From contig JAHWKY010000021.1 of NCBI GenBank assembly GCA_019347575.1, forward strand, positions 1-64,000: a stretch of 64,000 nucleotides of DNA. Reading direction: 5' to 3'. Source of the DNA: Actinomycetota bacterium (lineage in GTDB: Bacteria > Actinomycetota > Nitriliruptoria > Nitriliruptorales > Nitriliruptoraceae). Made by a program: the position numbers and the translations under genes. A model generated the notes under the pieces. It made no database searches. It was not told the DNA's origin and saw only the letters and a list, made by a program, of their open reading frames with translations. Below are positions 1-64,000 of this stretch, piece by piece. Position 1 is the first letter of the stretch; each line of letters begins with the position of its first letter.

Positions 1-268
1 CAGGCTCGACGTCGCCGGTCGCCTCCGCCACGACGTCGACCATCCCCTCGATGAACCGCTCCTTGAGGGTCCCGAGCAGCTGCTCCTTGGAGTCGAAGTA
101 GAGGTAGAACGTGCCCTTGGCGACGCCCGCCGCCCCGGTGATGTCCGAGACGGTCGTCGCGGCCACCCCCTGCCTGGTGAAGAGCCGTTCGGCCGCGTAA
201 AGGAGCTGCGCGCCGCGGTGCCGTGACCGGTCCGCGCCCGTTCCCGAGGTTGAGGTTCGTGTCTTCAT
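1..268 (-). CDS. TetR/AcrR-family transcriptional regulator, N-terminal part (cut by window edge)
   Basis: Reading the minus strand from the ATG at 268 gives 89 codons that run off the window at base 1. Residues about 20-65 form a TetR DNA-binding helix-turn-helix: an AAERLFTRQGVAATTVSDI segment followed by GVAKGTFYLYFDSKEQLL, the family signature. The ligand-binding domain lies outside the window. The start overlaps a small inverted repeat, TGACC-GCC-GGTCA at 268-280, which could be an autoregulatory operator. It is divergent from the DoxX remnant. It is a candidate, not proven, reader of the TAACCAT-type sites found further along. Confidence 0.9.
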   Translation of the reverse strand, partial: MKTRTSTSGTGADRSRHRGAQLLYAAERLFTRQGVAATTVSDITGAAGVAKGTFYLYFDSKEQLLGTLKERFIEGMVDVVAEATGDVEP

Positions 269-432
269 GACCGCCGGTCACCGTACCGGAGGGCCCACCC
301 GCCTCGGCTGTTCGGACCGGGGCGGAGCCCGAAGCATGTCCCGATGGACGGGCGTGAGGGGTTGGCAGGCGCCGACCCGCCGACCAGTGTGCCCACGGAC
401 CGTGATACACGGATGACACGAGGGGAACGACG

Positions 433-660
433 ATGGAACTGGGTCTGCTGCTCCTGCGCGCCGTTGTCGGTGGGCTGTTCATCGTCCGCGGAACCCAACG
501 TCGCTACGGCAGCTTCGACGGCATGGGTCGTGAACGCACCGTCGGCCACTTCCAGGCGCTCGGCTACCGGGATGCCGGCGTCGTCGCGACCATCGTGACG
601 ATGACCGAGCTCGTCTCCGGTTCGCTGCTGGTCCTGGGACTGCTCGTCCCCGTCGCCGCC
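433..660 (+). pseudogene. DoxX-family membrane protein remnant (C-terminus lost)
   Basis: An ATG at 433, preceded by AGGGGA, opens a frame whose first 76 residues match the DoxX family: MELGLLLLRAVVGGLFIVRG, then a GYRDAG turn and a second hydrophobic helix TELVSGSLLVLGLLVPVAA. DoxX proteins normally have about four membrane helices and 130-150 residues. Here recognisable sequence stops near 660, and the frame then reads non-DoxX sequence to a stop at 729. That tail is the antisense of the MFS remnant from the other strand. I read this as a deletion that removed the 3' halves of two convergent genes. The DoxX identity is family recognition; loss of function is inferred. Confidence 0.7.
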
Positions 661-662
661 AC

Positions 663-1580
663 AGCCGGCGGCGATGACGAGCGTGGCGAGCGCGGCCGCC
701 AGCGCTCGCGGTCCGGCCATCGAAGCTAGCCGCCGGCGCCGGCGGCGAGCAACCCGGCCACGGGCAGGAACCCTCCGCTGGACCGGCGGTCGGCCCACCA
801 CCCTGCGATGATCCGGACCGAGAGACCCACCACGCTCGCCAGCGCGACGAGTAGCCCCGCCGTGGCCTCCTCGAGACCCGCATCGACGGTCGCCACGACG
901 ACGAACGCGTTCAGCGCCCCGACGCCCGCCATGGCGAGCCCGCCTCCCACCGCCAGCGTGACGAGCGACGGTGTCGCGATCGAGGACATCGACGCCGTGT
1001 CAGCGCGCTGACGCTTAGGCTCGGGCCCGCCGAGGGCTCGGCGCGGGACCGCCAGCGCTGCGGCCAGGGGAACCACCAGGCCAGCGACGAAGGCCCAGCG
1101 CCAGCCGATGGTCAGCGCGACCACGGGCAGCGACAGGCCCGCGAGCAAGCCGGCGAACGGGATGGATGCCTGCTTCACACCGAACAGCAGCCCCTGTCGC
1201 CCCGCGGGCATCTCACGCGAGAGGACCAGGTTCGAGGTCGGGATGGCGAGCGAGATCGACACCCCGCCGAGGATCAGGAAAGGCACCAGCGACGCGAACG
1301 AGTGGGCCAGCGTCGCGATGCCGAGTAGCACGGACGCGCTGATACCGGCTGCGACATCCAGCGAGCGTCGCCAACCGAACTGCTCGGCCAGGCGACCACC
1401 GAACGGGCCGCAGACCGCGGCCACCGCGAAGTACAGCCCGAGTGCCGCGCCGAGCGCCGTGTCCCCGAAGCCCAGGTCACGTCGCAGCTGGAGAGCGAGC
1501 GCGCCGACGAGGAGCGCCGGCAGCGCCGCCGCGGCGTTGATGACGAGGGCGGCGCCGAACGTGCGGAGCCGAGCGCTCAC
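663..1580 (-). pseudogene. Major facilitator superfamily transporter, frameshifted and truncated
   Basis: A GTG at 1580 overlaps the hyuB stop (GTGA), so translation is coupled. The product shows about eight membrane helices typical of MFS: RLAEQFGWRRSLDVAAG after helix 2, and IIAGWWADRRSSGG between helices 8 and 9. The open frame stops at TAG 726-728 after 284 codons, against about 400 for the family. In the next frame the protein continues plausibly as LASMAGPRALAAALATLVIAAG, i.e. helices 9-10. A single missing base near 728 would restore this. Homology then ends near 663 where the antisense of the DoxX remnant starts. It would be the exporter or importer of the amidohydrolase/HyuAB operon, probably no longer working. 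An assembly error is the alternative. Confidence 0.72.
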
Positions 1581-3415
1581 CCGCCGTCCGCCGGTGGCCA
1601 GGAGATGTCCTCGTACGACCAGGTACCGCGGTCCACGGTGCCGCCCCGAGCGGCCGCGCCATCTGCCATCTGCGCGCGGAGTTCCGCTGTCGCGGCTTCA
1701 TCGACCGCACCGTCCGCACCGATGACGACGCCGTAGCCTGCGCGCGCCCCGTCCCGAGTCACGTACCCGTCGAGGTAATCGTCGACGACCTCGTCGATGG
1801 GTCGCTCCCACGCTGGTCCGTAGCCTCCGCCACCGGCGGACTGGAGGACGAAGCGGTCACCGCGGGCGAGCGGCTGTGGGGGCGTCTTCGAGGGCAGCCG
1901 CTGCTCCTCGGGCGATCCCACGTTGATCGCGTACACACCGCACGCACCGGCGCTCCCACCGAACAGGCCGAACGCGGGGATGTGAGCTCGCTCGGTGAGC
2001 AACGTCAGGTTCACGTCGTCGACCACCTGCCACTCACGCGCGACCGACGTGCCGCCCCGTTGCCTCCCCGCCCCACCGGTGTCAGGAACCCGCTCCCAGC
2101 GGACGTAGCGCACCGGTGCGTTGAACTCGACCATCTCCACGGGTTGGACGCGAGCGTTGCCGGTGTGGACCTTGATCCCCGAGACGCCGTCACGGGTCGC
2201 TCGTGCGCCCATCCCGCCCGGCGAGTTGTCCATCAGGATCATGCGGTCGCGCCGGAGTGCCTCACGTCGCCATGCGAGCGGGTCGCGGCCCTCGATCATC
2301 ATGACGGTCGCCGACGCGAACGTCCCCGCGATGACGTCGTCGGGCACGGCCTCGGCGAGGCACAGCATGAGGAGGTCGGCCATGCGCTGGATCGTCTCGG
2401 CCACGCCTGCCTGGTTGGGGGCGGGTGGCGAGGGGTTGACGACGGTTGCCTCGGGCGCCGTGACCGTCACCGGTGCCCACATACCGGCGTTCGGCGGGAT
2501 GTCGGGGTCGAGGGCAGCCTTGAGGGCGTAGACGCTGACCCCGGCGGTCGACGGGAACCCCAGGTTGAGACCACCACGGACCTGGGGGGCGCTCCCTGAC
2601 CAGTCGAACTCGACGTCGCTGCCCCGCACGCGCATCGTGACCTCGATGCGGACGGGACGATCCTCCCACCCGTCGCCCTCGAGCCAGTCGAAGGCGTTGT
2701 ACTCGCCGTCGGGGACCTCCTCGATGCGAGCCCGCATGCGACGCTCGGTGTACTCGATCGCGCGGTCGCTCACCTCGAGCACGGTCCCGCTGCCGTAGCG
2801 TCGCGCGAGGCGCTGCAGACCCCGCTCGCCGGCTACGCACCCTGCGTAGCCGGCACGAAGATCCCACTCGCGCTCGGTCCGACCCCGGACGTTGGAGAAG
2901 ATCAGCTCCCAGATGTCCGCTACCGGCTCGTACCCGCGGTACGCCAGCAGCGTGGGGATCCGCAGGCCCTCCGCGTACATGTCGGCGACACGGACGTTGA
3001 ACGAGCCTGGAGCCGACCCGCCGATGTCCATCCAGTGCGTACGGGTGCAGACGTAGCCGAGCAGGGTCTCGTCGTCCGTGAACGCCGGCATGATCAGGCA
3101 CACGTCGTTGATGTGGTTCGAGCCGCTGACGTAGGGATCGTTGCCGATGAGCACGTCACCCGGCCCGAGCGTCCCGGCCCGGTCGCGCAGCATGGCCTCG
3201 AACGAGAACGGCAGCGCCCCGAGCTGGGCGGGGATGTCGCGCCCCTGCGCGACGACGCGCCCGTCGGGGCCGCCGATCCCGACGGACATGTCTCCACCCG
3301 TGGACACGATGGGGCTGTACGCGGTCCGCTGCACCGCGGTCTTCATCTCCTGCGCCACGGCCCGCAGACCCGCGTGCACGACCTCGAACGTGACCGCATC
3401 GACTGGCTCTGTCAC
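1577..3415 (-). CDS. hyuB: Hydantoinase B/oxoprolinase-family subunit
   Basis: 612 residues, the usual HyuB length. The start GTG at 3415 lies one base from the hyuA stop. Family features are present: an N-terminal VTFEVVHAGLRAVAQEM helix, IVSTGGDMSVGI, GDVLIGNDPYVSGSNHINDV near residue 90, THWMDIGGSAPGS, and a C-terminal glycine-rich LQSAGGGGYGPAWERP. HyuA/HyuB pairs carry out ATP-dependent hydrolysis or carboxylation (5-oxoprolinase, N-methylhydantoinase, acetone and acetophenone carboxylases). The partner HyuA is immediately upstream and the pair follows an amidohydrolase. The substrate cannot be read from sequence. No acetone-carboxylase gamma-type subunit is adjacent, which mildly favours a hydantoinase or lactamase type over acetone carboxylase. 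Confidence 0.9.
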   Translation of the reverse strand: MTEPVDAVTFEVVHAGLRAVAQEMKTAVQRTAYSPIVSTGGDMSVGIGGPDGRVVAQGRDIPAQLGALPFSFEAMLRDRAGTLGPGDVLIGNDPYVSGSNHINDVCLIMPAFTDDETLLGYVCTRTHWMDIGGSAPGSFNVRVADMYAEGLRIPTLLAYRGYEPVADIWELIFSNVRGRTEREWDLRAGYAGCVAGERGLQRLARRYGSGTVLEVSDRAIEYTERRMRARIEEVPDGEYNAFDWLEGDGWEDRPVRIEVTMRVRGSDVEFDWSGSAPQVRGGLNLGFPSTAGVSVYALKAALDPDIPPNAGMWAPVTVTAPEATVVNPSPPAPNQAGVAETIQRMADLLMLCLAEAVPDDVIAGTFASATVMMIEGRDPLAWRREALRRDRMILMDNSPGGMGARATRDGVSGIKVHTGNARVQPVEMVEFNAPVRYVRWERVPDTGGAGRQRGGTSVAREWQVVDDVNLTLLTERAHIPAFGLFGGSAGACGVYAINVGSPEEQRLPSKTPPQPLARGDRFVLQSAGGGGYGPAWERPIDEVVDDYLDGYVTRDGARAGYGVVIGADGAVDEAATAELRAQMADGAAARGGTVDRGTWSYEDISWPPADGG

Positions 3416-3416
3416 C

Positions 3417-5456
3417 TCAACCCTCCTCGATCACGATCGACCCGAGCTCGTCGACGGACCAGTGCTGTCCCGGCAGCACGAGGGTCGTGGAGTCGTACTC
3501 CTGGATGACCGCGGGACCAGCCAGCCGCTGACCCACCTTCCAGGGCTGACGCTGGAAGAACGGGCAGTCGACGTAGCCGCCGTCCTCGAACCACGCCTCC
3601 CCGCGGAACGCCGGTTCCGGTTCGAGGTCGCTGCTCTCGACGCCGAAGTCGGGCTTCTTGATCGCCCCGACGGCACGCAACCTGGCACCGACGACGAAGA
3701 TGGGCTCGTCCTCGACCGCGAAGCCGTAGACCCCGCGGTGAAGTGCGTGGAAGCGCCGCGCCATCTCCTCGAGGTCCACGTCTGCGATCTCGCCTGCGAG
3801 TGGCACTTCGAGGTCGTGCATCTGGCCGATGTAACGCGCGGCGAAGTAGGGCTGGAGGCTGATCTGCTCCTCCGTCGCACCTTCGTCGTTCAGGATCGTG
3901 CGCGCCCGATCGCCGAGGGTCCGGAACAGGCCGGCGAGATCCTCCTGGGTCAGGACGTGGAGCGGACGTAGGACCGACTCACGGAGATCGTGGATGAGGT
4001 CGCCCGTCCCCACGCCCATCGCGGACAACGTCCCCGGGTGCGGCGGGATGATGGTGCGGGCGATCTCGAGCTCACGCGCCAGAGCCGAGGCGTGCATCGG
4101 CCCGGCTCCGCCGTACGCGAACAGGGCCAGGTCACCGGGGTTCATCGCCCGCTCGCTCGCGATGATGCGCATCGCGTCCGCCATGTGAGCGTTCACGAGC
4201 CGGTAGACGCCGCTGGCTGCGCCTACGACCTCGAGGTCGAGCAGCTTGCCTACGTGGGTCAGTAGCGCCTCCTCTGCGGCCGGAGCCTCGACGCTGAGGT
4301 CGCCACCCGCGAGGTCACGCAGGTAGCCGAGGACGACGTTCGCATCGCTGACGGTCGGGAGGGTGCCGCCGCGCCCGTAGCACGCCGGTCCCGGATCCGC
4401 ACCAGCGCTCTGGGGACCGACGCGTAGCGCCCCGCCGTCGTCGACCCAGGCGATGGAACCACCGCCGGCACCGATGCTGCGGATGTCCAGCATCGGGACG
4501 CGCACGGCGTAGCCGTCGACCTCGGTCTCGATGTTGAGCTGTGGGCGACCGCCCACGACGAGTGCGACGTCGAAGCTGGTGCCACCCATGTCCACGGCGA
4601 GGAGGTCCTCGATGCCCATCCGCCCCGCGAGGTAGCTGCATGCGGCGACGCCCGCTGCGGGTCCCGACTCGAGCAGCGCGACAGGTTGTCGCGTCGCCTC
4701 ATGGATCGAGGCGAGCCCACCGTTGGACTGCATGATCCGCGGTGCCGGGAGCTCACGCCGCTGCGTCTCGGCCTCGAAGCGACGCATGTAGCGGTCGATG
4801 AGCGGGCCGAGGTAAGCGTTCACGACGGTCGTGCTGGAACGCTCGTACTCCATGATCGAGGGGTCGATCTCGTGGGAGCAGCTCACGTAGACATCGGGTA
4901 GGGCCTCATGCAAGGCGTCCCGCAACCGGATCTCGTGGGCCGGGTTCTCGAACGACCAGAGCAGGCAGACCGCGACGGCCTCGATCTCGGCGTCGCGGAG
5001 GAGGCCGATCACCCGCTCGACCTCGACGTCGTCGAGTTCCTCGATGATCTCGCCGCCGCGGCCGATGCGCTCGGCGACGCCGATGCGGTACCTGCCTGGC
5101 ACCAGCGGGGCGGGGAAGTCGAACTGAAGCTCGTAGGGGTCGAGGATCCCGCTGCGATCCATGCGCCGGAACTCGAGCACGTCCCGGAAGCCCGCGGTGG
5201 CGAGCAAGGCGGTGCGCGCGCCGCTCTTCGTCAGGAACGCGTTCGTACCTGCGGTGGTCCCGTGCCCCAGGAAGGTGACCTCGGGGTCGCCCTCATCGGC
5301 GAGCAGCCGCGAGAGCCCGTCGATCACGGCGACGCTGGGGTCACTCGGAGTGGACGGGACCTTCAGGACCGCCCAGCGGTCACCGTCCTCCCCGATCCCC
5401 ACGACGTCGGTGAAGGTCCCACCGACGTCGATACCCACGCGCAGTCGACCCACCAT
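3417..5456 (-). CDS. hyuA: Hydantoinase A/oxoprolinase-family ATP-binding subunit
   Basis: 679 residues. I place the start at the ATG at 5456 because AGGTGG sits at the right distance and the protein then opens MVGRLRVGIDVGGTFTDVVG, the first phosphate loop of the ASKHA fold. The ATG at 5462 is nearly inside the Shine-Dalgarno. Other marks are FLGHGTTAGTNAFLTKSGA, LESGPAAGVAAC, LAVDMGGTSFDVALV and IGAGGGSIAWVDDGGALRVGPQSAGADPGPACYG, all typical of HyuA. It phosphorylates or activates the substrate for HyuB. The frame remains open upstream to 6095, but that part is antisense to the amidohydrolase and is not coding. Confidence 0.92.
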   Translation of the reverse strand: MVGRLRVGIDVGGTFTDVVGIGEDGDRWAVLKVPSTPSDPSVAVIDGLSRLLADEGDPEVTFLGHGTTAGTNAFLTKSGARTALLATAGFRDVLEFRRMDRSGILDPYELQFDFPAPLVPGRYRIGVAERIGRGGEIIEELDDVEVERVIGLLRDAEIEAVAVCLLWSFENPAHEIRLRDALHEALPDVYVSCSHEIDPSIMEYERSSTTVVNAYLGPLIDRYMRRFEAETQRRELPAPRIMQSNGGLASIHEATRQPVALLESGPAAGVAACSYLAGRMGIEDLLAVDMGGTSFDVALVVGGRPQLNIETEVDGYAVRVPMLDIRSIGAGGGSIAWVDDGGALRVGPQSAGADPGPACYGRGGTLPTVSDANVVLGYLRDLAGGDLSVEAPAAEEALLTHVGKLLDLEVVGAASGVYRLVNAHMADAMRIIASERAMNPGDLALFAYGGAGPMHASALARELEIARTIIPPHPGTLSAMGVGTGDLIHDLRESVLRPLHVLTQEDLAGLFRTLGDRARTILNDEGATEEQISLQPYFAARYIGQMHDLEVPLAGEIADVDLEEMARRFHALHRGVYGFAVEDEPIFVVGARLRAVGAIKKPDFGVESSDLEPEPAFRGEAWFEDGGYVDCPFFQRQPWKVGQRLAGPAVIQEYDSTTLVLPGQHWSVDELGSIVIEEG

Positions 5457-5494
5457 CGACATCCACCTGTCGTCGGCCCCTCGTGAGGGGTCGG

Positions 5495-6679
5495 TCACTG
5501 CAGCCCGAGCAGCTGCAGCGCGTTGCCGCGGACGATCTTCTCCGTGGTCACGGGATCGAGGTGCTCCGTCTGCTTCTTCGCGACCTCGAGCGAGTCCGGC
5601 CAGTTCGAGTCTGAGTGGGGGTAGTCGGTCTCGAAGATGACGTTGTCCGCACCGATGGCGTCGAGGTTGTCGAGCCCGAACGCGTCGCTGAAGAACGTGC
5701 ACCAGATGTGGTCGGGGAAGTAGGTGCTGGGAGGCTCGGGGATCTTGCCGCGCACCTCGTTCCAGCCGCGGTTGTGCTCCCACACCTCGTCGGCGCGCTG
5801 CAGGAAGTAGGGGATCCAGCCGATCTGGCACTCCGCGAGACCCAGCTTGATGTTCGGGAACTGGATGAACAACCCCGAGAAGAGCCAATCGACCATGCAC
5901 ATCGCGGAGTTGACCGCCGGCAGCGAGTTCTGGACCGCGTTCGGGGCGTCCGAGGACGTGACGGGCAACTGCGAGCTGGACCCGATGTGGACCATGATCG
6001 CCGTCTCGGTCTCCTCGCAGGCGGCGAAGAACGGGTCCCAGTGGTCGCCGTGGATGGACGGCAGGCCGAGCTTGGCCGGCATCTCGGAGAAGCACATCGC
6101 GTGCATCCCCTTCTCCGCCATGCGGTGCACCTCAGCGGCCGCAAGGTCCGCGTCCCACAGCGGGATGATCCCCAGCGGGATGAGGCGACCGTCGGAGCCT
6201 GCGCACCACTCCTCGACGATGAAGTCGTTGTAGGCCTCGACGCACAGGCGCGCAAGCTCCCTGTCCTGGCCCTGCAGGAAGCGCTGGCCACAGAAGCGGA
6301 TGAAGAGGTTCGGGAAGCACAGGGACCGGTCGATGCCGGCCACATCCATGTCCTCGAGCCGTGCCTTGGGCTGGTAGCAGCCGGGGCGCATCTCGTCGAA
6401 GGTCATGACGTCCATCGTGACGTCGTCGAGCGAGTAGCCGACCGCCGCGCCGGGGATCGTGGCTGGCACGCGCACGTCCTCGTAGTACCACACGTCGGCC
6501 CACCGACCCTCGTCCGTCTGCTCGTAGTGGAAATCGCCCTCGCGGAGCGCGACCTCCCCCTTCTCGCGCACGACCCGCGGCGCCACGTCCTGGTACTTCG
6601 CGGGCAGCCGGCTGGTCCACAGATCCGCGGGCTCGACGACGTGATCATCGGCCGAGACGATGAGCGGGAAGTCTCCCAT
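5495..6679 (-). CDS. Amidohydrolase family 2 (TIM-barrel metal-dependent hydrolase)
   Basis: 394 residues from ATG 6679. The N-terminal LIVSADDHVVEPADLW strand resembles amidohydrolase-2 proteins, with D-D-H in place of the usual D-x-H metal pair. MVHIGSSSQLP mid-protein and VIFETDYPHSDSNWP near residue 355 supply the later barrel ligands, including the C-terminal catalytic Asp. Proteins of this group act as decarboxylases or C-C/C-N hydrolases. It heads the operon with HyuA, HyuB and MFS, behind a TTGACG-N17-TATCTA promoter. The substrate is unknown; a ring-opening or decarboxylation step before or after HyuAB is a reasonable guess. Confidence 0.85.
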   Translation of the reverse strand: MGDFPLIVSADDHVVEPADLWTSRLPAKYQDVAPRVVREKGEVALREGDFHYEQTDEGRWADVWYYEDVRVPATIPGAAVGYSLDDVTMDVMTFDEMRPGCYQPKARLEDMDVAGIDRSLCFPNLFIRFCGQRFLQGQDRELARLCVEAYNDFIVEEWCAGSDGRLIPLGIIPLWDADLAAAEVHRMAEKGMHAMCFSEMPAKLGLPSIHGDHWDPFFAACEETETAIMVHIGSSSQLPVTSSDAPNAVQNSLPAVNSAMCMVDWLFSGLFIQFPNIKLGLAECQIGWIPYFLQRADEVWEHNRGWNEVRGKIPEPPSTYFPDHIWCTFFSDAFGLDNLDAIGADNVIFETDYPHSDSNWPDSLEVAKKQTEHLDPVTTEKIVRGNALQLLGLQ

Positions 6680-6715
6680 GCTGACCCCTGTCCGTAGCTC
6701 TACGAATGATTATCA

Positions 6716-6744
6716 TAGATACACGCTCGTTGCTTCGGCGTCAA
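6716..6744 (-). promoter_or_regulatory. Promoter of the amidohydrolase-hyuAB operon
   Basis: On the minus strand TTGACG (6739-6744) is followed after 17 bases by TATCTA (6716-6721). Just downstream, CTATGATAATCATTCGTAG (6699-6717) contains the inverted repeat ATGAT-T-ATCAT. It also resembles the complement of the TAACCATTAGCATAG operator at 16462. The -35 box shares the wider TTGACGCC context seen at 14107, 16439 and 38696. Confidence 0.55.
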
Positions 6745-6786
6745 CCCTCGCGCCTCAGGAGCGTCGAATCGAACCGGAGGTGCAGC

Positions 6787-7533
6787 ATGGTCACCCAGCC
6801 GCGAGCCGCACGTCCGTGGGTCGTGACCGGAGCCGCGTCGGGCATGGGCCACGAGCTGGCACGAACCCTGACCGCGGAGGGCGTCCGGGTGCACGCGTGG
6901 GACCGGGACCCGGTCCCGGCCGCGGCTGGTGGCGGCGTCGCGGTCGACCTCGCCGATCCAGAGCAGATCGTGGCCGCCGCCGCACGCGTCGAAGGGCCGC
7001 TGGCCTGCCTCGCCCACTGCGCCGGCGTGCTCCTGCCGACCTCCATCGACGATCACACCGCCGCCACGCACCTGCGCACGAGCCTCGAGGTCCACTGCAC
7101 CTCGCTGCTGCTCGCGACCCAGGCCCTGCGCGATCGGCTGCGCAACGGCGGCAGCATCGTTGCGGTGACCTCGGTCGCCACCACGGTCGGGTACCGGGGC
7201 TCACTCGCCTACGGGCCATCGAGGGCGGCTCTGGCACGCCTCGTACAGCAGCTAGCGGTGGATCTCGCCCCCGATGGCATCCGAGTGAACGCCGTCTCCC
7301 CAGGGGCGGTGCGTACACCCATGACCGCCCACCTCTGGAGCGACGCCGAGGCCGACGCTCGACGCCAGCACAGCGTGCCCATCCCCCGACGCGCCGATCC
7401 CGGCGAGGTCACCACGGTCATCCGCTTCCTCGCCTCCAACGCGGCGAGCTACATCACCGGCACCGAGGTCCGCGTCGACGGCGGCTTCGTCGCCGCCCTG
7501 TCGCGCCCCGGCGGTCACACCGTCACCTCCTGA
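6787..7533 (+). CDS. SDR-family oxidoreductase with Lys-to-Arg change in the active site
   Basis: 248 residues from ATG 6787, chosen because GGAGG ends six bases before it; an upstream in-frame ATG at 6706 lacks a ribosome site. The Rossmann motif is TGAASGMG near residue 13. The catalytic serine is in AVTSVA. The tyrosine motif reads YGPSRAAL where the classical form is YxxxK, so lysine is replaced by arginine. The C-terminal SNAASYITGTEVRVDGG is typical of 3-oxoacyl reductase-like SDRs. It is divergent from the amidohydrolase operon and convergent with the first UGSC gene. The Arg may keep some activity or mark a different function; the substrate is unknown. Confidence 0.85.
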   Translation: MVTQPRAARPWVVTGAASGMGHELARTLTAEGVRVHAWDRDPVPAAAGGGVAVDLADPEQIVAAAARVEGPLACLAHCAGVLLPTSIDDHTAATHLRTSLEVHCTSLLLATQALRDRLRNGGSIVAVTSVATTVGYRGSLAYGPSRAALARLVQQLAVDLAPDGIRVNAVSPGAVRTPMTAHLWSDAEADARRQHSVPIPRRADPGEVTTVIRFLASNAASYITGTEVRVDGGFVAALSRPGGHTVTS

Positions 7534-7552
7534 CGACGACGGCACGTCGTCG
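7534..7552. terminator. Hairpin between convergent genes
   Basis: CGACGAC-GGCAC-GTCGTCG forms a perfect 7-bp stem with a 5-base loop directly after the SDR stop and just before the stop of the convergent UGSC gene. No T-run is present. It probably acts as a bidirectional terminator or mRNA end. Confidence 0.5.
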
Positions 7553-7555
7553 CGC

Positions 7556-9160
7556 TCAAGCCCACGGGACAGTCAGGGCGGTGAGCACGTCGATGGCGAC
7601 GCGCTCCGCCTCCGCGCGGAGGTCATCGTCGCCGAGCGGAGCAAGTGGGTGACGGACCACGACGACGGGGAAACCCTCCGCCCCGCGAGCCGCGGCGGTG
7701 GCGTCGGCGAGTCCGTGGAACGGCTCGGTGACCACGACGACGGCGGGCACCCCGTGTCGCTCGAGCTCGACGGCGTCGCGCACACTGCACGACGTGCACG
7801 CGCCTCAGTCACCGACGCCGCTGATGACGAGACGCGATCGCGCCGCGACGGAGCCGGTAGTGGTGGCATCCAGCGGACGGGCCGACGTCGGCTTGGTCAC
7901 CAGCTCGATCTCGCCGATAGCCCGCAGGTGCTCAGATAGGGCCTCCCCCAGGTACCGGAGGAACCGCGCCGCTCCGGGCTTGCTGTTGTCGATAAGCGCG
8001 AGCGCGGACCCGGACGCGACCTCGTCGCGGGGGGCGGGCTGGACGAGCTCGGGTGTCGGCTCGGCCACGACCGGGATGACGATCTCGGCCACCGAGCCGC
8101 CCTGCTGCGCGGGGAGGTGATCGGGGGCGTGAGGCGTATCGACCCGGCGCGTCACGACGGCCGAGCCCGAGTGCCGCTTGGGCGCCCAGGCGGGGAGGAA
8201 GGCCGACCAGCCGGGGCCGGCTCCGCCGGCCGTCACTAGGAGCAGGTCTGCTCGGCTCTCGACGACAGGCAGCAGGCCGTCATCGCCGCGCAGGTCGAGC
8301 TGATCGTCCTCGAGCACGACCCCCGCCCTGCGCAGCGCCTCCGGCGACACCCGGCTCGCCATCGCGAGCGCATCGCCCACGCGCGAACGGTCCCAGCCCG
8401 CCCGGGCGAACGCCGCCGCGTGCTCCGGGCCGAGGACGACCACGCCCTGCCCGGCCTTGCCGACGGCGAACCTGGCGGGGTCGGCCATCGCGGTCGCGAT
8501 GGTCGCGACGAGCGCGTCAGGGTCCGCGCTCAGGTGGTTCCCGATCTGCCGCGGGCCCTCGGTCCCGAGCAACGTCACCGTCGTTTCCGACGGGGCGTGG
8601 CCGAGGGCTTCACGCAGCGTCGACCATCCCGAGGGAGGCGGGGACTCGACGACGACCAGCGTGTACTGGCCCGGGTGCCCGATCGACGTCCCATCCCGCT
8701 CGCCGGGTCGCGCACCGAGGACGTTGCGAGCGATCAGGCGGAGGGCACGACCGATGGTCGCGTTGGCGCGGTTGCCCGGCCCCAGCGCGGCTGGGCCCGC
8801 GTTCATCCCCACCGCTGCCGAGATCGGTCCGCTCACAACGAGGCACAGCGCCGCCCCGCCCGTACTGCTGACGACCGTCTCGACGTTGAACCCGGGGTCG
8901 AGCATGGCGTCGACGGCGGCCGCCACGACGGTCAGGTGCTCGGTCCTGCATCCCGCCATGACCGCGTTGGAGACCAAGCGATCGGCGGTCAGCGTGCGGT
9001 CACCGACCGTGCCCAGGACGGTCGCAGGTTCGAGTCCGAGTGCCTCGAGACCGACGTCCACGCGCTGGCGCGTGGGCGGGATGACGGGGAGGCCGTCGGT
9101 CCAGCCCCGCTGGAACAACTCCTCCTGGGCCGCGCCGGCGCCGACACTGATCGTGTCCAC
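7556..9160 (-). CDS. Selenoprotein: large unnamed domain fused to C-terminal UGSC-type domain (in-frame TGA = Sec452)
   Basis: From the GTG at 9160 the frame runs to TGA 7805-7807 and continues without another stop to 7556, 534 residues in all. Residues about 10-330 are a large domain opening with QRGWTDGLPVIPPT, with SNAVMAGC, and GPGNRANATIGRALRLI; the same domain occurs at 9163 and 16499. From about residue 375 a UGSC-type domain follows: ALIDNSKPGAARFLRYL, then GVGDUGACTSCSVRDAVELE, with U for TGA. ERHGVPAVVVVTEPF and PFG-like tail sequence follow after it. Homology to two paralogues on both sides of the TGA, with D before it and G-(A/S)-C-T-S after it, supports selenocysteine. It is the last gene of a six-gene operon with AtuA-like and acid-CoA ligase genes. 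The reaction is unknown; a redox or thiol/selenol catalyst is inferred. Confidence 0.82.
7772..7804 (-). promoter_or_regulatory. Candidate SECIS hairpin after the TGA of the first UGSC gene
   Basis: The 33 bases directly after the TGA can fold into a stem of about 12 pairs, GGCG/CGCC at the base and CGUGCACG/UGUGCGCG above, with one bulged A and an 8-base loop. A bacterial SECIS is expected just here. The loop starts about 13 bases after the TGA, slightly closer than the 16-37 usually quoted, and a smaller GCAC-GUC-GUGC hairpin competes with it. Confidence 0.4.
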
Positions 9161-9162
9161 GG

Positions 9163-10254
9163 TCAGGTCGCGTCGAGGCGGGAGAGGTGCTCGGTCAGCA
9201 CCGGGCGGGTGACGCTCCGCGTGGCCCCCCAGGAGTGCACGCACGAGGAGTGCTTGCCAGGCCCCCCGGCCACGACGATCACCAGGTCCTCGGGCTCGCG
9301 CACGACGGGCAGCAGCGCGTCCTCGTCGACCGCGTAGAACCACTCCGGCCACCACTGCATCCCCCACATCCCCCCGCGCTTCAGCTCACGCAGGGAGTTG
9401 CGGGCATGCTGGAACAGGAAGCCCTGCACGTCGTTGCGGGTCCACCCCCCGTCGGCGATCGTCGCGGCGTGCTCGGGACACAGCAGCACCAGGATCTCGC
9501 CGCCGTAGTAGACGTTGTTCGATCCGATGGCGCCGATGGTCCCCGCCGCGGTGTGGAGGATCCCCGCGGGCTCGGTGCTGACGTGGTCCTGGATGTTGTG
9601 CGGCGATTCACCACCGAAGACGGTCACGGTGCTGACGTCGGCCGCGAAGCCGCGTTGCACGTGCAGGGGCTCCCACGGGTTGTCCTCCTCGGCCTCGGCC
9701 CCGCAGTAGGTGAACTTCGCCGGGCTACCCTGCGTTGAGCGGTCGGGGTTGGGCGAGCGCGCCCCGCCGATGTTCTGCAGGCACAGGCGCACGGCGCGAC
9801 CGGTCGTGGCGTTGGCCTCGTTGCCGGTACCGAACATCCCCGCCCCGCTGTTGAACCCGGATCCGCGCACGGGCCCGTTGACGAACACGAGCGTGGACAC
9901 GGTGTGCGTGGTGGTCTGTACCGCTTCGAGGTTGAACGCCGGGTCGGCCACGGCGGCGATCGCCGCTACGGCAACGGGGAACCGGTCGGGGCTGCCACCC
10001 GCCATGACTGCGTTGGCCGCGATGTCGGCGAGGGTGGCGCGGCGGTTGCTGGGAGCGAGCGTCGCCACGACGTGGTCCGGTGGTGCGTCGACGGTGGCGA
10101 GCATCGCCTCGACCCTTTCCACGGTCGGGGCGAGCATCGGCAAGCCGTCGGACCAGCCCCGCTCGCGGGCGTACGCCTGGAAGGCCGCGTCGTCGGTGAC
10201 CGCGGTCTCGACGACCTCGAACGGCGCTGATCCCTCCGGTGGGATGTCGCTCAC
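9163..10254 (-). CDS. Stand-alone large domain of the UGSC fusion proteins (function unknown)
   Basis: 363 residues from GTG 10254, with GGGGAGGTGAC directly upstream. It matches the large domain of the flanking fusion along its length: RERGWSDGLPMLAPTVERV, ANAVMAGGSPDRFPV, DPAFNLEAVQTT, VNGPVRGSGFNSGAG, GTGNEANATTGRAVRLCLQNIGG, and DNPWEPLHVQRGF. It lacks any UGSC segment. It is encoded between the stand-alone UGSC protein and the fusion protein, so the two separate proteins together equal the fusion in domain content. I know no assigned activity for this domain. The conserved DGLP, NAVMAG and GRAxRL motifs are candidate ligand-binding sites. Confidence 0.75.
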   Translation of the reverse strand: MSDIPPEGSAPFEVVETAVTDDAAFQAYARERGWSDGLPMLAPTVERVEAMLATVDAPPDHVVATLAPSNRRATLADIAANAVMAGGSPDRFPVAVAAIAAVADPAFNLEAVQTTTHTVSTLVFVNGPVRGSGFNSGAGMFGTGNEANATTGRAVRLCLQNIGGARSPNPDRSTQGSPAKFTYCGAEAEEDNPWEPLHVQRGFAADVSTVTVFGGESPHNIQDHVSTEPAGILHTAAGTIGAIGSNNVYYGGEILVLLCPEHAATIADGGWTRNDVQGFLFQHARNSLRELKRGGMWGMQWWPEWFYAVDEDALLPVVREPEDLVIVVAGGPGKHSSCVHSWGATRSVTRPVLTEHLSRLDAT

Positions 10255-10255
10255 G

Positions 10256-10816
10256 TCACCTCCCCAGATCGCGGACCGCCGGTGGCTGCGACGAGGTCAA
10301 CGCAGCGACGACGCGGTCCACCGCGCCCTCGGCCACCGCGACGACCTCGTCGTGCCGCAGCGAGCCGAACGGGTGCGGGATCACGACCAGGCGTGCGGAG
10401 GTCGCCCCGAGGCGTGCGAGCTCGAACTCCGCCTGCAGCTCGAACGCCTCGCTGACCAGGAGCACCGCCGGAAGGCCGAGCCGCTCGAAGGTGACGATGT
10501 CGCGACAACTGTGCGACGTGCACGCTCCTCAGTCGCCGGTCCCGGTGATGATGCCGCGCGACTTGGCCGCCAACTCGCCCGTGATGGGGCCGCCGTCGAT
10601 GACGGAGTTGGGCTTGCGCCCGTGCACGGCGGACGCCCCGCGCTCGCCGAGCAGGTCGGCGAGCGTGCGCAGGAGCAGACGGGCGTTGTGCTTCGTGTTG
10701 TCCAGGAACCCCAAGGTCGCGCCCTCGATGTCGGGCACGGCGCCGCCCAGGGTCCAGTCCTCGCCGGTGACATCGCGGCCCTCGGGGGAGACGAGACGCA
10801 GGCTCTCAGCGGCCAT
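10256..10816 (-). CDS. Selenoprotein: stand-alone UGSC-type protein (in-frame TGA = Sec96)
   Basis: Start at ATG 10816, where AGGAGG lies 9 bases upstream; a GTG at 10825 would sit against the ribosome site. The frame meets TGA at 10529-10531 and continues to a stop at 10256, 186 residues in all. Before the TGA it reads LGFLDNTKHNARLLLRTLADLLGERG, then GTGDUGACTSHSCRDIVTFE, followed by ERLGLPAVLLVSEAF and VIPHPFGSLRHDEV. The N- and C-terminal halves both match the neighbouring fusion protein, which would be unexpected if the TGA were a true stop. It overlaps the end of the acid-CoA ligase gene, and the gene for the separate large domain follows one base downstream. Role unknown; the U-G-A-C pair could form a selenenyl-sulfide. 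Confidence 0.83.
10499..10517 (-). promoter_or_regulatory. Candidate SECIS hairpin after the TGA of the second UGSC gene
   Basis: GUCGC (10517-10513) pairs with GCGAC (10503-10499) around a 9-base loop ACAGUUGUC that begins 17 bases after the TGA, inside the usual bacterial SECIS window. The stem is only 5 bp and such hairpins are common in GC-rich DNA, so this is suggestive only. Confidence 0.35.
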
Positions 10817-12332
10817 CGACGACACCCTCCTCGGTCAGTCGCTCGCGTAGCTCGATCTTCCTGATCTTGCCACTCGCTGTACGTGGGAACTCGTCCACGA
10901 CGTGGAAGGCCGTCGGGACCTTCAGCTTGGCCAGGTTCGCCACGCAACGCTCGCGCAGCAGGTCGACGTCTAGCTCGCGACCGGCCGTGGGGGCCACGAA
11001 CGCGACGGGGACCTCGCCCCACTCATCGTCGGGACGCGCCACGACCGCCACCTCGGCCACACCCTCGATCTCGCGTATGACGGCCTCGATCTCGCTGGGG
11101 TAGACGTTCACGCCGCCGCTGATCAGCATGTCCTTGGCGCGGTCGACGATCCACACGTACCCGGCCTCGTCCATCCGGCCGAGATCGCCAGTGCGTAGCC
11201 ACCCGTCGATGAGCACCTCAGCGGTGGCCTCGGGGTTGCGCCAGTAGCCGGCCATGAGCTTGTCGCTGCGGACGCACAGCTCCCCCACCTCGCCGGGCGC
11301 GAGATCGCTGCCGTGCTCGTCGCGGATCGCGATCGTGACGCCGGGGACCGGTCGGCCGGCGGACCGCAGCAGCTCGTCGCTGGCGTCGGGGCGGTGCTCC
11401 TCCGGCAACAGCCCGGTCAGGTTCGTCGTCGCCTCGCTCAGCCCGTAGCCCTGGTACATGCCGCCCGGCAGCTCCTCGATGGCGCGCCGGATGAGCGTCA
11501 GGCCGGTGGGTGCGGCCCCGTACACGAGCAGCCGCAGGCTGGAGAGATCGGGACGGTCCCGGTCAGGGACGTCGAGCATCCGGCGAAGCTGGGTCGGCAC
11601 GGCGATGGTCGTGGTCACGCCGTAGCGCTCGATGGCAGCGAGCGCCTCCCCCGCGTCGAACCGAGGCAGGACGACGTGGGTCTGCCCGTCGACGATCATC
11701 GACACCACCCGGGTCCCCGTGGCCGCGTGGTACAGCGGCGTCATGGTCATGAACACGTCGGTGGGGACGAACCGCTGCACCATCGCCATCGTGACGGCGT
11801 TGAAGGTCAGAGCCGCCTGGCTCAGGCAGACACCCTTCGGCCGTCCGGTGGTGCCGCTCGTGTAGATGATCAGGGCGATGTCGGAAGCGCTCGCCCGTGA
11901 AGCCAGCGACGGCTCCTCGGCCCGCGCGAGCATCTGCTGGTAGTCGGTGCTGTCCGTCGCGATGAGCGGGATCGAGTCGTCGAGCACGCTCGCCAGGATC
12001 TCGACGTAGTTGGGGTCAGCGAGCGCGAACGACGGGGCGGCATCCTCGACGATGTGCACGATCTCGGGCGCGGCCAGGCGCGTGTTGACGGGCACCGCTG
12101 CCGCGCCGGCGTAAGCACACGCGAGGTAGGCGTCGAACGGGGTGAGGCTGTTGCCGGCCATCACCACGACGCGGTCGCCCGCGGTCACGCCGCGGTCGAT
12201 CAGCGCGGTCGCCAGACCACCCACCCGGGCGCGGAGCTGGCGGTAGGTGACGGCCGGACCATCGACGATGACGACCGCCGGCTCGTCCGCGTACAGCCGG
12301 GCGTCGCGGTCGAGCAGGTCCCCGATGCGCAT
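10806..12332 (-). CDS. AMP-forming acid-CoA ligase (ANL superfamily)
   Basis: 508 residues from ATG 12332 (MRIGDLLDRDARLYADEPAV). The P-loop is IIYTSGTTGRPKGV near residue 155. Further marks are MYQGYGLSEAT (A5), GWLRTGDLGRMDEAGYVWIVDRAKDMLISGGVNVYPSEIE (A7-A8), and SGKIRKIELR with the catalytic lysine near the C-terminus. It activates a carboxylic acid to an acyl-CoA in the cytoplasm. It lies between the AtuA-like pair and the UGSC genes, which implies that the operon handles an acid or its CoA thioester. The acid is not identifiable. Confidence 0.93.
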   Translation of the reverse strand: MRIGDLLDRDARLYADEPAVVIVDGPAVTYRQLRARVGGLATALIDRGVTAGDRVVVMAGNSLTPFDAYLACAYAGAAAVPVNTRLAAPEIVHIVEDAAPSFALADPNYVEILASVLDDSIPLIATDSTDYQQMLARAEEPSLASRASASDIALIIYTSGTTGRPKGVCLSQAALTFNAVTMAMVQRFVPTDVFMTMTPLYHAATGTRVVSMIVDGQTHVVLPRFDAGEALAAIERYGVTTTIAVPTQLRRMLDVPDRDRPDLSSLRLLVYGAAPTGLTLIRRAIEELPGGMYQGYGLSEATTNLTGLLPEEHRPDASDELLRSAGRPVPGVTIAIRDEHGSDLAPGEVGELCVRSDKLMAGYWRNPEATAEVLIDGWLRTGDLGRMDEAGYVWIVDRAKDMLISGGVNVYPSEIEAVIREIEGVAEVAVVARPDDEWGEVPVAFVAPTAGRELDVDLLRERCVANLAKLKVPTAFHVVDEFPRTASGKIRKIELRERLTEEGVVDGR

Positions 12333-12337
12333 CGGCG

Positions 12338-12682
12338 CTACTGATCGAGACGCAGGGTGATGTCGTCGGGGACCTCGACCTCGAACGCCAGCATCAACGA
12401 CGCGTAGGCCTTGCCGTGGGTGTCGAGCGCCAGCGAGCGCGACACCCCCCCGCCGAGGGCCTCGGTCAGGACGAAGTTGAGCGCCGAGATCCCGGAGAAC
12501 TCGTAGCGCGTGACGTCGCCGCGCACCAGCGGACCGAAGTGCTCGCGCACCCGGTCGACGGTGAGCTGCTCCTTGAGCAGGTCGAGGTGCTGGGGTTCGT
12601 AGGGCACCACGCCGACGTTGGACGTGTTGCCCTTGTCGCCCGAGCGGACGAACGCGATCTCGCGCAGCTGCACGGTGCGCAT
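12338..12682 (-). CDS. Small AtuA C-terminal-domain-like protein
   Basis: 114 residues. LREIAFVRSGDKGNTSNVGVVPYEP at the start and a GVSRSLALDTHGKAYASLMLAFEV ending match the C-terminal domain found fused to, or encoded beside, AtuA-type (DUF1446) proteins. The gene follows the AtuA-like gene by three bases, so the two products probably form one functional unit. In citronellol/geraniol catabolism AtuA is needed for acyclic terpene use, but its biochemical step is not established. Confidence 0.82.
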   Translation of the reverse strand: MRTVQLREIAFVRSGDKGNTSNVGVVPYEPQHLDLLKEQLTVDRVREHFGPLVRGDVTRYEFSGISALNFVLTEALGGGVSRSLALDTHGKAYASLMLAFEVEVPDDITLRLDQ

Positions 12683-12685
12683 GGA

Positions 12686-14026
12686 TCAGCCCTCCAGGAT
12701 GTCGACGGTGACGGAAACGTCCTCGCGCGGGACCAGCGCCGAGTACATCGCCAGGACCGGCTTGACGGTCTTGCGGACCCCTCCGCCCGCGGCCGACCCG
12801 AAGTAGACGAACTCGACCTCCTGCGCCACGGCCGCCGCCGCTTCCTCGGTGTTGCAGCGAGCCGCCAACCGCAGTCGGACCTCCCACGGCTCGGGTGCGT
12901 CCGCGGGGGTCGCGTCCCCGTGCACCGAGTTGAGCCCGATGTAGTCGATCCGCAGCTCCTCGGTGACGACGCCGTCGTGGGCGAGGCGCTTGGTGACGGT
13001 GTCCGCGGCGAGCTGGGCTCGGCTGAGCGCTCCTGGCCCGGCGAAGCTGACCTCACCCTCGCCGGTGAAGCCCTCGCGGACGCCCACGAGCACCTTGAGC
13101 GTGTCGGGGCGGGCGCGGCCACGAGCGCCCTGGACGAAGACGTGGTCGTGCGACTTCTGCTCCAGGGTGACCTCGCGCATGTCGACGGTGAGGTCTGGCG
13201 TCAGGTAGGTGGACGGATCGTGGATCTCGTAGACCAGCTGCGCCTTGCAGTTCTCGACGTCCACCGCTCCTCCCGTCCCGGGCAGCTTCCAGATGGTGGA
13301 GGTGCCATCGGGGTAGACGTCGGCGATGGGCAGCCCGAGGTTCCACAGGTCGGGGACCATCCGGTAGGGCGGGTCGGCGAAGTTGCCGCCGCTTCCGTGG
13401 GTCCCGCACTCGAGGAGGTGGCCAGCGACCTGGCCGCCGGCGAGCAGATCCCAGTCGTCGAGCGGCCACTCGAACTCGAACGCGGCCGGTGCCAGGAACA
13501 GCGACGGGTCCGCGATGCGCCCCCCGACGATCACGTTCGCGCCTCGACGCAACGACTCGATGATCGGGTCGATGCCGATGTACGCGTTGGCGCTGACGAG
13601 GCCGTAGTCCATCTCCGAGGGACGCTTGCCGTTGGAGAGCCGAAGGTCGCGCTCGAGCACGTACTCGAGGACGTCGTCGCCGGTGATGGCGGCCACCTTC
13701 GTGTCCGGGTGGCCGAGTTCGGCCAGGAGCTCCTTGGTGCGCCGGGCACCGGCCGCGGGGTTGGCGGCCCCCATGTTGGCGATGAAGGTGATGCCGCGCT
13801 CGACCGCGGGTGCCGTCAGCTCGCGCACGAGGCGGTCGAGGCGGATGTCGTAGCCCTTGTCGGGATCTTCCAGCCGTCGCAGCTGTGCATGCACCAGCGT
13901 GCGCTCGGCCAGGCAGTCGAGGGCGAGGTAGTCGAGCTCACCCTGCTCGACCAGATCGACTGCCGGCTCGATGCGATCCTCCGCGTAGGCGGATCCACAG
14001 CCGATCCGCACCCGTCCCTCGCTCAT
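12686..14026 (-). CDS. AtuA-like acyclic terpene utilization family protein (DUF1446)
   Basis: 446 residues. The N-terminus VRIGCGSAYAEDRIEPAVDLVEQGELDYLALDCLAERT, the FIANMGAANPAAGARRTKELL segment, and the NVIVGGRIADPSLFLAPAAFEF and GGQVAGHLLECGTHGSGGNFAD segments are characteristic of the AtuA family. It is the first gene of the six-gene operon that ends with the UGSC proteins, behind a TTGACG-N16-TACTAT promoter. Many actinobacterial members are linked to catabolism of branched acyl-CoAs in general, so a terpene substrate is possible but not shown here. Confidence 0.88.
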   Translation of the reverse strand: MSEGRVRIGCGSAYAEDRIEPAVDLVEQGELDYLALDCLAERTLVHAQLRRLEDPDKGYDIRLDRLVRELTAPAVERGITFIANMGAANPAAGARRTKELLAELGHPDTKVAAITGDDVLEYVLERDLRLSNGKRPSEMDYGLVSANAYIGIDPIIESLRRGANVIVGGRIADPSLFLAPAAFEFEWPLDDWDLLAGGQVAGHLLECGTHGSGGNFADPPYRMVPDLWNLGLPIADVYPDGTSTIWKLPGTGGAVDVENCKAQLVYEIHDPSTYLTPDLTVDMREVTLEQKSHDHVFVQGARGRARPDTLKVLVGVREGFTGEGEVSFAGPGALSRAQLAADTVTKRLAHDGVVTEELRIDYIGLNSVHGDATPADAPEPWEVRLRLAARCNTEEAAAAVAQEVEFVYFGSAAGGGVRKTVKPVLAMYSALVPREDVSVTVDILEG

Positions 14027-14086
14027 GACCGCCTCCTTCGGGGCCCGTCCGGCGTGCCCGACCCAACTCCGCTATCTAGGCGATTC

Positions 14087-14114
14087 ATAGTAATTGATTC
14101 TGCGACGGCGTCAA
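14087..14114 (-). promoter_or_regulatory. Promoter of the atuA-like/UGSC operon
   Basis: On the minus strand TTGACG (14109-14114) and TACTAT (14087-14092) are separated by 16 bases, in a short AT-rich island within a GC-rich region. The -35 is in the shared TTGACGCC context. The CTATGAATCGCCTAG just downstream partly resembles the operator-like sequence at 6699. Confidence 0.5.
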
Positions 14115-14123
14115 CCCCGCACC

Positions 14124-14921
14124 TCAGGCGCCGCCGAGCCAACCGGTCGCCGTGAGGCCGCCGTCCACCGGGAACACCCCGCCGGTGATCCACGAGGCAT
14201 CGTCGCTGAGCAGGAACAGTGCCACCTGGGCCACATCGACGGGTCGGCCCAGGCGGCCGAGGGCCAGCCGCGAGGCGGCGAGCTCGAGGCGCGCCGTGAT
14301 CTCGTCCTCGCTCGCCGTGCCCCGTGCGTACAAGCGCTCCACCAGCGGGGTCCGCACGGTCGCGGGGCAGATGGCGTTCACGCGCACGCCGTGACGTCCC
14401 AGATCGACCGCCATCTGCCGGGTCAACGCGACGACGCCGCCCTTGGCGGCGGAGTAGGCCGCGGTGTCGGGAGTGCCCACGATGCCGGAGACGCTCGCGG
14501 TGAACAGGATCGCTCCGGCCCCCCGGTCGAGCATCGTCGGAAGAACAGCACGCGCCGTCAGCCATGCCCCGGTGAGGTTGACCGCCAGGACGCGGTTCCA
14601 GCGCTCGAACTCGACGTCGGCGGCCGACCCCGGCCCGGGGATACCGGCGTTGGCATGTACCGCGTCGAGCCGACCGTAGGCCTGCAGCGTCAGGCCGACC
14701 ATGCGCTGGGTGGCAGCCTCGGAGCTGACGTCCACCTCGACCGCGATCGCGTCGCCGCCACCCTCGGTGGCCACTGCCTCCGCCGTGCTCTCCGCGGCCG
14801 CGACGTCGATGTCGGCACACGCGACGCGCGCGCCCTCCCGACCGAACAGGACCGCGACCGCACGGCCGATGCCCGAGCCCGCTCCGGTGACGAGCGCGAC
14901 CTTGTCGGTCAGACGGTTCAC
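14124..14921 (-). CDS. SDR-family oxidoreductase
   Basis: 265 residues, classical SDR. TGAGSGIG lies at residues 12-19, the acidic ACADID after strand 2 suggests NAD(H), the NAG motif reads HANAG, and the catalytic residues are Ser in TASVSG and the motif YSAAKGG (Tyr, Lys). The C-terminus has DDASWITGGVFPVDGG. It overlaps the start of the gene downstream of the epimerase by ATGA coupling and is third in a three-gene operon with an AhpD-like protein and an epimerase. Substrate unknown; a hydroxyacyl or alcohol dehydrogenase is usual in such clusters. Confidence 0.9.
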   Translation of the reverse strand: MNRLTDKVALVTGAGSGIGRAVAVLFGREGARVACADIDVAAAESTAEAVATEGGGDAIAVEVDVSSEAATQRMVGLTLQAYGRLDAVHANAGIPGPGSAADVEFERWNRVLAVNLTGAWLTARAVLPTMLDRGAGAILFTASVSGIVGTPDTAAYSAAKGGVVALTRQMAVDLGRHGVRVNAICPATVRTPLVERLYARGTASEDEITARLELAASRLALGRLGRPVDVAQVALFLLSDDASWITGGVFPVDGGLTATGWLGGA

Positions 14922-15847
14922 GGCTCCTCCTCGTCGTCGGGACCGTGGGTCCGGAGTTCCTCGATCACGACCGCCACCATCTGCTCCAGGGTCCTCGGCG
15001 TGAGGTCGAAGTCGGAGTCCGCCGCGGTGGCGTCCACCTCGGGCAGCGAGGGCCGCGTCCCGCCGGTGAACCGGATGTCCGCGTCGGGGACGACCGCGCG
15101 TGCGGCATCGGCGAGATCGGCCAGCGACGTGTAACGGCCCCCAGCGTGGTAGAAGGGTCGCCCCGTCGGACGCAGCACCGCACCTACGAGCATCGCGGCG
15201 ACCTCACGCACGTGGCGCAGCGGCAGCGACCACCTCGGCTCCGCCGGCACGATCGCCGGCTCGCCACGCGCGACGCACGTCAACAGGTGCAGGTGCGGCG
15301 CGGCGTCGGGGGCCAGGCCCCTCCGTCCCACCCCGAGCGTCCCGGCGATGGCGACGACCGTCGCGTCGAGCCCGCGGTTGCGGCGGGCGAGGTCGATGTG
15401 GAACTCCGCGGCGAGCTTGTGCGCCCCGTAGAGGTTGCGCGGCGCAGGGTGGTCGCCACCCGTGTGCGGCAACCCCCACCCCGCCTGGCGCGTGATGGAC
15501 GACGCGAACACCAGGCGCGCCACGTCCTCGACGTGACACGCCTCGAGGACGTTGCTGGTCCCCATCACGTTGACCGCGGCGGCGCGGTGCGGGTCGGCGT
15601 CGGTGCGGACCCCGATCAGCGCAGCCAGGTGGATGACCCGCCGGATGCGGTTGGAGGCCACGGCGTACCGGATCGCGGCGAGGTCACGGACATCACCCTC
15701 GACGTGCACGGCACCGGCGTCGGCCGGTGCGACCGGGTCGAACACGACCGCGGTGTGGCCCCGGTGCCGCAGCTCGGAGACGACCGCCCGGCCGATGAGC
15801 CCGGAACCGCCCGTGACCAGGACCGCCTCGCCGCCGCCGGAGCTCAC
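14918..15847 (-). CDS. NAD(P)-dependent epimerase/dehydratase-type (extended SDR) protein
   Basis: 309 residues from GTG 15847, which overlaps the stop of the AhpD-like gene (GTGA); the longer open frame upstream is antisense. VLVTGGSGLIGRAVVSELRHRG is the nucleotide-binding motif, the catalytic motif is LYGAHKLAAEFH (Tyr, Lys), and IHLAALIGV and FASSITRQAG are in the expected places. Extended SDRs act on sugar nucleotides, but also on steroids and hydroxy-acyl compounds. In this catabolic setting a 3-beta-hydroxysteroid-type or aldehyde/alcohol dehydrogenase role is as likely as sugar epimerisation. Confidence 0.85.
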   Translation of the reverse strand: MSSGGGEAVLVTGGSGLIGRAVVSELRHRGHTAVVFDPVAPADAGAVHVEGDVRDLAAIRYAVASNRIRRVIHLAALIGVRTDADPHRAAAVNVMGTSNVLEACHVEDVARLVFASSITRQAGWGLPHTGGDHPAPRNLYGAHKLAAEFHIDLARRNRGLDATVVAIAGTLGVGRRGLAPDAAPHLHLLTCVARGEPAIVPAEPRWSLPLRHVREVAAMLVGAVLRPTGRPFYHAGGRYTSLADLADAARAVVPDADIRFTGGTRPSLPEVDATAADSDFDLTPRTLEQMVAVVIEELRTHGPDDEEEP

Positions 15848-16419
15848 CTCGGCTCGAGCCCGAACGCGCGCAGGACGTGGGGGACCATCCCGCCCCACCA
15901 CCCGACGGTGAAGGCGAGGTCGAGCGCGCCCTCGCGCCCCCACGCCGTCGCCGCTGCCGCCCACTCCTCGTCGCCCCACCGCTCGCCGGCGTGGAGCCGC
16001 CGGCACAGCCTCAAGGCCAGCCGCTGCTCGTCGTCGAAGGGCGCGTCGGCATCGTCGACCGTCCCGGCGCGCAGAGCCATCAGCTGCTCCTGCGACAGAC
16101 CGGCCGCGCGAGCGGCCTCGTGGTGGGTCGCCCACTCGTAGGCGGAGCCCTCCTCCACGCCGAGCCACAGGATCACGAGTTCGCGGACCGCCGCGGGCAG
16201 GTGACCGCGGTGGATGAGAGCGTTCGCCAGCAGCACGAAGGGTCGGAACGCGTCGGGAGCGTTGGCCACCAGCCGCAGGACCGTCAGGTCCTGGTCACTG
16301 GACTCCAGTTTGCCGAGGACGCGGCTGACCTCGCCGTCCGTGTCCGCCGACGAGCGCAACGGCAGGTCGCCCGACCAGGTCCAGTCTCCGTCGATCGACA
16401 CGACCGCCTCCTCGCTCAC
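15844..16419 (-). CDS. Carboxymuconolactone decarboxylase/AhpD-like protein
   Basis: 191 residues. The helix pattern LLANALIHRGHLPAAVRELVILWLGVEEGSAYEWATHHEAARAAGLS matches the CMD/AhpD fold, with the conserved Glu and His of YEWxxHHxxA, but the CxxC pair of true AhpD peroxidase partners is absent. Such single-domain proteins often accompany catabolic clusters; some are decarboxylases or isomerases, many are uncharacterised. It is first in the operon with an epimerase and an SDR. Its start lies 79 bases from the divergent third UGSC gene, so both may share the control region at 16439-16479. Confidence 0.8.
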   Translation of the reverse strand: MSEEAVVSIDGDWTWSGDLPLRSSADTDGEVSRVLGKLESSDQDLTVLRLVANAPDAFRPFVLLANALIHRGHLPAAVRELVILWLGVEEGSAYEWATHHEAARAAGLSQEQLMALRAGTVDDADAPFDDEQRLALRLCRRLHAGERWGDEEWAAAATAWGREGALDLAFTVGWWGGMVPHVLRAFGLEPR

Positions 16420-16438
16420 GGCCCATACGCGCCCGTAC

Positions 16439-16479
16439 TTGACGCCTCGGCTATTCTAGGCTAACCATTAGCATAGTCT
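16439..16479 (+). promoter_or_regulatory. Promoter and palindromic operator before the third UGSC gene
   Basis: TTGACG (16439-16444), 17 bases, then TAACCA (16462-16467). The -10 lies within TAACCATTAGCATAGTCT (16462-16479), a partial TAACCAT-N4-ATrGTTA palindrome. The whole stretch is nearly identical to 38696-38736: both read TTGACGCCTC, two bases, CTATTCTAGG, one base, TAACCATT, one base, GCATAGT. Such conservation 22 kb apart implies a shared regulator. Confidence 0.65.
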
Positions 16480-16498
16480 CTCTGCGGGAGGGTGCCGG

Positions 16499-18127
16499 AT
16501 GGCATCGATCACGGTTCGCAACCCCGTGGCGCTCACGGCCACGCCCAACGATCCCCCAGCCAAGCGGCCGCCGTCGCTGGACGGCCTGACGCTCGGTCTG
16601 TGGTGGAACGAGAAGCCGGGCGGCGAGGTCGCGCTCGAGCACGCCGGGGCGCGGTTCGCCGAGCGGTTCGACGTGGCGCTGCACGAGCGCTACCAGAACT
16701 TCCCGGCGCCGACCGAGAACATCGACGAGGCGGCCCTGAAGGCCGACGTGGTGATCGGCGCCACCGGCGATTGAGGGTCCTGCACCTCTTGGCTGATCCA
16801 CGACCTGATCGAGATCGAACGTCGTGGAACGCCAGCTGCGGCGGTCGTCGCAGCCGAGTTCGAAGAAGACGCCAAGGCCAGCGCCATCGCCTTCGGCATG
16901 CGGGACCTCCCCATCATCGTGGTGCCACGGTGCCTGACCAACCTCGGCCACGACACCGTCCGTACCTACGTGGACGACGCTCTGGACGAGTTGATCTCTG
17001 CCCTGTCCCGTGACAGCGAAGCACGCGCCGCCGGCGTGCTGATCGAGCCCGACCCCGAGGAGGCGAACCTGACCTACAGCGGAGGTGACCTGCTGGAGGC
17101 AGCGCAGGCGTTCCAGGACGACTACCTCGACCGTGGATGGGGGGACGGGTTCCCGCTGATCCCGCCGACGGACGAGAAGGTCGAGGCGATGTTCGCGGCG
17201 ACGCCGCTCGCGCGTGACCACGTCGTGGCCGCACTGCAACCTGGCCTGGGCGCGGCGACCGTGGAGAAGCTCGCGGTCAACGCGGTGATGGCCGGGTGCA
17301 GGCCCGAGCACCTGCCCGTGCTCATCGCCGCGGTCGAGGCGATGAGCGATCCGGTGTTCAACCTGCGCGACGTCGCGATGTCGACCGGCCCTCACGCCCC
17401 GCTGATCGTCATCAACGGACCGATCGCCCGCGAGCTCGGCGTCAACTCCGGGCGGGGAGCACTCGGTCCCGGCCGCCAGTCGCGCGTGAACACGGTCATC
17501 GGTCGCGCGCTTCGCCTGATCCTGATGAACGTCGGCAAGTGCTACCTCGAGATCCTCGACCTCGACACGATCGGGTCACCGAAGAAGTACGGCATGTGCC
17601 TGGCCGAGAACGAGGCCGCCAGCCCGTGGGTTCCGCTGCACGTGGAGCGTGGGTTCGACGGGGACGACAACATCGTCACGGTCTTCAGCGTCGAGTCCGA
17701 GATCGAGGTCTACGACTTCTACAACTACCACGCCGAACCGCTGCTGCGCACCTTCGCGGGAACGGCCACCAGCTCGGGCGCCTGCTCGGTGCAGCTGTCG
17801 TTCCACAACCGCCCCGAGATGCACAACTTGATCCTGCTCGCCCCCGAGCACGCCGAGGTGTTCGCGAACGACGGCTGGGACAAGGAGCGCATCCGCCAGG
17901 AGCTGTTCACCACGGCCCGGCGGGAGTGGAGCTGGATCGGGGCGGCGCAGGATCCCCAGAGCGTGCGCAAGGAGTGGAAGTGGGTCGTCGACCAGCCGGA
18001 CCAGCTCGTGCCCGTCACACGTGACCCACGCTTCTTCCACGTCTGCGTCGTGGGTGGTGCCGCGGGCAAGAGCCAGTACCTCACCGGCTTGGGTGCGCCG
18101 GCGAGCCGACCGATCCTCACCCCTTGA
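16499..18127 (+). CDS. Selenoprotein: N-terminal UGSC domain fused to large domain (in-frame TGA = Sec92)
   Basis: From ATG 16499 (GGGAGG upstream) the frame meets TGA at 16772-16774 and continues to 18127, 542 residues in all. Around the TGA it reads IGATGDUGSCTSWLIHDLIE, the literal U-G-S-C motif, then IERRGTPAAAVVAAEFEEDA. The part before the TGA has a LGLWWNEKPGG strand in the place where paralogues have LGFLDNTK. Residues about 200-540 are the large domain: LDRGWGDGFPLIPPT, NAVMAGCRPEHLPVL, DPVFNLRDVAMSTG, NGPIARELGVNSG, and SPWVPLHVERGF. Domain order is opposite to the fusion at 7556. The operon continues with an Nfu-like scaffold and an SDR. Function unknown. Confidence 0.84.
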
Positions 18128-18164
18128 TGCTCGACCCGACCATGACCCATCCAGGAGACGACCG

Positions 18165-18407
18165 ATGACCGAGGCTCAGGTCCGCACCGCCGTCGACGCC
18201 ATCGCGATGTCCGTGCGTGCGGACGGTGGCGACCTGCAGCTGCTCGGCTACGACGACGAGCGCAAGGTCGCCCGCGTTGGCTACGACCTCGACAGCTCGT
18301 GCGACGTGTGCGTGCTCACGCCCGACCAACTCGGCCAGCTCTTGGGCACGGCGCTCGAGCGGCAAGCGCCCGAGGTCACCCTTGAACTCAGCCAGCTCGA
18401 GACGTGA
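18165..18407 (+). CDS. Nfu/NifU C-terminal-like small scaffold protein
   Basis: 80 residues from ATG 18165 with AGGAGA upstream. It has the NifU C-terminal layout: VRADGGDLQLLGY, a strand, then SSCDVCVLTPDQLGQLL with the CxxC pair, and QAPEVTLEL at the end. Canonical Nfu domains hold an Fe-S cluster between two such subunits. Placed between the UGSC selenoprotein and an SDR, with its stop overlapping the SDR GTG start, it may load or accept a cofactor for the UGSC protein rather than serve general Fe-S assembly. That link is inference from position. Confidence 0.78.
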   Translation: MTEAQVRTAVDAIAMSVRADGGDLQLLGYDDERKVARVGYDLDSSCDVCVLTPDQLGQLLGTALERQAPEVTLELSQLET

Positions 18408-19150
18408 CTCCGACCCCGCCACCGCGTGACCAGGTGGCCCTCGTCACGGGTGGCTCGCGGGGCATCGGTCGCGGCGCGGCGGAACGCTTGGCCGAGAACC
18501 ACGCGACGGTCGTGATCTCGTACCGGCAGGACGAGGCGGCCGCCCGCGATGTCGTCCGATTGGTGCAGTGGCACGGCGCTGCCGGGGACGCCATCACGGT
18601 CGACCTCGCCGAGCCCGCGGCAGGCGTGGCGTTGGTCGAAGCGGTGCTCGAGCGGCACGGTCGCATCGACTCGGTCGTCAACAACGCGGGCATCGCCGAG
18701 CGTCACTCCCTGACGGAGCTCTCCGAGGACGTCTGGCACCGGACGCTCGCGATCAACCTCTCGGCGCCCTTCGCCATCCTGCGCCGGGCGGCGCTCGCCA
18801 TGATCGAGGGCGACGGCGGCTCCATAGTCAACGTCGGATCCCCGGCGTCGCTCAACGGTGGTGTCACCGGGGCGCACTACGCCGCATCCAAGGCCGGCCT
18901 GATCGGCATGACCGTCTCCAGCGCCAAGGAGTTGGCACCTCACGGTGTGCGGGTGAACCTCATCGAGCCCGCGTTCGTCGACACCGACCTCGTCCGCGGT
19001 TTCGTCGCCGACGATCCTGGCCTGACGCTCGTACCACCGCTCGGCCGCCGTGGCGATCCCGCAGAGGTCGGCGCACTCATCGCCTTCCTCTGCTCCCCCG
19101 CCGCGAGCTACGTCACGGGCGCCAGGATCGCCGTGACGGGCGGGGCGTGA
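18404..19150 (+). CDS. SDR-family oxidoreductase (3-oxoacyl-ACP reductase-like)
   Basis: 248 residues from GTG 18404, overlapping the Nfu-like stop. TGGSRGIG, then ISYRQDE after strand 2 (the Arg suggests NADPH), VNNAGIAERH, VNVGSPASLNGG, YAASKAGLIG (Tyr, Lys) and SPAASYVTGARIAVTGG make a complete classical SDR. It is the last gene of the UGSC3 operon. Substrate unknown. Confidence 0.9.
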   Translation: MTPTPPPRDQVALVTGGSRGIGRGAAERLAENHATVVISYRQDEAAARDVVRLVQWHGAAGDAITVDLAEPAAGVALVEAVLERHGRIDSVVNNAGIAERHSLTELSEDVWHRTLAINLSAPFAILRRAALAMIEGDGGSIVNVGSPASLNGGVTGAHYAASKAGLIGMTVSSAKELAPHGVRVNLIEPAFVDTDLVRGFVADDPGLTLVPPLGRRGDPAEVGALIAFLCSPAASYVTGARIAVTGGA

Positions 19151-19188
19151 CGTCGCCGCAAGAGTCCCCGCGCGCGCAACCGACGCCA

Positions 19189-19284
19189 TGACAGAAACAC
19201 GCATCCACGCGCGTTGTCGTCATCGCCAACGCGACCAACGTCCCTCGGCCTGACGGAAACGCGCATCGACGCGCGTTCTCGTCA
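19189..19284. repeat. Two tandem 34-bp palindromic units in a convergent intergenic gap
   Basis: Units at 19189-19222 and 19251-19284 match at 30 of 34 bases. The second reads TGACGGAAACGCGC, then ATCGA, then CGCGCGTTCTCGTCA-like sequence, so TGACG and AAACGCGC pair with GCGCGTT and CGTCA. Each could form a hairpin. They lie in the 263-base gap between the convergent SDR (ends 19150) and acyl-CoA dehydrogenase (ends 19414). They may be paired terminators or a palindromic repeat family. Nothing else recognisable is in the gap. Confidence 0.65.
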
Positions 19285-19413
19285 TCGGCGCACTTCCGCG
19301 GAAGCGTTTCGCACCATCTTCATCCGGCTGGCTCGGCGCAGGAACCACGGTTGCCGCGCGGGGCGAGTGCCGGCCCACGCCCCGCCCGCGACGACCGTCA
19401 AGCGGGTGACTGG

Positions 19414-20577
19414 TCACCCGCGTTGGCTGAAGGGGCGGCCGAGGAACTCCGACGCGATCCGCAGACGCTGGATGGTCGGCGTGCCGCCGCCGATGGCCCA
19501 ACCGTGCGCGTCGCGATGCATCCGCTCGACCTCGTACTCGGGGTGGTAGCCGTACCCGCCGTGCAGCTGCATCGCGCTGTCCGAGACGCGCTTGGCCATC
19601 TCGTTGGCGAAGCACTTGGCGATGGAGGCCTCGAGTCGATCGGGAGCGCCCCGCCCGGCGCGTCCAGCGGCACGCCAGATGAGGAGCCGCGTCGCCTCGA
19701 CCTGCAGGACCATGTCGGCGAGCTCGGTCTGGACGGTCTGGAACTCGATGAGCTCCTTGCCGAACTGCATCCGCTGCTGGACGTACGCGGCGGTGCGGTC
19801 GAGGCAGGCTTGACCGATGGCGAGGCTCATGGTGGCGTTGCCGAGCCGTTCGACCGAGAACGCCGTGAACAGGTCGCGGAAGCCGCCGGGTCCGACGACG
19901 AGGTTGTCGAGGGGGACGCGCGCCCCGTCGAAGTGCATGTCGGCGGAGGGGATCCCGTGGAAGCCGTGCAGGACCTCCTGGGGGCCGAACGTCAGCCCGG
20001 GGGTGTCGCGGTCGACGACGAGCGCCCCGATCCCTCGTGACCCCGGCTCATCCGTCAGGCGTACGTACACCAGGTACTGCTCGGCGTGCCCAGCACCTGA
20101 ACACCAGCGCTTCGTCCCGTCGACGATCCAGCTGTCGCCGTCGCGTCGCGCCTGGGTCTGCAGGTCGGTGGCCGCGGACCCGGCGTCGGGTTCGGAGATG
20201 GACACCGCCATCGTCACCTCGCCGGCAGCGATGGGCGGCAGCAGGCGCGCCTTCTGCTCGTCGGTGCCGAACAGGTCGATGACGCGCGCCGGTCCGGTGT
20301 TGGACTCGAAGACCGTGAACGCCGCGATCTGGTTGCGCTTGGCCAGCTCCTCGATCACGAGCAGCGCGTCGAGAAGGCCCTGCCCGCTACCGCCGTGCTC
20401 CTCGGGCAGGCAGATGCCGAGGAACCCCAGTTCCGCGAGCCGGCCTCGCTCAGCGTCCGGCAGCGGAGTCGCAGCAGCGTCCCACTCGATCGCGAGGGGG
20501 GCATAGACGTCGACAGCGACCTTGGCTGCGGTGGCGCGGAACGCCTCCTGGGTCTCGGTGAGGGCGAACTGGATCAC
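19414..20577 (-). CDS. Acyl-CoA dehydrogenase
   Basis: 387 residues from GTG 20577, chosen because GGAGG lies just before it and the protein then starts IQFALTETQEAFRATAAKVA. FAD-binding and active-site marks: VSISEPDAGSAATDLQTQA, WIVDGTKRWCSGAG, and AMQLHGGYGYHPEYEVERMHRDAHGWAIGGGTPTIQRL. The Glu of the MCAD-type base position (here IGGGT) is absent, but AFSVERLGNA carries the Glu used as base in isovaleryl-CoA-type enzymes. It oxidises an acyl-CoA to the 2-enoyl-CoA and passes electrons to ETF. It is the last gene of the acyl-CoA mutase operon. Confidence 0.92.
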   Translation of the reverse strand: MIQFALTETQEAFRATAAKVAVDVYAPLAIEWDAAATPLPDAERGRLAELGFLGICLPEEHGGSGQGLLDALLVIEELAKRNQIAAFTVFESNTGPARVIDLFGTDEQKARLLPPIAAGEVTMAVSISEPDAGSAATDLQTQARRDGDSWIVDGTKRWCSGAGHAEQYLVYVRLTDEPGSRGIGALVVDRDTPGLTFGPQEVLHGFHGIPSADMHFDGARVPLDNLVVGPGGFRDLFTAFSVERLGNATMSLAIGQACLDRTAAYVQQRMQFGKELIEFQTVQTELADMVLQVEATRLLIWRAAGRAGRGAPDRLEASIAKCFANEMAKRVSDSAMQLHGGYGYHPEYEVERMHRDAHGWAIGGGTPTIQRLRIASEFLGRPFSQRG

Positions 20578-20578
20578 G

Positions 20579-20974
20579 TCATCCTCCGGTCGCTGGCTCG
20601 AACCAGAACGGCACGCCACCGTTTCCCTCTTCGGCGAGTCGGAGCGTGACCGGCAGCGGGACGACGTCCTCCTCCGATAGCCCCCGTACGTGCCCGAACA
20701 CCTGCACCCCGCCGAGCTCGACCAGTCCCACGTCGTACGGAGGCGGCAGCCCCTCGACCGGCACCCACACGCGTGCCCACGTCTTGAGCGTTCCCGCCGG
20801 TGGGAGGTCGTACGCGTCGATCTCGTCGCTCCCGCACCGGGGACACACGGCACGACGCGGCCAGGTCGCCATGCCACAGCCAGCGCACCGACCACCCACT
20901 AACACGCCGGCCTCGGGGTCGATCCGGGGCCGCGCCCCGAAGTCGTCCGCGTGGAGTGCCCGTTCGAGGCTCAC
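20579..20974 (-). CDS. Zinc-ribbon/OB-fold thiolase-accessory protein (DUF35 type)
   Basis: 131 residues from GTG 20974, overlapping the thiolase stop. A rubredoxin-like zinc ribbon CAGCGMATWPRRAVCPRCG (residues about 29-47) is followed by an OB-fold with LKTWARVWVPVEGLPPPYDVGLVEL and VFGHVRGL. Such proteins bind thiolase-like enzymes and are needed for their activity or channel CoA substrates; the gene sits directly after the SCP-x-type thiolase, the standard arrangement in steroid and branched-acid degradation clusters. Confidence 0.9.
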   Translation of the reverse strand: MSLERALHADDFGARPRIDPEAGVLVGGRCAGCGMATWPRRAVCPRCGSDEIDAYDLPPAGTLKTWARVWVPVEGLPPPYDVGLVELGGVQVFGHVRGLSEEDVVPLPVTLRLAEEGNGGVPFWFEPATGG

Positions 20975-22146
20975 GCGTCGAGCCGCTCGAACACGTGCAC
21001 GTTGCAGGCGGCGGAGTCGCCCTCGACCCAGCCCCCGCTGTTCTGGGCGAGCCCCACCCGCGCGTCGGCAACCTGGCGAGGGCCTGCCTCGCCTCGCAGC
21101 TGCCACACGATCTCGGCGACCTGTGCGAGTCCGGTCGCCCCGACGGGGTGACCGCGGGATGACAGCCCGCCACTGGGGTTGACGACGTGGCGTCCGCCGA
21201 GCTTGGTCACGCCCGTCCGCAGGAGCTTGGCCGCCTCGCCGTAGCCGCACAGGCCGAGGTGCTCGTAGTAGAACAGCTCGCCGGGAGCCATCGCGTCGTG
21301 GACCTCGAGCACGTCGAGGTCGTCGGGACCGAACCCGCTCTCCTCGTACGCGGCGGTGGCGCACTCGACCGCGGAGACGACCACATCACCGTCCGGCGAG
21401 GCGGTCCGGCCGGAACGGAGCTGACTTGCCCGGACCGCGACCCGTGGCCGCCCGTCGGGATCGGCGGCACCGGAGCGTTGGACGACCACGACGGCGGCGC
21501 CATCACAGACCGAGCTGCACATCAGCAGCGTCAGCGGTTCCGCGATGGGACGGCTCGCCAGTACCTCCTCGGGCGTGACCGTGGCCTGGTGCTGCGCGTA
21601 GGGGTTCAGCGCGCCCATCGCGTGGGACTTCACCGCGATGTCGGCGAGGTCGTCGATGGTGATGCTGCCATCGTCGAGACGGGCGCGGAGGCGCATCGCG
21701 TAGATGGCGGTGAACTGCAGCCCGAGTCCGGCGACGACGTCGAGGTCGGCGGCCGAGCGGAGCGCGTCGAGGGTCCGCGTGGTGTCGCCCACGAACATCT
21801 TCTCGACCCCGAGCGCGAGGACGGTGTCGGCGGCTCCGGCGCGGACCGCGAGGACGGCCTCGCGCAGCGCCGTCGAGCCGCCCGCGCACGCGTTCTCGAC
21901 GTTGACGATCGGGACGCCCTCGATGCCGATGTCGCGCACGATGGTCTGCCCGCGGATCTGCTCCTGACCCGTCAGCACGCCGCCCAGCGCGTTGGCGACG
22001 TACACGCCGTCGATGTCCTTGACGCCGAGGCCGGCGTCGTTGATCGCCTCGATCGCGGCGACGCGACCGAGGTCCTTCAGCCCCTTCTCGGGGAAGCGCC
22101 CGAACGGGTGCATCCCCACGCCGCGGATCTCGATCCCGTCAAGCAT
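20971..22146 (-). CDS. SCP-x/lipid-transfer-type thiolase
   Basis: 391 residues from ATG 22146. [23 protein letters not shown] opens the protein. The acyl-accepting cysteine is in [23 protein letters not shown] is typical, and [20 protein letters not shown] carries the conserved histidine. [12 protein letters not shown] replaces the more usual HDCFS. It performs thiolytic or retro-aldol-type cleavage of a 3-oxoacyl or 3-hydroxyacyl-CoA, together with the adjacent DUF35 partner. Starts 8 bases inside the upstream mutase small-subunit gene. Confidence 0.9.
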
Positions 22147-22576
22147 CAGCCCCTCCCACGATCTCCTGGACGGCCGCGACGATGTCATCGAGGTTCGAGC
22201 CGGGACCGAAGATCGCACGCACACCGAGCCGTCTGAGCTCCTCCGTGTCGTCCTCGGGGATGATCCCGCCGACCACGACGGGGATGTCCTCGATGCCCAT
22301 CTCGGCCATCGCGTCGGCCAGCCGGCGGCAGATCGACAGGTGGGCGCCGGACAGGATCGAGAGGCAGATGGCGTCGAGATCCTCCTGGAGCGCAGCCGCG
22401 GCGATCGACTCGGGCGTCTGGCGGATCCCCGTGTAGATCACCTCCATACCGGCGTCACGTAGCCCGCGCGCCACGACCTTGGCACCACGCTCGTGACCGT
22501 CGAGGCCCGGCTTGGCCATCAGCACGCGCGGCGGCCCGACCCGCCCCGACACCGGCCCGGCTCCCGCTGTGCTCAC
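22139..22576 (-). CDS. Acyl-CoA mutase small subunit, cobalamin-binding
   Basis: 145 residues from GTG 22576, with GGAGGTGG seven bases upstream. [33 protein letters not shown] is the B12-binding D-x-H-x-x-G motif, with SILSGAH and [11 protein letters not shown] following. It carries adenosylcobalamin for the large subunit encoded 26 bases upstream. Separate small subunits of this size occur in isobutyryl- and 2-hydroxyisobutyryl-CoA mutases, whereas classical methylmalonyl-CoA mutase carries the domain in one long chain. Confidence 0.93.
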
Positions 22577-22602
22577 GTCCGTTCCACCTCCGCCCTTCAC
22601 GG

Positions 22603-24207
22603 TCAGACCTGCGCCCACTGCTGCTCGAACTCGCCGAAGACCTCGCGCCACGCGTGGCAGATCTCGCCGATGGTCGCGCCCGCCGCGACGGCCGCGAGGA
22701 CCGAGGGAACGACGTTGTCCGTACTCGCGCACGCGTCGCGAACGCCAGCGAGGGCCGAACGCAACTCGGCCTCGTTGCGCCCCTCGCGGTGGGCGCGCAG
22801 GTGGCTGAGCTGCTCCGCTTCCCACGCCGGATCCACGGCGAAGCGCGGGTGGCTCACCGTCTCCTCTTGCACGTATGCGTTCACGCCGACGACGATCCGC
22901 TCGCCGGTATCCAGAGCGCGCTGGTCCTCGTAGGCCCGCCGCGCCAGGCGCTCCTGGAAGTACCCCGCTTCGACGGCCGCCAGCGCGCCACCGAGTTCAC
23001 CGATGCGTTCCAGCTCGTCCTGGATCACCTGATGGATGCGCTTGGTCAGGGCTTCCACGTAGTAGGACCCCCCGAGCGGATCGGTCGTCTTCGCGATGCC
23101 CGTCTCGTGCGCGATGATCTGGTTGATCCGGAGCGAGACCACCGCGGCCTCCTCCCGCGGGATCGCTAACGCCTCGTCGTAGGAGGCGGTCCTGGTCGCC
23201 TCGCAACCGCCGAGCACCTGCGCGAGTGCCTGAAGGGTGATGCGGGCGATGTTGTTCAGTGGCTGCTGGGCGGTGAGCGGCAGACCCGACGTCGCCGCGT
23301 GCAGTCGGAACGGCAGACGCTCGTCGGGGACGCCGAACCGCTCACGCCCGATCTCGGACCAGGCACGGCGCACAGCGCGGTACTTGGCGACCTCCTCGAA
23401 GAAGTCCATGTCGGTGCAGAAGTGGATCTCGAGGGTCGGGTTGAAGTCGGCGAGCTTCACCCCCTTCGCCTCGAGCTGCTCCATGTACGCGGTCGCGTTG
23501 GCGAGCGTGAACGCGGCCTCCTCAGCGGGGCTCGCACCCGCCTGCTTCATGTGCGACCCCGACACCGACACCGGCAACCACGTCGGCGTGTGCTCGTGGG
23601 AGTACGCCATCACGTCGGTGGCCAGGCGCACCGCCGCCTGAACCGGCAGGAACTGGGTCCCCCGCGCGATGTACTCCTTGATGGGGTCGTTCTGGATCTG
23701 GAGCCGGAACGTGGCGGGGTCGACGTCGTGGGTGTGGCAGTAGTGCAGCACCCACGCGTACATGATCGGCCCGATCGCGTTCGCCGTGGAGAAGACATGG
23801 CCGGCCTGCCCCAGGTCCACGCCGGAGAACAGCCGCTCGATGTCGCTGAACGAGTCCAGGGCGACACCAGCCAGCCCGACCTCATCCTGAGCGAGCGGGT
23901 GATCGGAGTCGAGGCCGATCTGGGTCGGCAGGTCGAGCGCGACGGAGACCCCCCCGGTGGCGCCGTTCTCGAGCAGAAATCGGTAGCGCTCGTTCGCGTT
24001 CTCCGCCGACCCGAAGCCGGCGTACATCTCCCAGTCCCAGAAGCCGGTCCGGTAACCCTCCTCGCGGAACCCCCGCGTGAAGGGGTAGGTCCCGGGAGGC
24101 GGGAAGCCGCGGTCCTCGTCGACACCCAGCTCATCGAGGGTGGTCGAGTCGTGGTAGGCGGCGATCGGCAGATCGCTCGTCGTCGTTATCGTCGTGTCGT
24201 CCGTCAT
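22603..24207 (-). CDS. B12-dependent acyl-CoA mutase large subunit, divergent active site
   Basis: 534 residues from ATG 24207, which overlaps the IclR stop; the frame extends upstream but is antisense-like and redundant with the IclR gene. The TIM barrel is clear: [74 protein letters not shown] and [12 protein letters not shown]. The substrate-pocket segment usually reading TIRQ(Y/F/I)AG is here [20 protein letters not shown], and the TxN(A/G)xA segment is [13 protein letters not shown]. So the tyrosine of methylmalonyl-CoA mutase is kept but its neighbours are replaced. It rearranges the carbon skeleton of an acyl-CoA; which one is not predictable. Confidence 0.85.
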
Positions 24208-25019
24208 GAGGACACCTCCTGGGCGGGTACCGCTTGTTCCAGGGTCCCGAGTCGGGTCCGGATCTGTTCCGCGACCCGTTGGAGTTCCTTGCGTGCGTGG
24301 TCCATCGCGCGGTCGGACAGCCGCGCCTCGGGTGCGAGCACGCTCAACGCCGCGACCAGGATGTCGCCGGGACCGAAGATCGGGACGCTGACCGCCTTCG
24401 CGCCGGGAACGCGTTCGCCCTGACTCTCCGCCCAACCGCGCTCTCGGACGACGTCGAGCCGGCTTCGGAGGTCCGCCTCCTCGCTGACGGTCCGCTCGGT
24501 GATCGGGTCGAGGCTCATCGAGGCCAAGAGCCGGTCGAGGCTCGCGTGCGACATGAAGGCCAGGAGGACGTGACCGGCGGCGCCGACGTGCACGGGGGCC
24601 ACCGCCCCGATCCCCGCCGTGTACCGGACGGTGTGGGGACTGGGCAGCTCCTCGAGGCACACGCGCTGAGCACCGACGCGCATGTGGATGGTCACGGTCT
24701 CGCCGGTGGCGTCGCGTAGCGCCTCGAGCAGCGGACGGGCGACGAGGGTGACGCCGCCGAGCCCGTTGCCGACGGCCTCGACGAACCGAAGACAACCGGG
24801 TCCGAGCACGTAGCGACCCTCGACCGGCTCCTGGATGACGAGGTGCCGGTAGGCGAGGCTGGCGAGGAGACGGTGGGTCGTGGCCTTCGTGAGTCCGGTC
24901 TCGGCCGCGATCTCCCCCAGGCTGCGGGGCCCCTCCGTGAGCGCGAAGAGGAGGTCGATCGCCCGCCCGACGGCTCGAACGGGGATGTTCTGGCGGTCGT
25001 CCGCGGACCGTCCTGTCAC
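24204..25019 (-). CDS. IclR-family transcriptional regulator
   Basis: 271 residues. Residues about 15-65 form the winged helix (AVGRAIDLLFALTEGPRSLGEIAAETGLTKATTHRLLASL) and the remainder is the IclR effector domain with GAAGHVLLAF and VSVPIFGPGDILVAALSV. It is encoded inside the operon, coupled by overlaps on both sides, so its level follows that of the operon. The 13-bp palindrome at 27836-27848 before the operon is a possible target. The effector is likely an acid or CoA ester of the pathway. Confidence 0.93.
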   Translation of the reverse strand: MTGRSADDRQNIPVRAVGRAIDLLFALTEGPRSLGEIAAETGLTKATTHRLLASLAYRHLVIQEPVEGRYVLGPGCLRFVEAVGNGLGGVTLVARPLLEALRDATGETVTIHMRVGAQRVCLEELPSPHTVRYTAGIGAVAPVHVGAAGHVLLAFMSHASLDRLLASMSLDPITERTVSEEADLRSRLDVVRERGWAESQGERVPGAKAVSVPIFGPGDILVAALSVLAPEARLSDRAMDHARKELQRVAEQIRTRLGTLEQAVPAQEVSS

Positions 25020-26263
25020 GATGGCTCCGTTCCGTCGAGCAGGGCCGCGCCCCCGGCGTCGGACGCGACGAGCTCCAGCAACCTATGGCCGCGGTCGGCG
25101 TCGCATTCGGCACGGGCGCTGAGCACGTCGATGCTGTCCGTCACCTCCGTCCACGACGGGTACAGCAGCTCGCGGCCGTCGGCCCGACGCTCCACGGTCC
25201 CGTCGGTCGTGTCCACCACCATGATGCACTGCAGCTCGTCCAGCGCCGCATCCTCGACCAGCTCGATGCGCTCCAGGATGTCGACCTCGTCACCCTCCGG
25301 CGCCGTGACGAGGTGGTCGTAGGGGACGCGACCGTGCAGGTACCCCAGGGAGACGCAGCGCGCCACGCTCATCAGTGAGTCGGAGCGAGAGCGGAAGGGC
25401 CCGCGGTTACGACTGCCTGGGTAGCCGAGTTCCGCCGGCGACATGCGTACCTCGACCCGGCGGGGCGGTCGATGGTCGAGCTTCGCGCCGATCTCAGCGG
25501 CGAGCCATGTCGGCGTCTGGGCGATGCCGCTGACGGGGAAGGGTTTGGCCGCGACGTCGGCGATGCGCGCCGGTTCGGCTGCGGCGATGGTGGTCGACAG
25601 ACGCGAGCCCTCGGGGTCGTCGAAGTACGCGCGGGCCCAGCCCGCAGCGCCTCCGAGGGCACCCGATGCGCCCCGCACCCCCGCCCGTGCCATCAGCGCC
25701 GCCTCGACCCCCGCCCGCGCCGCGCCCGCCACCTCGATCAGCCACTCGTCGCTGCCGTCCAACCACGACTGGTTGGTACCCGCCGCCGCGGCGGACGCGA
25801 TCGACACCGCGTCGTGGAGTTGTCCGTCGGTGAGTCCCAGCGCCACTCCGGCACCCACGGCGGCGCCGATGGCGCCGAACACCCCCGTCGGCCGCAGGCC
25901 GCGCTGCTGCGCGATCGGCGCGTAGCTGGCGGAGACGAGCGCGAGCACCTCGTAGCCCGCGGCGAGTGGCCGCAGTGGGTCGCCTTCGGTGACAGCGAGA
26001 ACGGCGGGTATCACGACCGCCCCGACGTGCGATCGCCCGGGCGGGTAGAAGTCGTCCTGAGTGCGGGCGTGCATGTCGGCGGCCAGCCGGAACGCGATCG
26101 CGCCCGGACCGTTGCCGGGAACGACGGTCTTGAGCGGGGCGCTCTCGTCCTGCCGACCGCACGCCACCAGCAGGTTGCCCAGCAGGCGCGCGCGGAGCAG
26201 GTCGAACGGAGGATCCTGCGCAGCCATCGAGCCCGCAGCCACGAGGTCCTCGCGCAGCGTCAC
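25016..26263 (-). CDS. MmgE/PrpD-family protein
   Basis: 415 residues from GTG 26263. The helical domain has FRLAADMHARTQDDFYPPGRSHVGAVVIPAVLAVTEG and LRPTGVFGAIGAAVGAGVALGLTDGQLHDAVSIASAAAAGTNQSWLDGSDEW, typical of the MmgE/PrpD fold (2-methylcitrate dehydratase, aconitate decarboxylase, iminodisuccinate epimerase). Here it may dehydrate or decarboxylate a polar acid from the mutase pathway. The specific reaction is not readable. Confidence 0.85.
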   Translation of the reverse strand: MTLREDLVAAGSMAAQDPPFDLLRARLLGNLLVACGRQDESAPLKTVVPGNGPGAIAFRLAADMHARTQDDFYPPGRSHVGAVVIPAVLAVTEGDPLRPLAAGYEVLALVSASYAPIAQQRGLRPTGVFGAIGAAVGAGVALGLTDGQLHDAVSIASAAAAGTNQSWLDGSDEWLIEVAGAARAGVEAALMARAGVRGASGALGGAAGWARAYFDDPEGSRLSTTIAAAEPARIADVAAKPFPVSGIAQTPTWLAAEIGAKLDHRPPRRVEVRMSPAELGYPGSRNRGPFRSRSDSLMSVARCVSLGYLHGRVPYDHLVTAPEGDEVDILERIELVEDAALDELQCIMVVDTTDGTVERRADGRELLYPSWTEVTDSIDVLSARAECDADRGHRLLELVASDAGGAALLDGTEPS

Positions 26264-27786
26264 CGGTCACCCCGCTGCCCGTCGCTTGCCCCTGTCGGCA
26301 CCGGGAGTCGGCTGCGGTCGACCTTGCCGTACGACGAGCGCGGGAGCGAGTCGACGAAGACCACCGACCGCGGGCGACGGAAGCCCAGGCGTGGTCGGGA
26401 GTGCTCGATGATCTCCGCCTCGGTGACCGCTCCTCCGTCGGTGACGACGTAGACCCGCACGGCCTCACCCCAGCGCGGGTGGGGGTAACCGACGGCGACG
26501 CACTCCGCGACCGCGGGGTGCTCGGCGACGGCGTCCTCGACCTCCTTGGGCGCGATGTTGAACCCGCCCGAGTTGATCATGTCGTCGCGACGACCCCTCA
26601 GGTGGACGTAACCCTCCGGGTCGATGATGGCCATGTCGCGCGTCCACAGCCGGCCGTCGCGCAGGACCTCCGCGGTGAGCTCCGGCTTGCCGTGGTAGCC
26701 GTCCATGAGGTGTGCGCCGGCGACGACGAGTTCGCCCAACTCACCGGGCGCGACCTCGGTGCCGTCGTCGTCGACGACGGCGAGTTGGACGGAGCGCCAG
26801 GGCCGCCCCGCCGATCGCCGGTGCTCCCCCGGTCGTGCGTGATCGGCCTTGTGCAGCACCGTGATGGTGACCGGCGCCTCGGACTGGCCGTAGATCTGCA
26901 TCAGCACCGGCCCGAACCGGTCGAGCGCCCGGTCGAGGACGGAGGCGGGGATCGGGGAGGCGCCGTAGATGATGGTGTCGAACGCCGAGGACCCGTCGGC
27001 AGTGACGAGGTCGGCCAGCATGCTGGGCACGAGCTTGAGCGTGTCGATGCCCTCGGAGGCGCCCAGCGCCAGCGCGTGGTCCGCGTCGAAGCGCGACAGC
27101 ACGTGGCAACGGCCGCCCGTCGCCAGGTACGCGAGGACGAAGAAGCCCGCCCCGTGTGACAGCGGCTGCGGGAGCAGGATCGAGCGCCCGGAGGTGATCG
27201 GCCCCAGCTCCATCATCATGTTGAAGGTGACCTGCGCGAGCGCGCGGTGGCTCAGCGTCACGCCCTTCGGCCGGCCGGTCGTCCCGGACGTGTAGGAGAC
27301 CCACGCCGTCGAGCCGTCGTCGATCGGTGCCCGCTCGACGCGGGGCGAGGACCGCTCGACGAGGTCCTCGTAGTCCAGCGCGCGAGCGTCGCCGTCCGCC
27401 GCATCGCCGATGCGGATCCACGCCATCTCGACATCGTCGACCAGACCCGCGACCGTCTCGTCGAAGGCGGCCTCGGTCACGATGGCGCGCGCCCCGACAT
27501 CACCGAGCGAGTAGGCGAACTCGGCCGAGCCCAGCCGGGCGTTGAGCGCCACGCGGACGAACCCGCCGTAGGCGAGCGCGACATCGACCTCGGGGTACTC
27601 GATGCGGTTGTCGAGCAGCACCCCGACCGCATCACCGGGCTCGATGCCGCACGCCCGCAGTCCGTTGGCGAGCCGCTGCGCGCGCTCGTCGAGCGCACCG
27701 TACGTCACGTGTCGGTCGCCCCACACGACCGCGGGTCGCGCGGCGTGCTCCCGCGCGCCACGGCGCAGCAGGTACGCGACGTCCAA
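26260..27786 (-). CDS. AMP-forming acid-CoA ligase
   Basis: 508 residues. I place the start at TTG 27786, four bases after GGGAGG; upstream codons in the same frame have no good ribosome site and run into the divergent control region. AWVSYTSGTTGRPKGVTLSH is the ATP loop, LMQIYGQSEAPVTIT motif A5, GRLWTRDMAIIDPEGYVHLRGRRDDMINSGGFNIAPKEVED motifs A7-A8, and SSYGKVDRSRL carries the C-terminal lysine. It is first in the eight-gene mutase operon and makes the entry acyl-CoA. Confidence 0.92.
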   Translation of the reverse strand: MDVAYLLRRGAREHAARPAVVWGDRHVTYGALDERAQRLANGLRACGIEPGDAVGVLLDNRIEYPEVDVALAYGGFVRVALNARLGSAEFAYSLGDVGARAIVTEAAFDETVAGLVDDVEMAWIRIGDAADGDARALDYEDLVERSSPRVERAPIDDGSTAWVSYTSGTTGRPKGVTLSHRALAQVTFNMMMELGPITSGRSILLPQPLSHGAGFFVLAYLATGGRCHVLSRFDADHALALGASEGIDTLKLVPSMLADLVTADGSSAFDTIIYGASPIPASVLDRALDRFGPVLMQIYGQSEAPVTITVLHKADHARPGEHRRSAGRPWRSVQLAVVDDDGTEVAPGELGELVVAGAHLMDGYHGKPELTAEVLRDGRLWTRDMAIIDPEGYVHLRGRRDDMINSGGFNIAPKEVEDAVAEHPAVAECVAVGYPHPRWGEAVRVYVVTDGGAVTEAEIIEHSRPRLGFRRPRSVVFVDSLPRSSYGKVDRSRLPVPTGASDGQRGDR

Positions 27787-27803
27787 CGCGCCTCCCTCGT
27801 AGC

Positions 27804-27848
27804 GGTACGGGAGCGCAACTGTACCACTTAACAGAACGGTGATACCGT
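27804..27848. promoter_or_regulatory. Palindromes in the divergent control region of the mutase operon
   Basis: Two inverted repeats lie between the divergent ligase and SnoaL-like genes: GGTAC-N12-GTACC (27804-27825) and ACGGT-GAT-ACCGT (27836-27848). The second, a 13-bp perfect palindrome, has the size of IclR-type operators. The first resembles the right-block TetR sites but has a 12-base rather than 16-base spacer. Confidence 0.45.
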
Positions 27849-27881
27849 GGGACGGAACGTCGTCGGATACGCGCTCGGAGG

Positions 27882-28382
27882 ATGACGGTGCATGCGGAGC
27901 TGTGGGACCGTGAGCTGATCCGCGAGTGCAAAGCGCTCTACTGCCACCTGCTCGACAGCCGCCGCTTCGACGCGCTCGTCGACCGCTGCTTCGCACCGAC
28001 CGACCCCGTGGTCGACTTCACCCCCGAGCACGAGCGCGTCGAGGGCATCGAAGCGGTCCGGCGCTTCTACACCGAGTACGTGCCCTCCATCCGTGACCAG
28101 ACCTGCCACCGGTTCACCAACGGGATCATCGCGATCGACGGGTCCACAGCCCGCGCCTCGTGGTACCTGCACGGCTCGCTGGTCATCGCGGGCGAGCCGT
28201 ACTGGGTCCAGGGGATCTACAACGACGAGCTCGTCCGCGACGACGACGGCACCTGGCGCATCCGCGTCCTCGACCTCGACTGGGAGTACCTCTGCCACTA
28301 CGAGGACGGATGGAGCCACCCGAGCCGCGCCCCCGCCATCGCCTGGACGCACAAGTCCTCTGGCGCGGCGATCGCCGGTTGA
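27882..28382 (+). CDS. SnoaL-like/NTF2-fold protein
   Basis: 166 residues. ELIRECKALYCHLLDSRRFDALVDRCFAPTDPVVDFTPE and VRRFYTEYVPSIRDQTCHRFTNGIIAIDGSTARASWYLHGSLVI follow the cone-shaped alpha/beta fold of SnoaL_4-type proteins, seen in dehydratases, isomerases and ring-hydroxylation partners. Its stop overlaps the TTG start of the next gene. Substrate unknown. Confidence 0.78.
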   Translation: MTVHAELWDRELIRECKALYCHLLDSRRFDALVDRCFAPTDPVVDFTPEHERVEGIEAVRRFYTEYVPSIRDQTCHRFTNGIIAIDGSTARASWYLHGSLVIAGEPYWVQGIYNDELVRDDDGTWRIRVLDLDWEYLCHYEDGWSHPSRAPAIAWTHKSSGAAIAG

Positions 28383-29506
28383 CGCTGCTGACCCTCCCCG
28401 GCGCCATCGGGACCGGACCGGTCGGAGAGCTCTTCGCCGACCTCGCGACCCACCACGGCTGGACCCGGGTGGCGGTGATCACGGGGACCGCGGTCGCCGG
28501 GGCGACCGACCTCGCAGCCTGTATCGAGGACAGCCACAACCGTGTCGTGGAGACGTTCGCCCGTGGCCCGGCACACGCGCCCGTGGAGCACGTCGAGCAG
28601 CTCGCCGCCGAGCTGAGAACCTTCGGACCCGATGTCGTGGTGTCCGCTGGCGGCGGATCGTCGCACGATGCCGCCAAGGGGGTCCGGACCCTGCTGGCCC
28701 ACGGCGGTCGCCTCGAGGACCACTGTCTGCGCTACTTCCCTCCCGATCGTCTCGAGCGCCCCGACCTGTCGGGACCGAAGCTGGCGCACGTGACCGTGCC
28801 GACCACGTTGTCGGGGTCCGAGGCGAACGGCGCGGCCGGGTTCGCCGCGGGCCCCGACGGCAAACGGGTCCTGGCCGACGACTCGCTGCTGCCGAGGGCC
28901 GTCCTCATCGACCGTGAGATCCTGGCCACCACGCCCGAACGGATCTTCCGCGCCAGCGCGATGAACGCCCTGGACCATGGCGTCGAGGGTCTGGCGTCGC
29001 GCGGCCGCAGCCCGGTGACGGCGGCGATCCTCCGCGGAGCACTCCGCGAGCTCGCAGCCGCCACCGCAACCGACAGCGATGACCCGTCGCAGCGCGAGCG
29101 CGCGGTCGTGATGTCGGCGCTGATCGGCACGTCGCTGCCGGGGACGTGGCTCGGCCTGGCCCACGCGATCGGGCACGTGCTCGGGGCGCGGTACGCGGCC
29201 GCCCACGGTGACTGCCACGCGATCGTGGCCGGTGCCGTCGTCCGCTTCAACGCCCCGGCCGCCGCCCCCTCCCACGAGGAGGCTTGTGCCGTGCTGGGGC
29301 TGTCGGGCTCGTCGGACGCTCTCGCGGCGTGGCTCGACGCACGCGCCGACGCCTGGAGCCTCCCCCGACGCCTGCGGGACATCGAGGTCCCCCGAGGTGA
29401 TCTCGACGCCGTGGCCGGGGCGGTCCACCGCGACCACGACACGTTCCACAACCCGCGCCCCCCGACCCCCGGGGACATCGCGGACCTGCTCCGGTCGATG
29501 TGGTGA
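28379..29506 (+). CDS. Iron-containing alcohol dehydrogenase / maleylacetate reductase-like
   Basis: 375 residues from a TTG that overlaps the previous stop (TTGA). VVVSAGGGSSHDAAKGVRTL is the nucleotide-binding GGGSxxDxxK motif and VPTTLSGSEANGAAGF follows. Metal ligands appear as NALDHGVEGL, GLAHAIGHVLGARY and HGDCHAIV, matching the Asp-His-His-His set. Maleylacetate reductases and group III alcohol dehydrogenases share this form. With a metallo-hydrolase and an AhpD-like protein downstream, it may reduce a ring-cleavage product. Confidence 0.85.
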   Translation: MTLLTLPGAIGTGPVGELFADLATHHGWTRVAVITGTAVAGATDLAACIEDSHNRVVETFARGPAHAPVEHVEQLAAELRTFGPDVVVSAGGGSSHDAAKGVRTLLAHGGRLEDHCLRYFPPDRLERPDLSGPKLAHVTVPTTLSGSEANGAAGFAAGPDGKRVLADDSLLPRAVLIDREILATTPERIFRASAMNALDHGVEGLASRGRSPVTAAILRGALRELAAATATDSDDPSQRERAVVMSALIGTSLPGTWLGLAHAIGHVLGARYAAAHGDCHAIVAGAVVRFNAPAAAPSHEEACAVLGLSGSSDALAAWLDARADAWSLPRRLRDIEVPRGDLDAVAGAVHRDHDTFHNPRPPTPGDIADLLRSMW

Positions 29507-29583
29507 CCTAGACTGCTAGACGGAACTTGACTTCCGCTGCGCGGAACGGATTCGCAGCCACGAGGCGACCGAAGGGACAGCAG

Positions 29584-30366
29584 ATGAGCCTCCAGATCAC
29601 CCCTCTGGACTGCGGGCAGATCACCGGCGTGGAGCAGTCCATGCACCAGTACTTCCAGGGGTTCGGCAACAAGGTGAACGCCAACATCGTCCAGTGGCTG
29701 ATCACCGGTGGTGACCACCCGGTGGTCGTCGACTTCTCCGCCGGGACGCCGGAGATGGTCCGTGAACGCTTCGATCGCGAGCTCATCCAGAGCTCGGACC
29801 AGCACCCGCGCGCCCAGATCGAGGCCGCCGGGGTGGACCCCGCCGACGTGGGGACGGTCGTGCTGACCCACCTTCACCTCGACCACTGCGCCGGCATCGA
29901 CCTCGGCCTCTACCCCAACGCCGCCATCCTCATCCAGCTGAGTGAGCTGCGCTACGCGGCCGCCCCGTACCCCCCGCACTACGGCATCTACGACAAGGGC
30001 GTGATGAAGCGGCTGCTGCCGATCTACGCCTCCGAGTACGACAACATCCGGGTCATCGACGGCGACCTGCGCCTGATGGACGGCGTTCGCGTCCTGCACA
30101 CACCGGGGCACACCCCCGGTACGCAGGCGGTGCTGGTCGACACCGACGAGGGGACCTACGCCATCGCCTCGGACAACGTGCCGTTCCAGTCATCGTGGCG
30201 CGGACCGACGCTGAGCGACTGGATCCCGGAGGGGATCCACGTGAGCCTGAAGGACTGCTACGACTCGCTCGGCCGGATCGCCTTCCTCGCCGATCACATC
30301 CTCCCGTCACACGACTACGTCGTGCTCGAGGAGGCCAGCTACCCACCGAACAGGGCGGAGTCATGA
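29584..30366 (+). CDS. Metallo-beta-lactamase-fold hydrolase (lactonase-like)
   Basis: 260 residues. The metal motif THLHLDHCAGIDL (HxHxDH) lies near residue 100, HTPGHTPGT provides the next His, and SDNVPF and ILPSHDY the later ligands. The arrangement resembles N-acyl-homoserine lactonases, but in this catabolic operon a lactone or thioester hydrolase is as likely. The next gene starts within its stop codon (ATGA). Confidence 0.85.
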   Translation: MSLQITPLDCGQITGVEQSMHQYFQGFGNKVNANIVQWLITGGDHPVVVDFSAGTPEMVRERFDRELIQSSDQHPRAQIEAAGVDPADVGTVVLTHLHLDHCAGIDLGLYPNAAILIQLSELRYAAAPYPPHYGIYDKGVMKRLLPIYASEYDNIRVIDGDLRLMDGVRVLHTPGHTPGTQAVLVDTDEGTYAIASDNVPFQSSWRGPTLSDWIPEGIHVSLKDCYDSLGRIAFLADHILPSHDYVVLEEASYPPNRAES

Positions 30367-31079
30367 CGAGCTATCGGCGCACGGAGGAGACCCTCACAAG
30401 GCTGGAGGAGCACGGGACCCCGGATCGGCTCGTGCAGATGGCGCGCGCGCTGGAAGGCTCGGCGCAGGACACCGCGTCCCTGCCCCCCAAGGTCATCCAG
30501 CTGGGGCTGGCGCTGGCCTACGCCAACCGAGGCCGCGACGACGAGGCGCGGCGTCACGGGGAGGCGGCCCTCGCAGCGGGGTTGACCCGTCCGGAGGCGA
30601 TCGAAGCGCTCCTGGCGGGCGTGCTCTCGCGCGGGATGGGGGTCCTGCACGTGAACGCGTGGATCGTGGAGGCCGCCGCCGAGGGCGACTGGACGCCACT
30701 GCCGGACGCCGAGGCGATGGACACCGCCGCGATCCTCGAGTACTTCGCGGGGAACTTCGGCGAGGTCCCGGCCTGGCTCGAGATGCTGGCCGACGCCTCA
30801 CCGCCGACGCTCGAGGCTTACTACAGCCTCCGCTCCGACATCCTCCGGGACGGGGCGCTGCCGCGGAAGCACAAGGAGCTGCTCCTGGTCGTCCTCAACG
30901 CCGTCGAGCGCTACGACGTCGGCATGCAGGTCCACATGAAGGGCGCGCTCGCTGCTGGCGCCACCGAGGCCGAGCTGGCGGAGGCCATGCGCGCGGCGAT
31001 CGTCGGGGGCGGGCTGGTCGCGTGGCTCGCGGCCGCGAGCACCGCCGGGCCGGTGCTCGAGGAGCACCGGTCGGCCTGA
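30363..31079 (+). CDS. Carboxymuconolactone decarboxylase-family protein, two-domain
   Basis: 238 residues from ATG 30363. Two CMD-like helical repeats are visible: residues about 40-100 (GRDDEARRHGEAALAAGLTRPEAIEALLAGVLSRG) and about 120-230 (AWLEMLADASPPTLEAYYSLRSDILRDGALPRKHKELLLVVLNAVERYDVGMQVHMKGALAAGAT). No CxxC peroxidase pair is present. A ring-cleavage-product decarboxylase or isomerase role fits the neighbouring maleylacetate-reductase-like and lactonase-like genes. Confidence 0.82.
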   Translation: MTSYRRTEETLTRLEEHGTPDRLVQMARALEGSAQDTASLPPKVIQLGLALAYANRGRDDEARRHGEAALAAGLTRPEAIEALLAGVLSRGMGVLHVNAWIVEAAAEGDWTPLPDAEAMDTAAILEYFAGNFGEVPAWLEMLADASPPTLEAYYSLRSDILRDGALPRKHKELLLVVLNAVERYDVGMQVHMKGALAAGATEAELAEAMRAAIVGGGLVAWLAAASTAGPVLEEHRSA

Positions 31080-31081
31080 GG

Positions 31082-31783
31082 TCAACCGCCCAGGTACGCG
31101 GACCGGACGCGGTCGTCGTTGCGGAGCTCGTCGGGCGTCCCCTCGAGGATGATGCGGCCACCCGTCATCACGAGGCCCCGGTCCGCGACGCCTAGCGCGA
31201 GCGTGGCGTTCTGCTCCACAAGGAAGACGCTCGCTCCCGTCGCACGGATCTCGCGGATCACGTCCCCGATCCGCTTCACGAGGAGCGGGGCGAGGCCGAG
31301 CGAGGGTTCGTCGAGCAGCAGCAAGCGCGGCCGGCTCATGAGCCCGCGTCCGATCGCGAGCATCTGCTGTTGTCCTCCACTGAGGTTGCCCGCCCGAGCC
31401 GAGCGCACCCGATCGAGGTCGGGGAACAGCTCGAAGACGTGCTCGAGATCCTCGGACAGATCGTCGTCCCGCAGGTACGCCCCCATCTCGAGGTTCTCGA
31501 CGACCGACAGGTCCGGGAAGAGCTGGCGCCCCTCGGGAACGTGCGCGACACCAGCCGCGGTGATCGCGGGGGGTCGCAGCCCGTCGGTGCGTCGATCGTT
31601 CACGTGGATCGAGCCAGCATGGGGCGGGTTGAGGCCGGTGATGCTCCGCAGCGTGGTGCTCTTGCCGACACCGTTCCCGCCGAGCAGAGTCAGGATCTCG
31701 CCCTCCCCCACCTGCAGCGACACGCCATGGAGCACGTCGACGTTGCCGCGTCGAACGTGGATGTCCCGAACGTCGAGCAGCAT
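31082..31783 (-). CDS. livF: Branched-chain amino acid-type ABC transporter ATPase, LivF-like
   Basis: 233 residues. Walker A GGNGVGKSTT, signature LSGGQQQMLAIGRGLM, Walker B RLLLLDEPSLGLAP and the LivF-typical HVPEGRQLFPDLSVVENLEMGAY. It is the last gene of the first Liv importer (SBP 34575, LivH, LivM, LivG, LivF). In catabolic clusters such importers often carry aromatic or organic acids rather than leucine. Confidence 0.95.
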   Translation of the reverse strand: MLLDVRDIHVRRGNVDVLHGVSLQVGEGEILTLLGGNGVGKSTTLRSITGLNPPHAGSIHVNDRRTDGLRPPAITAAGVAHVPEGRQLFPDLSVVENLEMGAYLRDDDLSEDLEHVFELFPDLDRVRSARAGNLSGGQQQMLAIGRGLMSRPRLLLLDEPSLGLAPLLVKRIGDVIREIRATGASVFLVEQNATLALGVADRGLVMTGGRIILEGTPDELRNDDRVRSAYLGG

Positions 31784-32530
31784 CTACTCGTCCCCTCCGA
31801 GGTAGGCCTCGATGACCTTCGGATCGACGGCGACCTCTCGCGGCGGACCCTCGGCGATCTTCTCGCCGGCATCGAGGACCATCACGTGATCGGAGACGCG
31901 CATCACGAGGTCCATGTCGTGTTCGACCAGCCAGATCGTGTACCCGTCAGCCTGCAGGCGCCTCAGATCCGCCTCGAGGCGGCGCGTCTCCTCGGCGTTG
32001 AGGCCGGCGGCCGGCTCATCCAGCAGCAGGCACGTCGCCCCGCTCGCGACGGCGGTCGCCAGTGAGACCCGCCGGGCAAGGCCGTAGGCGAGATCGGACG
32101 CGCGCGCATCAGCCAGATCGGTCAGCCCGAAGCGCTCGACGACCTCCTCCGCGTGCTCGAGGGCCGGACCGCGCTGTCGCGGGACGACGGCATCGCGGAC
32201 GGAGTGGTTGGCGAGCATGTGCGCCCCGAAGTGCACGTGCTCGCGCACGGTCACGTCCGGGAAGAGCCGTGAGTGCTGGAACGTCCGCACGATGCCGAGC
32301 GCGGCCCGCTGGTGCGGTCTCAAGCCGGTGATGTCCTCACCGCGCCACCGCACCACGCCGGACGTAGGCTGGTCGAAGCCGGAGACGAGGTTGAACAGGG
32401 TGGTCTTGCCGGCGCCGTTGGGTCCGATCAGCCCCACGATCTGCTCGACGCCGAGCTCGAAGTCGACCTCGTGGAGCGCGCGCAAGCCTCCGAAGATCCG
32501 TGTCAGCCTCTGGCCCGTGAGCATGCTCAC
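31784..32530 (-). CDS. livG: Branched-chain amino acid-type ABC transporter ATPase, LivG-like
   Basis: 248 residues from GTG 32530, which overlaps the LivM stop; ATG 32524 is an alternative. Walker A is GPNGAGKTTL, the signature is the LivG variant LAYGLARRVSLATAVA, and Walker B is CLLLDEPAAGLN. FQHSRLFPDVTVREHVHFG is typical of LivG. Confidence 0.95.
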   Translation of the reverse strand: MSMLTGQRLTRIFGGLRALHEVDFELGVEQIVGLIGPNGAGKTTLFNLVSGFDQPTSGVVRWRGEDITGLRPHQRAALGIVRTFQHSRLFPDVTVREHVHFGAHMLANHSVRDAVVPRQRGPALEHAEEVVERFGLTDLADARASDLAYGLARRVSLATAVASGATCLLLDEPAAGLNAEETRRLEADLRRLQADGYTIWLVEHDMDLVMRVSDHVMVLDAGEKIAEGPPREVAVDPKVIEAYLGGDE

Positions 32531-33609
32531 TCCCCCCGCGCCGAGCCGGATGGCACGTCGGACGTGGGACGGTCACCGCCCGGCCGGTCGGGGTCGGGCA
32601 GCACGGCGCTGGCCTCGCTCAGCCTCCCCCTCCCCGTGACGCGCAGCCGCAGTCGCCGGGTCACGCCGAGGACACCGTCAGGGGCGAACAGCACGACCGC
32701 GATCAGCACGACACCGAACAGTCCCGCGCGGAAATCACCCCCGAACCGCAGCCCCTCGACCAGGCCGATGTAGAGGCCCGCACCGATGATGGGCCCCAGC
32801 CGGCGCCCCGTGCCCCCGATGACGACCATGACGATCAGCGTGATGAGCTGGTGGAACCCGTACAGGGCCGGGGCGACGAAGCGGAAGTAGTGCCCGTGGA
32901 ACGCCCCGGCGAGCCCCGCGATCACCGCGCTGAGCATGAACGCGAGGATCTTGTAGCGAGCGGTCGCGATGCCCAACGAGGTCGCCAGCAGCTCATCCTC
33001 CCGGATCGCGACGAGTCCCCGACCGAAGCGGGTGCGTTCGAGCCGGCTGAGGAAGAACAGGCATAGCAGCACCGCAACGACGAGCAGCGCGTAGAAGCCA
33101 CCCTGACGCGACCCGAGGTCCCATGACAGCCCCCCGATGGCGATGCGACCGAGGTCGTAGGTGACGTTGAGCCCAGTGGTGCGGCCGGCCACAGCGAGGT
33201 TGCTGATGAACGCCAGGAAGATGAGCACGAAGGCGAGGGTCATGATCGCGAAGTAGAAGCCCTGGAGCCGCAGGGTCAGCACTCCGAGGATCGCGCTGGT
33301 CACCACCGCGGCGGCGACGCCCATCAGCATCCCGGGCCAGAACGACCAACCGGCTTCGAGGAACAGCAACGCGGTGACGTAGGAGCTCACGGCTCCCAGG
33401 CCGATCTGGCCCATCGAGAACTGGCCCGCGTAGCCCCAGATGAGGTTGAAGCTGATGCCGAACAGCGACCACAGGCCCACCAGCGTCCCCAAGTGGACCC
33501 AGGTGGGGTCGTCGCCCACGAACGGAGCGCCGGCCAGCACGATGATGACGGCGAAGAGCATGCCCCGTCCGAACAGGACGAGCGGGGCGCGGTCAGCCGT
33601 AGCGTTCAC
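32527..33609 (-). CDS. livM: Branched-chain amino acid-type ABC permease, LivM-like
   Basis: 360 residues from GTG 33609, overlapping the LivH stop. About nine to ten membrane helices. NLIWGYAGQFSMGQIGLGAVSSYVTALL is the conserved LivM start and REDELLATSLGIATARYKILAFMLSAVIAGLAGAF the cytoplasmic coupling loop. The last 35 residues are a hydrophilic, Arg/Gly/Pro-rich tail facing the cytoplasm. Confidence 0.95.
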   Translation of the reverse strand: MNATADRAPLVLFGRGMLFAVIIVLAGAPFVGDDPTWVHLGTLVGLWSLFGISFNLIWGYAGQFSMGQIGLGAVSSYVTALLFLEAGWSFWPGMLMGVAAAVVTSAILGVLTLRLQGFYFAIMTLAFVLIFLAFISNLAVAGRTTGLNVTYDLGRIAIGGLSWDLGSRQGGFYALLVVAVLLCLFFLSRLERTRFGRGLVAIREDELLATSLGIATARYKILAFMLSAVIAGLAGAFHGHYFRFVAPALYGFHQLITLIVMVVIGGTGRRLGPIIGAGLYIGLVEGLRFGGDFRAGLFGVVLIAVVLFAPDGVLGVTRRLRLRVTGRGRLSEASAVLPDPDRPGGDRPTSDVPSGSARGE

Positions 33610-34478
33610 AGTGCCTGCCGACCACGGACCGCGACGAGGCCCTCGGGCTTGACGAGCAGCACCGCGACGAGCGCGAGCAGCGGCAGGATCGTGGACCAGG
33701 TCGTGGAGAGGTGGACCGTGGTGAGGGACTCGGCGATACCGAGGCCGACACCGGCGATGACGGCCCCGGCGGGACTGCCTGCCCCGCCGATGATCAGCAC
33801 GACGAAGCCCTTGATGAGGGGGCTCTCACCGAGGGCGGGCTCGACGGCGAACAACGCCCCGAGCGATGTCCCGGCGAACGCGGCCAGCGCCGACCCGATG
33901 ATCATCGCGAGGTTGCGGATGCGCAGCACGTCGATCCCCATGAGCGAGGCGGCGTCGGAGTTCTGCGCCGTAGCCCGCATCGCCTTGCCGGTCCTGGTGC
34001 GACGGAGGAAGTACGCCAGCGCGAGGAGGATGAGCACGGTCGCCACGACGACGGAGAGGCGGCTCTTGGCGAACGAGATGTCCCCGAAGCGCAGGACGCC
34101 CTGCACAGGCGCCTCGAGGCTGCGAGGGCTTGGTCCCCAGATGGCGTCGGCGAAGTTCTCGATGATGGCGATGAGGCCGATCGAGATCAGCAGGCCGTTG
34201 ATCGGCCGTTCGCTGACCCTACGGAACAACGACACCTCGAGCAGCGACCCGAGCAGACTGACGACCACGAGGCTGGCCGCCAGGCCCAGCCAGAAGGAGC
34301 CGACCACCTCGACGACGGCGAAGGCGACGTAGCCCCCGAGCACGATCAGCTGACCGTGCGCGAAGTTCACGATGTCGAGCAGGCCGAACACGATGGTCAG
34401 CCCCAGCGCCACGAGAGCGTAGACCGAGCCGAGCATCAGCCCGTTCAGGATCCCCTGGACGGTGAGTCCGACGTCCAT
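33606..34478 (-). CDS. livH: Branched-chain amino acid-type ABC permease, LivH-like
   Basis: 290 residues. LNGLMLGSVYALVALGLTIVFGLLDIVNFAHGQLIVLGGYVAF is the LivH hallmark, and RATAQNSDAASLMGIDVLRIRNLAMIIGSALAAFAGTSLG the coupling loop. The second permease of the importer; 96 bases downstream of the binding-protein gene. Confidence 0.95.
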   Translation of the reverse strand: MDVGLTVQGILNGLMLGSVYALVALGLTIVFGLLDIVNFAHGQLIVLGGYVAFAVVEVVGSFWLGLAASLVVVSLLGSLLEVSLFRRVSERPINGLLISIGLIAIIENFADAIWGPSPRSLEAPVQGVLRFGDISFAKSRLSVVVATVLILLALAYFLRRTRTGKAMRATAQNSDAASLMGIDVLRIRNLAMIIGSALAAFAGTSLGALFAVEPALGESPLIKGFVVLIIGGAGSPAGAVIAGVGLGIAESLTTVHLSTTWSTILPLLALVAVLLVKPEGLVAVRGRQAL

Positions 34479-34574
34479 CGTCGCTCCTCGACCTCCGCTC
34501 CACCGCCGAGCGTGGTGGAGACGGCCGCGTCAGGTCCGGGGCGCGACCGCCTCCCCACCTCATACCACGAACGC

Positions 34575-35843
34575 CTAGCCGGCGTCTCGGTACTCGACCG
34601 CGCCGTCCTGCATGACCGCGAGCTGCGGCGTGTAGTGGGCGCGGTGGTTCTCGTCGTAGGTCAGGTCGAGGACCCGGCCATCGTAGGAGTCGACACCGAT
34701 GAGGGCTTCGGCGACCGCGCTCGGATCGTCGACGGTACCGGCCTGGCTCATCGCCTCGGCGAGCATCAGGATCGGGTCGTAGTAGCTGAGGCCCCAGAAC
34801 CCGTTCGGGCCGGGCGCCTCACCGAACTTCGCCTCGTACGCCGCCCGGTACGGTTCGACCTGCGGGTCGTCGGCGTTGTCGACGGCACGGGTCGTGACGG
34901 ACCAGATGTAGGTGCTGATCGAATCGGTCTTGCCCTCGACGCTGCTGAAGCCGGCGCCTGGCGAGCCCACGAAGATCGGGTCCGTGAAGCCCGCCTCGAT
35001 CGCCTGGCTGAGGAACGGCTCGACCCACTGGTCGAGGTAGCCCACGACCACGATGTCGGGATCCGCCTGCTGCATCGCCGCGATGAAGGACGAGAAGTCG
35101 CGCTGCTCGGGGTCGAAGAACTCCGAGTAGACGACCTCGACGCCGTTCTCTTCGAAGCCGGTCGTGAAGACCTCGCTGTGGATCTCGCCCGGCGGATCCT
35201 GCGGGACGAGGATCGCGGCCGACGCGATGTCGTACTCCTCACCCAGGATGTTGGTCATCCGGATGATACGGCCGTCCTCACCGGCCTCCTGGATGTGGTT
35301 GTGGAACAGCAGCGGTGGCTGGCCCTCGGCGGCTTCGAGCACGGCACCGGCCGAGGTCGCCGGCGTGAGCACCAGGATCTCCTGGTCGGCCACGGACTCC
35401 CAGGCCGGCGTGAACGCCGTGGACAGTCCGGGCCCGAGGATGTACTGGTAGCCATCGCGCACGAACCGCTGGTTGATGCTGATGGCCTGCTCCGGGTCGG
35501 ATTGGTTGTCCTGCAGGTCGAGCTCGAACGTGTAGGTGGTGCCGTCGACCTCGAAGCCGGTCTCGTTCACCTGATCGACGGCGAGCTCGATGGCCTTCGC
35601 CCACTCGGAACCGAGGAACGACGCCCCGCCTGTGTTGGCGACGTTCGCGCCGATCGCGACGGTCGCCTCGCCACCATCGTCGGGTGGCTGCGTGTCGGTG
35701 GGCGCGGCCGTCCCGTCGGTGGGCTGATCACCACCATCGGTGCCGTCATCGTCGCCCCCACACGCGCTCAGCGCGAGGACGCCAACCACACCCATCACCA
35801 GCCAGCTAGCCGGCCGGCCACGGCCACGACGCACTCCAACCAT
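34575..35843 (-). CDS. ABC transporter substrate-binding lipoprotein (Liv type)
   Basis: 422 residues from ATG 35843 (AAAGGG seven bases upstream). A signal peptide ends in the lipobox LSAC with the lipidated cysteine at 28, then an Asp/Gly/Thr-rich linker to about residue 60. The periplasmic-binding-protein-I fold follows: VAIGANVANTGGASFLGSEWAKAIELAVDQVNETG and YILGPGLSTAFTPAWESVADQ. Membrane-anchored receptor for the LivHMGF system downstream. Lacks an obvious leucine-pocket signature, so another organic acid is plausible. Confidence 0.92.
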   Translation of the reverse strand: MVGVRRGRGRPASWLVMGVVGVLALSACGGDDDGTDGGDQPTDGTAAPTDTQPPDDGGEATVAIGANVANTGGASFLGSEWAKAIELAVDQVNETGFEVDGTTYTFELDLQDNQSDPEQAISINQRFVRDGYQYILGPGLSTAFTPAWESVADQEILVLTPATSAGAVLEAAEGQPPLLFHNHIQEAGEDGRIIRMTNILGEEYDIASAAILVPQDPPGEIHSEVFTTGFEENGVEVVYSEFFDPEQRDFSSFIAAMQQADPDIVVVGYLDQWVEPFLSQAIEAGFTDPIFVGSPGAGFSSVEGKTDSISTYIWSVTTRAVDNADDPQVEPYRAAYEAKFGEAPGPNGFWGLSYYDPILMLAEAMSQAGTVDDPSAVAEALIGVDSYDGRVLDLTYDENHRAHYTPQLAVMQDGAVEYRDAG

Positions 35844-35863
35844 CAGCTTGCCCTTTCATCAGG

Positions 35864-35891
35864 TGGTACGACTATATCGCATGATGGACCA
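35864..35891 (-). promoter_or_regulatory. Degenerate relative of the right-block TetR operator before the first Liv binding-protein gene
   Basis: TGGTAC-N16-GGACCA keeps the 16-base spacing and the dyad of the four GTACCG sites, but its right half departs from the consensus. It is 21 bases upstream of the start codon at 35843. Confidence 0.3.
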
Positions 35892-35946
35892 GGAGAGGGG
35901 ATCTCACCTGGGGTTCCCCCGAGACCGTCCACGTGCGCGGCAGCGC

Positions 35947-36999
35947 TCACGTCCGTGCCGCCGAGCCGGCCAACGCCGGGATCACCTCACGCCCGAACAA
36001 CTCGACCGCACCCACGGTGCGGGCGTGATCGGGGCCGTGAGGGAAGCGCAGGCGGAAGCAGATGCCTTCGGGCTCGATGAGTCGCGCGTAGTCGGCCAGT
36101 TCAGCCGCCACCTGCTCGGGCGTGCCGACGACGACGCGGTCGTCGCGTAGCCGGTCGAAGGTGATGTCCTCGGGCGACTGGATCTCCTCGAGCCACGTCT
36201 CGTACCGCGGGTTGAACCGCCCCGAGTTGAAGAAGCCCAGGCCGTGGTAGAAGCGCCAGTCGGCGACGAGGTGGGGCGCCCAGTGCTCGCCGATCTCGCT
36301 GGGGTCCTCGGTCACCCACAGATCGCGCTGGAGCCAGATGCGGGGCGTCGTACCGGCGGCCGCGGCCGCGCTGCGGTAGCGGTCCGCCCACACCTGCATC
36401 GTCCGCTTGTTGTGCAACGGGTCGGTGATCCACCCGTCTCCGATGCGCGCCGCACGATCGACGGCGCGCCCCGACATCCCGCCGATCCAGATGCGGGGGC
36501 GGTCACCACGCGGCTTGGGCTGCACGTCGATGCCGTCGTACGCGAAGTGCTCGCCGTCGAACGACACGGGCTCGTCGGACCACGCCCGCTTGAGGATCTC
36601 GACGGACTCCTCGAACCGGCCCACGGCGTCCTCGATGCGCACGCCGAACTGGTCGAACTCGGCCTGGACGAGACCCAGAGCGACGCCGAGGTGCATCCGC
36701 CCGCCGGAGAGCACATCCAGGGTGGCAACGTCCTCCGCGACACGCATGGGGTCCCACAGCGGCAGGACCAGGATCCCCGTGTGCACGTCGATCCGGGTGG
36801 TGCGCGCGAGGACCGCCCCGGCCATCACCAGCGGAGCGGGGAGGTACCCGTCCGGTTGCTGGTGGTGCTCGGGGAGGAAGCAGGCATCGAAGCCGGCAGC
36901 CTCCGCCGCCTCCGCGATCTCGAGGACCTCGTTGTACACGCGGTCGAGGTTCGCCGCTCCGGGCGGATCCTGGGTGTTGACGTAGACGCCCAAGCGCAC
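35947..36999 (-). CDS. LLM-class flavin-dependent monooxygenase (luciferase-like)
   Basis: 350 residues. RLGVYVNTQDPPGAANLDRVYNEVLEIAEAAEAAGFDACFLPEHHQQPDGYLPAPLVMAGAVLARTTRIDVHTGILVLPLWDPMRVAEDVATLDVLSGGRMHLGVALG is the classic bacterial luciferase-like TIM barrel (shown here as one feature, split by helices). RPRIWIGGMSGRAVDRAARIGDGWI follows. It uses FMNH2 or F420 to oxidise an organic substrate. It lies between a SnoaL-like gene and the Liv importer, suggesting oxidation of an imported compound. Confidence 0.88.
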   Translation of the reverse strand: MRLGVYVNTQDPPGAANLDRVYNEVLEIAEAAEAAGFDACFLPEHHQQPDGYLPAPLVMAGAVLARTTRIDVHTGILVLPLWDPMRVAEDVATLDVLSGGRMHLGVALGLVQAEFDQFGVRIEDAVGRFEESVEILKRAWSDEPVSFDGEHFAYDGIDVQPKPRGDRPRIWIGGMSGRAVDRAARIGDGWITDPLHNKRTMQVWADRYRSAAAAAGTTPRIWLQRDLWVTEDPSEIGEHWAPHLVADWRFYHGLGFFNSGRFNPRYETWLEEIQSPEDITFDRLRDDRVVVGTPEQVAAELADYARLIEPEGICFRLRFPHGPDHARTVGAVELFGREVIPALAGSAART

Positions 37000-37011
37000 G
37001 GTGCCGCCCTC

Positions 37012-37413
37012 TCAGCCCTCGAGGAAGTGCCAGTCCATCAGCGGTCCCCAGTCGCAGTACATCCGGACCCGCTCGATCTGCCCGTCCTCGAACTCGTAGA
37101 CCAGCACGCCCTGGTTGGTGTAGTCGTTGCCCTTGCCCTGGGCGACGTCCTCCCACTCGATCATGACGGTGTCGCCGTCCTCCATGACCGCGCGGAACTC
37201 GTAGTGGAGCTCGTCGCTCGCGCCGCCGACCCAGTTCGAGATGTACTCGTGGATAGCGCTCTTGGGCTCGTAGGTGTGGCGGACGAGCTTGCCGTCGTCC
37301 TGCTTGCTCAGACCCATGTAGCTGGCCGTCTCCGAGAACCCGGAGAGGGCCAGATCGACGTCCAGCTCGTTCATCCCGAGCAGGTACTGCTTGGCCTTCT
37401 CGACGTTGCTCAT
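37012..37413 (-). CDS. SnoaL-like/NTF2-fold protein
   Basis: 133 residues from ATG 37413. KAKQYLLGMNELDVDLALSGFSETASYMG, then EYISNWVGGASDELHYEFRAVMEDGDTVMIEWEDV and YEFEDGQIERVRMYCDWGPLMDW, is the SnoaL pattern with W-P-L-M-D-W near the C-terminus. It starts the operon that continues with the luciferase-like enzyme, behind the palindrome at 37477. Confidence 0.8.
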   Translation of the reverse strand: MSNVEKAKQYLLGMNELDVDLALSGFSETASYMGLSKQDDGKLVRHTYEPKSAIHEYISNWVGGASDELHYEFRAVMEDGDTVMIEWEDVAQGKGNDYTNQGVLVYEFEDGQIERVRMYCDWGPLMDWHFLEG

Positions 37414-37476
37414 CCCTGGCTGTCTCCCGTGTCTGCGCTCCCAGGGGCCGCACGGGGCCGTGCGGGCCACTCCCAC

Positions 37477-37507
37477 TAACCATAATAATGGTTATTCTGG
37501 ATTGCAA
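37477..37507 (-). promoter_or_regulatory. Perfect palindromic operator and minus-strand promoter
   Basis: TAACCAT-AATA-ATGGTTA (37477-37494) is a perfect 7-bp inverted repeat. On the minus strand TTGCAA (37502-37507), 17 bases, TATGGT (37479-37484) could be the promoter of the SnoaL/luciferase operon, with its -10 inside the operator. The divergent acyl-CoA dehydrogenase starts 26 bases to the right, so both sides could be controlled. Confidence 0.65.
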
Positions 37508-37519
37508 GAGGTCCGGTCG

Positions 37520-38680
37520 ATGACGTTCGGAGGAGCCTTGAAGCGGGACATCTTCGAGGAGGAGCACGACGCGTTCCGGGACGCGGTGCGGACCTTCCTC
37601 ACGCGCAGCGTCGTGCCGAGGTACGACGAGTTCACCCGGACGGGCGTGCCCCGCGAGGTCTGGCTCGAGGCTGGGGCCCAAGGGTTCCTCGGACCCCAGG
37701 TACCTCAGACGTTCGGGGGCGGTGGTGTGGATGACTACCGCTTCAACGCGATCCTGACCGAGGAGCTCGCGGCGGTCTCGGCGGCGCTGGCATCGCAGTT
37801 CCAGATCCAGTACGACGTCGTCGCCCCGTACCTGCTCGAGCTCGCGACCGATGAGCAGAAGCAGCGCTGGCTGCCGCGTTTCTGCACCGGCGAGCTCATC
37901 ACCGCCATCGCGATGACCGAGCCGGCCGGCGGCAGCGATCTGGCCGCTCTCGAGACGCGTGCCGAACGCACGGATGACGGCTGGGTGATCAACGGCTCGA
38001 AGACGTTCATCACCAACGGTTCGATCGCCGATCTCGTCATCGTCGCCGCGCGTACCGACGCGACCAAGGGGTCACGCGGGATCACGCTGTTCGCGATCGA
38101 GGCCGGCACACCTGGGTTCGACCAGGCCCACCCCCTGCGCAAGATCGGCCAGCACGAGGCCGATACATCCGAGCTCTTCCTCACCGCCGTCACCGTGACC
38201 GACGACGCGGTCCTCGGCCAGGTCGATCGTGGCTTCGTGCACCTGATGGAGCGGCTGGCGCAGGAGCGCCTCGGTACCGCCATCGCGAGCCTCAGCCACG
38301 CGCGAGCGATCTTCGCGGAGACCCTCGACCACGCCAAGCAGCGGCACGCCTTCGGTCAGCCGATCGGGAGCCTGCAGCACAACAAGTTCCAGCTCGCCGA
38401 GCTGCAGACGCTGGCCGACGTGACGCAGGCTTTCCTGGACCGGTGCATCACGTCGCACACCGATGGCGGCCTCTCCCCCGTCGACGCGGCCAAGGCGAAG
38501 TGGTGGGCTGCCGACGTCCAGGGCCGGATCCTCGACGTCTGCCTCCAGCTCCACGGCGGGTACGGCTTCATGTGGGAGTACCGCGCGGCGCGAGCGTGGG
38601 TCGATGGTCGCGTCGCGCGGATCTGGGCGGGGACGAACGAGGTGATGAAGGAGATCATCGGCCGGGACCTCGGCCTGTGA
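37520..38680 (+). CDS. Acyl-CoA dehydrogenase
   Basis: 386 residues from ATG 37520; an in-frame TTG at 37538, just after GGAGGA and giving LKRDIFEEEHDAFRDAV, is a real alternative. IAMTEPAGGSDLAALETRA, WVINGSKTFITNG and CLQLHGGYGFMWEYRAARAWVDGRVARIWAGTNEVMKEIIGRDLGL are typical. The MCAD-position Glu is Ala (IWAGT); RLAQERLGTA supplies the isovaleryl-CoA-type base Glu. It acts on a branched or cyclic acyl-CoA by inference. Confidence 0.92.
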   Translation: MTFGGALKRDIFEEEHDAFRDAVRTFLTRSVVPRYDEFTRTGVPREVWLEAGAQGFLGPQVPQTFGGGGVDDYRFNAILTEELAAVSAALASQFQIQYDVVAPYLLELATDEQKQRWLPRFCTGELITAIAMTEPAGGSDLAALETRAERTDDGWVINGSKTFITNGSIADLVIVAARTDATKGSRGITLFAIEAGTPGFDQAHPLRKIGQHEADTSELFLTAVTVTDDAVLGQVDRGFVHLMERLAQERLGTAIASLSHARAIFAETLDHAKQRHAFGQPIGSLQHNKFQLAELQTLADVTQAFLDRCITSHTDGGLSPVDAAKAKWWAADVQGRILDVCLQLHGGYGFMWEYRAARAWVDGRVARIWAGTNEVMKEIIGRDLGL

Positions 38681-38695
38681 TCGCAGGTCGGAGGT

Positions 38696-38736
38696 TTGAC
38701 GCCTCCCCTATTCTAGGGTAACCATTCGCATAGTTA
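38696..38736 (+). promoter_or_regulatory. Promoter and operator of the acyl-CoA dehydrogenase/CoA-transferase operon
   Basis: TTGACG (38696-38701), 17 bases, TAACCA (38719-38724), inside TAACCAT-TCGC-ATAGTTA (38719-38736). It is nearly identical to 16439-16479 over 40 bases and shares the dyad with 37477. Confidence 0.68.
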
Positions 38737-38781
38737 GAGCGACGTCGTCGAGGGCCGCGGCCGGCCCGGGAGGAGGGACCG

Positions 38782-39945
38782 GTGGACTTCCAGATGAGCG
38801 AAGAGCTCGAGAGCGTGCGCAGCTGGGCTCGCGAGTTCGGCGAGCGCCACTGTCCCCGTGAGTACATCCGGCAGCTCGACGACGCGGCGGAGTTCCCCGA
38901 GGAGCTGTACCAGAAGATGGCCGAGGCAGGGTTCATGGCCATCGCGGCGCCGGAGGAGTACGGGGGCTCGGGCGGGGACATCATCATGCAGACGATCGTC
39001 TGCGAGGAGCTGGCGCGGGCGATGCAGGGCAGCGTCATCGCGTGGTTCACCACGAGCTGCTTCGGGGCGCAATCGGTGGGTGCGTACGGGACCGAGGAGC
39101 AGAAGAGCAAGCTCGTACCCGCCATCTGCGACGGCTCCACGAAGTTCGCCATCTCGGTGACCGAGCCTGGCGGCGGCACGGACGTGCTCGGCGCGATGCG
39201 CACCCACGCCGAGCCCACGGAAGGCGGCTGGGTCGTCAACGGCCAGAAGGTGTTCACGACCGGCGCGGACGTGGCGGACTACATCCTGCTCTGCCTGCGC
39301 ACAGGGCCCCCCGAGGACGGCAAGAAGCACAAGGGCATCTCGGCGATGCTGGTGCCAGGCGACGACCCCGGCATCTCCATGGAGCCCATCCGCACGCTGG
39401 GACTGCGCACCATCGACTCGTTCACCATCTTCTACGACGACGTGTTCGTCCCGGAGGAGAACGTGCTCGGCGAACCTGGCAACGGCTGGGGCGTACTGAC
39501 CCACACGCTGAACAACGAGCGCATCCTCACCGCGGCCATGTGCCTGGGCATCGCCCAGGCAGCGTTCGAGGACGCACTGGCGTACGCCAAGGAGCGCGAG
39601 GCCTTCGGCCGCCCCATCGGCCAGTTCCAGAGCATCGCCAACTACATCGTCGACATGCAGGTGCGGATCGAGCAAGCACGGCTGCTCACCTACCGCGCCG
39701 CCTGGATGCAGTCGCAAGGGCTGCCGTGTGGGCCCGAGTCGACGATGGCGACCCTGGTCGCGTCCGAGACGGTGTCCGCCGTCGCGGACGACGGGATCCA
39801 GATCCTCGGCGGCTACGGCTACTCGATGGAGTACGACATGCAGCGGTACTGGCGCGACACGCGCCACCTGCGCATCGGACCCATCAGCAACGAGATGTCG
39901 CGCAACTACCTGGCGTCCGCGCTGGGACTGCCCAAGTCGTACTGA
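38782..39945 (+). CDS. Acyl-CoA dehydrogenase
   Basis: 387 residues from GTG 38782, with GGAGGAGGGA upstream. DFQMSEELESVRSWAREFGERHCPREYIRQLD, ISVTEPGGGTDVLGAMRTHAE, GGWVVNGQKVFTTGADVADYI, and ILGGYGYSMEYDMQRYWRDTRHLRIGPISNEMSRNYLASALGLPKSY. The MCAD-position Glu is Pro (RIGPIS); TLNNERILTA carries the alternative base Glu. The first gene of a long operon with CoA-transferase, ligase, dehydratases and crotonase. Confidence 0.92.
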   Translation: MDFQMSEELESVRSWAREFGERHCPREYIRQLDDAAEFPEELYQKMAEAGFMAIAAPEEYGGSGGDIIMQTIVCEELARAMQGSVIAWFTTSCFGAQSVGAYGTEEQKSKLVPAICDGSTKFAISVTEPGGGTDVLGAMRTHAEPTEGGWVVNGQKVFTTGADVADYILLCLRTGPPEDGKKHKGISAMLVPGDDPGISMEPIRTLGLRTIDSFTIFYDDVFVPEENVLGEPGNGWGVLTHTLNNERILTAAMCLGIAQAAFEDALAYAKEREAFGRPIGQFQSIANYIVDMQVRIEQARLLTYRAAWMQSQGLPCGPESTMATLVASETVSAVADDGIQILGGYGYSMEYDMQRYWRDTRHLRIGPISNEMSRNYLASALGLPKSY

Positions 39946-39957
39946 GGGTCGCCGGCC

Positions 39958-40866
39958 GTGACACCGATCGCTGGCGAGGACGAGGGCTCTGCCCGTACCT
40001 CGGTCCTGGCGACGGCCGAAGAGGCGGTCGCCCGCATCGAGGACGGCATGACCATCGCGATCGGCGGCCTGCACACGAGCAGCCGCCCGTACAGCCTGAT
40101 CCGGGCGCTGGTGCGGCGGGGCGTGAAGGACCTGACGGTGGTCGGCGGTGCCATGGCGAGCCTCGACGTGGACCTGCTCATCGGTGCCGGCTGCGTTCGG
40201 CGCGTCGCGGCCGGAGGAGTCGGAGCGGCACCGGTCACGGCGATCGGCCCGTGGTTCCGCCGCGCAGCCGTGGACGGCTCGATCGAGGTGTGGGAGACCG
40301 ACGAAGGCGCGCTGTACCTCGCGCTGCACGCGGCGGCGTTCGGGGTGCCGTTCATCCCCTGGCGCGCGGGGATGGGGACCTCGATCCCCGACCTCAACCC
40401 CGACCTGAAGGTCATCGAGGACCCCTTCGGTTCCGGGCCTGTCCTCGCGGTCCCCGCGATCGCACCCGACGTCGCCCTGCTGCACGCGGCCACCGCCGAC
40501 GAGTTCGGCAACGTCCAGCCGACCGGGCACGGCTTCTCCGACGACCTGCTGCACCGTGCTTCACAGGTCACGATCGTGCAGGTCGACCGCGTCGTGCCCA
40601 ACGAGGTCATCCGCCAGCGCCCCGAGCGCACCAACATCGCGACCGCCGATGTCGTCGTCGAGACGCCCTACGGGGCGCATCCCGCCGCCTCCCCCGGCGC
40701 GTACGTCGTCGACGAGCCCTACCTGGCCGACTACGTCGCGGCCGTGCGCGCAGATGATGACGCGTGGGAGAGCTGGCTGCAGCACGAGGTCCTCGCGCAC
40801 GGCGCTCACGCCGACTACCTCGAGCATCTCGGCGAGCAGCGACTCGAGGGGCTCCGTGAGCGCTGA
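39958..40866 (+). CDS. CoA-transferase family I, alpha-type subunit
   Basis: 302 residues from GTG 39958. AVARIEDGMTIAIGGLHTSSRPYSLIRALVRRGVKDLTVVGGAMASLDVDLLIGAGCVRRV is the family I (glutaconate-CoA-transferase-like) N-terminal domain; PDVALLHAATADEFGNVQPTGHGFSDD follows. Pairs with the beta-type subunit that begins inside its 3' end. In mycobacteria, similar pairs (IpdAB) hydrolyse a cyclic beta-keto acyl-CoA, so ring opening rather than CoA transfer is possible. Confidence 0.85.
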   Translation: MTPIAGEDEGSARTSVLATAEEAVARIEDGMTIAIGGLHTSSRPYSLIRALVRRGVKDLTVVGGAMASLDVDLLIGAGCVRRVAAGGVGAAPVTAIGPWFRRAAVDGSIEVWETDEGALYLALHAAAFGVPFIPWRAGMGTSIPDLNPDLKVIEDPFGSGPVLAVPAIAPDVALLHAATADEFGNVQPTGHGFSDDLLHRASQVTIVQVDRVVPNEVIRQRPERTNIATADVVVETPYGAHPAASPGAYVVDEPYLADYVAAVRADDDAWESWLQHEVLAHGAHADYLEHLGEQRLEGLRER

Positions 40867-41680
40867 CGTCGCCGTTCCGACCGCCGAAGCCTCGCCCCTC
40901 GAGGTCCTCGCCTGCTTCCTCTCGCGGAGCTTCGAGGACGGCGACCGCGTCGGGCTCGCCTCCGGCCTGCCGGTGGTGGCGTACGCCGGCCTGCTCGCCC
41001 ACCGGCTCGGACGGCCCAACATGCGCCTGCTGATGGGACTGTCGCTGCAGAACTTCTGGGGACGCGAGCTGCCCGACCGCCTCCACGACGCCGTCGACTT
41101 CCGCGGCAGCTACGGCGCCGAGATCTACACCCGCCACTACCAGAACCTCGAGGGCATCCACCGGCGGGCCAACGTGTTCGTCGGCGGGGCGCTGCAGGTC
41201 GACGCGTACGGCAACAGCAACCTGATCGGGCTGCGCGGCGACGACGGGCGGATGCGGTTCCGCGGCCCGGGCGCGCTCGGAACCACGACGATGTGCGAGT
41301 ACGTCCGCACGTGGCACGTGTACGTCAACCGACACGATCCGGGCACGTTCGTCGAGGCGTGTGACTACGTCAGCTGCGTCGGACACGCCTCCGGTGGTCC
41401 CGAGGGTCGCGCGGCGGTCGGCCTGCGCGGCTCCGGGCCCACGTACGTACTCAGTCCGCAGGGCATCTTCGACTTCCCCGCCCCCGGACGCCGCATGCGT
41501 CTGCGCCACCTGCAGCCGGGCGTCGCGGTCGAGCAGGTCGTGGCGGCCACCGGCTTCGAACTGGACGTGGAAGGAGCCGAGCCGCTCCCCGCACCGACAC
41601 CGCGGGAGCTCGACACCCTCCGCCGCATCGACAGCCATGGAACACTCAGAGGAACGCCCACCGAGGAGGCGTCACCGTGA
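40856..41680 (+). CDS. CoA-transferase family I, beta-type subunit
   Basis: 274 residues from GTG 40856, 11 bases inside the alpha gene. VLACFLSRSFEDGDRVGLASGLPVVAYAGLLAHRLGRPNMRLLMG, VGGALQVDAYGNSNLIGLRG and CDYVSCVGHASGGPEGR are the family pattern; the usual E-N-G nucleophile loop of true CoA-transferases is not apparent. That absence, if confirmed by alignment, supports an IpdB-like C-C hydrolase function. Stop overlaps the next GTG. Confidence 0.8.
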   Translation: MSADVAVPTAEASPLEVLACFLSRSFEDGDRVGLASGLPVVAYAGLLAHRLGRPNMRLLMGLSLQNFWGRELPDRLHDAVDFRGSYGAEIYTRHYQNLEGIHRRANVFVGGALQVDAYGNSNLIGLRGDDGRMRFRGPGALGTTTMCEYVRTWHVYVNRHDPGTFVEACDYVSCVGHASGGPEGRAAVGLRGSGPTYVLSPQGIFDFPAPGRRMRLRHLQPGVAVEQVVAATGFELDVEGAEPLPAPTPRELDTLRRIDSHGTLRGTPTEEASP

Positions 41681-43071
41681 CCAGCCGCGACTTGCCCAAG
41701 CACGTCTTCCTTCCCCGGGTGGAGCTGCTGGATCGAGAGGAGATCGAGGCGCTCCAGACCCGCAAGCTCCGTCGCCAGGTGGAGCGCCTGTACGCCACCA
41801 ACCGGTTCTACCGCGAGCGGTGGGACCGGGCGGGCGTCACCCCCGACGACATCCGGACACGGGAGGACGTCCGGAGGCTGCCATTCACGACCAAGCAGGA
41901 CTACCTCGCCGACCAGGAGGCGCATGCGCCGTTCGGCCTCCGCCTCGGGGTGCCCGAGACGGAGGTCTTCGAGGTCACTCTGACCTCGGGGACCTCGGGC
42001 AAGGGCCAGGAGATCCACGGCCAGACGGTGCTCGACGCCCACCTGCGCGGCCAGATGACCGCCATCGGATGGGCATGGGGAGGCCTCTCCCGGACCGACA
42101 GCGCTGTCTTCCACATCCCAGCGTCCAACTCGGCATCGCTGTACACCATGCTGCGGGGGATCCGTGCGGTCGGCCGCCTCCCCTACCTCGTCGCGCACAT
42201 GGGGTTCGAGGAGCGGCTGAGGTTCATGGAGACGTTCGGCGTCAACGCGATGTACGCCATGCCGAGCGCCCTCAACGGCATGGCGCAGCTCTGCGACGAC
42301 CTCGGCATGGACCCGAGGACGGCGTTCCCGGACCTGAAGTTCATCATGACGAGCGCGGAGAGCTGGCCGGTCGAGTGGGTCGGCCGGATGGAGCAGACGT
42401 GGGGCGCACGGATCATCGAGGAGTACGGCTCGACCCAGACCAACGCCGCCTACGGCGCCTCCTGCTGCGAGTACGGCGCCGTGGTCGACGGCGAGCGTGG
42501 GAACAACCACCTGTTCGAGTGGACCATCCTCTACGAGGTCCTCGATCCTGCCACCGGTGAGCACGTCGCCGAGGGCGAACCGGGCGAGCTGATCATCACG
42601 CACCTCGACAAGGAGGCCTCTCCGATCATGCGCTTCCGCACCGGCGACCGCGTCACGTACTACCGCTGGAACCGCTGCCCTTGCGGGCGCCAGTACGACG
42701 CCGCAGAGGCTGGCACGATCGGCCGCGTGGACCAGATGCTGAAGGTCAAGGGCCAGAACATCTGGCCGCCCGACATCGACGCGCTGCTGTTCGCGCATCC
42801 CGAGATCGACGAGTTCCAGGCGCGCGCCTACATCGGGGAGAAGGGTCGGGACGAGATGGAACTGCGCTTCTCGCTGAAGGCTGGCGTCGACGTGTCCGGC
42901 GAGGAGTTCGCGGACGCGCTGACCCGTGAGCTGAAGGACTCGACCAACATCACGTTCCGGGTCCACCACGTCGCGCCCGATGAGCTGCCGCACTTCCTCA
43001 GCCCCGACGAGAAGGCGCGGCGCTGGACCGACGACCGTCACACCGGGCTCGCCACCGGCGACGCCGGCTGA
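41677..43071 (+). CDS. PaaK-type (phenylacetate-CoA ligase-like) acid-CoA ligase
   Basis: 464 residues from GTG 41677. LRRQVERLYATNRFYRERWDRAGVTPDDIRTREDVRRLPFTTKQDY is the PaaK N-terminus; EVTLTSGTSGKGQEIHGQT the ATP loop with K-G in place of K-P; RIIEEYGSTQTNAAYGASC, IMRFRTGDRVTYYRW and CPCGRQYDAAEAGTIGRVDQMLKVKGQNIWPPDIDALLF follow. It activates an acid, often aromatic, to its CoA thioester. Confidence 0.9.
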   Translation: MTSRDLPKHVFLPRVELLDREEIEALQTRKLRRQVERLYATNRFYRERWDRAGVTPDDIRTREDVRRLPFTTKQDYLADQEAHAPFGLRLGVPETEVFEVTLTSGTSGKGQEIHGQTVLDAHLRGQMTAIGWAWGGLSRTDSAVFHIPASNSASLYTMLRGIRAVGRLPYLVAHMGFEERLRFMETFGVNAMYAMPSALNGMAQLCDDLGMDPRTAFPDLKFIMTSAESWPVEWVGRMEQTWGARIIEEYGSTQTNAAYGASCCEYGAVVDGERGNNHLFEWTILYEVLDPATGEHVAEGEPGELIITHLDKEASPIMRFRTGDRVTYYRWNRCPCGRQYDAAEAGTIGRVDQMLKVKGQNIWPPDIDALLFAHPEIDEFQARAYIGEKGRDEMELRFSLKAGVDVSGEEFADALTRELKDSTNITFRVHHVAPDELPHFLSPDEKARRWTDDRHTGLATGDAG

Positions 43072-43090
43072 GGCCGGGAGGAACAGGATC

Positions 43091-43276
43091 ATGACCGACG
43101 ACACGCACAAGATGGATCGGCACGAAGCGCTGGAGAAGGCGCGCACGATCTGGCAGCTCGGCAAGGAACTGGAGACGTCGGGCCACCGCGACCTCGAGGC
43201 CCGTGCCGCCGAGATCCGCTCCCTGGCGCACTACATGCTCTACGACCTCGACGCCGGCGTGGAGGACGAGCGATGA
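43091..43276 (+). CDS. Small conserved-looking protein of unknown function
   Basis: 61 residues from ATG 43091, with GGGAGGAAC 10-18 bases upstream. The sequence is charged and helical: HEALEKARTIWQLGKELETSGHRDLEARAAEIRSLAHYMLYDLD. It overlaps the start of the first dehydratase gene by 4 bases, so it is translated as part of the operon. No family recognised; a helical-hairpin subunit or adaptor for the adjacent dehydratase is possible. Confidence 0.6.
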   Translation: MTDDTHKMDRHEALEKARTIWQLGKELETSGHRDLEARAAEIRSLAHYMLYDLDAGVEDER

Positions 43277-43815
43277 TCGACCTGCACCTCACGCCCGGCA
43301 CGTGGGAGGACGCCGAGGCGATGGTCGGTGAGGAGTTCGCCCACCAGATGGGCGCCGACCCCGTGAACCGCGCGATGATCCGGCGCCAGCTCGAGGCGCT
43401 GGAGTGGGACTGCCCACTGTTCTACGACGATGACGTCGCGCAGGACGCTGGCTGGCCCGGGATCGTCGCCCCGTACTCGATGTACATGACGTTCGCCATG
43501 CCCGCGTACTGGGAGCCCGGCGCACCTGCGATCGACCACCCCGTCATCCCTCCCTTCCCCTACGGCGCCGTGCCTGCACCGGGAACCTCGATGATGGCCA
43601 CCGACACCGCCGTCGAGTTCCACGCCCCGATGCGTCCCGGCGACCTGATCTCGAGCACGTGGAAGCTCGCGGATGTGACGCGCAAGACGACCCGGGTCGG
43701 CGAGGGCGCGTTCATGACCTTCGAGGTGACCTACCGCAACCAGGACGGCGACACGATCGCCGTGGACCGCACGACCGTGTTCCGCTACGACCCGGGGCCG
43801 ACCGATGGCGACTGA
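43273..43815 (+). CDS. Hot-dog-fold MaoC/FAS1-like dehydratase, first subunit
   Basis: 180 residues from ATG 43273. VNRAMIRRQLEALEWDCPLFYDDDVAQDAGWPGIVAPYSMYMTFAMPAYW is the N-terminal MaoC-like (non-catalytic or FAS1-like dehydratase) domain. DTAVEFHAPMRPGDLISSTWKLADVTRKTTRVGEGAFMTFEVTYRNQDGD continues the hot-dog sheet. Pairs with the protein encoded 11 bases into its 3' end to form a two-subunit hydratase. Confidence 0.82.
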   Translation: MIDLHLTPGTWEDAEAMVGEEFAHQMGADPVNRAMIRRQLEALEWDCPLFYDDDVAQDAGWPGIVAPYSMYMTFAMPAYWEPGAPAIDHPVIPPFPYGAVPAPGTSMMATDTAVEFHAPMRPGDLISSTWKLADVTRKTTRVGEGAFMTFEVTYRNQDGDTIAVDRTTVFRYDPGPTDGD

Positions 43816-44251
43816 CAGCCACACCACCTGGGATCACCAGCTCACCATCGGTGACGTCACCGTCGGCGACGAGGTCACCCCGTCGTCGCTCGAGCTGTCG
43901 GTCCAGAAGCTGGCCATGATCGCGGGAGCGAACCGCGACTTCGCTCCCATGCACCACGACCCCGAGATCGCGCGGGCGACCGGCGCCCCGACGGCCTACG
44001 CCAACGTGATGTTCGTGATGGCCATGATGGAGCGGACGCTGCTGGCGTGGGGCGGCTTGCGGACGCGGCTGCGGCAGCTCGGCCCGTTCCGGATGGTCGA
44101 CTTCAGCCGTGCCGGCGACACCATCACGTGCCGCGGCACCGTGTCGGAGGTCGACCTCGACGCCGCGACCGTCACCGTCGACGTGTGGCTCGAGTCCGAC
44201 CCCGAGCGCCGGACCGCGGTCGGGACCGCCACCGTCAACCTGCCGTCCTGA
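43805..44251 (+). CDS. MaoC-like (R)-enoyl-CoA hydratase, second subunit
   Basis: 148 residues. LSVQKLAMIAGANRDFAPMHHDPEIARATGAPTAYANVMFVMAMMERTLLAWGG carries the hydratase-2 motif with Asp in NRDF and His in MHHDP. Overlaps the previous gene; the pair should hydrate a bulky 2-enoyl-CoA, as in steroid and branched-acid beta-oxidation heterodimers. Confidence 0.85.
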   Translation: MATDSHTTWDHQLTIGDVTVGDEVTPSSLELSVQKLAMIAGANRDFAPMHHDPEIARATGAPTAYANVMFVMAMMERTLLAWGGLRTRLRQLGPFRMVDFSRAGDTITCRGTVSEVDLDAATVTVDVWLESDPERRTAVGTATVNLPS

Positions 44252-44265
44252 AGGATCTCCCCGCC

Positions 44266-44706
44266 ATGACCACCGACGACGAAGCGGTCGCGCTGCTGCG
44301 ACGCGCGGTCGACCTCGTGAACCAGGGCCGCGAGGACGAGCAGGCCCGCGAGTGCCTCGCTCTGGACTTCGTGCGCCACGACCTCGCCGGAGTCGCCGAG
44401 ACGCGTCACGGCCGTGGGTCTGCGACCGAGGCCGCGAAGCAGATCCGGGCCGCGCTCGGCGACATGCAGATCGAGATCGTCGACGCGTTCGCGTGCAACA
44501 GCCGGGTCACCGCCAGGATGATCCTCCGCGGACGCCACACCGGCGAGCTGTTCGGCATCGCTCCCACCGGCGGCGCCTTCGCGATCAACGGGCTCGGCAT
44601 CTACGCGGTCGCCGACGAGCGCATCACGGAGGCGTGGGTGCTCTTCGATCTGCTCGGGGCGCTGCGACAGGCAGGCAGCCTGACAGCCAGAGGAGGGACC
44701 ACGTGA
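44266..44706 (+). CDS. SnoaL-like polyketide cyclase/ester-cyclase-type protein
   Basis: 146 residues from ATG 44266. AVALLRRAVDLVNQGREDEQARECLALDFVRHDLAG, QIRAALGDMQIEIVDAFACNSRVTARMILRGRHTGELFGIAPTGGAFAINGLGIYAVADERITEAWVLFDLLGALRQ closely follow the SnoaL ester-cyclase pattern. The stop overlaps the crotonase GTG. Role in this operon unknown, perhaps a dehydratase or isomerase. Confidence 0.8.
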   Translation: MTTDDEAVALLRRAVDLVNQGREDEQARECLALDFVRHDLAGVAETRHGRGSATEAAKQIRAALGDMQIEIVDAFACNSRVTARMILRGRHTGELFGIAPTGGAFAINGLGIYAVADERITEAWVLFDLLGALRQAGSLTARGGTT

Positions 44707-45503
44707 CGACCGTCACCGTTACCCGACCCACACGGGGCATCGCCCAGCTCACCCTCGACCGTCCCGATCGACTCAACGCCCTGTCCCACGAACTCGTCGG
44801 CGACCTGCACACCGCCCTCGACGTGCTCGCGACCGATCGCGACTGCCGTGCCATCGTGCTCACGGGGGCGGGGCGCGGTTTCTGCGCCGGCTTCGACCTC
44901 ATCGACGCTGGGACACCACCCCACGCCGAGGGACTCGATCGGGTCAGCTACGGGATGGTGGAGCAGCAGCACATCGCCACGCTCATCACCCACCTGCGTC
45001 GACTACCGCAACCGGTCATCGCGGCCGTGAACGGTCCCGCAGCCGGTGGTGGCCTCGCCTTGGCACTCGGCTCCGACATCCGCATCGCATCACCGTCGGC
45101 GACGTTCACCGTCGCCAACGTGAAGGTCGGGCTCTCCGGCTGCGACATCGGGATCAGCTACCTGCTGCCCCGCGCGATCGGATCGACCCGTGCGTTCGAG
45201 ATGATGCTGACGGGAAGGACCGTGGATGCCGACGAGGCCGACCGCGTCGGTCTGGTGTCGCGCGTCGTCGCTTCCGATGCCCTCCTCCCCCACGCGCTCG
45301 AACTGGCGACGACCATCGCGAGCCACAGCCGGTTCGGCATCTGGATGACGAAGGAGGTGATGTGGTCCAACCTCGAGATCACCAGCCTCCAGGCGGCCAT
45401 CGATCTCGAGGACCGCACGCAGATCCTGGGGACGATGACCGGCGCCATGGAGGAGGCCAAAGCCGCCTTCCGCGAGGGGCGCTCGCCGAGGTTCACGACG
45501 TGA
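44703..45503 (+). CDS. Crotonase/enoyl-CoA hydratase-family protein lacking both hydratase Glu residues
   Basis: 266 residues from GTG 44703. LTLDRPDRLNALSHELV and IVLTGAGRGFCAGFDL (first oxyanion NH) are family signatures, NGPAAGGGLALALGSDIRIAS the second. The catalytic Glu of GGGCELA is Ala, and the Glu of the later FGxPE motif is Asn (FTVANVKVGL). GLSGCDIGISYLLPRAIG follows, a form common in a crotonase subgroup. So simple enoyl hydration is unlikely; an isomerase, hydrolase or ring-opening role is inferred. Confidence 0.82.
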   Translation: MTTVTVTRPTRGIAQLTLDRPDRLNALSHELVGDLHTALDVLATDRDCRAIVLTGAGRGFCAGFDLIDAGTPPHAEGLDRVSYGMVEQQHIATLITHLRRLPQPVIAAVNGPAAGGGLALALGSDIRIASPSATFTVANVKVGLSGCDIGISYLLPRAIGSTRAFEMMLTGRTVDADEADRVGLVSRVVASDALLPHALELATTIASHSRFGIWMTKEVMWSNLEITSLQAAIDLEDRTQILGTMTGAMEEAKAAFREGRSPRFTT

Positions 45504-45515
45504 GAGAGCGCGTCG

Positions 45516-46295
45516 TCAGTACGTCACCACGCCGCTGGTGACGTTGAGGTCCGCCCCCGTGATGGCGGACGCCTCCTGGGAACACAGGAACACCACCGCG
45601 TCGGCCACGTCCCCCGGCTGCACCAGCCGCCGCAGCGGCGCCTCGGCCTCGAACTCGCGCCGCACCTCGCCGGGCGTGATGTCACGCGCGCCTGCCTGCT
45701 GCTCCAGCACCCACGCCATCCTGTCTCCCTCGACGGCACCCGGAGAGAGCAGGTTGATCCGCACGCCGTACGGACCGGCCTCCAGCGCCAGGGTCCGAGT
45801 GAGCCCCACGAGCGCCATCTTGCTCGCGGCGTAGGCGCTGCGATGCAGCAGGGGCCGCTTGCCCGACATCGACCCGATGATCGCGATGCTGCCGCGACCC
45901 CGTTCGATCATGGCTGGGAGGACGGCGCGGCAGCACAGGTAGGTGCCGGTCACGTTGACGGCGAACGTGGCCTCCCAGTCCTCCGGCGCGATCTGCCACA
46001 GCGGCGCGCTGGGCCCACCGACGCCGCTGTTGGCGACGAGGATGTCGACGCTGCCGAACTCCTCCAGCGCACGGGCCGCCATCGCCTCAACCGCATCGAC
46101 GGAGCGCACGTCGGTCGGGATGGGCAGCGCGCGCCGGCCCAACGCCCGCACCTCTGCCGCGACGGTATCCAGCTCGTCGGCCGACCGAGCAGCGAGCACC
46201 ACGTCGGCGCCCTCCTCCGCGCACCGCACCGCGATGGCCCGCCCGATGCCGCGCCCTGCCCCCGTGACGACTGCGACCTCGCCCTGCAGACGCAC
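45516..46295 (-). CDS. SDR-family oxidoreductase
   Basis: 259 residues from GTG 46295, next to the ligase stop. TGAGRGIG, VLAARSADEL (Arg suggests NADP), VANSGVGG, AIIGSMSGKRPLLHRSAYAASKMALVGLTR (Ser, Tyr, Lys) and CSQEASAITGADLNVTSG. Complete classical SDR; second gene of the two-gene operon with the ligase. Substrate unknown. Confidence 0.9.
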   Translation of the reverse strand: MRLQGEVAVVTGAGRGIGRAIAVRCAEEGADVVLAARSADELDTVAAEVRALGRRALPIPTDVRSVDAVEAMAARALEEFGSVDILVANSGVGGPSAPLWQIAPEDWEATFAVNVTGTYLCCRAVLPAMIERGRGSIAIIGSMSGKRPLLHRSAYAASKMALVGLTRTLALEAGPYGVRINLLSPGAVEGDRMAWVLEQQAGARDITPGEVRREFEAEAPLRRLVQPGDVADAVVFLCSQEASAITGADLNVTSGVVTY

Positions 46296-46296
46296 G

Positions 46297-48033
46297 TCAC
46301 ACCTCCCGCAGCTCGCGACGGAGGAACTTGCCCGTCGGGGTCTTGGGGAGCTCGTCCAGGATCTCGACCAACCGCGGGTACTTGTAGGCCGCCATCCGTT
46401 CACGGCAGAACGCGATCAGCTCCTCCGGCGTGACAGCTGCCCCTTCCATCAGCGAAACGAACGCCTTGACGGTCTCGCCCCGGTAGTCGTCCGGGACGCC
46501 GACGACCGCGGTCTCACGGACGGCCGGGTGCTGGTAGAGCACGTCCTCGACGTCGCGCGGCCAGACCTTGTAGCCGCCCGCGTTGATCAGGTCCTTCTTT
46601 CGGTCCACGATGAAGAACCAGCCGTCCGCATCCATGAACCCGACGTCGCCGGTGTGGAGGCGACCGGCGGGCAGCGCTCGTGCCGACTCCTCCGGCTTCT
46701 CCCAGTAGCCCGGGACAACCATCGGTCCGGAGATGACCAGCTCACCGATCTCCCCGACCGGAACCTCGTCCTCTCCTTCGACGTCGATGACCGTGACCGC
46801 AGCGCCGGGCACCGGGAGCCCCACGCTGAGCGCCCCCGTACCCGGGTCGACGGGTCCGCGGACAGCCAGCGGGGTCAGGTGGCTGGGTGAGGTCGTCTCG
46901 GTCAGTCCGTAGATGTTGTGGATGTACGCACCCGTGAGCCGCTCGAACCGCTCGACGATCGCAGGACTGACCGGAGCGCCACCCGAGGCGACCTTGGTCA
47001 TGCTCGACAGGTCGCGGTCGGCGAGTCCCGGGTCATCCATGAGCGCGATGAAAACCGTGATGGAACCCACGACGAACGAAGCGCGCCACCGTTCGGTGAG
47101 GCGCAGCGCCTCCTCTGGGTCGAAGCGGTGGAAGAGCACCAGCGGGGCGCCCGTCACCCAACTGACCGCCAGGTGCGCCACCAGGCCCGTGATGTGGAAC
47201 AGCGGCGCCACGCCGAGCACGACGTCGCGGTGGTCGAGCTGGAACCAGCTGGCGTAGACCTGCGCGGTGTACGCCATACCGCTCTGGAGGTTCATGGCGC
47301 CCTTGGGGGGACCGGTCGTGCCGGACGTGTACGTGAGGACCGCGACGTCATCCGGCGACGGTCGCAGCGGCCTGATGACCGTGCCAGCCTCGAGGATCAC
47401 CCCGAGGTCGTCCGTGTCCGGGCACGGCTGCTTCGGACCGACGCTGCGTGACACTACGTCCGGCAGCGGGTGTGGGAGCACGTCGGAGGGATGCGTGGTG
47501 ATGACGCGGGTGACCGGCGTGTCCTCGATGACGTCCGCGACCACGTCGTGGTAGAGGCTCGTCAGGCACACCAGCACCGATGCGCCACTGTCGTTGAGGT
47601 GGTAGGCGAGTTCGTCACGCTTCAGCATCGGGTTGAGCGCAACCGGGATGGCACCTACCTTCCAGGCGGCCAGCAGAGCGATCGCCCACTGCGGGTCGTT
47701 CTGGAGGTAGATCCCGATGCGCGCCCCGGCCTCGAGGTTGCCGGCCCGCAGCGACGAAGCGAGGGCGTCCGAGTGCCGCTCCACATCCGCGAAGCTCAGG
47801 GTGTGGTCGAAGTAGTGGATGCAGGCACGCTCGGAGAAACGGTCCACCCTGTCGTACCACGCATCGAGCATGGTCCGGTATCGCACGGCGAGAGGATCAC
47901 TGACGTGATCGGGGTACGCGTCGCGCCACGGCCGAGCCGCGTAAGGAGATCGACCGTCAGACCTGGTCGAGGAGGACACCTCAGTTCGAGTTCGCGATGT
48001 CGTCACGCGGAGTACCCGAACTCCATGATCCAC
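46297..48033 (-). CDS. Long-chain-type AMP-forming acid-CoA ligase
   Basis: About 578 residues from GTG 48033; start uncertain, since the region near PWRDAYPDHVSDPLAVRYRTMLDAWYDRVDRFSERACIHYFDHTLSFADVE is clearly native but the first 30 residues are not typical. VLTYTSGTTGPPKGAMNLQSG (ATP loop), IHNIYGLTETTSP, GRLHTGDVGFMDADGWFFIVDRKKDLINAGGYKVWPRDVED and TPTGKFLRREL are complete. A TATAGT box (48054-48059) 20 bases upstream could be the -10. Confidence 0.9.
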   Translation of the reverse strand: MDHGVRVLRVTTSRTRTEVSSSTRSDGRSPYAARPWRDAYPDHVSDPLAVRYRTMLDAWYDRVDRFSERACIHYFDHTLSFADVERHSDALASSLRAGNLEAGARIGIYLQNDPQWAIALLAAWKVGAIPVALNPMLKRDELAYHLNDSGASVLVCLTSLYHDVVADVIEDTPVTRVITTHPSDVLPHPLPDVVSRSVGPKQPCPDTDDLGVILEAGTVIRPLRPSPDDVAVLTYTSGTTGPPKGAMNLQSGMAYTAQVYASWFQLDHRDVVLGVAPLFHITGLVAHLAVSWVTGAPLVLFHRFDPEEALRLTERWRASFVVGSITVFIALMDDPGLADRDLSSMTKVASGGAPVSPAIVERFERLTGAYIHNIYGLTETTSPSHLTPLAVRGPVDPGTGALSVGLPVPGAAVTVIDVEGEDEVPVGEIGELVISGPMVVPGYWEKPEESARALPAGRLHTGDVGFMDADGWFFIVDRKKDLINAGGYKVWPRDVEDVLYQHPAVRETAVVGVPDDYRGETVKAFVSLMEGAAVTPEELIAFCRERMAAYKYPRLVEILDELPKTPTGKFLRRELREV

Positions 48034-48165
48034 CGCCTCACCGATGCCTGCGTACTATACGCATAGATGCTCGATCGAAGTCCTAGGTCACGATCGGTGA
48101 TGGGGCCATCGACACGCCGAACTAGACCATGACTGGTACATCACCGTGCAGGGCCGCTACCTCGA

Positions 48166-48905
48166 TCAGACCGCTGGGTTATCGCAGAACAGGCCTGCTT
48201 GCGCCCCGCAGTCCGGCGGCTCGACTCCGATGCTGGGTGCGGATGGCACGATGGGCACTAGCACGTGAGACGGGAACGCCTCCCCGTAGTGGAGCGTGTT
48301 GGTCGCGGGCGCGTTGAGCGGCATGTAGGTGTTCACGCGGGCGACGGGATCGATCCCGCCCGGATAGAGGATGTCTCGGTAAGCGTCGCCGTGGGTCTGC
48401 ATGGGCATGATCGTCACAAGGTGCGGCGGGTGCAGGGCCGCGACGAAGTACTGGACCATGCCGACGTACGAGAGCCCGTACATCGCGACCGTGCCATCGC
48501 TCCATGGTTGCGCTGCGGCCCACTCGATGACGTCGTAGCCGTCCCTTGCCTCGGTCGCCGACAGCGGGTCGAGGTAGCCCTGCGAGCAGCCGGAACCGCG
48601 CACGCTGACCTCCAGCACTGCGTAACCGCGCTCGACCAGTTCGACCGCTCGGGCCGTGTTCAGCGACGCGTTGGAGTGGAAGCCCTCGCCCTGTCCGTAG
48701 GGACCGTACTCGAGAAGTGTCCCGACGCGTCCGGCCGGTAGATGGTCGCGCGAAGCTGAGTGCCGTCGCGGGTCGTGATGTACACCGGGCTGTCGGTCTT
48801 GACACCGTAGGCAGGCGCTGTGGCGTGTGCCGCGCCGCTGCTTCCGAGCACGAGCAGCGCCAGCACGCTGGCGAGGAGGTTCATCGGTCGTCGATCACGC
48901 AGCAT
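48166..48905 (-). pseudogene. Secreted CocE/X-Pro dipeptidyl-peptidase-type hydrolase, frameshifted and truncated
   Basis: ATG 48905 (GGGAG upstream) opens a signal peptide, MNLLASVLALLVLGSSGAAHA, then VYITTRDGTQLRATIYRPDASG, the CocE N-terminus. The frame then breaks near 48715-48725. It continues in another frame as TLLEYGPYGQGEGFHSNASL, VLEVSVRGSGCSQGYLDPLS, then DVIEWAAAQPWSDGTVAMYGLSYVGM with the nucleophile Ser in GLSYVG. It ends after CDNPAV at 48166, where a full enzyme has several hundred more residues. Both the frameshift and the missing C-terminus argue against function. It follows the wall-anchored hydrolase in the same operon. Confidence 0.8.
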
Positions 48906-48920
48906 GCCTACTCCCAACGG

Positions 48921-51272
48921 TCACCGCCTGCGGCGCTCGCGAACGGAGGGGCCGGCCAAAAGCAGCAGGGCGGCGGCGAGGGCAGAGCCGGACGCGCCCG
49001 TGGTGGGCAGGGGCTGACTGGCGGCCTCGGTGGAGGCTGCGACCCTTGCAGCCCCCAGCGGGGTGGAGGTCGGGGCCGGACCCAGCGGACGGCCCCCGGG
49101 TCCGTCGTTGAACGTCGGCCAGGTGCCGATCGGCGGCTGCTGGCTGACCCCCGGCTTGTTGTAGTCGCACACCCCGTCCGGGAACGCGGCCTGCATCCTG
49201 GCCCACTGGGCATCCGTGAACGTGACGTCGTAGTCGCCGCGGTCCAGGGGCTCGAGCTGGCACTTGAGCACGTCGTTGGTGGCCGGCGCGCCGGACACGA
49301 TCCGGGGGCTGGCGCCGTATGGCATCGCTGTTCGACACGTCTCGGGATCCGTGACCCCCTGGCCCGCGATGTTGCCGTCGGGGAAGCACACGTCGACCAG
49401 ATCCTCGGAGCGGGCGCGGGCGATCCTCACCGCCTTTGGGGCGTCGCTGGTGTCTGCTTCGACGTTGGTCAGCCACCGATCCATCTGACCAAAGACGTAG
49501 TCGGTGGTCTGATCGGTCGGGGTGAAGCCGGCTCCAGCAGCACGCACGATGACGTGGTTGTCGGCGTGGCCGTTGGCACGGACCAGGCGCTCCCGCATCG
49601 TGAAGGAGTGATAGTCACTGTGCACCTCGGCCGGCGACCACACACGGAAGTCGATGATCGCGGTCTCGGACAGCCCCCGGGATCCGTGGGTGACGCGTCC
49701 TGCCTGGTAGGCGATGCGGAGCGCCTCTGGGTCGGCTGCGGTGCGTTCGGTGATATGCCGGTAGTCGATGTCGAATCCGCCAATCTTCTCGTTCATATCC
49801 ACGAATTGCTCGACCGTGATGGCCCCATCCTCCAGCGCACCAAGCCCGTACTGCACGCCGATGTTGTCGTAGGGCCGGCCCGCGAACCCATCGGCACGCT
49901 CGTTGCCGTAGACGTTGCTCATGAAGTCCTGCACGGTGCAGCGAACCCCGTCTGGGTTGGTGTTCGGGTCGTATACCCAGTCCGGTTGCTCGGCGACGGG
50001 TCGGTCCGCGAACTCCATCCCCCACGAGTCCGGGAGGTCACCGCCGACACAGCCGAACCTCGGGTCGAAGAGCTGCCACCCGAACGCGAAGACCTCCGCC
50101 CACGCCGAGCAGACGGTCGGCAGAACCTCGCCCATGACGGCATTGCGGGCGTGGTGGTCGGCCCACAGGTGAGGCGATCGACGGTCCATGTAGCGTTCGA
50201 GCAGGTCGCAGTCGATGTACTGCTGCACCGGGGACCAGTCGTCCGGGAAGCTGCAATAGGGCAGGATCCCGTCGTACAGGCCCGGGTACGACTCGGCGAT
50301 CTGGTGCACGTTCACCGAGCCGCCCGAGCAGCCGATCCCGACCGTGAAGCGCGGCACCCCGTAGGACTCGGTGAGGTGCTCTTTGACCATGGCGGTGGAC
50401 TCTGCGGATGTAACGGTATTGAAGTTGTTGCCCAGGATGCTGAAGGAGGTCGAGGCGACCGCCCAGCCACGCGACAGCGCCCGGTGGTCCAGCACGTCCG
50501 CCGGCAGGAGCTGGCGGTGGTCGGGATAGCCGTTGCCTCCGTGCTTCCAGTAGAGCTTGCCGTTCCAGCCACGCTGATCGATCCACGGCGACCAGTCGGG
50601 CTGCTGTGGGTCATATAGCACGGCGATGTCGTAGATCGCCCGGTCGATCACCCCGCGTTCGCGGCGGACGATGTAGGGCAGGGTGTGGCTCTCGTCGGTG
50701 GTGGTCGTCGCGACATCCGAGGGCGGGTCCGCCGGGTCCTCGAGCGGCTCGAAGCTGCCGGTCACCGTCGACCGGTAGAAGAAATCGAACGTCGTCGGGG
50801 CGGAGCAGTCCTCGTCGGTGGCCTCACCCAGGCCTGCCTCGAGGGTGGAGCACAGAAACGGTTCAAGGTGCGGGCCGGAGAAGATCGGACCCTCCACGGG
50901 ATGGTTGACAACCTCCAGCGCTGCCCCGCGCCCGTCCCCCAGCCTCGCCGTGATCGTGCTGGTCCCAAGCGGCAGGCCGTCCACCAGGGCTGTCGGCCGC
51001 CCGTCCGGCAGCGCCCGGACCGGCACCTGTCTTCCCGCCACCTCCACCACGACATCACCGGCTCTCGCTGGCCCTCGTACCGCCACCAGCGCGTCACCCC
51101 CGGACACGAGATCGGCACGCGACGACAGCACCTCGAGCGCCACCCCGCCGGGGGTGGCGCCGCCCTCCGCCGCCGCGGCCACTACCGGCACCGCAACAGC
51201 CAGCATCGACGAGACCACGAGCCCCCAGCCCAAATGCCGCGTGCCGCCGCTCACCAGAACTCGAGCGTGCAT
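48921..51272 (-). CDS. Wall-anchored DUF6351-like alpha/beta hydrolase with LPxTG signal
   Basis: 783 residues. A signal peptide (about 1-35) precedes an N-terminal beta domain (IFSGPHLEPFLCSTLEAGLG). A tannase/PHB-depolymerase-like alpha/beta-hydrolase domain follows, with GKLYWKHGGNGYPDHRQ, GWAVASTSFSILGNNFNTVTSAES and the nucleophile elbow FTVGIGCSGGSVNVHQIA. The last 29 residues are LPTTGASGSALAAALLLLAGPSVRERRRR-like: sortase motif, hydrophobic helix and basic tail. It should act on the cell surface on an ester or polymer. Its promoter holds one of the four TetR-type operators. DUF6351 assignment is by memory of the family pattern. Confidence 0.78.
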   Translation of the reverse strand: MHARVLVSGGTRHLGWGLVVSSMLAVAVPVVAAAAEGGATPGGVALEVLSSRADLVSGGDALVAVRGPARAGDVVVEVAGRQVPVRALPDGRPTALVDGLPLGTSTITARLGDGRGAALEVVNHPVEGPIFSGPHLEPFLCSTLEAGLGEATDEDCSAPTTFDFFYRSTVTGSFEPLEDPADPPSDVATTTTDESHTLPYIVRRERGVIDRAIYDIAVLYDPQQPDWSPWIDQRGWNGKLYWKHGGNGYPDHRQLLPADVLDHRALSRGWAVASTSFSILGNNFNTVTSAESTAMVKEHLTESYGVPRFTVGIGCSGGSVNVHQIAESYPGLYDGILPYCSFPDDWSPVQQYIDCDLLERYMDRRSPHLWADHHARNAVMGEVLPTVCSAWAEVFAFGWQLFDPRFGCVGGDLPDSWGMEFADRPVAEQPDWVYDPNTNPDGVRCTVQDFMSNVYGNERADGFAGRPYDNIGVQYGLGALEDGAITVEQFVDMNEKIGGFDIDYRHITERTAADPEALRIAYQAGRVTHGSRGLSETAIIDFRVWSPAEVHSDYHSFTMRERLVRANGHADNHVIVRAAGAGFTPTDQTTDYVFGQMDRWLTNVEADTSDAPKAVRIARARSEDLVDVCFPDGNIAGQGVTDPETCRTAMPYGASPRIVSGAPATNDVLKCQLEPLDRGDYDVTFTDAQWARMQAAFPDGVCDYNKPGVSQQPPIGTWPTFNDGPGGRPLGPAPTSTPLGAARVAASTEAASQPLPTTGASGSALAAALLLLAGPSVRERRRR

Positions 51273-51681
51273 CCCACCCTCCGGTGTCAGGCTCTCCCAG
51301 GATTTCTCGACGACGATACTAGACTATAGACGCTGGTACCGTCAATCGTCTACAACCTTCGGGGTGCAATAGCGAGTGAACGGCACGGTGCGTGGGCATC
51401 CCAGTACGGCACGCGCATGAGCCACCGCGGGTTCGGTTAGAGAGTCTGGGTTCCCTGGGTTCCGTAGAGTCGCGAGGATTCTCATGCTGCTGGGCTGTTG
51501 GATCGAGGGCACGAGCTTGCTCATGACCTCGACCAGCACTGTGTCCCGCTACCGCTACCGGCCCACCCACGCAGCAGCGCGTTCACGCGGAGCAGCAACG
51601 CCGTGGGCGGGATGGGTTGGACTCCGAGCTCCGGTTGCGGAGGTCTTCACGGAACGGTTGGGGTTCAGCCCTGGGACGTCG
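51273..51681. other. 409-base gap: operator/promoter near one end, otherwise no recognised content
   Basis: Between the wall-anchored hydrolase and the TetR gene. The first 75 bases hold the promoter and operator described separately. The rest has short open frames on both strands, the longest plausible one minus 51342-51539 (65 residues), none with a family I recognise or a clear ribosome site. It may be a decayed gene or insertion scar. Confidence 0.5.
51314..51345 (-). promoter_or_regulatory. TetR-type operator site 1 with overlapping promoter
   Basis: CGATAC-N16-GTACCG (51314-51341). On the minus strand TTGACG (51340-51345), 18 bases, TAGTAT (51316-51321) forms the promoter of the wall-anchored hydrolase operon, covered end to end by the operator. 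This layout suggests repression. Confidence 0.7.
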
Positions 51682-52365
51682 TCACGTCTCCGCGCGCTTG
51701 GATCTGCGGCGGCGGCCATTGCCGTCGCCGCGTGTGTCAGGGGCGGTCGTGATGCCGTGCAGGATGATCGAGGTCAGCTCTTCGAACGCGTTGGCCTCGG
51801 AGGTGGCCAGGCTGCGTAGGACGCGCGGATGCTGGAGGCGGGCGAGGCCTGCATCCAGCGTCTGCGCGACGAGGTACGGATGGACCGGGCGGAACACGCC
51901 TCTGTCGATCCCCTCCTGGATGACGCCACTGAGCACCGTGGCGGCGAACTCGTAGTGGGCGTTGAAGAGACGACGTGCCGGTCCGTGGTTCTCGATGTCT
52001 TCGGCGAAGGACACGCTGACGGAACGGATCTCCGCGATCGCGACGCCCATGAACGCCTGCACACGCTCGATGGGGTCATCCAGTTCTCGCAGCTGCTCAT
52101 GAGCGCGTTTGCCCATGCGCTGCAGGAGCCGATCGAGCACGAGCAGGACCAGTTCGTCTTTGCTGTCTGCGAGTTCGTAGAGGGTGCGCCGTGAGCACCG
52201 CAACCGCTCGGCGAGATCTCCTACCGTGAGGTGCCGGAATCCCTCTTTAAGGATGATGGTTTCCAGCCCCGTGAGTATCTCCTCTTGGCGCTCGGTGAAG
52301 GGACCGGCTGCTATCGGTGCCGGCGGCGGCATTCGCGGGGCGAGGTCGGTGGCGAGATCAGACAT
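51682..52365 (-). CDS. TetR-family transcriptional regulator, likely local regulator of the right block
   Basis: 227 residues. FTERQEEILTGLETIILKEGFRHLTVGDLAERLRCSRRTLYELADSKDELVLLVLDRLLQRM is a TetR DNA-binding domain (residues about 22-85). The remaining helices would bind the effector, and the C-terminus is Arg-rich. An operator copy lies 15 bases upstream of its start, so autoregulation is probable, and the same site occurs before three other right-block transcription units. Confidence 0.9.
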   Translation of the reverse strand: MSDLATDLAPRMPPPAPIAAGPFTERQEEILTGLETIILKEGFRHLTVGDLAERLRCSRRTLYELADSKDELVLLVLDRLLQRMGKRAHEQLRELDDPIERVQAFMGVAIAEIRSVSVSFAEDIENHGPARRLFNAHYEFAATVLSGVIQEGIDRGVFRPVHPYLVAQTLDAGLARLQHPRVLRSLATSEANAFEELTSIILHGITTAPDTRGDGNGRRRRSKRAET

Positions 52366-52379
52366 GGGGAGAAGCTCCG

Positions 52380-52407
52380 TGGTATCGGATTAGGAACTAA
52401 GGTACCG
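52380..52407 (-). promoter_or_regulatory. TetR-type operator site 2 (autoregulatory)
   Basis: TGGTAT-N16-GTACCG, directly upstream of the TetR start and downstream of the Liv binding-protein gene. Same spacing and right half-site as sites 1, 3 and 4. Confidence 0.68.
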
Positions 52408-52472
52408 CCTACTTCGCCCGTCTCGGACGACCCCGCGGGTGGCTCTCGGTGTTGGACCTAGTCGTCGCCGGT

Positions 52473-54005
52473 TCAGAAGCTCGTCCTCCAGCCAGGATCC
52501 GGTGTAACCCAGCGGCCATCCACGCAGCATCTGGTTACGCTGACTGCGTCGGCGCCCGAGCGATCTCCGGGGCCGAACCTCGGCGGTGGCACGTAGGGGG
52601 TCTGCCAGCCGTTCATCTTGGTTTCGATCGCGGACACGAACGTCTCCCTCGTCAGGCTCTGCCCGGTCTGTTCCAGCGCCTCGATGTAGAACTGCGTCAT
52701 CACGTAGATCAACACCATCGCGTCTTCCGTCTCGGCCCCGGAGTCCGGGTAGTGCTTCTGCATGACCTGGGCGAACTCCCGGCCCACCGGTGTCTCGAGA
52801 GTGGGCGCTACCCCGAGCGTCTCGATGCCGTCGGCGGCGCCGCCGGTGGCCGTGGCGGTGATGTCGAGGTTCCAGCTGGCCCCCACCCCGGTCCAGATGG
52901 GGTCGTAGCCGAGCGTTCGGCCGTCGCGCAGCATGCACGATGCCCCGATGGGGCCCGCCATGACGAACACCACACCTACGTTGCGTGATTGCAGGTTGTT
53001 CACTTCGTTGGCGCAGGTCGCCTGGTTTCGATCGATGGGTTGCTCGAAGACAACCTCGAGGCCCTGTTCCGCGGCCGTGGCTTTGAAGACTTCCTTGGCA
53101 TCTTGAGCCGGGCCGGAGGTCTCGAACACCACCGCGATGGTCCGGTCACCGGCACGCAGGTGGTTCTTGATGAAGCCTGGGAGGATGCGCGCCTGGGTGG
53201 TCCAGTACGGGAAGGGTGTGAACGTGTACCGCAGCTGCCTGGCCTGCTCGCCGGAGATGTTCCCTGCTACGAAGGGCACCCGGTCCTGTTCCACAAACCC
53301 CGCCAGGATCTCGTTGCTCTGGCTGATCAGGGAGAGGAACGCGAAGGTCTCGTCGCGGGCGCGACGCTCGTTGGCTCGGATGGTGCCGGCGTCTCCGGTG
53401 CCGTCGTCATAGGACTTGACCGCGAGTTTGCGGCCGTGGATACCACCTCTCTCATTGACCTCGTTGAAGGCGGCCTGTACCACGAGTTCGGCGTTACGGG
53501 CGTAGGTCGCGTAGGCACCGGTCTTGGGGTAGAAGAGCCCGAGCGTCACCTGGCCTGGCGTCACGCCTACCTCTCGGACCTGTTCCTGGGATGGTGGAGG
53601 TTGTTCCGGAGCTGGGCTCTCCTCAGCGCCGCGGCCCTCCTCGCTGTCCCCGCTGGTAGGGGCGGGCCCAGCGTTGCTACCTCCTGGCTGTGCTGCGGAG
53701 CCTGGTTGCGAGCCCGGCGCGCTGGTGTTCGCCAGGGGGGGCGCGGTCCTGCCGGGTTCTGTTAGCGCCGTTGCCCCGGATTCCGTGGCCGTCTCCGTCG
53801 GTGCGCTTGGTACCGCAAGCTGGTTGACGTCTCCGACGTCCGGGGCGGCGGCTTGGCCGTCGGTGACGCTGATGCCGGCGTTGCGGTACTTGCCCACCGA
53901 GCCGGCGCAGGCGGAGAGGGTCAACGTCAGGACGACCCCGATCGACAACGTCGTGACGGGGAACGGACGGCGTGTGACGTGCTCGCGAGTGGCGATGATG
54001 TTCAT
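52473..54005 (-). CDS. ABC transporter substrate-binding lipoprotein with long linker (Liv type)
   Basis: 510 residues from ATG 54005, preceded by GAGGA; a GTG at 54017 is less well placed. Lipobox LSAC gives lipid-Cys33. Residues about 45-150 are a low-complexity Ala/Pro/Ser/Glu linker, unusually long, that would hold the receptor well away from the membrane. The type I binding fold follows: VTLGLFYPKTGAYATYARNAELVVQAAFNEVNERGGIHGRKL and VVFVMAGPIGASCMLRDGR. The end carries an RCCVDGRW Cys pair. Last gene of the second Liv operon. Confidence 0.9.
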   Translation of the reverse strand: MNIIATREHVTRRPFPVTTLSIGVVLTLTLSACAGSVGKYRNAGISVTDGQAAAPDVGDVNQLAVPSAPTETATESGATALTEPGRTAPPLANTSAPGSQPGSAAQPGGSNAGPAPTSGDSEEGRGAEESPAPEQPPPSQEQVREVGVTPGQVTLGLFYPKTGAYATYARNAELVVQAAFNEVNERGGIHGRKLAVKSYDDGTGDAGTIRANERRARDETFAFLSLISQSNEILAGFVEQDRVPFVAGNISGEQARQLRYTFTPFPYWTTQARILPGFIKNHLRAGDRTIAVVFETSGPAQDAKEVFKATAAEQGLEVVFEQPIDRNQATCANEVNNLQSRNVGVVFVMAGPIGASCMLRDGRTLGYDPIWTGVGASWNLDITATATGGAADGIETLGVAPTLETPVGREFAQVMQKHYPDSGAETEDAMVLIYVMTQFYIEALEQTGQSLTRETFVSAIETKMNGWQTPYVPPPRFGPGDRSGADAVSVTRCCVDGRWVTPDPGWRTSF

Positions 54006-54018
54006 GGCTGTCCTCACA

Positions 54019-54759
54019 TCAGGTGTCCGTTGCGGGAGTCGTTCCGGCGTGACCGCCCAGATAGAGAGCCGCGATCCGCTGGTCTTCGCTGAGGTTGGCG
54101 GCGGTTCCCTCCAGGGCGACGCGTCCGCGTTCGAGTATGTAGGCGCGATCCGCGACGCGGAGTGCCGCGCGGGCGTTCTGTTCGACCATGAGCACGGAGG
54201 TGCCCCTGTGCCGGATCTCGGTCAAAGCGTCGAAGACCTGCTCCACCAGCACCGGCGCCAACCCCAACGAGGCTTCGTCGACCATCAGCAGCCGCGGTTG
54301 CGCCATGAGCCCTCTACCGATCGCGAGCATCTGCTGCTGCCCGCCCGACAGGGCTGCGGCTATCTGATGGCGTCGTTCCGCGAGCACGGGGAAGAGCTCG
54401 AAGACCTCACCGAAGGAGGCTGGATGGTCGTCGTTGCGCCGGCGTGCGTACGCGCCCATCCGCAGGTTCTCCTCCACCGTCAGGTCGCCGAAGATGTGCC
54501 GGCCTTCCGGCACGTGGACCAGCCCCGCACGGACGCGGCGGTAGGCGCTGGTGCTGGACATGTCCGCACCGTCGAAGTGGATCTCGGCATCGGAACGCAC
54601 GAGCACACCCGAGATCGTGCGCAGCAGGGTCGTCTTGCCGGCACCGTTGGCCCCGAGGACCGCGATCAGTTCCCCCTGCCCCACATGCAGGGATAGGTCG
54701 GTCAGGACGGCGACGCTGCCGTAGCCGCTGGTTTTGATGGTGGCGTCGAGCAGTGTCAC
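54019..54759 (-). CDS. livF: Branched-chain amino acid-type ABC transporter ATPase, LivF-like
   Basis: 246 residues from GTG 54759, overlapping the LivG stop. Walker A GANGAGKTTLL, HVPEGRHIFGDLTVEENLRMGAY, signature LSGGQQQMLAIGRGLM and Walker B RLLMVDEASLGLAP (Ala in place of Pro after Glu). Part of the second Liv importer. Confidence 0.94.
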   Translation of the reverse strand: MTLLDATIKTSGYGSVAVLTDLSLHVGQGELIAVLGANGAGKTTLLRTISGVLVRSDAEIHFDGADMSSTSAYRRVRAGLVHVPEGRHIFGDLTVEENLRMGAYARRRNDDHPASFGEVFELFPVLAERRHQIAAALSGGQQQMLAIGRGLMAQPRLLMVDEASLGLAPVLVEQVFDALTEIRHRGTSVLMVEQNARAALRVADRAYILERGRVALEGTAANLSEDQRIAALYLGGHAGTTPATDT

Positions 54760-55583
54760 TGCGAGGCTTCCGTGGCGGTCGTTCCCAGGTACGACTCGAT
54801 CACGCGCTCGTCGTTGCGGATCGCCTCTGGGGGACCTTCCGCGAGCACGGTTCCGAAGTTGAGGACGTAGAGATGGTCGACCACGTTCATGGCGAGTCCC
54901 ATGTCGTGCTCGATAAGCAGGATCGCCAGGTCCCTCTCGGCGTGGATGGTGCGCAGCGCCTGGCCAAGCTGCGCGGTTTCCTCGGGTCCGACGCCGGAGG
55001 AGGGTTCGTCGAGCAGTAGCAGTCGGGGGCGGCGCAGGAGCACGCATCCCAGCTCGACCAGCTTGGCGGTTCCGGTAGGCAGGTCTCGGACGGACGCACC
55101 CAAGAGGTCGGTGAGCTCGAGCAACTCGATCACGCCGAGGCGCTCCTCCCGGTCTCGTGCTTCGCTGTGTCGGGCGGTGGGTGTCAGGAGGCCCACCAGT
55201 TCCTCGCCCAGCCAGCCCACGTCTTGCGCGATCCGGAGGTTCTCGTCGACGGTGGCGAGCTTGTCCAGGCCGACGTTCTGGAACGTGCGGCCGAGGCCGG
55301 CCCGGGCCCGCCGGTCCGGGGGCCAGGCGTTGATACGACGGCCCGCCAGGCGGACGCGGCCCCGGTCGGGATGCACGAAGCCGCTGACGACGTTGAACAG
55401 GGTGGTCTTGCCCGCTCCGTTGGGGCCGATGAGGCCCACGAAGCCGCGCCTTGGTACGTGAAGACTGACGCTGTCCAGCGCACGGACGACACCGAACTGC
55501 ACGGTGACGTCAGCCAGCTGCAGGATGGATCCTCGCCCACGGTCGTGAGCACGGCTTGGTCGTCCGCTGCGGTTGGGGGTCAC
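54756..55583 (-). CDS. livG: Branched-chain amino acid-type ABC transporter ATPase, LivG-like
   Basis: 275 residues. Walker A GPNGAGKTTL, FQNVGLDKLATVDENLRIAQDV, Walker B RLLLLDEPSSGVGPEE. The signature reads LPTGTAKLVELG instead of LSxGQ, a substitution seen in a LivG subgroup. A 20-residue basic N-terminal extension precedes the domain. Overlaps the small membrane protein gene by ATGA-type coupling. Confidence 0.93.
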   Translation of the reverse strand: MTPNRSGRPSRAHDRGRGSILQLADVTVQFGVVRALDSVSLHVPRRGFVGLIGPNGAGKTTLFNVVSGFVHPDRGRVRLAGRRINAWPPDRRARAGLGRTFQNVGLDKLATVDENLRIAQDVGWLGEELVGLLTPTARHSEARDREERLGVIELLELTDLLGASVRDLPTGTAKLVELGCVLLRRPRLLLLDEPSSGVGPEETAQLGQALRTIHAERDLAILLIEHDMGLAMNVVDHLYVLNFGTVLAEGPPEAIRNDERVIESYLGTTATEASQ

Positions 55584-55891
55584 GCGACCCCCTTCACTCG
55601 CGGGTCCGGTGTCGGCTCATCGAGTGCCTCGCGGATCGCGACCACATCGTCCTCGATGTCGTCGAAGCGGTCACGGAGCTCCTCCAGTGCCTCACGCATG
55701 GCGCGCGTGTCGTCATAGCTGTGCATGCTCGTGCCGATCATCACCAGCGCGATCCCGCCGATCCCGCCGCTGGCGAGGTAGGCGAGCTGGACGGCGACCA
55801 CCGGCGTGGACTGAACGCCTACCCAACCCCCTGCGATGGTGGCGAGTCCGGCGGCGATCACGATCCAGCCCAGGGCTTTGCGTGGGGGCAT
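55580..55891 (-). CDS. Small two-helix membrane protein with coiled-coil tail, encoded in a Liv operon
   Basis: 103 residues. Two hydrophobic helices, about residues 8-25 and 33-53 (GWIVIAAGLATIAGGWVGV; LAYLASGGIGGIALVMIGT), are followed by an acidic/basic coiled coil MREALEELRDRFDDIEDDVVAIREALDE. No family recognised. It lies between LivM and LivG genes of one operon, overlapping LivG, so it could be an accessory subunit that links the permease to other components or tunes the ATPase. Confidence 0.7.
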   Translation of the reverse strand: MPPRKALGWIVIAAGLATIAGGWVGVQSTPVVAVQLAYLASGGIGGIALVMIGTSMHSYDDTRAMREALEELRDRFDDIEDDVVAIREALDEPTPDPRVKGVA

Positions 55892-55892
55892 G

Positions 55893-56951
55893 TCAGACCT
55901 CCTCTGTGGATACGCGTGTGTCTGTGGCGGACGTTCGGTGGTGTGTTAGGCGTCGGATCAGCTGGCTGATGGCGTGCAGCTGCCCGTTGATGCCGCGCGG
56001 TTCCACGAGGACGACCAGCAGGATCCCCAGCGGACCCAGCAGGCCCACGATCCGCCCCAGATCACCGAGCAGGATCGGCACGGCGCCCAGAGCCGCGGCG
56101 GCGAGGAGCGAGCCCCACACGGGTCCACGACCACCGAGCAGGACCGCCGACAGGTAGAGGATCGAGTGGCCGGGCGGGAAGACCGCGGGTCCGGCTTGGC
56201 CGATCGCCAGAACGGTGATGCCGCCCGCCAGTCCCGCGGTGGCGCCCGCGAACAGGAACGCGAACAGCTTGTGCGCGCCGACGTTGATGCCGTAGGAGGC
56301 GGCAACCTCCTCGTCGTGAGCCACGAGCCGGCTGGCCTCACCGATGGCCGATGCGCCCAGCCGTCGGGTGGCCGCGCTGACGGCCACCACGAGCAGGATC
56401 ACGGGAACGACGAAGGCGTTGCTGTCGCGTATGTCGAAGCCGAGGAACGAGAAGTCGGCCAGGGGCACGCCAGCGCTGGATGGCACCAGCCACGGTTGGA
56501 CGAACAACCAGCGATCGGCGGCGAAGCCGAATGCCAGCGTGGTGATCGCTAGCGCGAAGCCGCGGATGCGCAGGGCCGGTAGGCCGATCGCCAGGCTGGC
56601 CAGGACGGCGGCTGCCATTCCGGCGAGCACCGCGAGCGGGAGCGGCAACCCGACGTCAGCGTTTACGCGGGCGGTCACGAACGCGCCGATGCCGACGAAG
56701 GCAACCTGTGCCACCGACACCTGACCGGTCCAGTGGACCAGCGCGTGCAGGCCAGAGGCGACGAGCATGGTGATCCCGGCCGTGATGATAACGGCGTTGC
56801 CGAAGCTGCCGAACAGGCGAGTTAGCAGAACCAGAGCCGCTGCGACTAACAGCGGCGCCGTGAGGCCGGCAACCCGTCTGGTCGTCGCCCATCCCACGGG
56901 GGATGCAGCTGTGCGGGGCGGCCGCTCGGTTGTGCTGGTGTCTGCGGTCAT
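55893..56951 (-). CDS. livM: Branched-chain amino acid-type ABC permease, LivM-like
   Basis: 352 residues. About ten hydrophobic helices, HWTGQVSVAQVAFVGIGAFVTARV in the place of the usual GxxSLGHAAF, and EASRLVAHDEEVAASYGINVGAHKLFAFLFAGATAGLAGG as coupling loop. Shares its first base with the LivH stop. Confidence 0.93.
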   Translation of the reverse strand: MTADTSTTERPPRTAASPVGWATTRRVAGLTAPLLVAAALVLLTRLFGSFGNAVIITAGITMLVASGLHALVHWTGQVSVAQVAFVGIGAFVTARVNADVGLPLPLAVLAGMAAAVLASLAIGLPALRIRGFALAITTLAFGFAADRWLFVQPWLVPSSAGVPLADFSFLGFDIRDSNAFVVPVILLVVAVSAATRRLGASAIGEASRLVAHDEEVAASYGINVGAHKLFAFLFAGATAGLAGGITVLAIGQAGPAVFPPGHSILYLSAVLLGGRGPVWGSLLAAAALGAVPILLGDLGRIVGLLGPLGILLVVLVEPRGINGQLHAISQLIRRLTHHRTSATDTRVSTEEV

Positions 56952-57802
56952 CAGACCGTCCGTCCGGCGAGTTGCGTGGGTCGTAGGGTCAGGACGGCAA
57001 CGATGACCACGACGAGAACCGCCTCAGGCAGGCCCGGTTGGTTCGTGATCTGGGTCAGGGCGGACTCGGCCATCCCCAGCGCCACGCCGGCCCCGAGGCT
57101 GCCCGCGACGTTGCTCATCCCTGCCAGTAGCGCCGCGGCGAAGCCACGGATGGCGAGCAGTGTCATGAAGAAGACGTGGAAGCTGACGAGTGGAGCCACC
57201 AGCACGGCGGCCAGTCCGGCCAGCGCGCCGGCGACCGTCCAGGTCACAAGGTCGACCAGTAGGACGTTGACGCCCATCAGCTCCGCGGCGTACGCGTCGG
57301 TCGCGCTGGCGCGGAACAGCAGACCCGCCCGCGTGTAGCGGAACAGCGGTACGAACAACACCGCGAGCACCACTAGGGTCACAAGCACGAGCAACCGTGG
57401 CCCGACGAAGCTCAATCCCAATACGTCTAGGCGGAGATCGGCAAGCGGTGCCGGAGCGAAGTAGGGAGTCGGCCCCCAGATCTCCAGCCCGACGAATAGC
57501 AGTACGCCGGCAACCGCCAGCGTGCCGATCAGCATGGTCAACGGCTCGTGTCGGCGCTTGGCCAGAACCAGCAGCGTGGCGCCTCCGATCACCCCCGCGG
57601 CGGCGACGCCGACCATCGCGGCGGTGAAGTAGGGCCAGCCTCGCTCCGTTGCGAGCGTGTAGGCGAGGAACGCACCGATCATCCCGGTCTCGGCGTTCGC
57701 GAAGTGCAGCGTGCGTGACTTCTTGAACACCAGTGCCAACCCGACCGCGACCAGCCCGTAGATCGCGCCGATCACCAGCCCGTTCGTCAACACGGAGCGC
57801 AC
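56951..57802 (-). CDS. livH: Branched-chain amino acid-type ABC permease, LivH-like
   Basis: 283 residues. LTNGLVIGAIYGLVAVGLALVFKKSRTLHFANAETGMIGAFLAYTLATERGW is the LivH start, with FAN in place of FAHG. RASATDAYAAELMGVNVLLVDLVTWTVAGALAGLAAVL is the coupling loop. Begins 24 bases after the surface-protein gene. Confidence 0.93.
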   Translation of the reverse strand: MRSVLTNGLVIGAIYGLVAVGLALVFKKSRTLHFANAETGMIGAFLAYTLATERGWPYFTAAMVGVAAAGVIGGATLLVLAKRRHEPLTMLIGTLAVAGVLLFVGLEIWGPTPYFAPAPLADLRLDVLGLSFVGPRLLVLVTLVVLAVLFVPLFRYTRAGLLFRASATDAYAAELMGVNVLLVDLVTWTVAGALAGLAAVLVAPLVSFHVFFMTLLAIRGFAAALLAGMSNVAGSLGAGVALGMAESALTQITNQPGLPEAVLVVVIVAVLTLRPTQLAGRTV

Positions 57803-57826
57803 GTCAGCCTCCCTGCGCTGTTCGGT

Positions 57827-58801
57827 TCACAGGAACTCCTCGCGGCTGCGGATGAGCTCCAGGACGGCTCCTCCCGCCCGTCCCATCAGGCCCAGCGATC
57901 CCACCCCCGCCAGTGCGAGGTAGACCCCGGACAACGACACCGTTCGTGTGTCCGACGTCTCGGGAGCCGCCGCAGAGACGGTGGTCTCGGGTCCGGAGGG
58001 CCGCGGCTGGACTCCAGGGCTGGGCTCCGCGACGAGCGGGGCGGCTAGCTCCGGCGCTGGCCCAGGCTGACGGGGTGGCGGTGCTGGCGCGAACGTCGGC
58101 AAAGGCTCAACGGCAGCGGTGGGGCTGGGGCTGGGAGTCACGCTGGCTTGTGGGGGCGGTGCTGACGGCGGCGGGTCGGGCGGCGCTGGGCTCGCGTCGT
58201 AGGCGAACGTGGCGCCGTCGCGCAACGCCGAGCGGAACACGACCTGGTAGCTGGTCGCACCGGCCTCCGGGTCGGGAGCGATGACCAGGCCGTGCGCTTC
58301 CGCCGCAGCGAGATCCGACACCAGTGGCGTCAGGTCGAAGTAGAAGCGGTTCGCCTCGACCTCCAGGATGCCCGGTACCGCGGTGCCGCCGCAGTCGTCC
58401 TGAGGGCGGTCCTGCCACGCCATCGGCGCCCCAGGTTCCCAAGTCCCGGTCACCACGCACGCGATCAGGTGCGCCTGGTCCACGTTGAGGTTCTGGGCCT
58501 CAGGATCGATGCCTAACGAAAGGTCGAGCCGGGATACCGGTGCCGCGCCGCTCGACGGAGGCAGCACGACGCCGATGTAGGCGACCTTGTCTGGCTGAGC
58601 CGTCCACGAGACCGGTAGCTGATCCTCCTGGATACCGCTGAGCGGCGAGAGCGAGGGGGCGCGTTCGTCCTCCAGGCGCCATGCCCATCCTTCTTGGGAC
58701 ACCGTGACGTTCTCTTGAGCCAAGCCGGGCACCGAAGCGACCGTGATGACACCTCCGACCGCCAGTGCAGCGCCGAGCGCCGCGTGCACAAGCGGCCGCA
58801 T
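57827..58801 (-). CDS. Secreted, proline-rich, C-terminally membrane-anchored protein of the Liv operon
   Basis: 324 residues, first gene of the operon. A signal peptide (about 1-28, ending VPGLAQ) precedes a probable beta-sandwich domain (residues about 30-205, with a WQDRPQDDCGG Cys). A Pro/Ala-rich stretch follows (about 205-285, PAPPDPPPSAPPPQ), and a hydrophobic helix near 293-312 with an RSREEFL tail. No family recognised. The layout suggests an extracellular binding domain on a wall-spanning stalk, perhaps delivering substrate to the binding lipoprotein. It is preceded by operator site 3. Confidence 0.75.
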   Translation of the reverse strand: MRPLVHAALGAALAVGGVITVASVPGLAQENVTVSQEGWAWRLEDERAPSLSPLSGIQEDQLPVSWTAQPDKVAYIGVVLPPSSGAAPVSRLDLSLGIDPEAQNLNVDQAHLIACVVTGTWEPGAPMAWQDRPQDDCGGTAVPGILEVEANRFYFDLTPLVSDLAAAEAHGLVIAPDPEAGATSYQVVFRSALRDGATFAYDASPAPPDPPPSAPPPQASVTPSPSPTAAVEPLPTFAPAPPPRQPGPAPELAAPLVAEPSPGVQPRPSGPETTVSAAAPETSDTRTVSLSGVYLALAGVGSLGLMGRAGGAVLELIRSREEFL

Positions 58802-58880
58802 CGTCAGTACCTGTTCCGCGCTGCGGACTTGTCGGTCACCGCGAGCCCACGCACCCTGTCCCTCCTGACGGAACCAGGCG

Positions 58881-58912
58881 GGATACTAATCGAGAGATTG
58901 TAGTACCGCAAG
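58881..58912 (-). promoter_or_regulatory. TetR-type operator site 3 with promoter of the second Liv operon
   Basis: GGATAC-N16-GTACCG (58881-58908). On the minus strand TTGCGG, 17 bases, TAGTAT (58882-58887) overlaps it. The site is 80 bases before the first gene and just past the end of the upstream acyl-CoA dehydrogenase. Confidence 0.7.
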
Positions 58913-58924
58913 AGGTTTCGAGGT

Positions 58925-60067
58925 TCACAGTCCGAGCGAGCGCCCGATCAGCTCCTTCATGATCTCGGTGGCGCCGCCATAGATGGTCTGAGCGCGACTG
59001 TCCACGTAGAGCTTGGCGATGGGGTACTCGCCCATGAACCCGTAGCCGCCGTGCAGCTGAACGCCCGTGTTGACCGTGTGCAGCTGCAGCTCGGTGGTCC
59101 ACCACTTGGCCATCGCGGCCTGCTCGGCGGTCAGCTCACCGTCGAGGTGTGCCGCGACACAGCGGTCCACGAAGACCTGTGCGATCTGCATCTCCGTGGC
59201 GATCTCCGCCAGCCGGAACCGGGTGTTCTGGAAGCTGCCGATCGTCTGCCCGAACGCGGTGCGCTGGGTGACGTACGTCAGGGTCAGTTCGAACGCACGC
59301 CGGATGGCACCGAGCGCATTGATCGCCAGAACGAGCCGCTCCTGGGAGAGGTTCTCGACCAGGTAGTAGAAGCCGCGACCCTCCTCCCCGAGCCGGTCGG
59401 TCACGGGCACACGCACGTCGTCGAAGAACAGCTCCGAAGTGTCCTGTGCCTTCATGCCGATCTTGTCGAGGTTGCGTCCCCGGGCGAACCCCGACATGCC
59501 GTCCTCCACCACGAGCAAGGTGAGGCCGCGGTGGCGGTCGCCGGAGGTCCTGGCGACCACGATCACGACATCTGCCAGTTGACCGTTAGAGGTGAAGGTC
59601 TTGGAGCCGTTCAGCACGTAGTGGTCGCCGTCACGCACGGCACGCGTAGCGATGCCAGCCAGGTCGCTGCCGGCACCGGGCTCGGTCATCGCGATCGCAC
59701 CGATGAGCGTGCCTGCCACCATGCCGGGAAGCCAGCGCTGCTTCTGTTCGGCGGTACCGAGCTTCTGGATGTAGGGCGCGACGATGTCGCTATGCAGAGA
59801 GAAGAAGGGCCCGGTTGCCAGCGACCAGGACTGCTCTTCGGCGAGGATCGCAGGGAACCGGAAGTCGTCGACGCCGGCTCCACCGTACGTCGGCTCGACG
59901 CTGTGGCACAGGTGGCCCTCGGCCCCGGCACGTTCGAAGACCGCGCGGTCGACCACCCCCGCCTCTTCCCATGCGGCATGGTGGGGCACGACCTCCTTGG
60001 CGAGGAACGCGCGCACGCTTTCGCGGTACAGGTGGTGCTCCTCCTCGAAGAGGTCGCGAGCCAGCAT
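58925..60067 (-). CDS. Acyl-CoA dehydrogenase
   Basis: 380 residues from ATG 60067; the longer frame upstream is antisense to the thiolase. ARDLFEEEHHLYRESVRAFLAKEVVPHHAAWEEAG, IAMTEPGAGSDLAGIATRA, YVLNGSKTFTSNG and QLHGGYGFMGEYPIAKLYVDSRAQTIYGGATEIMKELIGRSLGL. MCAD-position Glu is Gly; NLSQERLVLA holds the isovaleryl-type base. Follows the thiolase by two bases. Confidence 0.93.
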   Translation of the reverse strand: MLARDLFEEEHHLYRESVRAFLAKEVVPHHAAWEEAGVVDRAVFERAGAEGHLCHSVEPTYGGAGVDDFRFPAILAEEQSWSLATGPFFSLHSDIVAPYIQKLGTAEQKQRWLPGMVAGTLIGAIAMTEPGAGSDLAGIATRAVRDGDHYVLNGSKTFTSNGQLADVVIVVARTSGDRHRGLTLLVVEDGMSGFARGRNLDKIGMKAQDTSELFFDDVRVPVTDRLGEEGRGFYYLVENLSQERLVLAINALGAIRRAFELTLTYVTQRTAFGQTIGSFQNTRFRLAEIATEMQIAQVFVDRCVAAHLDGELTAEQAAMAKWWTTELQLHTVNTGVQLHGGYGFMGEYPIAKLYVDSRAQTIYGGATEIMKELIGRSLGL

Positions 60068-60069
60068 GC

Positions 60070-61254
60070 TCAGACCTTCTCGTAGAGGGTCACCACGGCG
60101 GCGCCCCCGAGACCGATGTTGTGCTGGACGGCTCGAGTCGCACCGTCGACCTGGCGTGCTTCGGCCTCGCCACGTAGCTGCCAGGTCAGCTCGGCGCACT
60201 GAGCGAGACCCGTGGCGCCAAGCGGATGCCCCTTGGAGATGAGCCCGCCTGAGGGGTTGACAACCCAGCGTCCTCCGTAGCTGGTCTCGCCTGCCTCGAT
60301 GAGCTTGCCGCCTTCGCCCTCGCCGCACAGGCCCAGCGCCTCGTAGGTGATGATCTCGTTGGGTGAGAAGCAGTCGTGCAACTCGATGACCTGCGCATCC
60401 AGTACGTCGAAGCCGGCTTGTTCGTAGGCGCGGCGAGCAGCCGTGGCGGAAAGGTCTGCGCCAACGACCTTTATCGCATCGCCCTCATAGGACGATGCCA
60501 GGTCCGTGGCCATCCCCTGCCCCGCGATGTGGACCGCCCGGTCGTCGCAGTCGAACCGCGAGAGGGCGTCCTCGCTCATCAGCACCGCCGCAGCCGAGCC
60601 GTCGGACGTGGGGGAGCACTGCAGCCTGGTCAGCGGCGCGTCCACCATCGGGGCGGTGAGGATCTGTTCGAGCGTGTAGACGTCCTGGAACTGGGCATAG
60701 GGGTTGTTCGCGGAGTGTCGGTGGTTCTTCTCGGCGACCATGGCGAACTGTTCCACCGTCGTGCCGTACCGGCGCATGTGGTCATCCGCAGCTCGGGCCC
60801 ACATCTGCGGGGCCATCGGGGCGTCGGTCGGATCGTGCAACTCGTGCAATCGTGAGACGTGCCGGTCCAGTGGAGAGGCGCGGTCGTGCGCGTCGAGGGA
60901 GAGCGAGCCTCGCTGCATCTTCTCGAACCCGACCGCCAGCGCTACATCGACGAGGCCTCCGGCCACCGCCTGGCGCGCCAGCCACAGGGCGGTCGATCCT
61001 GTGGCACAGTTGTTGTTCACGTTGGTGATCGGCACGCCAGTGTGGCCAAGTTCGTAGATCGCGCGCTGTCCCGCGGTCGACGGGCCGTACACGTAACCGA
61101 CGTGGACAGCCTCGACGTCGGTGTACCGGACGCCGGCGTCCTCCAAGGCTCGCTCGCTGGCTACCCGGACCATGTCGGGGTAGTCCCACGCACTGGTTCC
61201 GGGTTTCTCGAACTTCGTCATGCCGACACCAGCGACGTAGACGGCACGGGTCAT
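60070..61254 (-). CDS. SCP-x/lipid-transfer-type thiolase
   Basis: 394 residues from ATG 61254 (AGGAG upstream). VYVAGVGMTKFEKPGTSAWDYPDM, Cys in VNNNCATGSTALWLARQAV, VGFEKMQRGSL, LHDCFSPNEI, and NPSGGLISKGHPLGATGLAQCAEL. All catalytic residues present. Divergent from the MaoC/ligase pair over the palindromic control region at 61327. No DUF35 partner is adjacent, unlike the thiolase at 20971. Confidence 0.92.
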   Translation of the reverse strand: MTRAVYVAGVGMTKFEKPGTSAWDYPDMVRVASERALEDAGVRYTDVEAVHVGYVYGPSTAGQRAIYELGHTGVPITNVNNNCATGSTALWLARQAVAGGLVDVALAVGFEKMQRGSLSLDAHDRASPLDRHVSRLHELHDPTDAPMAPQMWARAADDHMRRYGTTVEQFAMVAEKNHRHSANNPYAQFQDVYTLEQILTAPMVDAPLTRLQCSPTSDGSAAAVLMSEDALSRFDCDDRAVHIAGQGMATDLASSYEGDAIKVVGADLSATAARRAYEQAGFDVLDAQVIELHDCFSPNEIITYEALGLCGEGEGGKLIEAGETSYGGRWVVNPSGGLISKGHPLGATGLAQCAELTWQLRGEAEARQVDGATRAVQHNIGLGGAAVVTLYEKV

Positions 61255-61321
61255 CCGTCGGCTCCTCCGTTGAGGGATCCGCCTCGGAGGTTGCGCGCCC
61301 CCGAGTCTTGACAACTACTAC

Positions 61322-61354
61322 TTGTACGGTACCAAGCTATAGCCTATAGTACCG
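61322..61354 (+). promoter_or_regulatory. TetR-type operator site 4, divergent promoter region
   Basis: CGGTAC-N16-GTACCG (61327-61354), the most symmetric copy, with an inner CTATAG-C-CTATAG repeat. On the plus strand TTGTAC (61322-61327), 17 bases, TATAGT (61345-61350) is a good promoter for the MaoC/ligase pair. The thiolase/acyl-CoA dehydrogenase pair diverges to the left. Confidence 0.72.
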
Positions 61355-61431
61355 TCGTAGGTCTTCCAAGTGGGGAGTGGCGGAAGTGCTCTTCGAGCGT
61401 CAGGTGGGGCGGGTCGTGGTCGCCGATCCAG

Positions 61432-62361
61432 ATGGTGGCGGATCTCCAAGGAACGACCAGCGCCGCGGGCGGCCGACCGCGCCAGACACGACCCGAGCCT
61501 GACGTGTCGATCGACCCTGTCGCCGCGATGGCCGCCAGTGTGCTGACGTCCGAGTCCAGTTGGGACCCAGACGACGTGATCCTGTACCACTTAGGGGTTG
61601 GGGCGGGGGTCGGTCCCGGTCGAGCCACAGACGCCAAGGAACTTGCGTACATCTATGAGCGCGACCTCAAGGTCCTGCCCTCGTTCGCCGTCGTCACCAT
61701 CCTGGAGGCCGTTGCCGACATCAACGTCGTCGATGGCATCGATATCGCCCTGTCGCGGGTCCTCCACGGCGAGCATCACCTCGAGCTGCATCGACCGCTC
61801 CCCATCTCCGGAAGGGTCCGGAGCACCTCCAGGGTCTCCGCGGTCTACGACAAAGGCAGCGCTGCGCTGCTCTTGCTCGAGATGCAGAGTTCGGACTCCG
61901 ACGGTCCGCTGTTCACCAACCGCTTCTCGATCTTCGCGAGGGGTGAGGGCGGGTTCGGTGGGGAGACGGGGCCCAAGGCTGTCGAAGACGTGCCGAAGCG
62001 ACAGCCGGACGCGGTCGTGAGGTCCTCGACGTTGGAGCACCAGGCTCTGCTCTACCGCTTGACCGGCGACAAGAACCCGCTCCACGCCGACCCGTCCTAC
62101 GCCGCGAAAGCGGGGTTCGATCGACCGATCCTGCATGGCTTGTGTACCTATGGCGCGGTGTGCAAAGCGGTCGTCGATGAGCTGCTCGACGGCGACGTGA
62201 CCCGTGTCGCGTCCTACCAGGTCCGCTTCGCCGGTGTCGTCTACCCCGGCGAGACCATCGTCACGGAGATGTGGCGAGAGGCGGATCGCATCGTCGTCCA
62301 CGCCACGACCACCGAACGAGGGACACCCGTGCTGTCGAACGCATCGGTAGCACTGCGCTGA
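61432..62361 (+). CDS. MaoC-family (R)-enoyl-CoA hydratase, two hot-dog domains
   Basis: 309 residues if the ATG at 61432 is used; GTG 61504 or ATG 61528 are alternatives because no ribosome site is clear. The catalytic half has VVRSSTLEHQALLYRLTGDKNPLHADPSYAAKAGFDRPILHGLCTYGAVCKAVVD, the hydratase-2 motif with Asp and His, preceded by the non-catalytic hot-dog LHGEHHLELHRPLPISGRVRSTSRVSAVYDKG. It hydrates the enoyl-CoA from the dehydrogenase. Confidence 0.9.
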   Translation: MVADLQGTTSAAGGRPRQTRPEPDVSIDPVAAMAASVLTSESSWDPDDVILYHLGVGAGVGPGRATDAKELAYIYERDLKVLPSFAVVTILEAVADINVVDGIDIALSRVLHGEHHLELHRPLPISGRVRSTSRVSAVYDKGSAALLLLEMQSSDSDGPLFTNRFSIFARGEGGFGGETGPKAVEDVPKRQPDAVVRSSTLEHQALLYRLTGDKNPLHADPSYAAKAGFDRPILHGLCTYGAVCKAVVDELLDGDVTRVASYQVRFAGVVYPGETIVTEMWREADRIVVHATTTERGTPVLSNASVALR

Positions 62362-62390
62362 ACATGCCCGACTCGGAACAGGAGAGGAAC

Positions 62391-63950
62391 ATGAGGATCA
62401 GCCAGACGCTCGCCCGCAACGCGCAGGTCGCACCCCGAGACACCGCGACCATCTTCGGAGACCGGCGCAGAACCTGGCCGGAACACCGAGACCGCGTCGC
62501 CCGACTCGCCTCCGCCCTGCGTCGCATGGGCATGGGAGACGGTGACCGCGTAGCGATGTTGGCGCTGAACAGCGACCGCTACCTCGAGTGGTACTTCGCC
62601 GTCTCATGGGGCGGAGGCGTCGTGGTGCCGATCAACATCCGTCTCGCTCCGCCGGAGATCGTTCACTGGTTGACCGACTCGGGGGCATCCATCTTGTTCG
62701 TCGACGACACCTTCCTCCCAGTCGTGCCCAAGCTCCAGGAAGCAGTCAGCACGCTCCGCCACGTCGTCCACGTCGGTGATGGCGATCCGCCCGAAGGCAC
62801 GGACGGTTTCGAGCAGCTGATAGCCGACAGTGACCCGATCCCCGCCAGCGAGGGACGCGGTGATGACCTCGCGGGCCTCTTCTACACCGGCGGCACCACG
62901 GGCAGGTCCAAGGGCGTGATGCTCAGCCACAACAACCTGCTCAGCAACGCCTTCCACCTCGTGCCTGCCGTCGGCTTCGGGCCCCAGACGGTCTACCTCC
63001 ACGTCGCTCCGATGTTCCACCTCGCCGACGCTGCCGGCATGTACGCCGTCGCGCTCGCCGGAGCCACCCACACCTTCGTTCCCGCTTTCGCCCCGGCTGC
63101 GGTCATCGAAGCGATCGAGGCTCACCGGGTCACCACGACGCTGCTCGTACCCACCATGATCGCCGCTCTGACCCAGGTCCCCGATGTGGAGCAGCGGGAC
63201 CTGTCGTCGTGGGAGCAGCTGCTGTACGGCGGTTCGCCGATGTCGGAAGCTCTCATCGATGGCATCTTGAAGCTCGTACCGCAGCTGAACCTGGTTCAGG
63301 CCTACGGCCAGACAGAGGCCGCACCGGTCGTCACGCTGCTGCCTCCAGAACGTCACACCTTCTCCGGACCCCTCGCTGGCAAGACCCGATCGGCAGGCCA
63401 AGCAGCCTTCGGTGTCGAGGTAGCGATCCTCGACGAGGAGGACCAGGAGGTGCCGCGAGAGACGGTCGGGCAGATCTGCGTCCGCGGAGACAACGTCATG
63501 ATCGGCTACCTCGACCGGCCCGACGAGACGGAGACCGCGCTCCGCAACGGCTGGCTGCACACAGGAGACGCTGGCTACATGGATGACGACGGCTTCGTGT
63601 TCGTGGTCGACCGTCTCAAGGACATGATCGTCACCGGCGGAGAGAACGTCTACACGGCCGAGGTCGAGAACGCACTGGCTAGCCACGACGCCGTGCTCGA
63701 GTGCGCCGTCATCGGGATACCGAGCGACGAGTGGGGCGAGCAGGTACACGCGATCGTGCGGATCGCGCCCGACTCGGACGTCTCCGAAGCGGAACTCCTC
63801 GCTCATTGCAAGGAACAGATCGCCAACTACAAGTGCCCTCGCAGCGTCGACATCAGACAGGACGAGCTACCGAAGTCCGGTGCAGGCAAGATCCTCAAGC
63901 GCGAACTTCGCGCCCCCTTCTGGGAAGATCAGGACCGCGCCGTGCACTAG
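62391..63950 (+). CDS. AMP-forming acid-CoA ligase
   Basis: 519 residues from ATG 62391 (GGAGAGG upstream); ATG 62364 is a weaker alternative. GLFYTGGTTGRSKGVMLSHNN is the ATP loop, LVQAYGQTEAAP motif A5, GWLHTGDAGYMDDDGFVFVVDRLKDMIVTGGENVYTAEVENAL motifs A7-A8, and PKSGAGKILKRELR the lysine end. It activates the acid imported or released on the surface, feeding the beta-oxidation genes beside it. Confidence 0.93.
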   Translation: MRISQTLARNAQVAPRDTATIFGDRRRTWPEHRDRVARLASALRRMGMGDGDRVAMLALNSDRYLEWYFAVSWGGGVVVPINIRLAPPEIVHWLTDSGASILFVDDTFLPVVPKLQEAVSTLRHVVHVGDGDPPEGTDGFEQLIADSDPIPASEGRGDDLAGLFYTGGTTGRSKGVMLSHNNLLSNAFHLVPAVGFGPQTVYLHVAPMFHLADAAGMYAVALAGATHTFVPAFAPAAVIEAIEAHRVTTTLLVPTMIAALTQVPDVEQRDLSSWEQLLYGGSPMSEALIDGILKLVPQLNLVQAYGQTEAAPVVTLLPPERHTFSGPLAGKTRSAGQAAFGVEVAILDEEDQEVPRETVGQICVRGDNVMIGYLDRPDETETALRNGWLHTGDAGYMDDDGFVFVVDRLKDMIVTGGENVYTAEVENALASHDAVLECAVIGIPSDEWGEQVHAIVRIAPDSDVSEAELLAHCKEQIANYKCPRSVDIRQDELPKSGAGKILKRELRAPFWEDQDRAVH

Positions 63951-64000
63951 CAAGCCTCAGTTGACGACGGAGCGACACCTGAGTATCAGCGGCAAATCCC

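Follow-up and report, generated by a model that had tools for sequence, protein, structure and literature searches.

Three selenoprotein modules and three copies of a large domain lie close together in a stretch of 64,000 nt from an Actinomycetota bacterium (JAHWKY010000021.1), hereafter the window, and raise the question of what the two kinds of module accomplish together. The selenoprotein modules belong to the UGSC family (PF24696/NF041046), which is catalogued as a selenoprotein with no function assigned. The large domain (LD) comprises ~350 residues. The initial annotation had proposed that the two are parts of one selenium-dependent enzyme, that this system was the best candidate there for an undescribed one, and that it serves acyl-CoA or terpene-like acid catabolism.

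Gene arrangement and selenocysteine encoding

All genes named in the initial annotation are present where it had placed them, including both fusion orders and the separate adjacent pair (Table 1). The LD motifs that it had listed (RGWxDGLPxxPPT, NAVMAG, GRAxRL) are conserved across the family, and the three LDs of the window share 35-42% pairwise identity. An Rfam scan of positions 6000-19500 gave no match.

Table 1. Features of the locus, with positions in the window.
Feature	Position	Strand	Details
LD-UGSC fused gene	7556..9160	-	GTG start at 9160; first conserved LD Cys present, second position Val
Hairpin	7775..7793	-	14-32 nt past UGA of LD-UGSC; SECIS-like position; single copy not significant
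Predicted selenocysteine UGA	7805..7807	-	In LD-UGSC; context GD-U-GAC; PF24696 on either side
Stand-alone LD	9163..10254	-	First conserved Cys position Gly, second Cys present; predicted structure pLDDT 90.9
Stand-alone UGSC protein	10256..10816	-	
Hairpin	10499..10517	-	14-32 nt past UGA of stand-alone UGSC; SECIS-like position; not significant singly
Predicted selenocysteine UGA	10529..10531	-	In stand-alone UGSC; context GD-U-GAC
AMP-binding acid-CoA ligase	10806..12332	-	PF00501, 4e-85; 11-nt overlap with UGSC start
AtuA ferredoxin-like domain protein	12338..12682	-	PF23544
AtuA-family protein	12686..14026	-	PF07287, 4e-139
SDR	14124..14921	-	
NAD-dependent epimerase/dehydratase	14918..15868	-	
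CMD/AhpD-like protein	15844..16419	-	PF02627; heads minus-strand gene run
UGSC-LD fused gene	16499..18127	+	Both conserved LD Cys; model pLDDT 93.7, pTM 0.94
Predicted selenocysteine UGA	16772..16774	+	In UGSC-LD; context GD-U-GSC; hairpin after UGA weak
NifU-like (Nfu) small protein	18165..18407	+	80 aa; PF01106, 27 bits, at cut-off
SDR	18404..19150	+	

Each UGSC module of the window contains an in-frame UGA, which is predicted to encode the selenocysteine (Sec) of a UxxC-type motif, UGxC. In a search of the bacterium's own genome the three modules matched PF24696 at 145, 121 and 115 bits (cut-off 25), with each match spanning the UGA; two copies score 103 and 108 bits against NF041046, below its equivalog cut-off of 125, in a scan where the third copy was represented by a truncated sequence. 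The table-11 open reading frame that starts at 16898 (+) begins downstream of the UGA, the true start of the UGSC-LD gene being the one given in Table 1. The host genome (4.9 Mb, 98.8% complete) holds three UGSC and three LD copies in total, every one of them within the window. It encodes SelA and SelB next to each other as well as a tRNA-Sec (76.8 bits against a cut-off of 47), on which ARAGORN concurs. The dependence on Sec that had been claimed for the system is thus supported by the UGA-spanning matches together with the host's own SelA, SelB and tRNA-Sec. Within the host class, moreover, all 25 UGSC matches above cut-off contain one TGA.

Folded one sequence at a time, the SECIS candidates of the window do not reach significance, which is attained only across the family: The hairpin that follows the UGA has a mean z of -1.74 over 115 genes, compared with -0.03 in a control stretch, and is absent from seven Cys-type UGSC copies. 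Conserved codons could contribute in part to this signal. If the UGAs were true stops, as the individually insignificant hairpins of the window would allow, the halves would be pseudogenes or separate short proteins. We regard this as extremely improbable, because reading is conserved on either side of the UGA in more than 100 genes, the Sec machinery is encoded, and the hairpin is evident across the family.

The partnership of UGSC and LD

The initial annotation had staked its two-part enzyme on the co-occurrence of both modules in other genomes and had called for a neighborhood survey. Run on 80 loci, this survey decisively found the modules together: UGSC is fused or adjacent to LD for 103 of 108 LD copies. 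Among 66 genomes of the host class, 14 carry both modules, one carries LD only and 51 carry neither (Fisher P=2e-13). The trees of UGSC and LD match each other as well (mirror-tree r=0.84, permutation maximum 0.11), while the architecture changes 19 times on the LD tree. Because of this pairing, the co-occurrence within the class and the matching trees, the comparison of genes shows UGSC and LD to be near-obligate partners and two parts of one selenocysteine enzyme, encoded either in a single chain or in two neighboring ones. Both halves of UGSC-LD are moreover held in a single model with a pTM of 0.94. The two-part enzyme is found in bacteria of several phyla. Among its cultured carriers are Nonomuraea and Sphingomonas formosensis, which have Cys forms. 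With LD as its specific partner, UGSC is no longer an orphan known by its motif but half of a two-subunit enzyme that can be tested.

The claim of an undescribed system applies only in part, since UGSC was known and its fusion to a conserved domain termed 'Unknown_1', which is probably LD, was published in 2008 (PMC2398784). The same report considered UGSC thioredoxin-like in fold and counted it among the most abundant selenoproteins of aquatic metagenomes. In the text of PMC2398784, however, the fusion is described without the family-wide pairing, both fusion orders, the separate-gene form, the fold or the paired paralogues. What is shown here by sequence comparison is that UGSC is paired with LD almost without exception.

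Folds, neighbors and the proposed reaction

In the structural model the UGSC half is flavodoxin-like (E 2.6e-4, 8% identity to the flavodoxin-like domains of flavodiiron proteins), with which it shares the fold, whereas the Sec motif is a feature of UGSC. The listed structure matches comprise flavodoxin-like and other alpha/beta folds, and a thioredoxin fold is absent among them. At the profile level, UGSC aligned with GrdB/PrdB with Sec on Sec, followed by a helix and a strand, at scores of 37.6 and 36.6 (P 7e-5 and 1e-4), a remote likeness of borderline hhalign probability (57-63%); 18 unrelated controls scored at most 21.3. As PF07355 stops short of Sec, the hhalign comparison of UGSC and GrdB used segments that include the Sec region. 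PF07355 itself matches neither the window proteins nor any other protein of the genome. In contrast to GrdB/PrdB, UGSC has no detectable pyruvoyl partner and LD is unrelated to GrdE.

None of 69 LD members scanned matches a Pfam or NCBIfam model, and LD has no sequence match in the PDB; fold comparison with PDB and viral structures likewise gave nothing at E <1e-3. Kinship with class I fumarases or cyclic-amide hydrolases (TM-scores ≤0.34, weak) was set aside. A role as GrdE/PrdA-type pyruvoyl subunit was likewise rejected (LD versus GrdE profile P 0.29; no such Pfam match in the 69 LDs). Two cysteines are conserved in LD (67/69 and 57/69), too few for us to retain it as an iron-sulfur protein. 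In the window the two adjacent LDs are complementary in these cysteines, a loss known from this one genome.

The genes next to UGSC and LD vary widely from locus to locus. The AtuA and terpene-like acid link turned out to be local to the window, with AtuA relatives at none of 80 loci elsewhere; relatives of the acid-CoA ligase, at only 7 of 80, make no general rule either. Recurrent among the 210 neighbors scanned are the solute-binding proteins TctC (42) and SBP_bac_5 (13) and CoA-transferase III (12); enoyl-CoA hydratases and acid-CoA ligases occur as well. Because TctC, SBP_bac_5 and CoA-transferase III are neighbors, a small acid is the likely type of substrate.

The reading that we tentatively favor, and which could well apply, is that UGSC-LD would use a selenol, and no pyruvoyl group, to cleave small carboxylates or acyl-CoAs reductively: LD would bind the substrate and offer it to the Sec at the strand end of the flavodoxin-like domain, where the selenolate would cleave a C-X bond (X = N, O, S or halogen) in the manner of GrdB/PrdB, minus the pyruvoyl partner. 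The resulting Se-C or Se-X intermediate would come free as a selenenylsulfide, paired with either the UGxC cysteine or one of the conserved LD cysteines, and would be reduced by a cellular thiol. The LD-UGSC fusion with only the first LD Cys, the stand-alone LD with only the second, and the separate UGSC would probably form one mixed complex, and the UGSC-LD fusion may constitute a second, self-contained enzyme. We count against this reductive cleavage the borderline GrdB/PrdB likeness, the lack of relation between LD and GrdE, the varied neighbors, the derivation of Cys complementarity from one genome, and the fact that many carriers belong to groups usually viewed as aerobic.

A non-reductive enzyme would use Sec as nucleophile for acyl transfer, isomerization or hydrolysis and consume no electrons. 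Such chemistry would suit the several UGSC copies with Cys for Sec, the neighboring CoA-transferases, enoyl-CoA hydratases and acid-CoA ligases, and the weak, non-significant LD fold matches to hydratases and cyclic amide hydrolases; with a UGxC pair and selenium use favoring redox chemistry, and reductases as closest profile relatives, we hold it to be rather unlikely. The UxxC motif, the two LD cysteines, the CMD/AhpD-like first gene of the operon and the thioredoxin-like fold proposed in PMC2398784 would also fit a Sec peroxidase or thiol-disulfide oxidoreductase in which LD serves for docking or recognition and its cysteines act as resolving thiols. This is fairly improbable given the flavodoxin-like model, and solute-binding protein and CoA-transferase neighbors as well as high copy numbers, which in several genomes lie between 19 and 150 or above, fit substrate-specific catabolism better than antioxidant defense. 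There is only a slim chance that UGxC and the LD cysteines are ligands in a selenium- or metal-handling protein, as the NifU-like gene downstream of UGSC-LD and the weak fumarase likeness of LD might suggest: Two conserved cysteines fall short of what a typical 4Fe-4S site needs, and metal-resistance genes are absent from the top neighbors.

Copy-number expansion

GrdB has substrate-specific paralogues (PMC10838667), and the multiple UGSC copies are putatively of the same kind. One Chloroflexi MAG (JACPQD) contains at least 150 UGSC and at least 150 LD copies, ~146 of the UGSC copies with an in-frame UGA; in a 2016 report, the largest selenoproteome of a bacterium comprised 39 selenoproteins. 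No Sec machinery was found in 1.84 Mb of the ~5.0 Mb of this MAG, where a SelB-like match proved by eye to be initiation factor IF-2. It is possible, albeit doubtful, that UGSC-LD represents a new class of bacterial selenocysteine reductase, pyruvoyl-free and with a new-fold substrate subunit, whose paired paralogues would amount to ~150 substrate-specific selenoenzymes in one genome and the largest selenoproteome known. An expansion of this size would alter the view of how far bacterial selenium serves catabolism. LD-LD tandem fusions were also observed, in one genome.

The UGSC–LD partnership

Four genes in the window encode three modules of the selenoprotein family UGSC and three copies of a large domain of ~350 residues (LD), and a whole-genome profile search places all UGSC (3) and LD (3) copies of this genome there. 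Three of these genes, spaced by 1–2 nt, close a tightly packed minus-strand run: CMD/AhpD-like, epimerase, SDR, AtuA, AtuA-ferredoxin, acid-CoA ligase, UGSC, LD and LD-UGSC. The fourth, a UGSC-LD fusion, is followed 3' by a NifU-like gene and then an SDR gene. AtuA (12338-14026) is split into two separate genes for the main and the ferredoxin-like domain. Hydantoinase B, hydantoinase A and amidohydrolase genes (1577-6679) and the genes at 19414-26263 flank the island as a catabolic region.

Features of the UGSC/LD island and its downstream flank
Feature	Position	Strand	Remark
LD-UGSC fusion	7556-9160	-	last of minus-strand run
LD alone	9163-10254	-	between UGSC and LD-UGSC genes
UGSC alone	10256-10816	-	overlapped 11 nt by acid-CoA ligase gene
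CMD/AhpD-like	15844-16419	-	first of minus-strand run
UGSC-LD fusion	16499-18127	+	divergent from minus-strand run, ~80 nt off
NifU-like, lone, 80 aa	18165-18407	+	between UGSC-LD fusion and SDR
Acyl-CoA dehydrogenase	19414-20574		beyond island
Thiolase	20971-22224		beyond island
Methylmalonyl-CoA mutase	22603-25113		beyond island
MmgE/PrpD	25016-26263		beyond island

A collection scan yielded at least 569 LD relatives, carried by Chloroflexi, Betaproteobacteria, Rokubacteria, Tectomicrobia, Binatota, actinomycetes and others. The best 80 loci, which share descent, hold 108 LD copies: 45 are UGSC-LD fusions, 43 have UGSC just upstream and 15 just downstream, and five have none nearby (three flagged near a contig end). 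As these loci were picked by LD alone, the count is not circular. In 66 genomes of the class Nitriliruptoria, the two modules are present together in 14 and absent together from 51, with LD by itself in one (P=2e-13). The initial annotation's proposal of one enzyme in two parts is thus borne out in other genomes, with UGSC accompanying 103/108 LDs. On the tree of 131 LDs (80 loci, class and window copies) the architecture changes 19 times, LD and UGSC distances correlate (r=0.84, permutation maximum 0.11), and the LD-then-UGSC order of fusion is confined to this window.

The pair had also been regarded as a candidate for an undescribed system. UGSC itself is already known (PF24696, NF041046), and a paper of 2008 described its fusion to 'Unknown_1' (PMC2398784); no published function for UGSC was found in the literature. 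Relative to the literature consulted, it is new that the modules are near-obligate partners and that their fusions occur in either order; so are the predicted UGSC fold, the possible remote GrdB/PrdB link, the paired cysteine loss and the copy-number expansion.

Selenocysteine and copy-number expansion

All three window UGSC modules hold one in-frame UGA within GD-U-G[A/S]C, and the genome encodes SelA with an adjoining SelB, as well as tRNA-Sec. Within the class, exactly one TGA occurs in 25/25 above-threshold UGSC matches; SelA is present in 47/66 genomes and in 13 of the 14 bearing UGSC, the remaining one being 71% complete. In a set of 115 Sec-type genes, the 45-nt stretch from the UGA has a more stable predicted fold than shuffled versions of it (mean z -1.74), compared with -0.03 for a control stretch 60 nt further on, and seven Cys-type copies show no such excess stability (z -0.97 to +1.21); conserved S-W-S-I-H-D codons may add to this signal. 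Two of the three window copies have a hairpin at the usual place, no single copy being significant.

Betaproteobacterial MAGs contain 19-26 LDs, and JACPQD, a 5.0-Mb Chloroflexi groundwater MAG (G036; loci L007-L009, L083, L197-L296), at least 150 LDs and at least 150 UGSC, ~146 of the latter with an in-frame TGA. In 1.84 Mb read directly (37%), 86 of 88 UGSC have exactly one TGA and 80 of 87 LDs lack any, so TGA is not generally recoded; no Sec machinery was found in this portion. Since two contigs of ~350 kb carry 46 UGSC, binning cannot explain the expansion. Several copies adjoin SBP_bac_5 genes. The largest bacterial selenoproteome as of 2016 comprised 39 genes (PMC5029168); that of JACPQD is possibly the largest known.

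Cysteines, proposed reaction and substrates

Invariant or near-invariant LD residues include Asp36, Cys87, Arg153, Glu187 and Trp194, numbered after the 9163-10254 product, whose own residue 87 is Gly. Cys87 occurs in 67/69 LDs and Cys184 in 57/69; 100/131 have both. In the window, the LD of 16499-18127 is Cys/Cys, that of 9163-10254 Gly/Cys and that of 7556-9160 Cys/Val: the two adjoining LDs have lost complementary cysteines. A clade of ten UGSC-LD fusions lacks the second Cys and its loci also carry a Cys/Cys LD, a pairing that is not independent because the loci were chosen for that copy. One class genome without any UGSC (G066) has two LD-LD tandem fusion genes (L193, G066:C272:1-9224). 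We infer that LD works as a dimer, in the window as a heterodimer.

Most likely, LD would hold the substrate while Sec, at a strand end in UGSC, would attack it and break a C–X bond; the Cys of UGxC or of LD would free the intermediate as a selenenylsulfide, to be reduced by a thiol. The same scheme has been proposed for glycine reductase and D-proline reductase (PMC10298544), whereas UGSC-LD would act without pyruvoyl; for a GrdB/GrdE relative, fluoroacetate C-F cleavage without a Schiff base has been proposed (PMC10838667). The 210 neighbour genes scanned include TctC (42), SBP_bac_5 (13) and CoA-transferase III (12), further types being enoyl-CoA hydratase, thiolase and TPP enzymes, which points to small carboxylates or CoA esters of these as the probable substrates. 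Ligases adjoin LD in three class genomes. AtuA appears in 0/80 loci, so the linkage to terpene-acid catabolism suggested initially is not general and that reading is confined to the window operon.

Predicted fold and possible remote relatives

An AlphaFold2 model of 16499-18124, built on a 79-row alignment, reached pLDDT 93.7 and pTM 0.94, the latter indicating a confident predicted placement of the two halves. The modelled UGSC half is flavodoxin-like, not thioredoxin-like as supposed in PMC2398784. The UGSC profile aligns Sec on Sec with PrdB-like proteins (score 37.6, P 7e-5) and GrdB (36.6, P 1e-4); none of 18 unrelated families scores above 21.3. By sequence profile, a match probability of 57-63% (positive control, PrdB-like against GrdB, 98.6%) makes a remote relationship to these selenoproteins a lead, not a membership; PF07355 (GrdB/PrdB) matches nothing in the window proteins or the genome. 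LD (model pLDDT 90.9) has no match in Pfam, NCBIfam or PDB sequences, nor among PDB folds at E below 1e-3; profile comparison shows no likeness to GrdE.

In a candidate Tectomicrobia genome, a Sec GrdB (L111) lies beside GrdE-like and GrdC-like genes, the latter two named by eye (L123, G043:C39:1500-9000). Sec-type PrdB-like proteins (UPxC; L112-L122) occur in genomes also holding UGSC-LD; such genes are easily misread because PF07355 stops just short of Sec.
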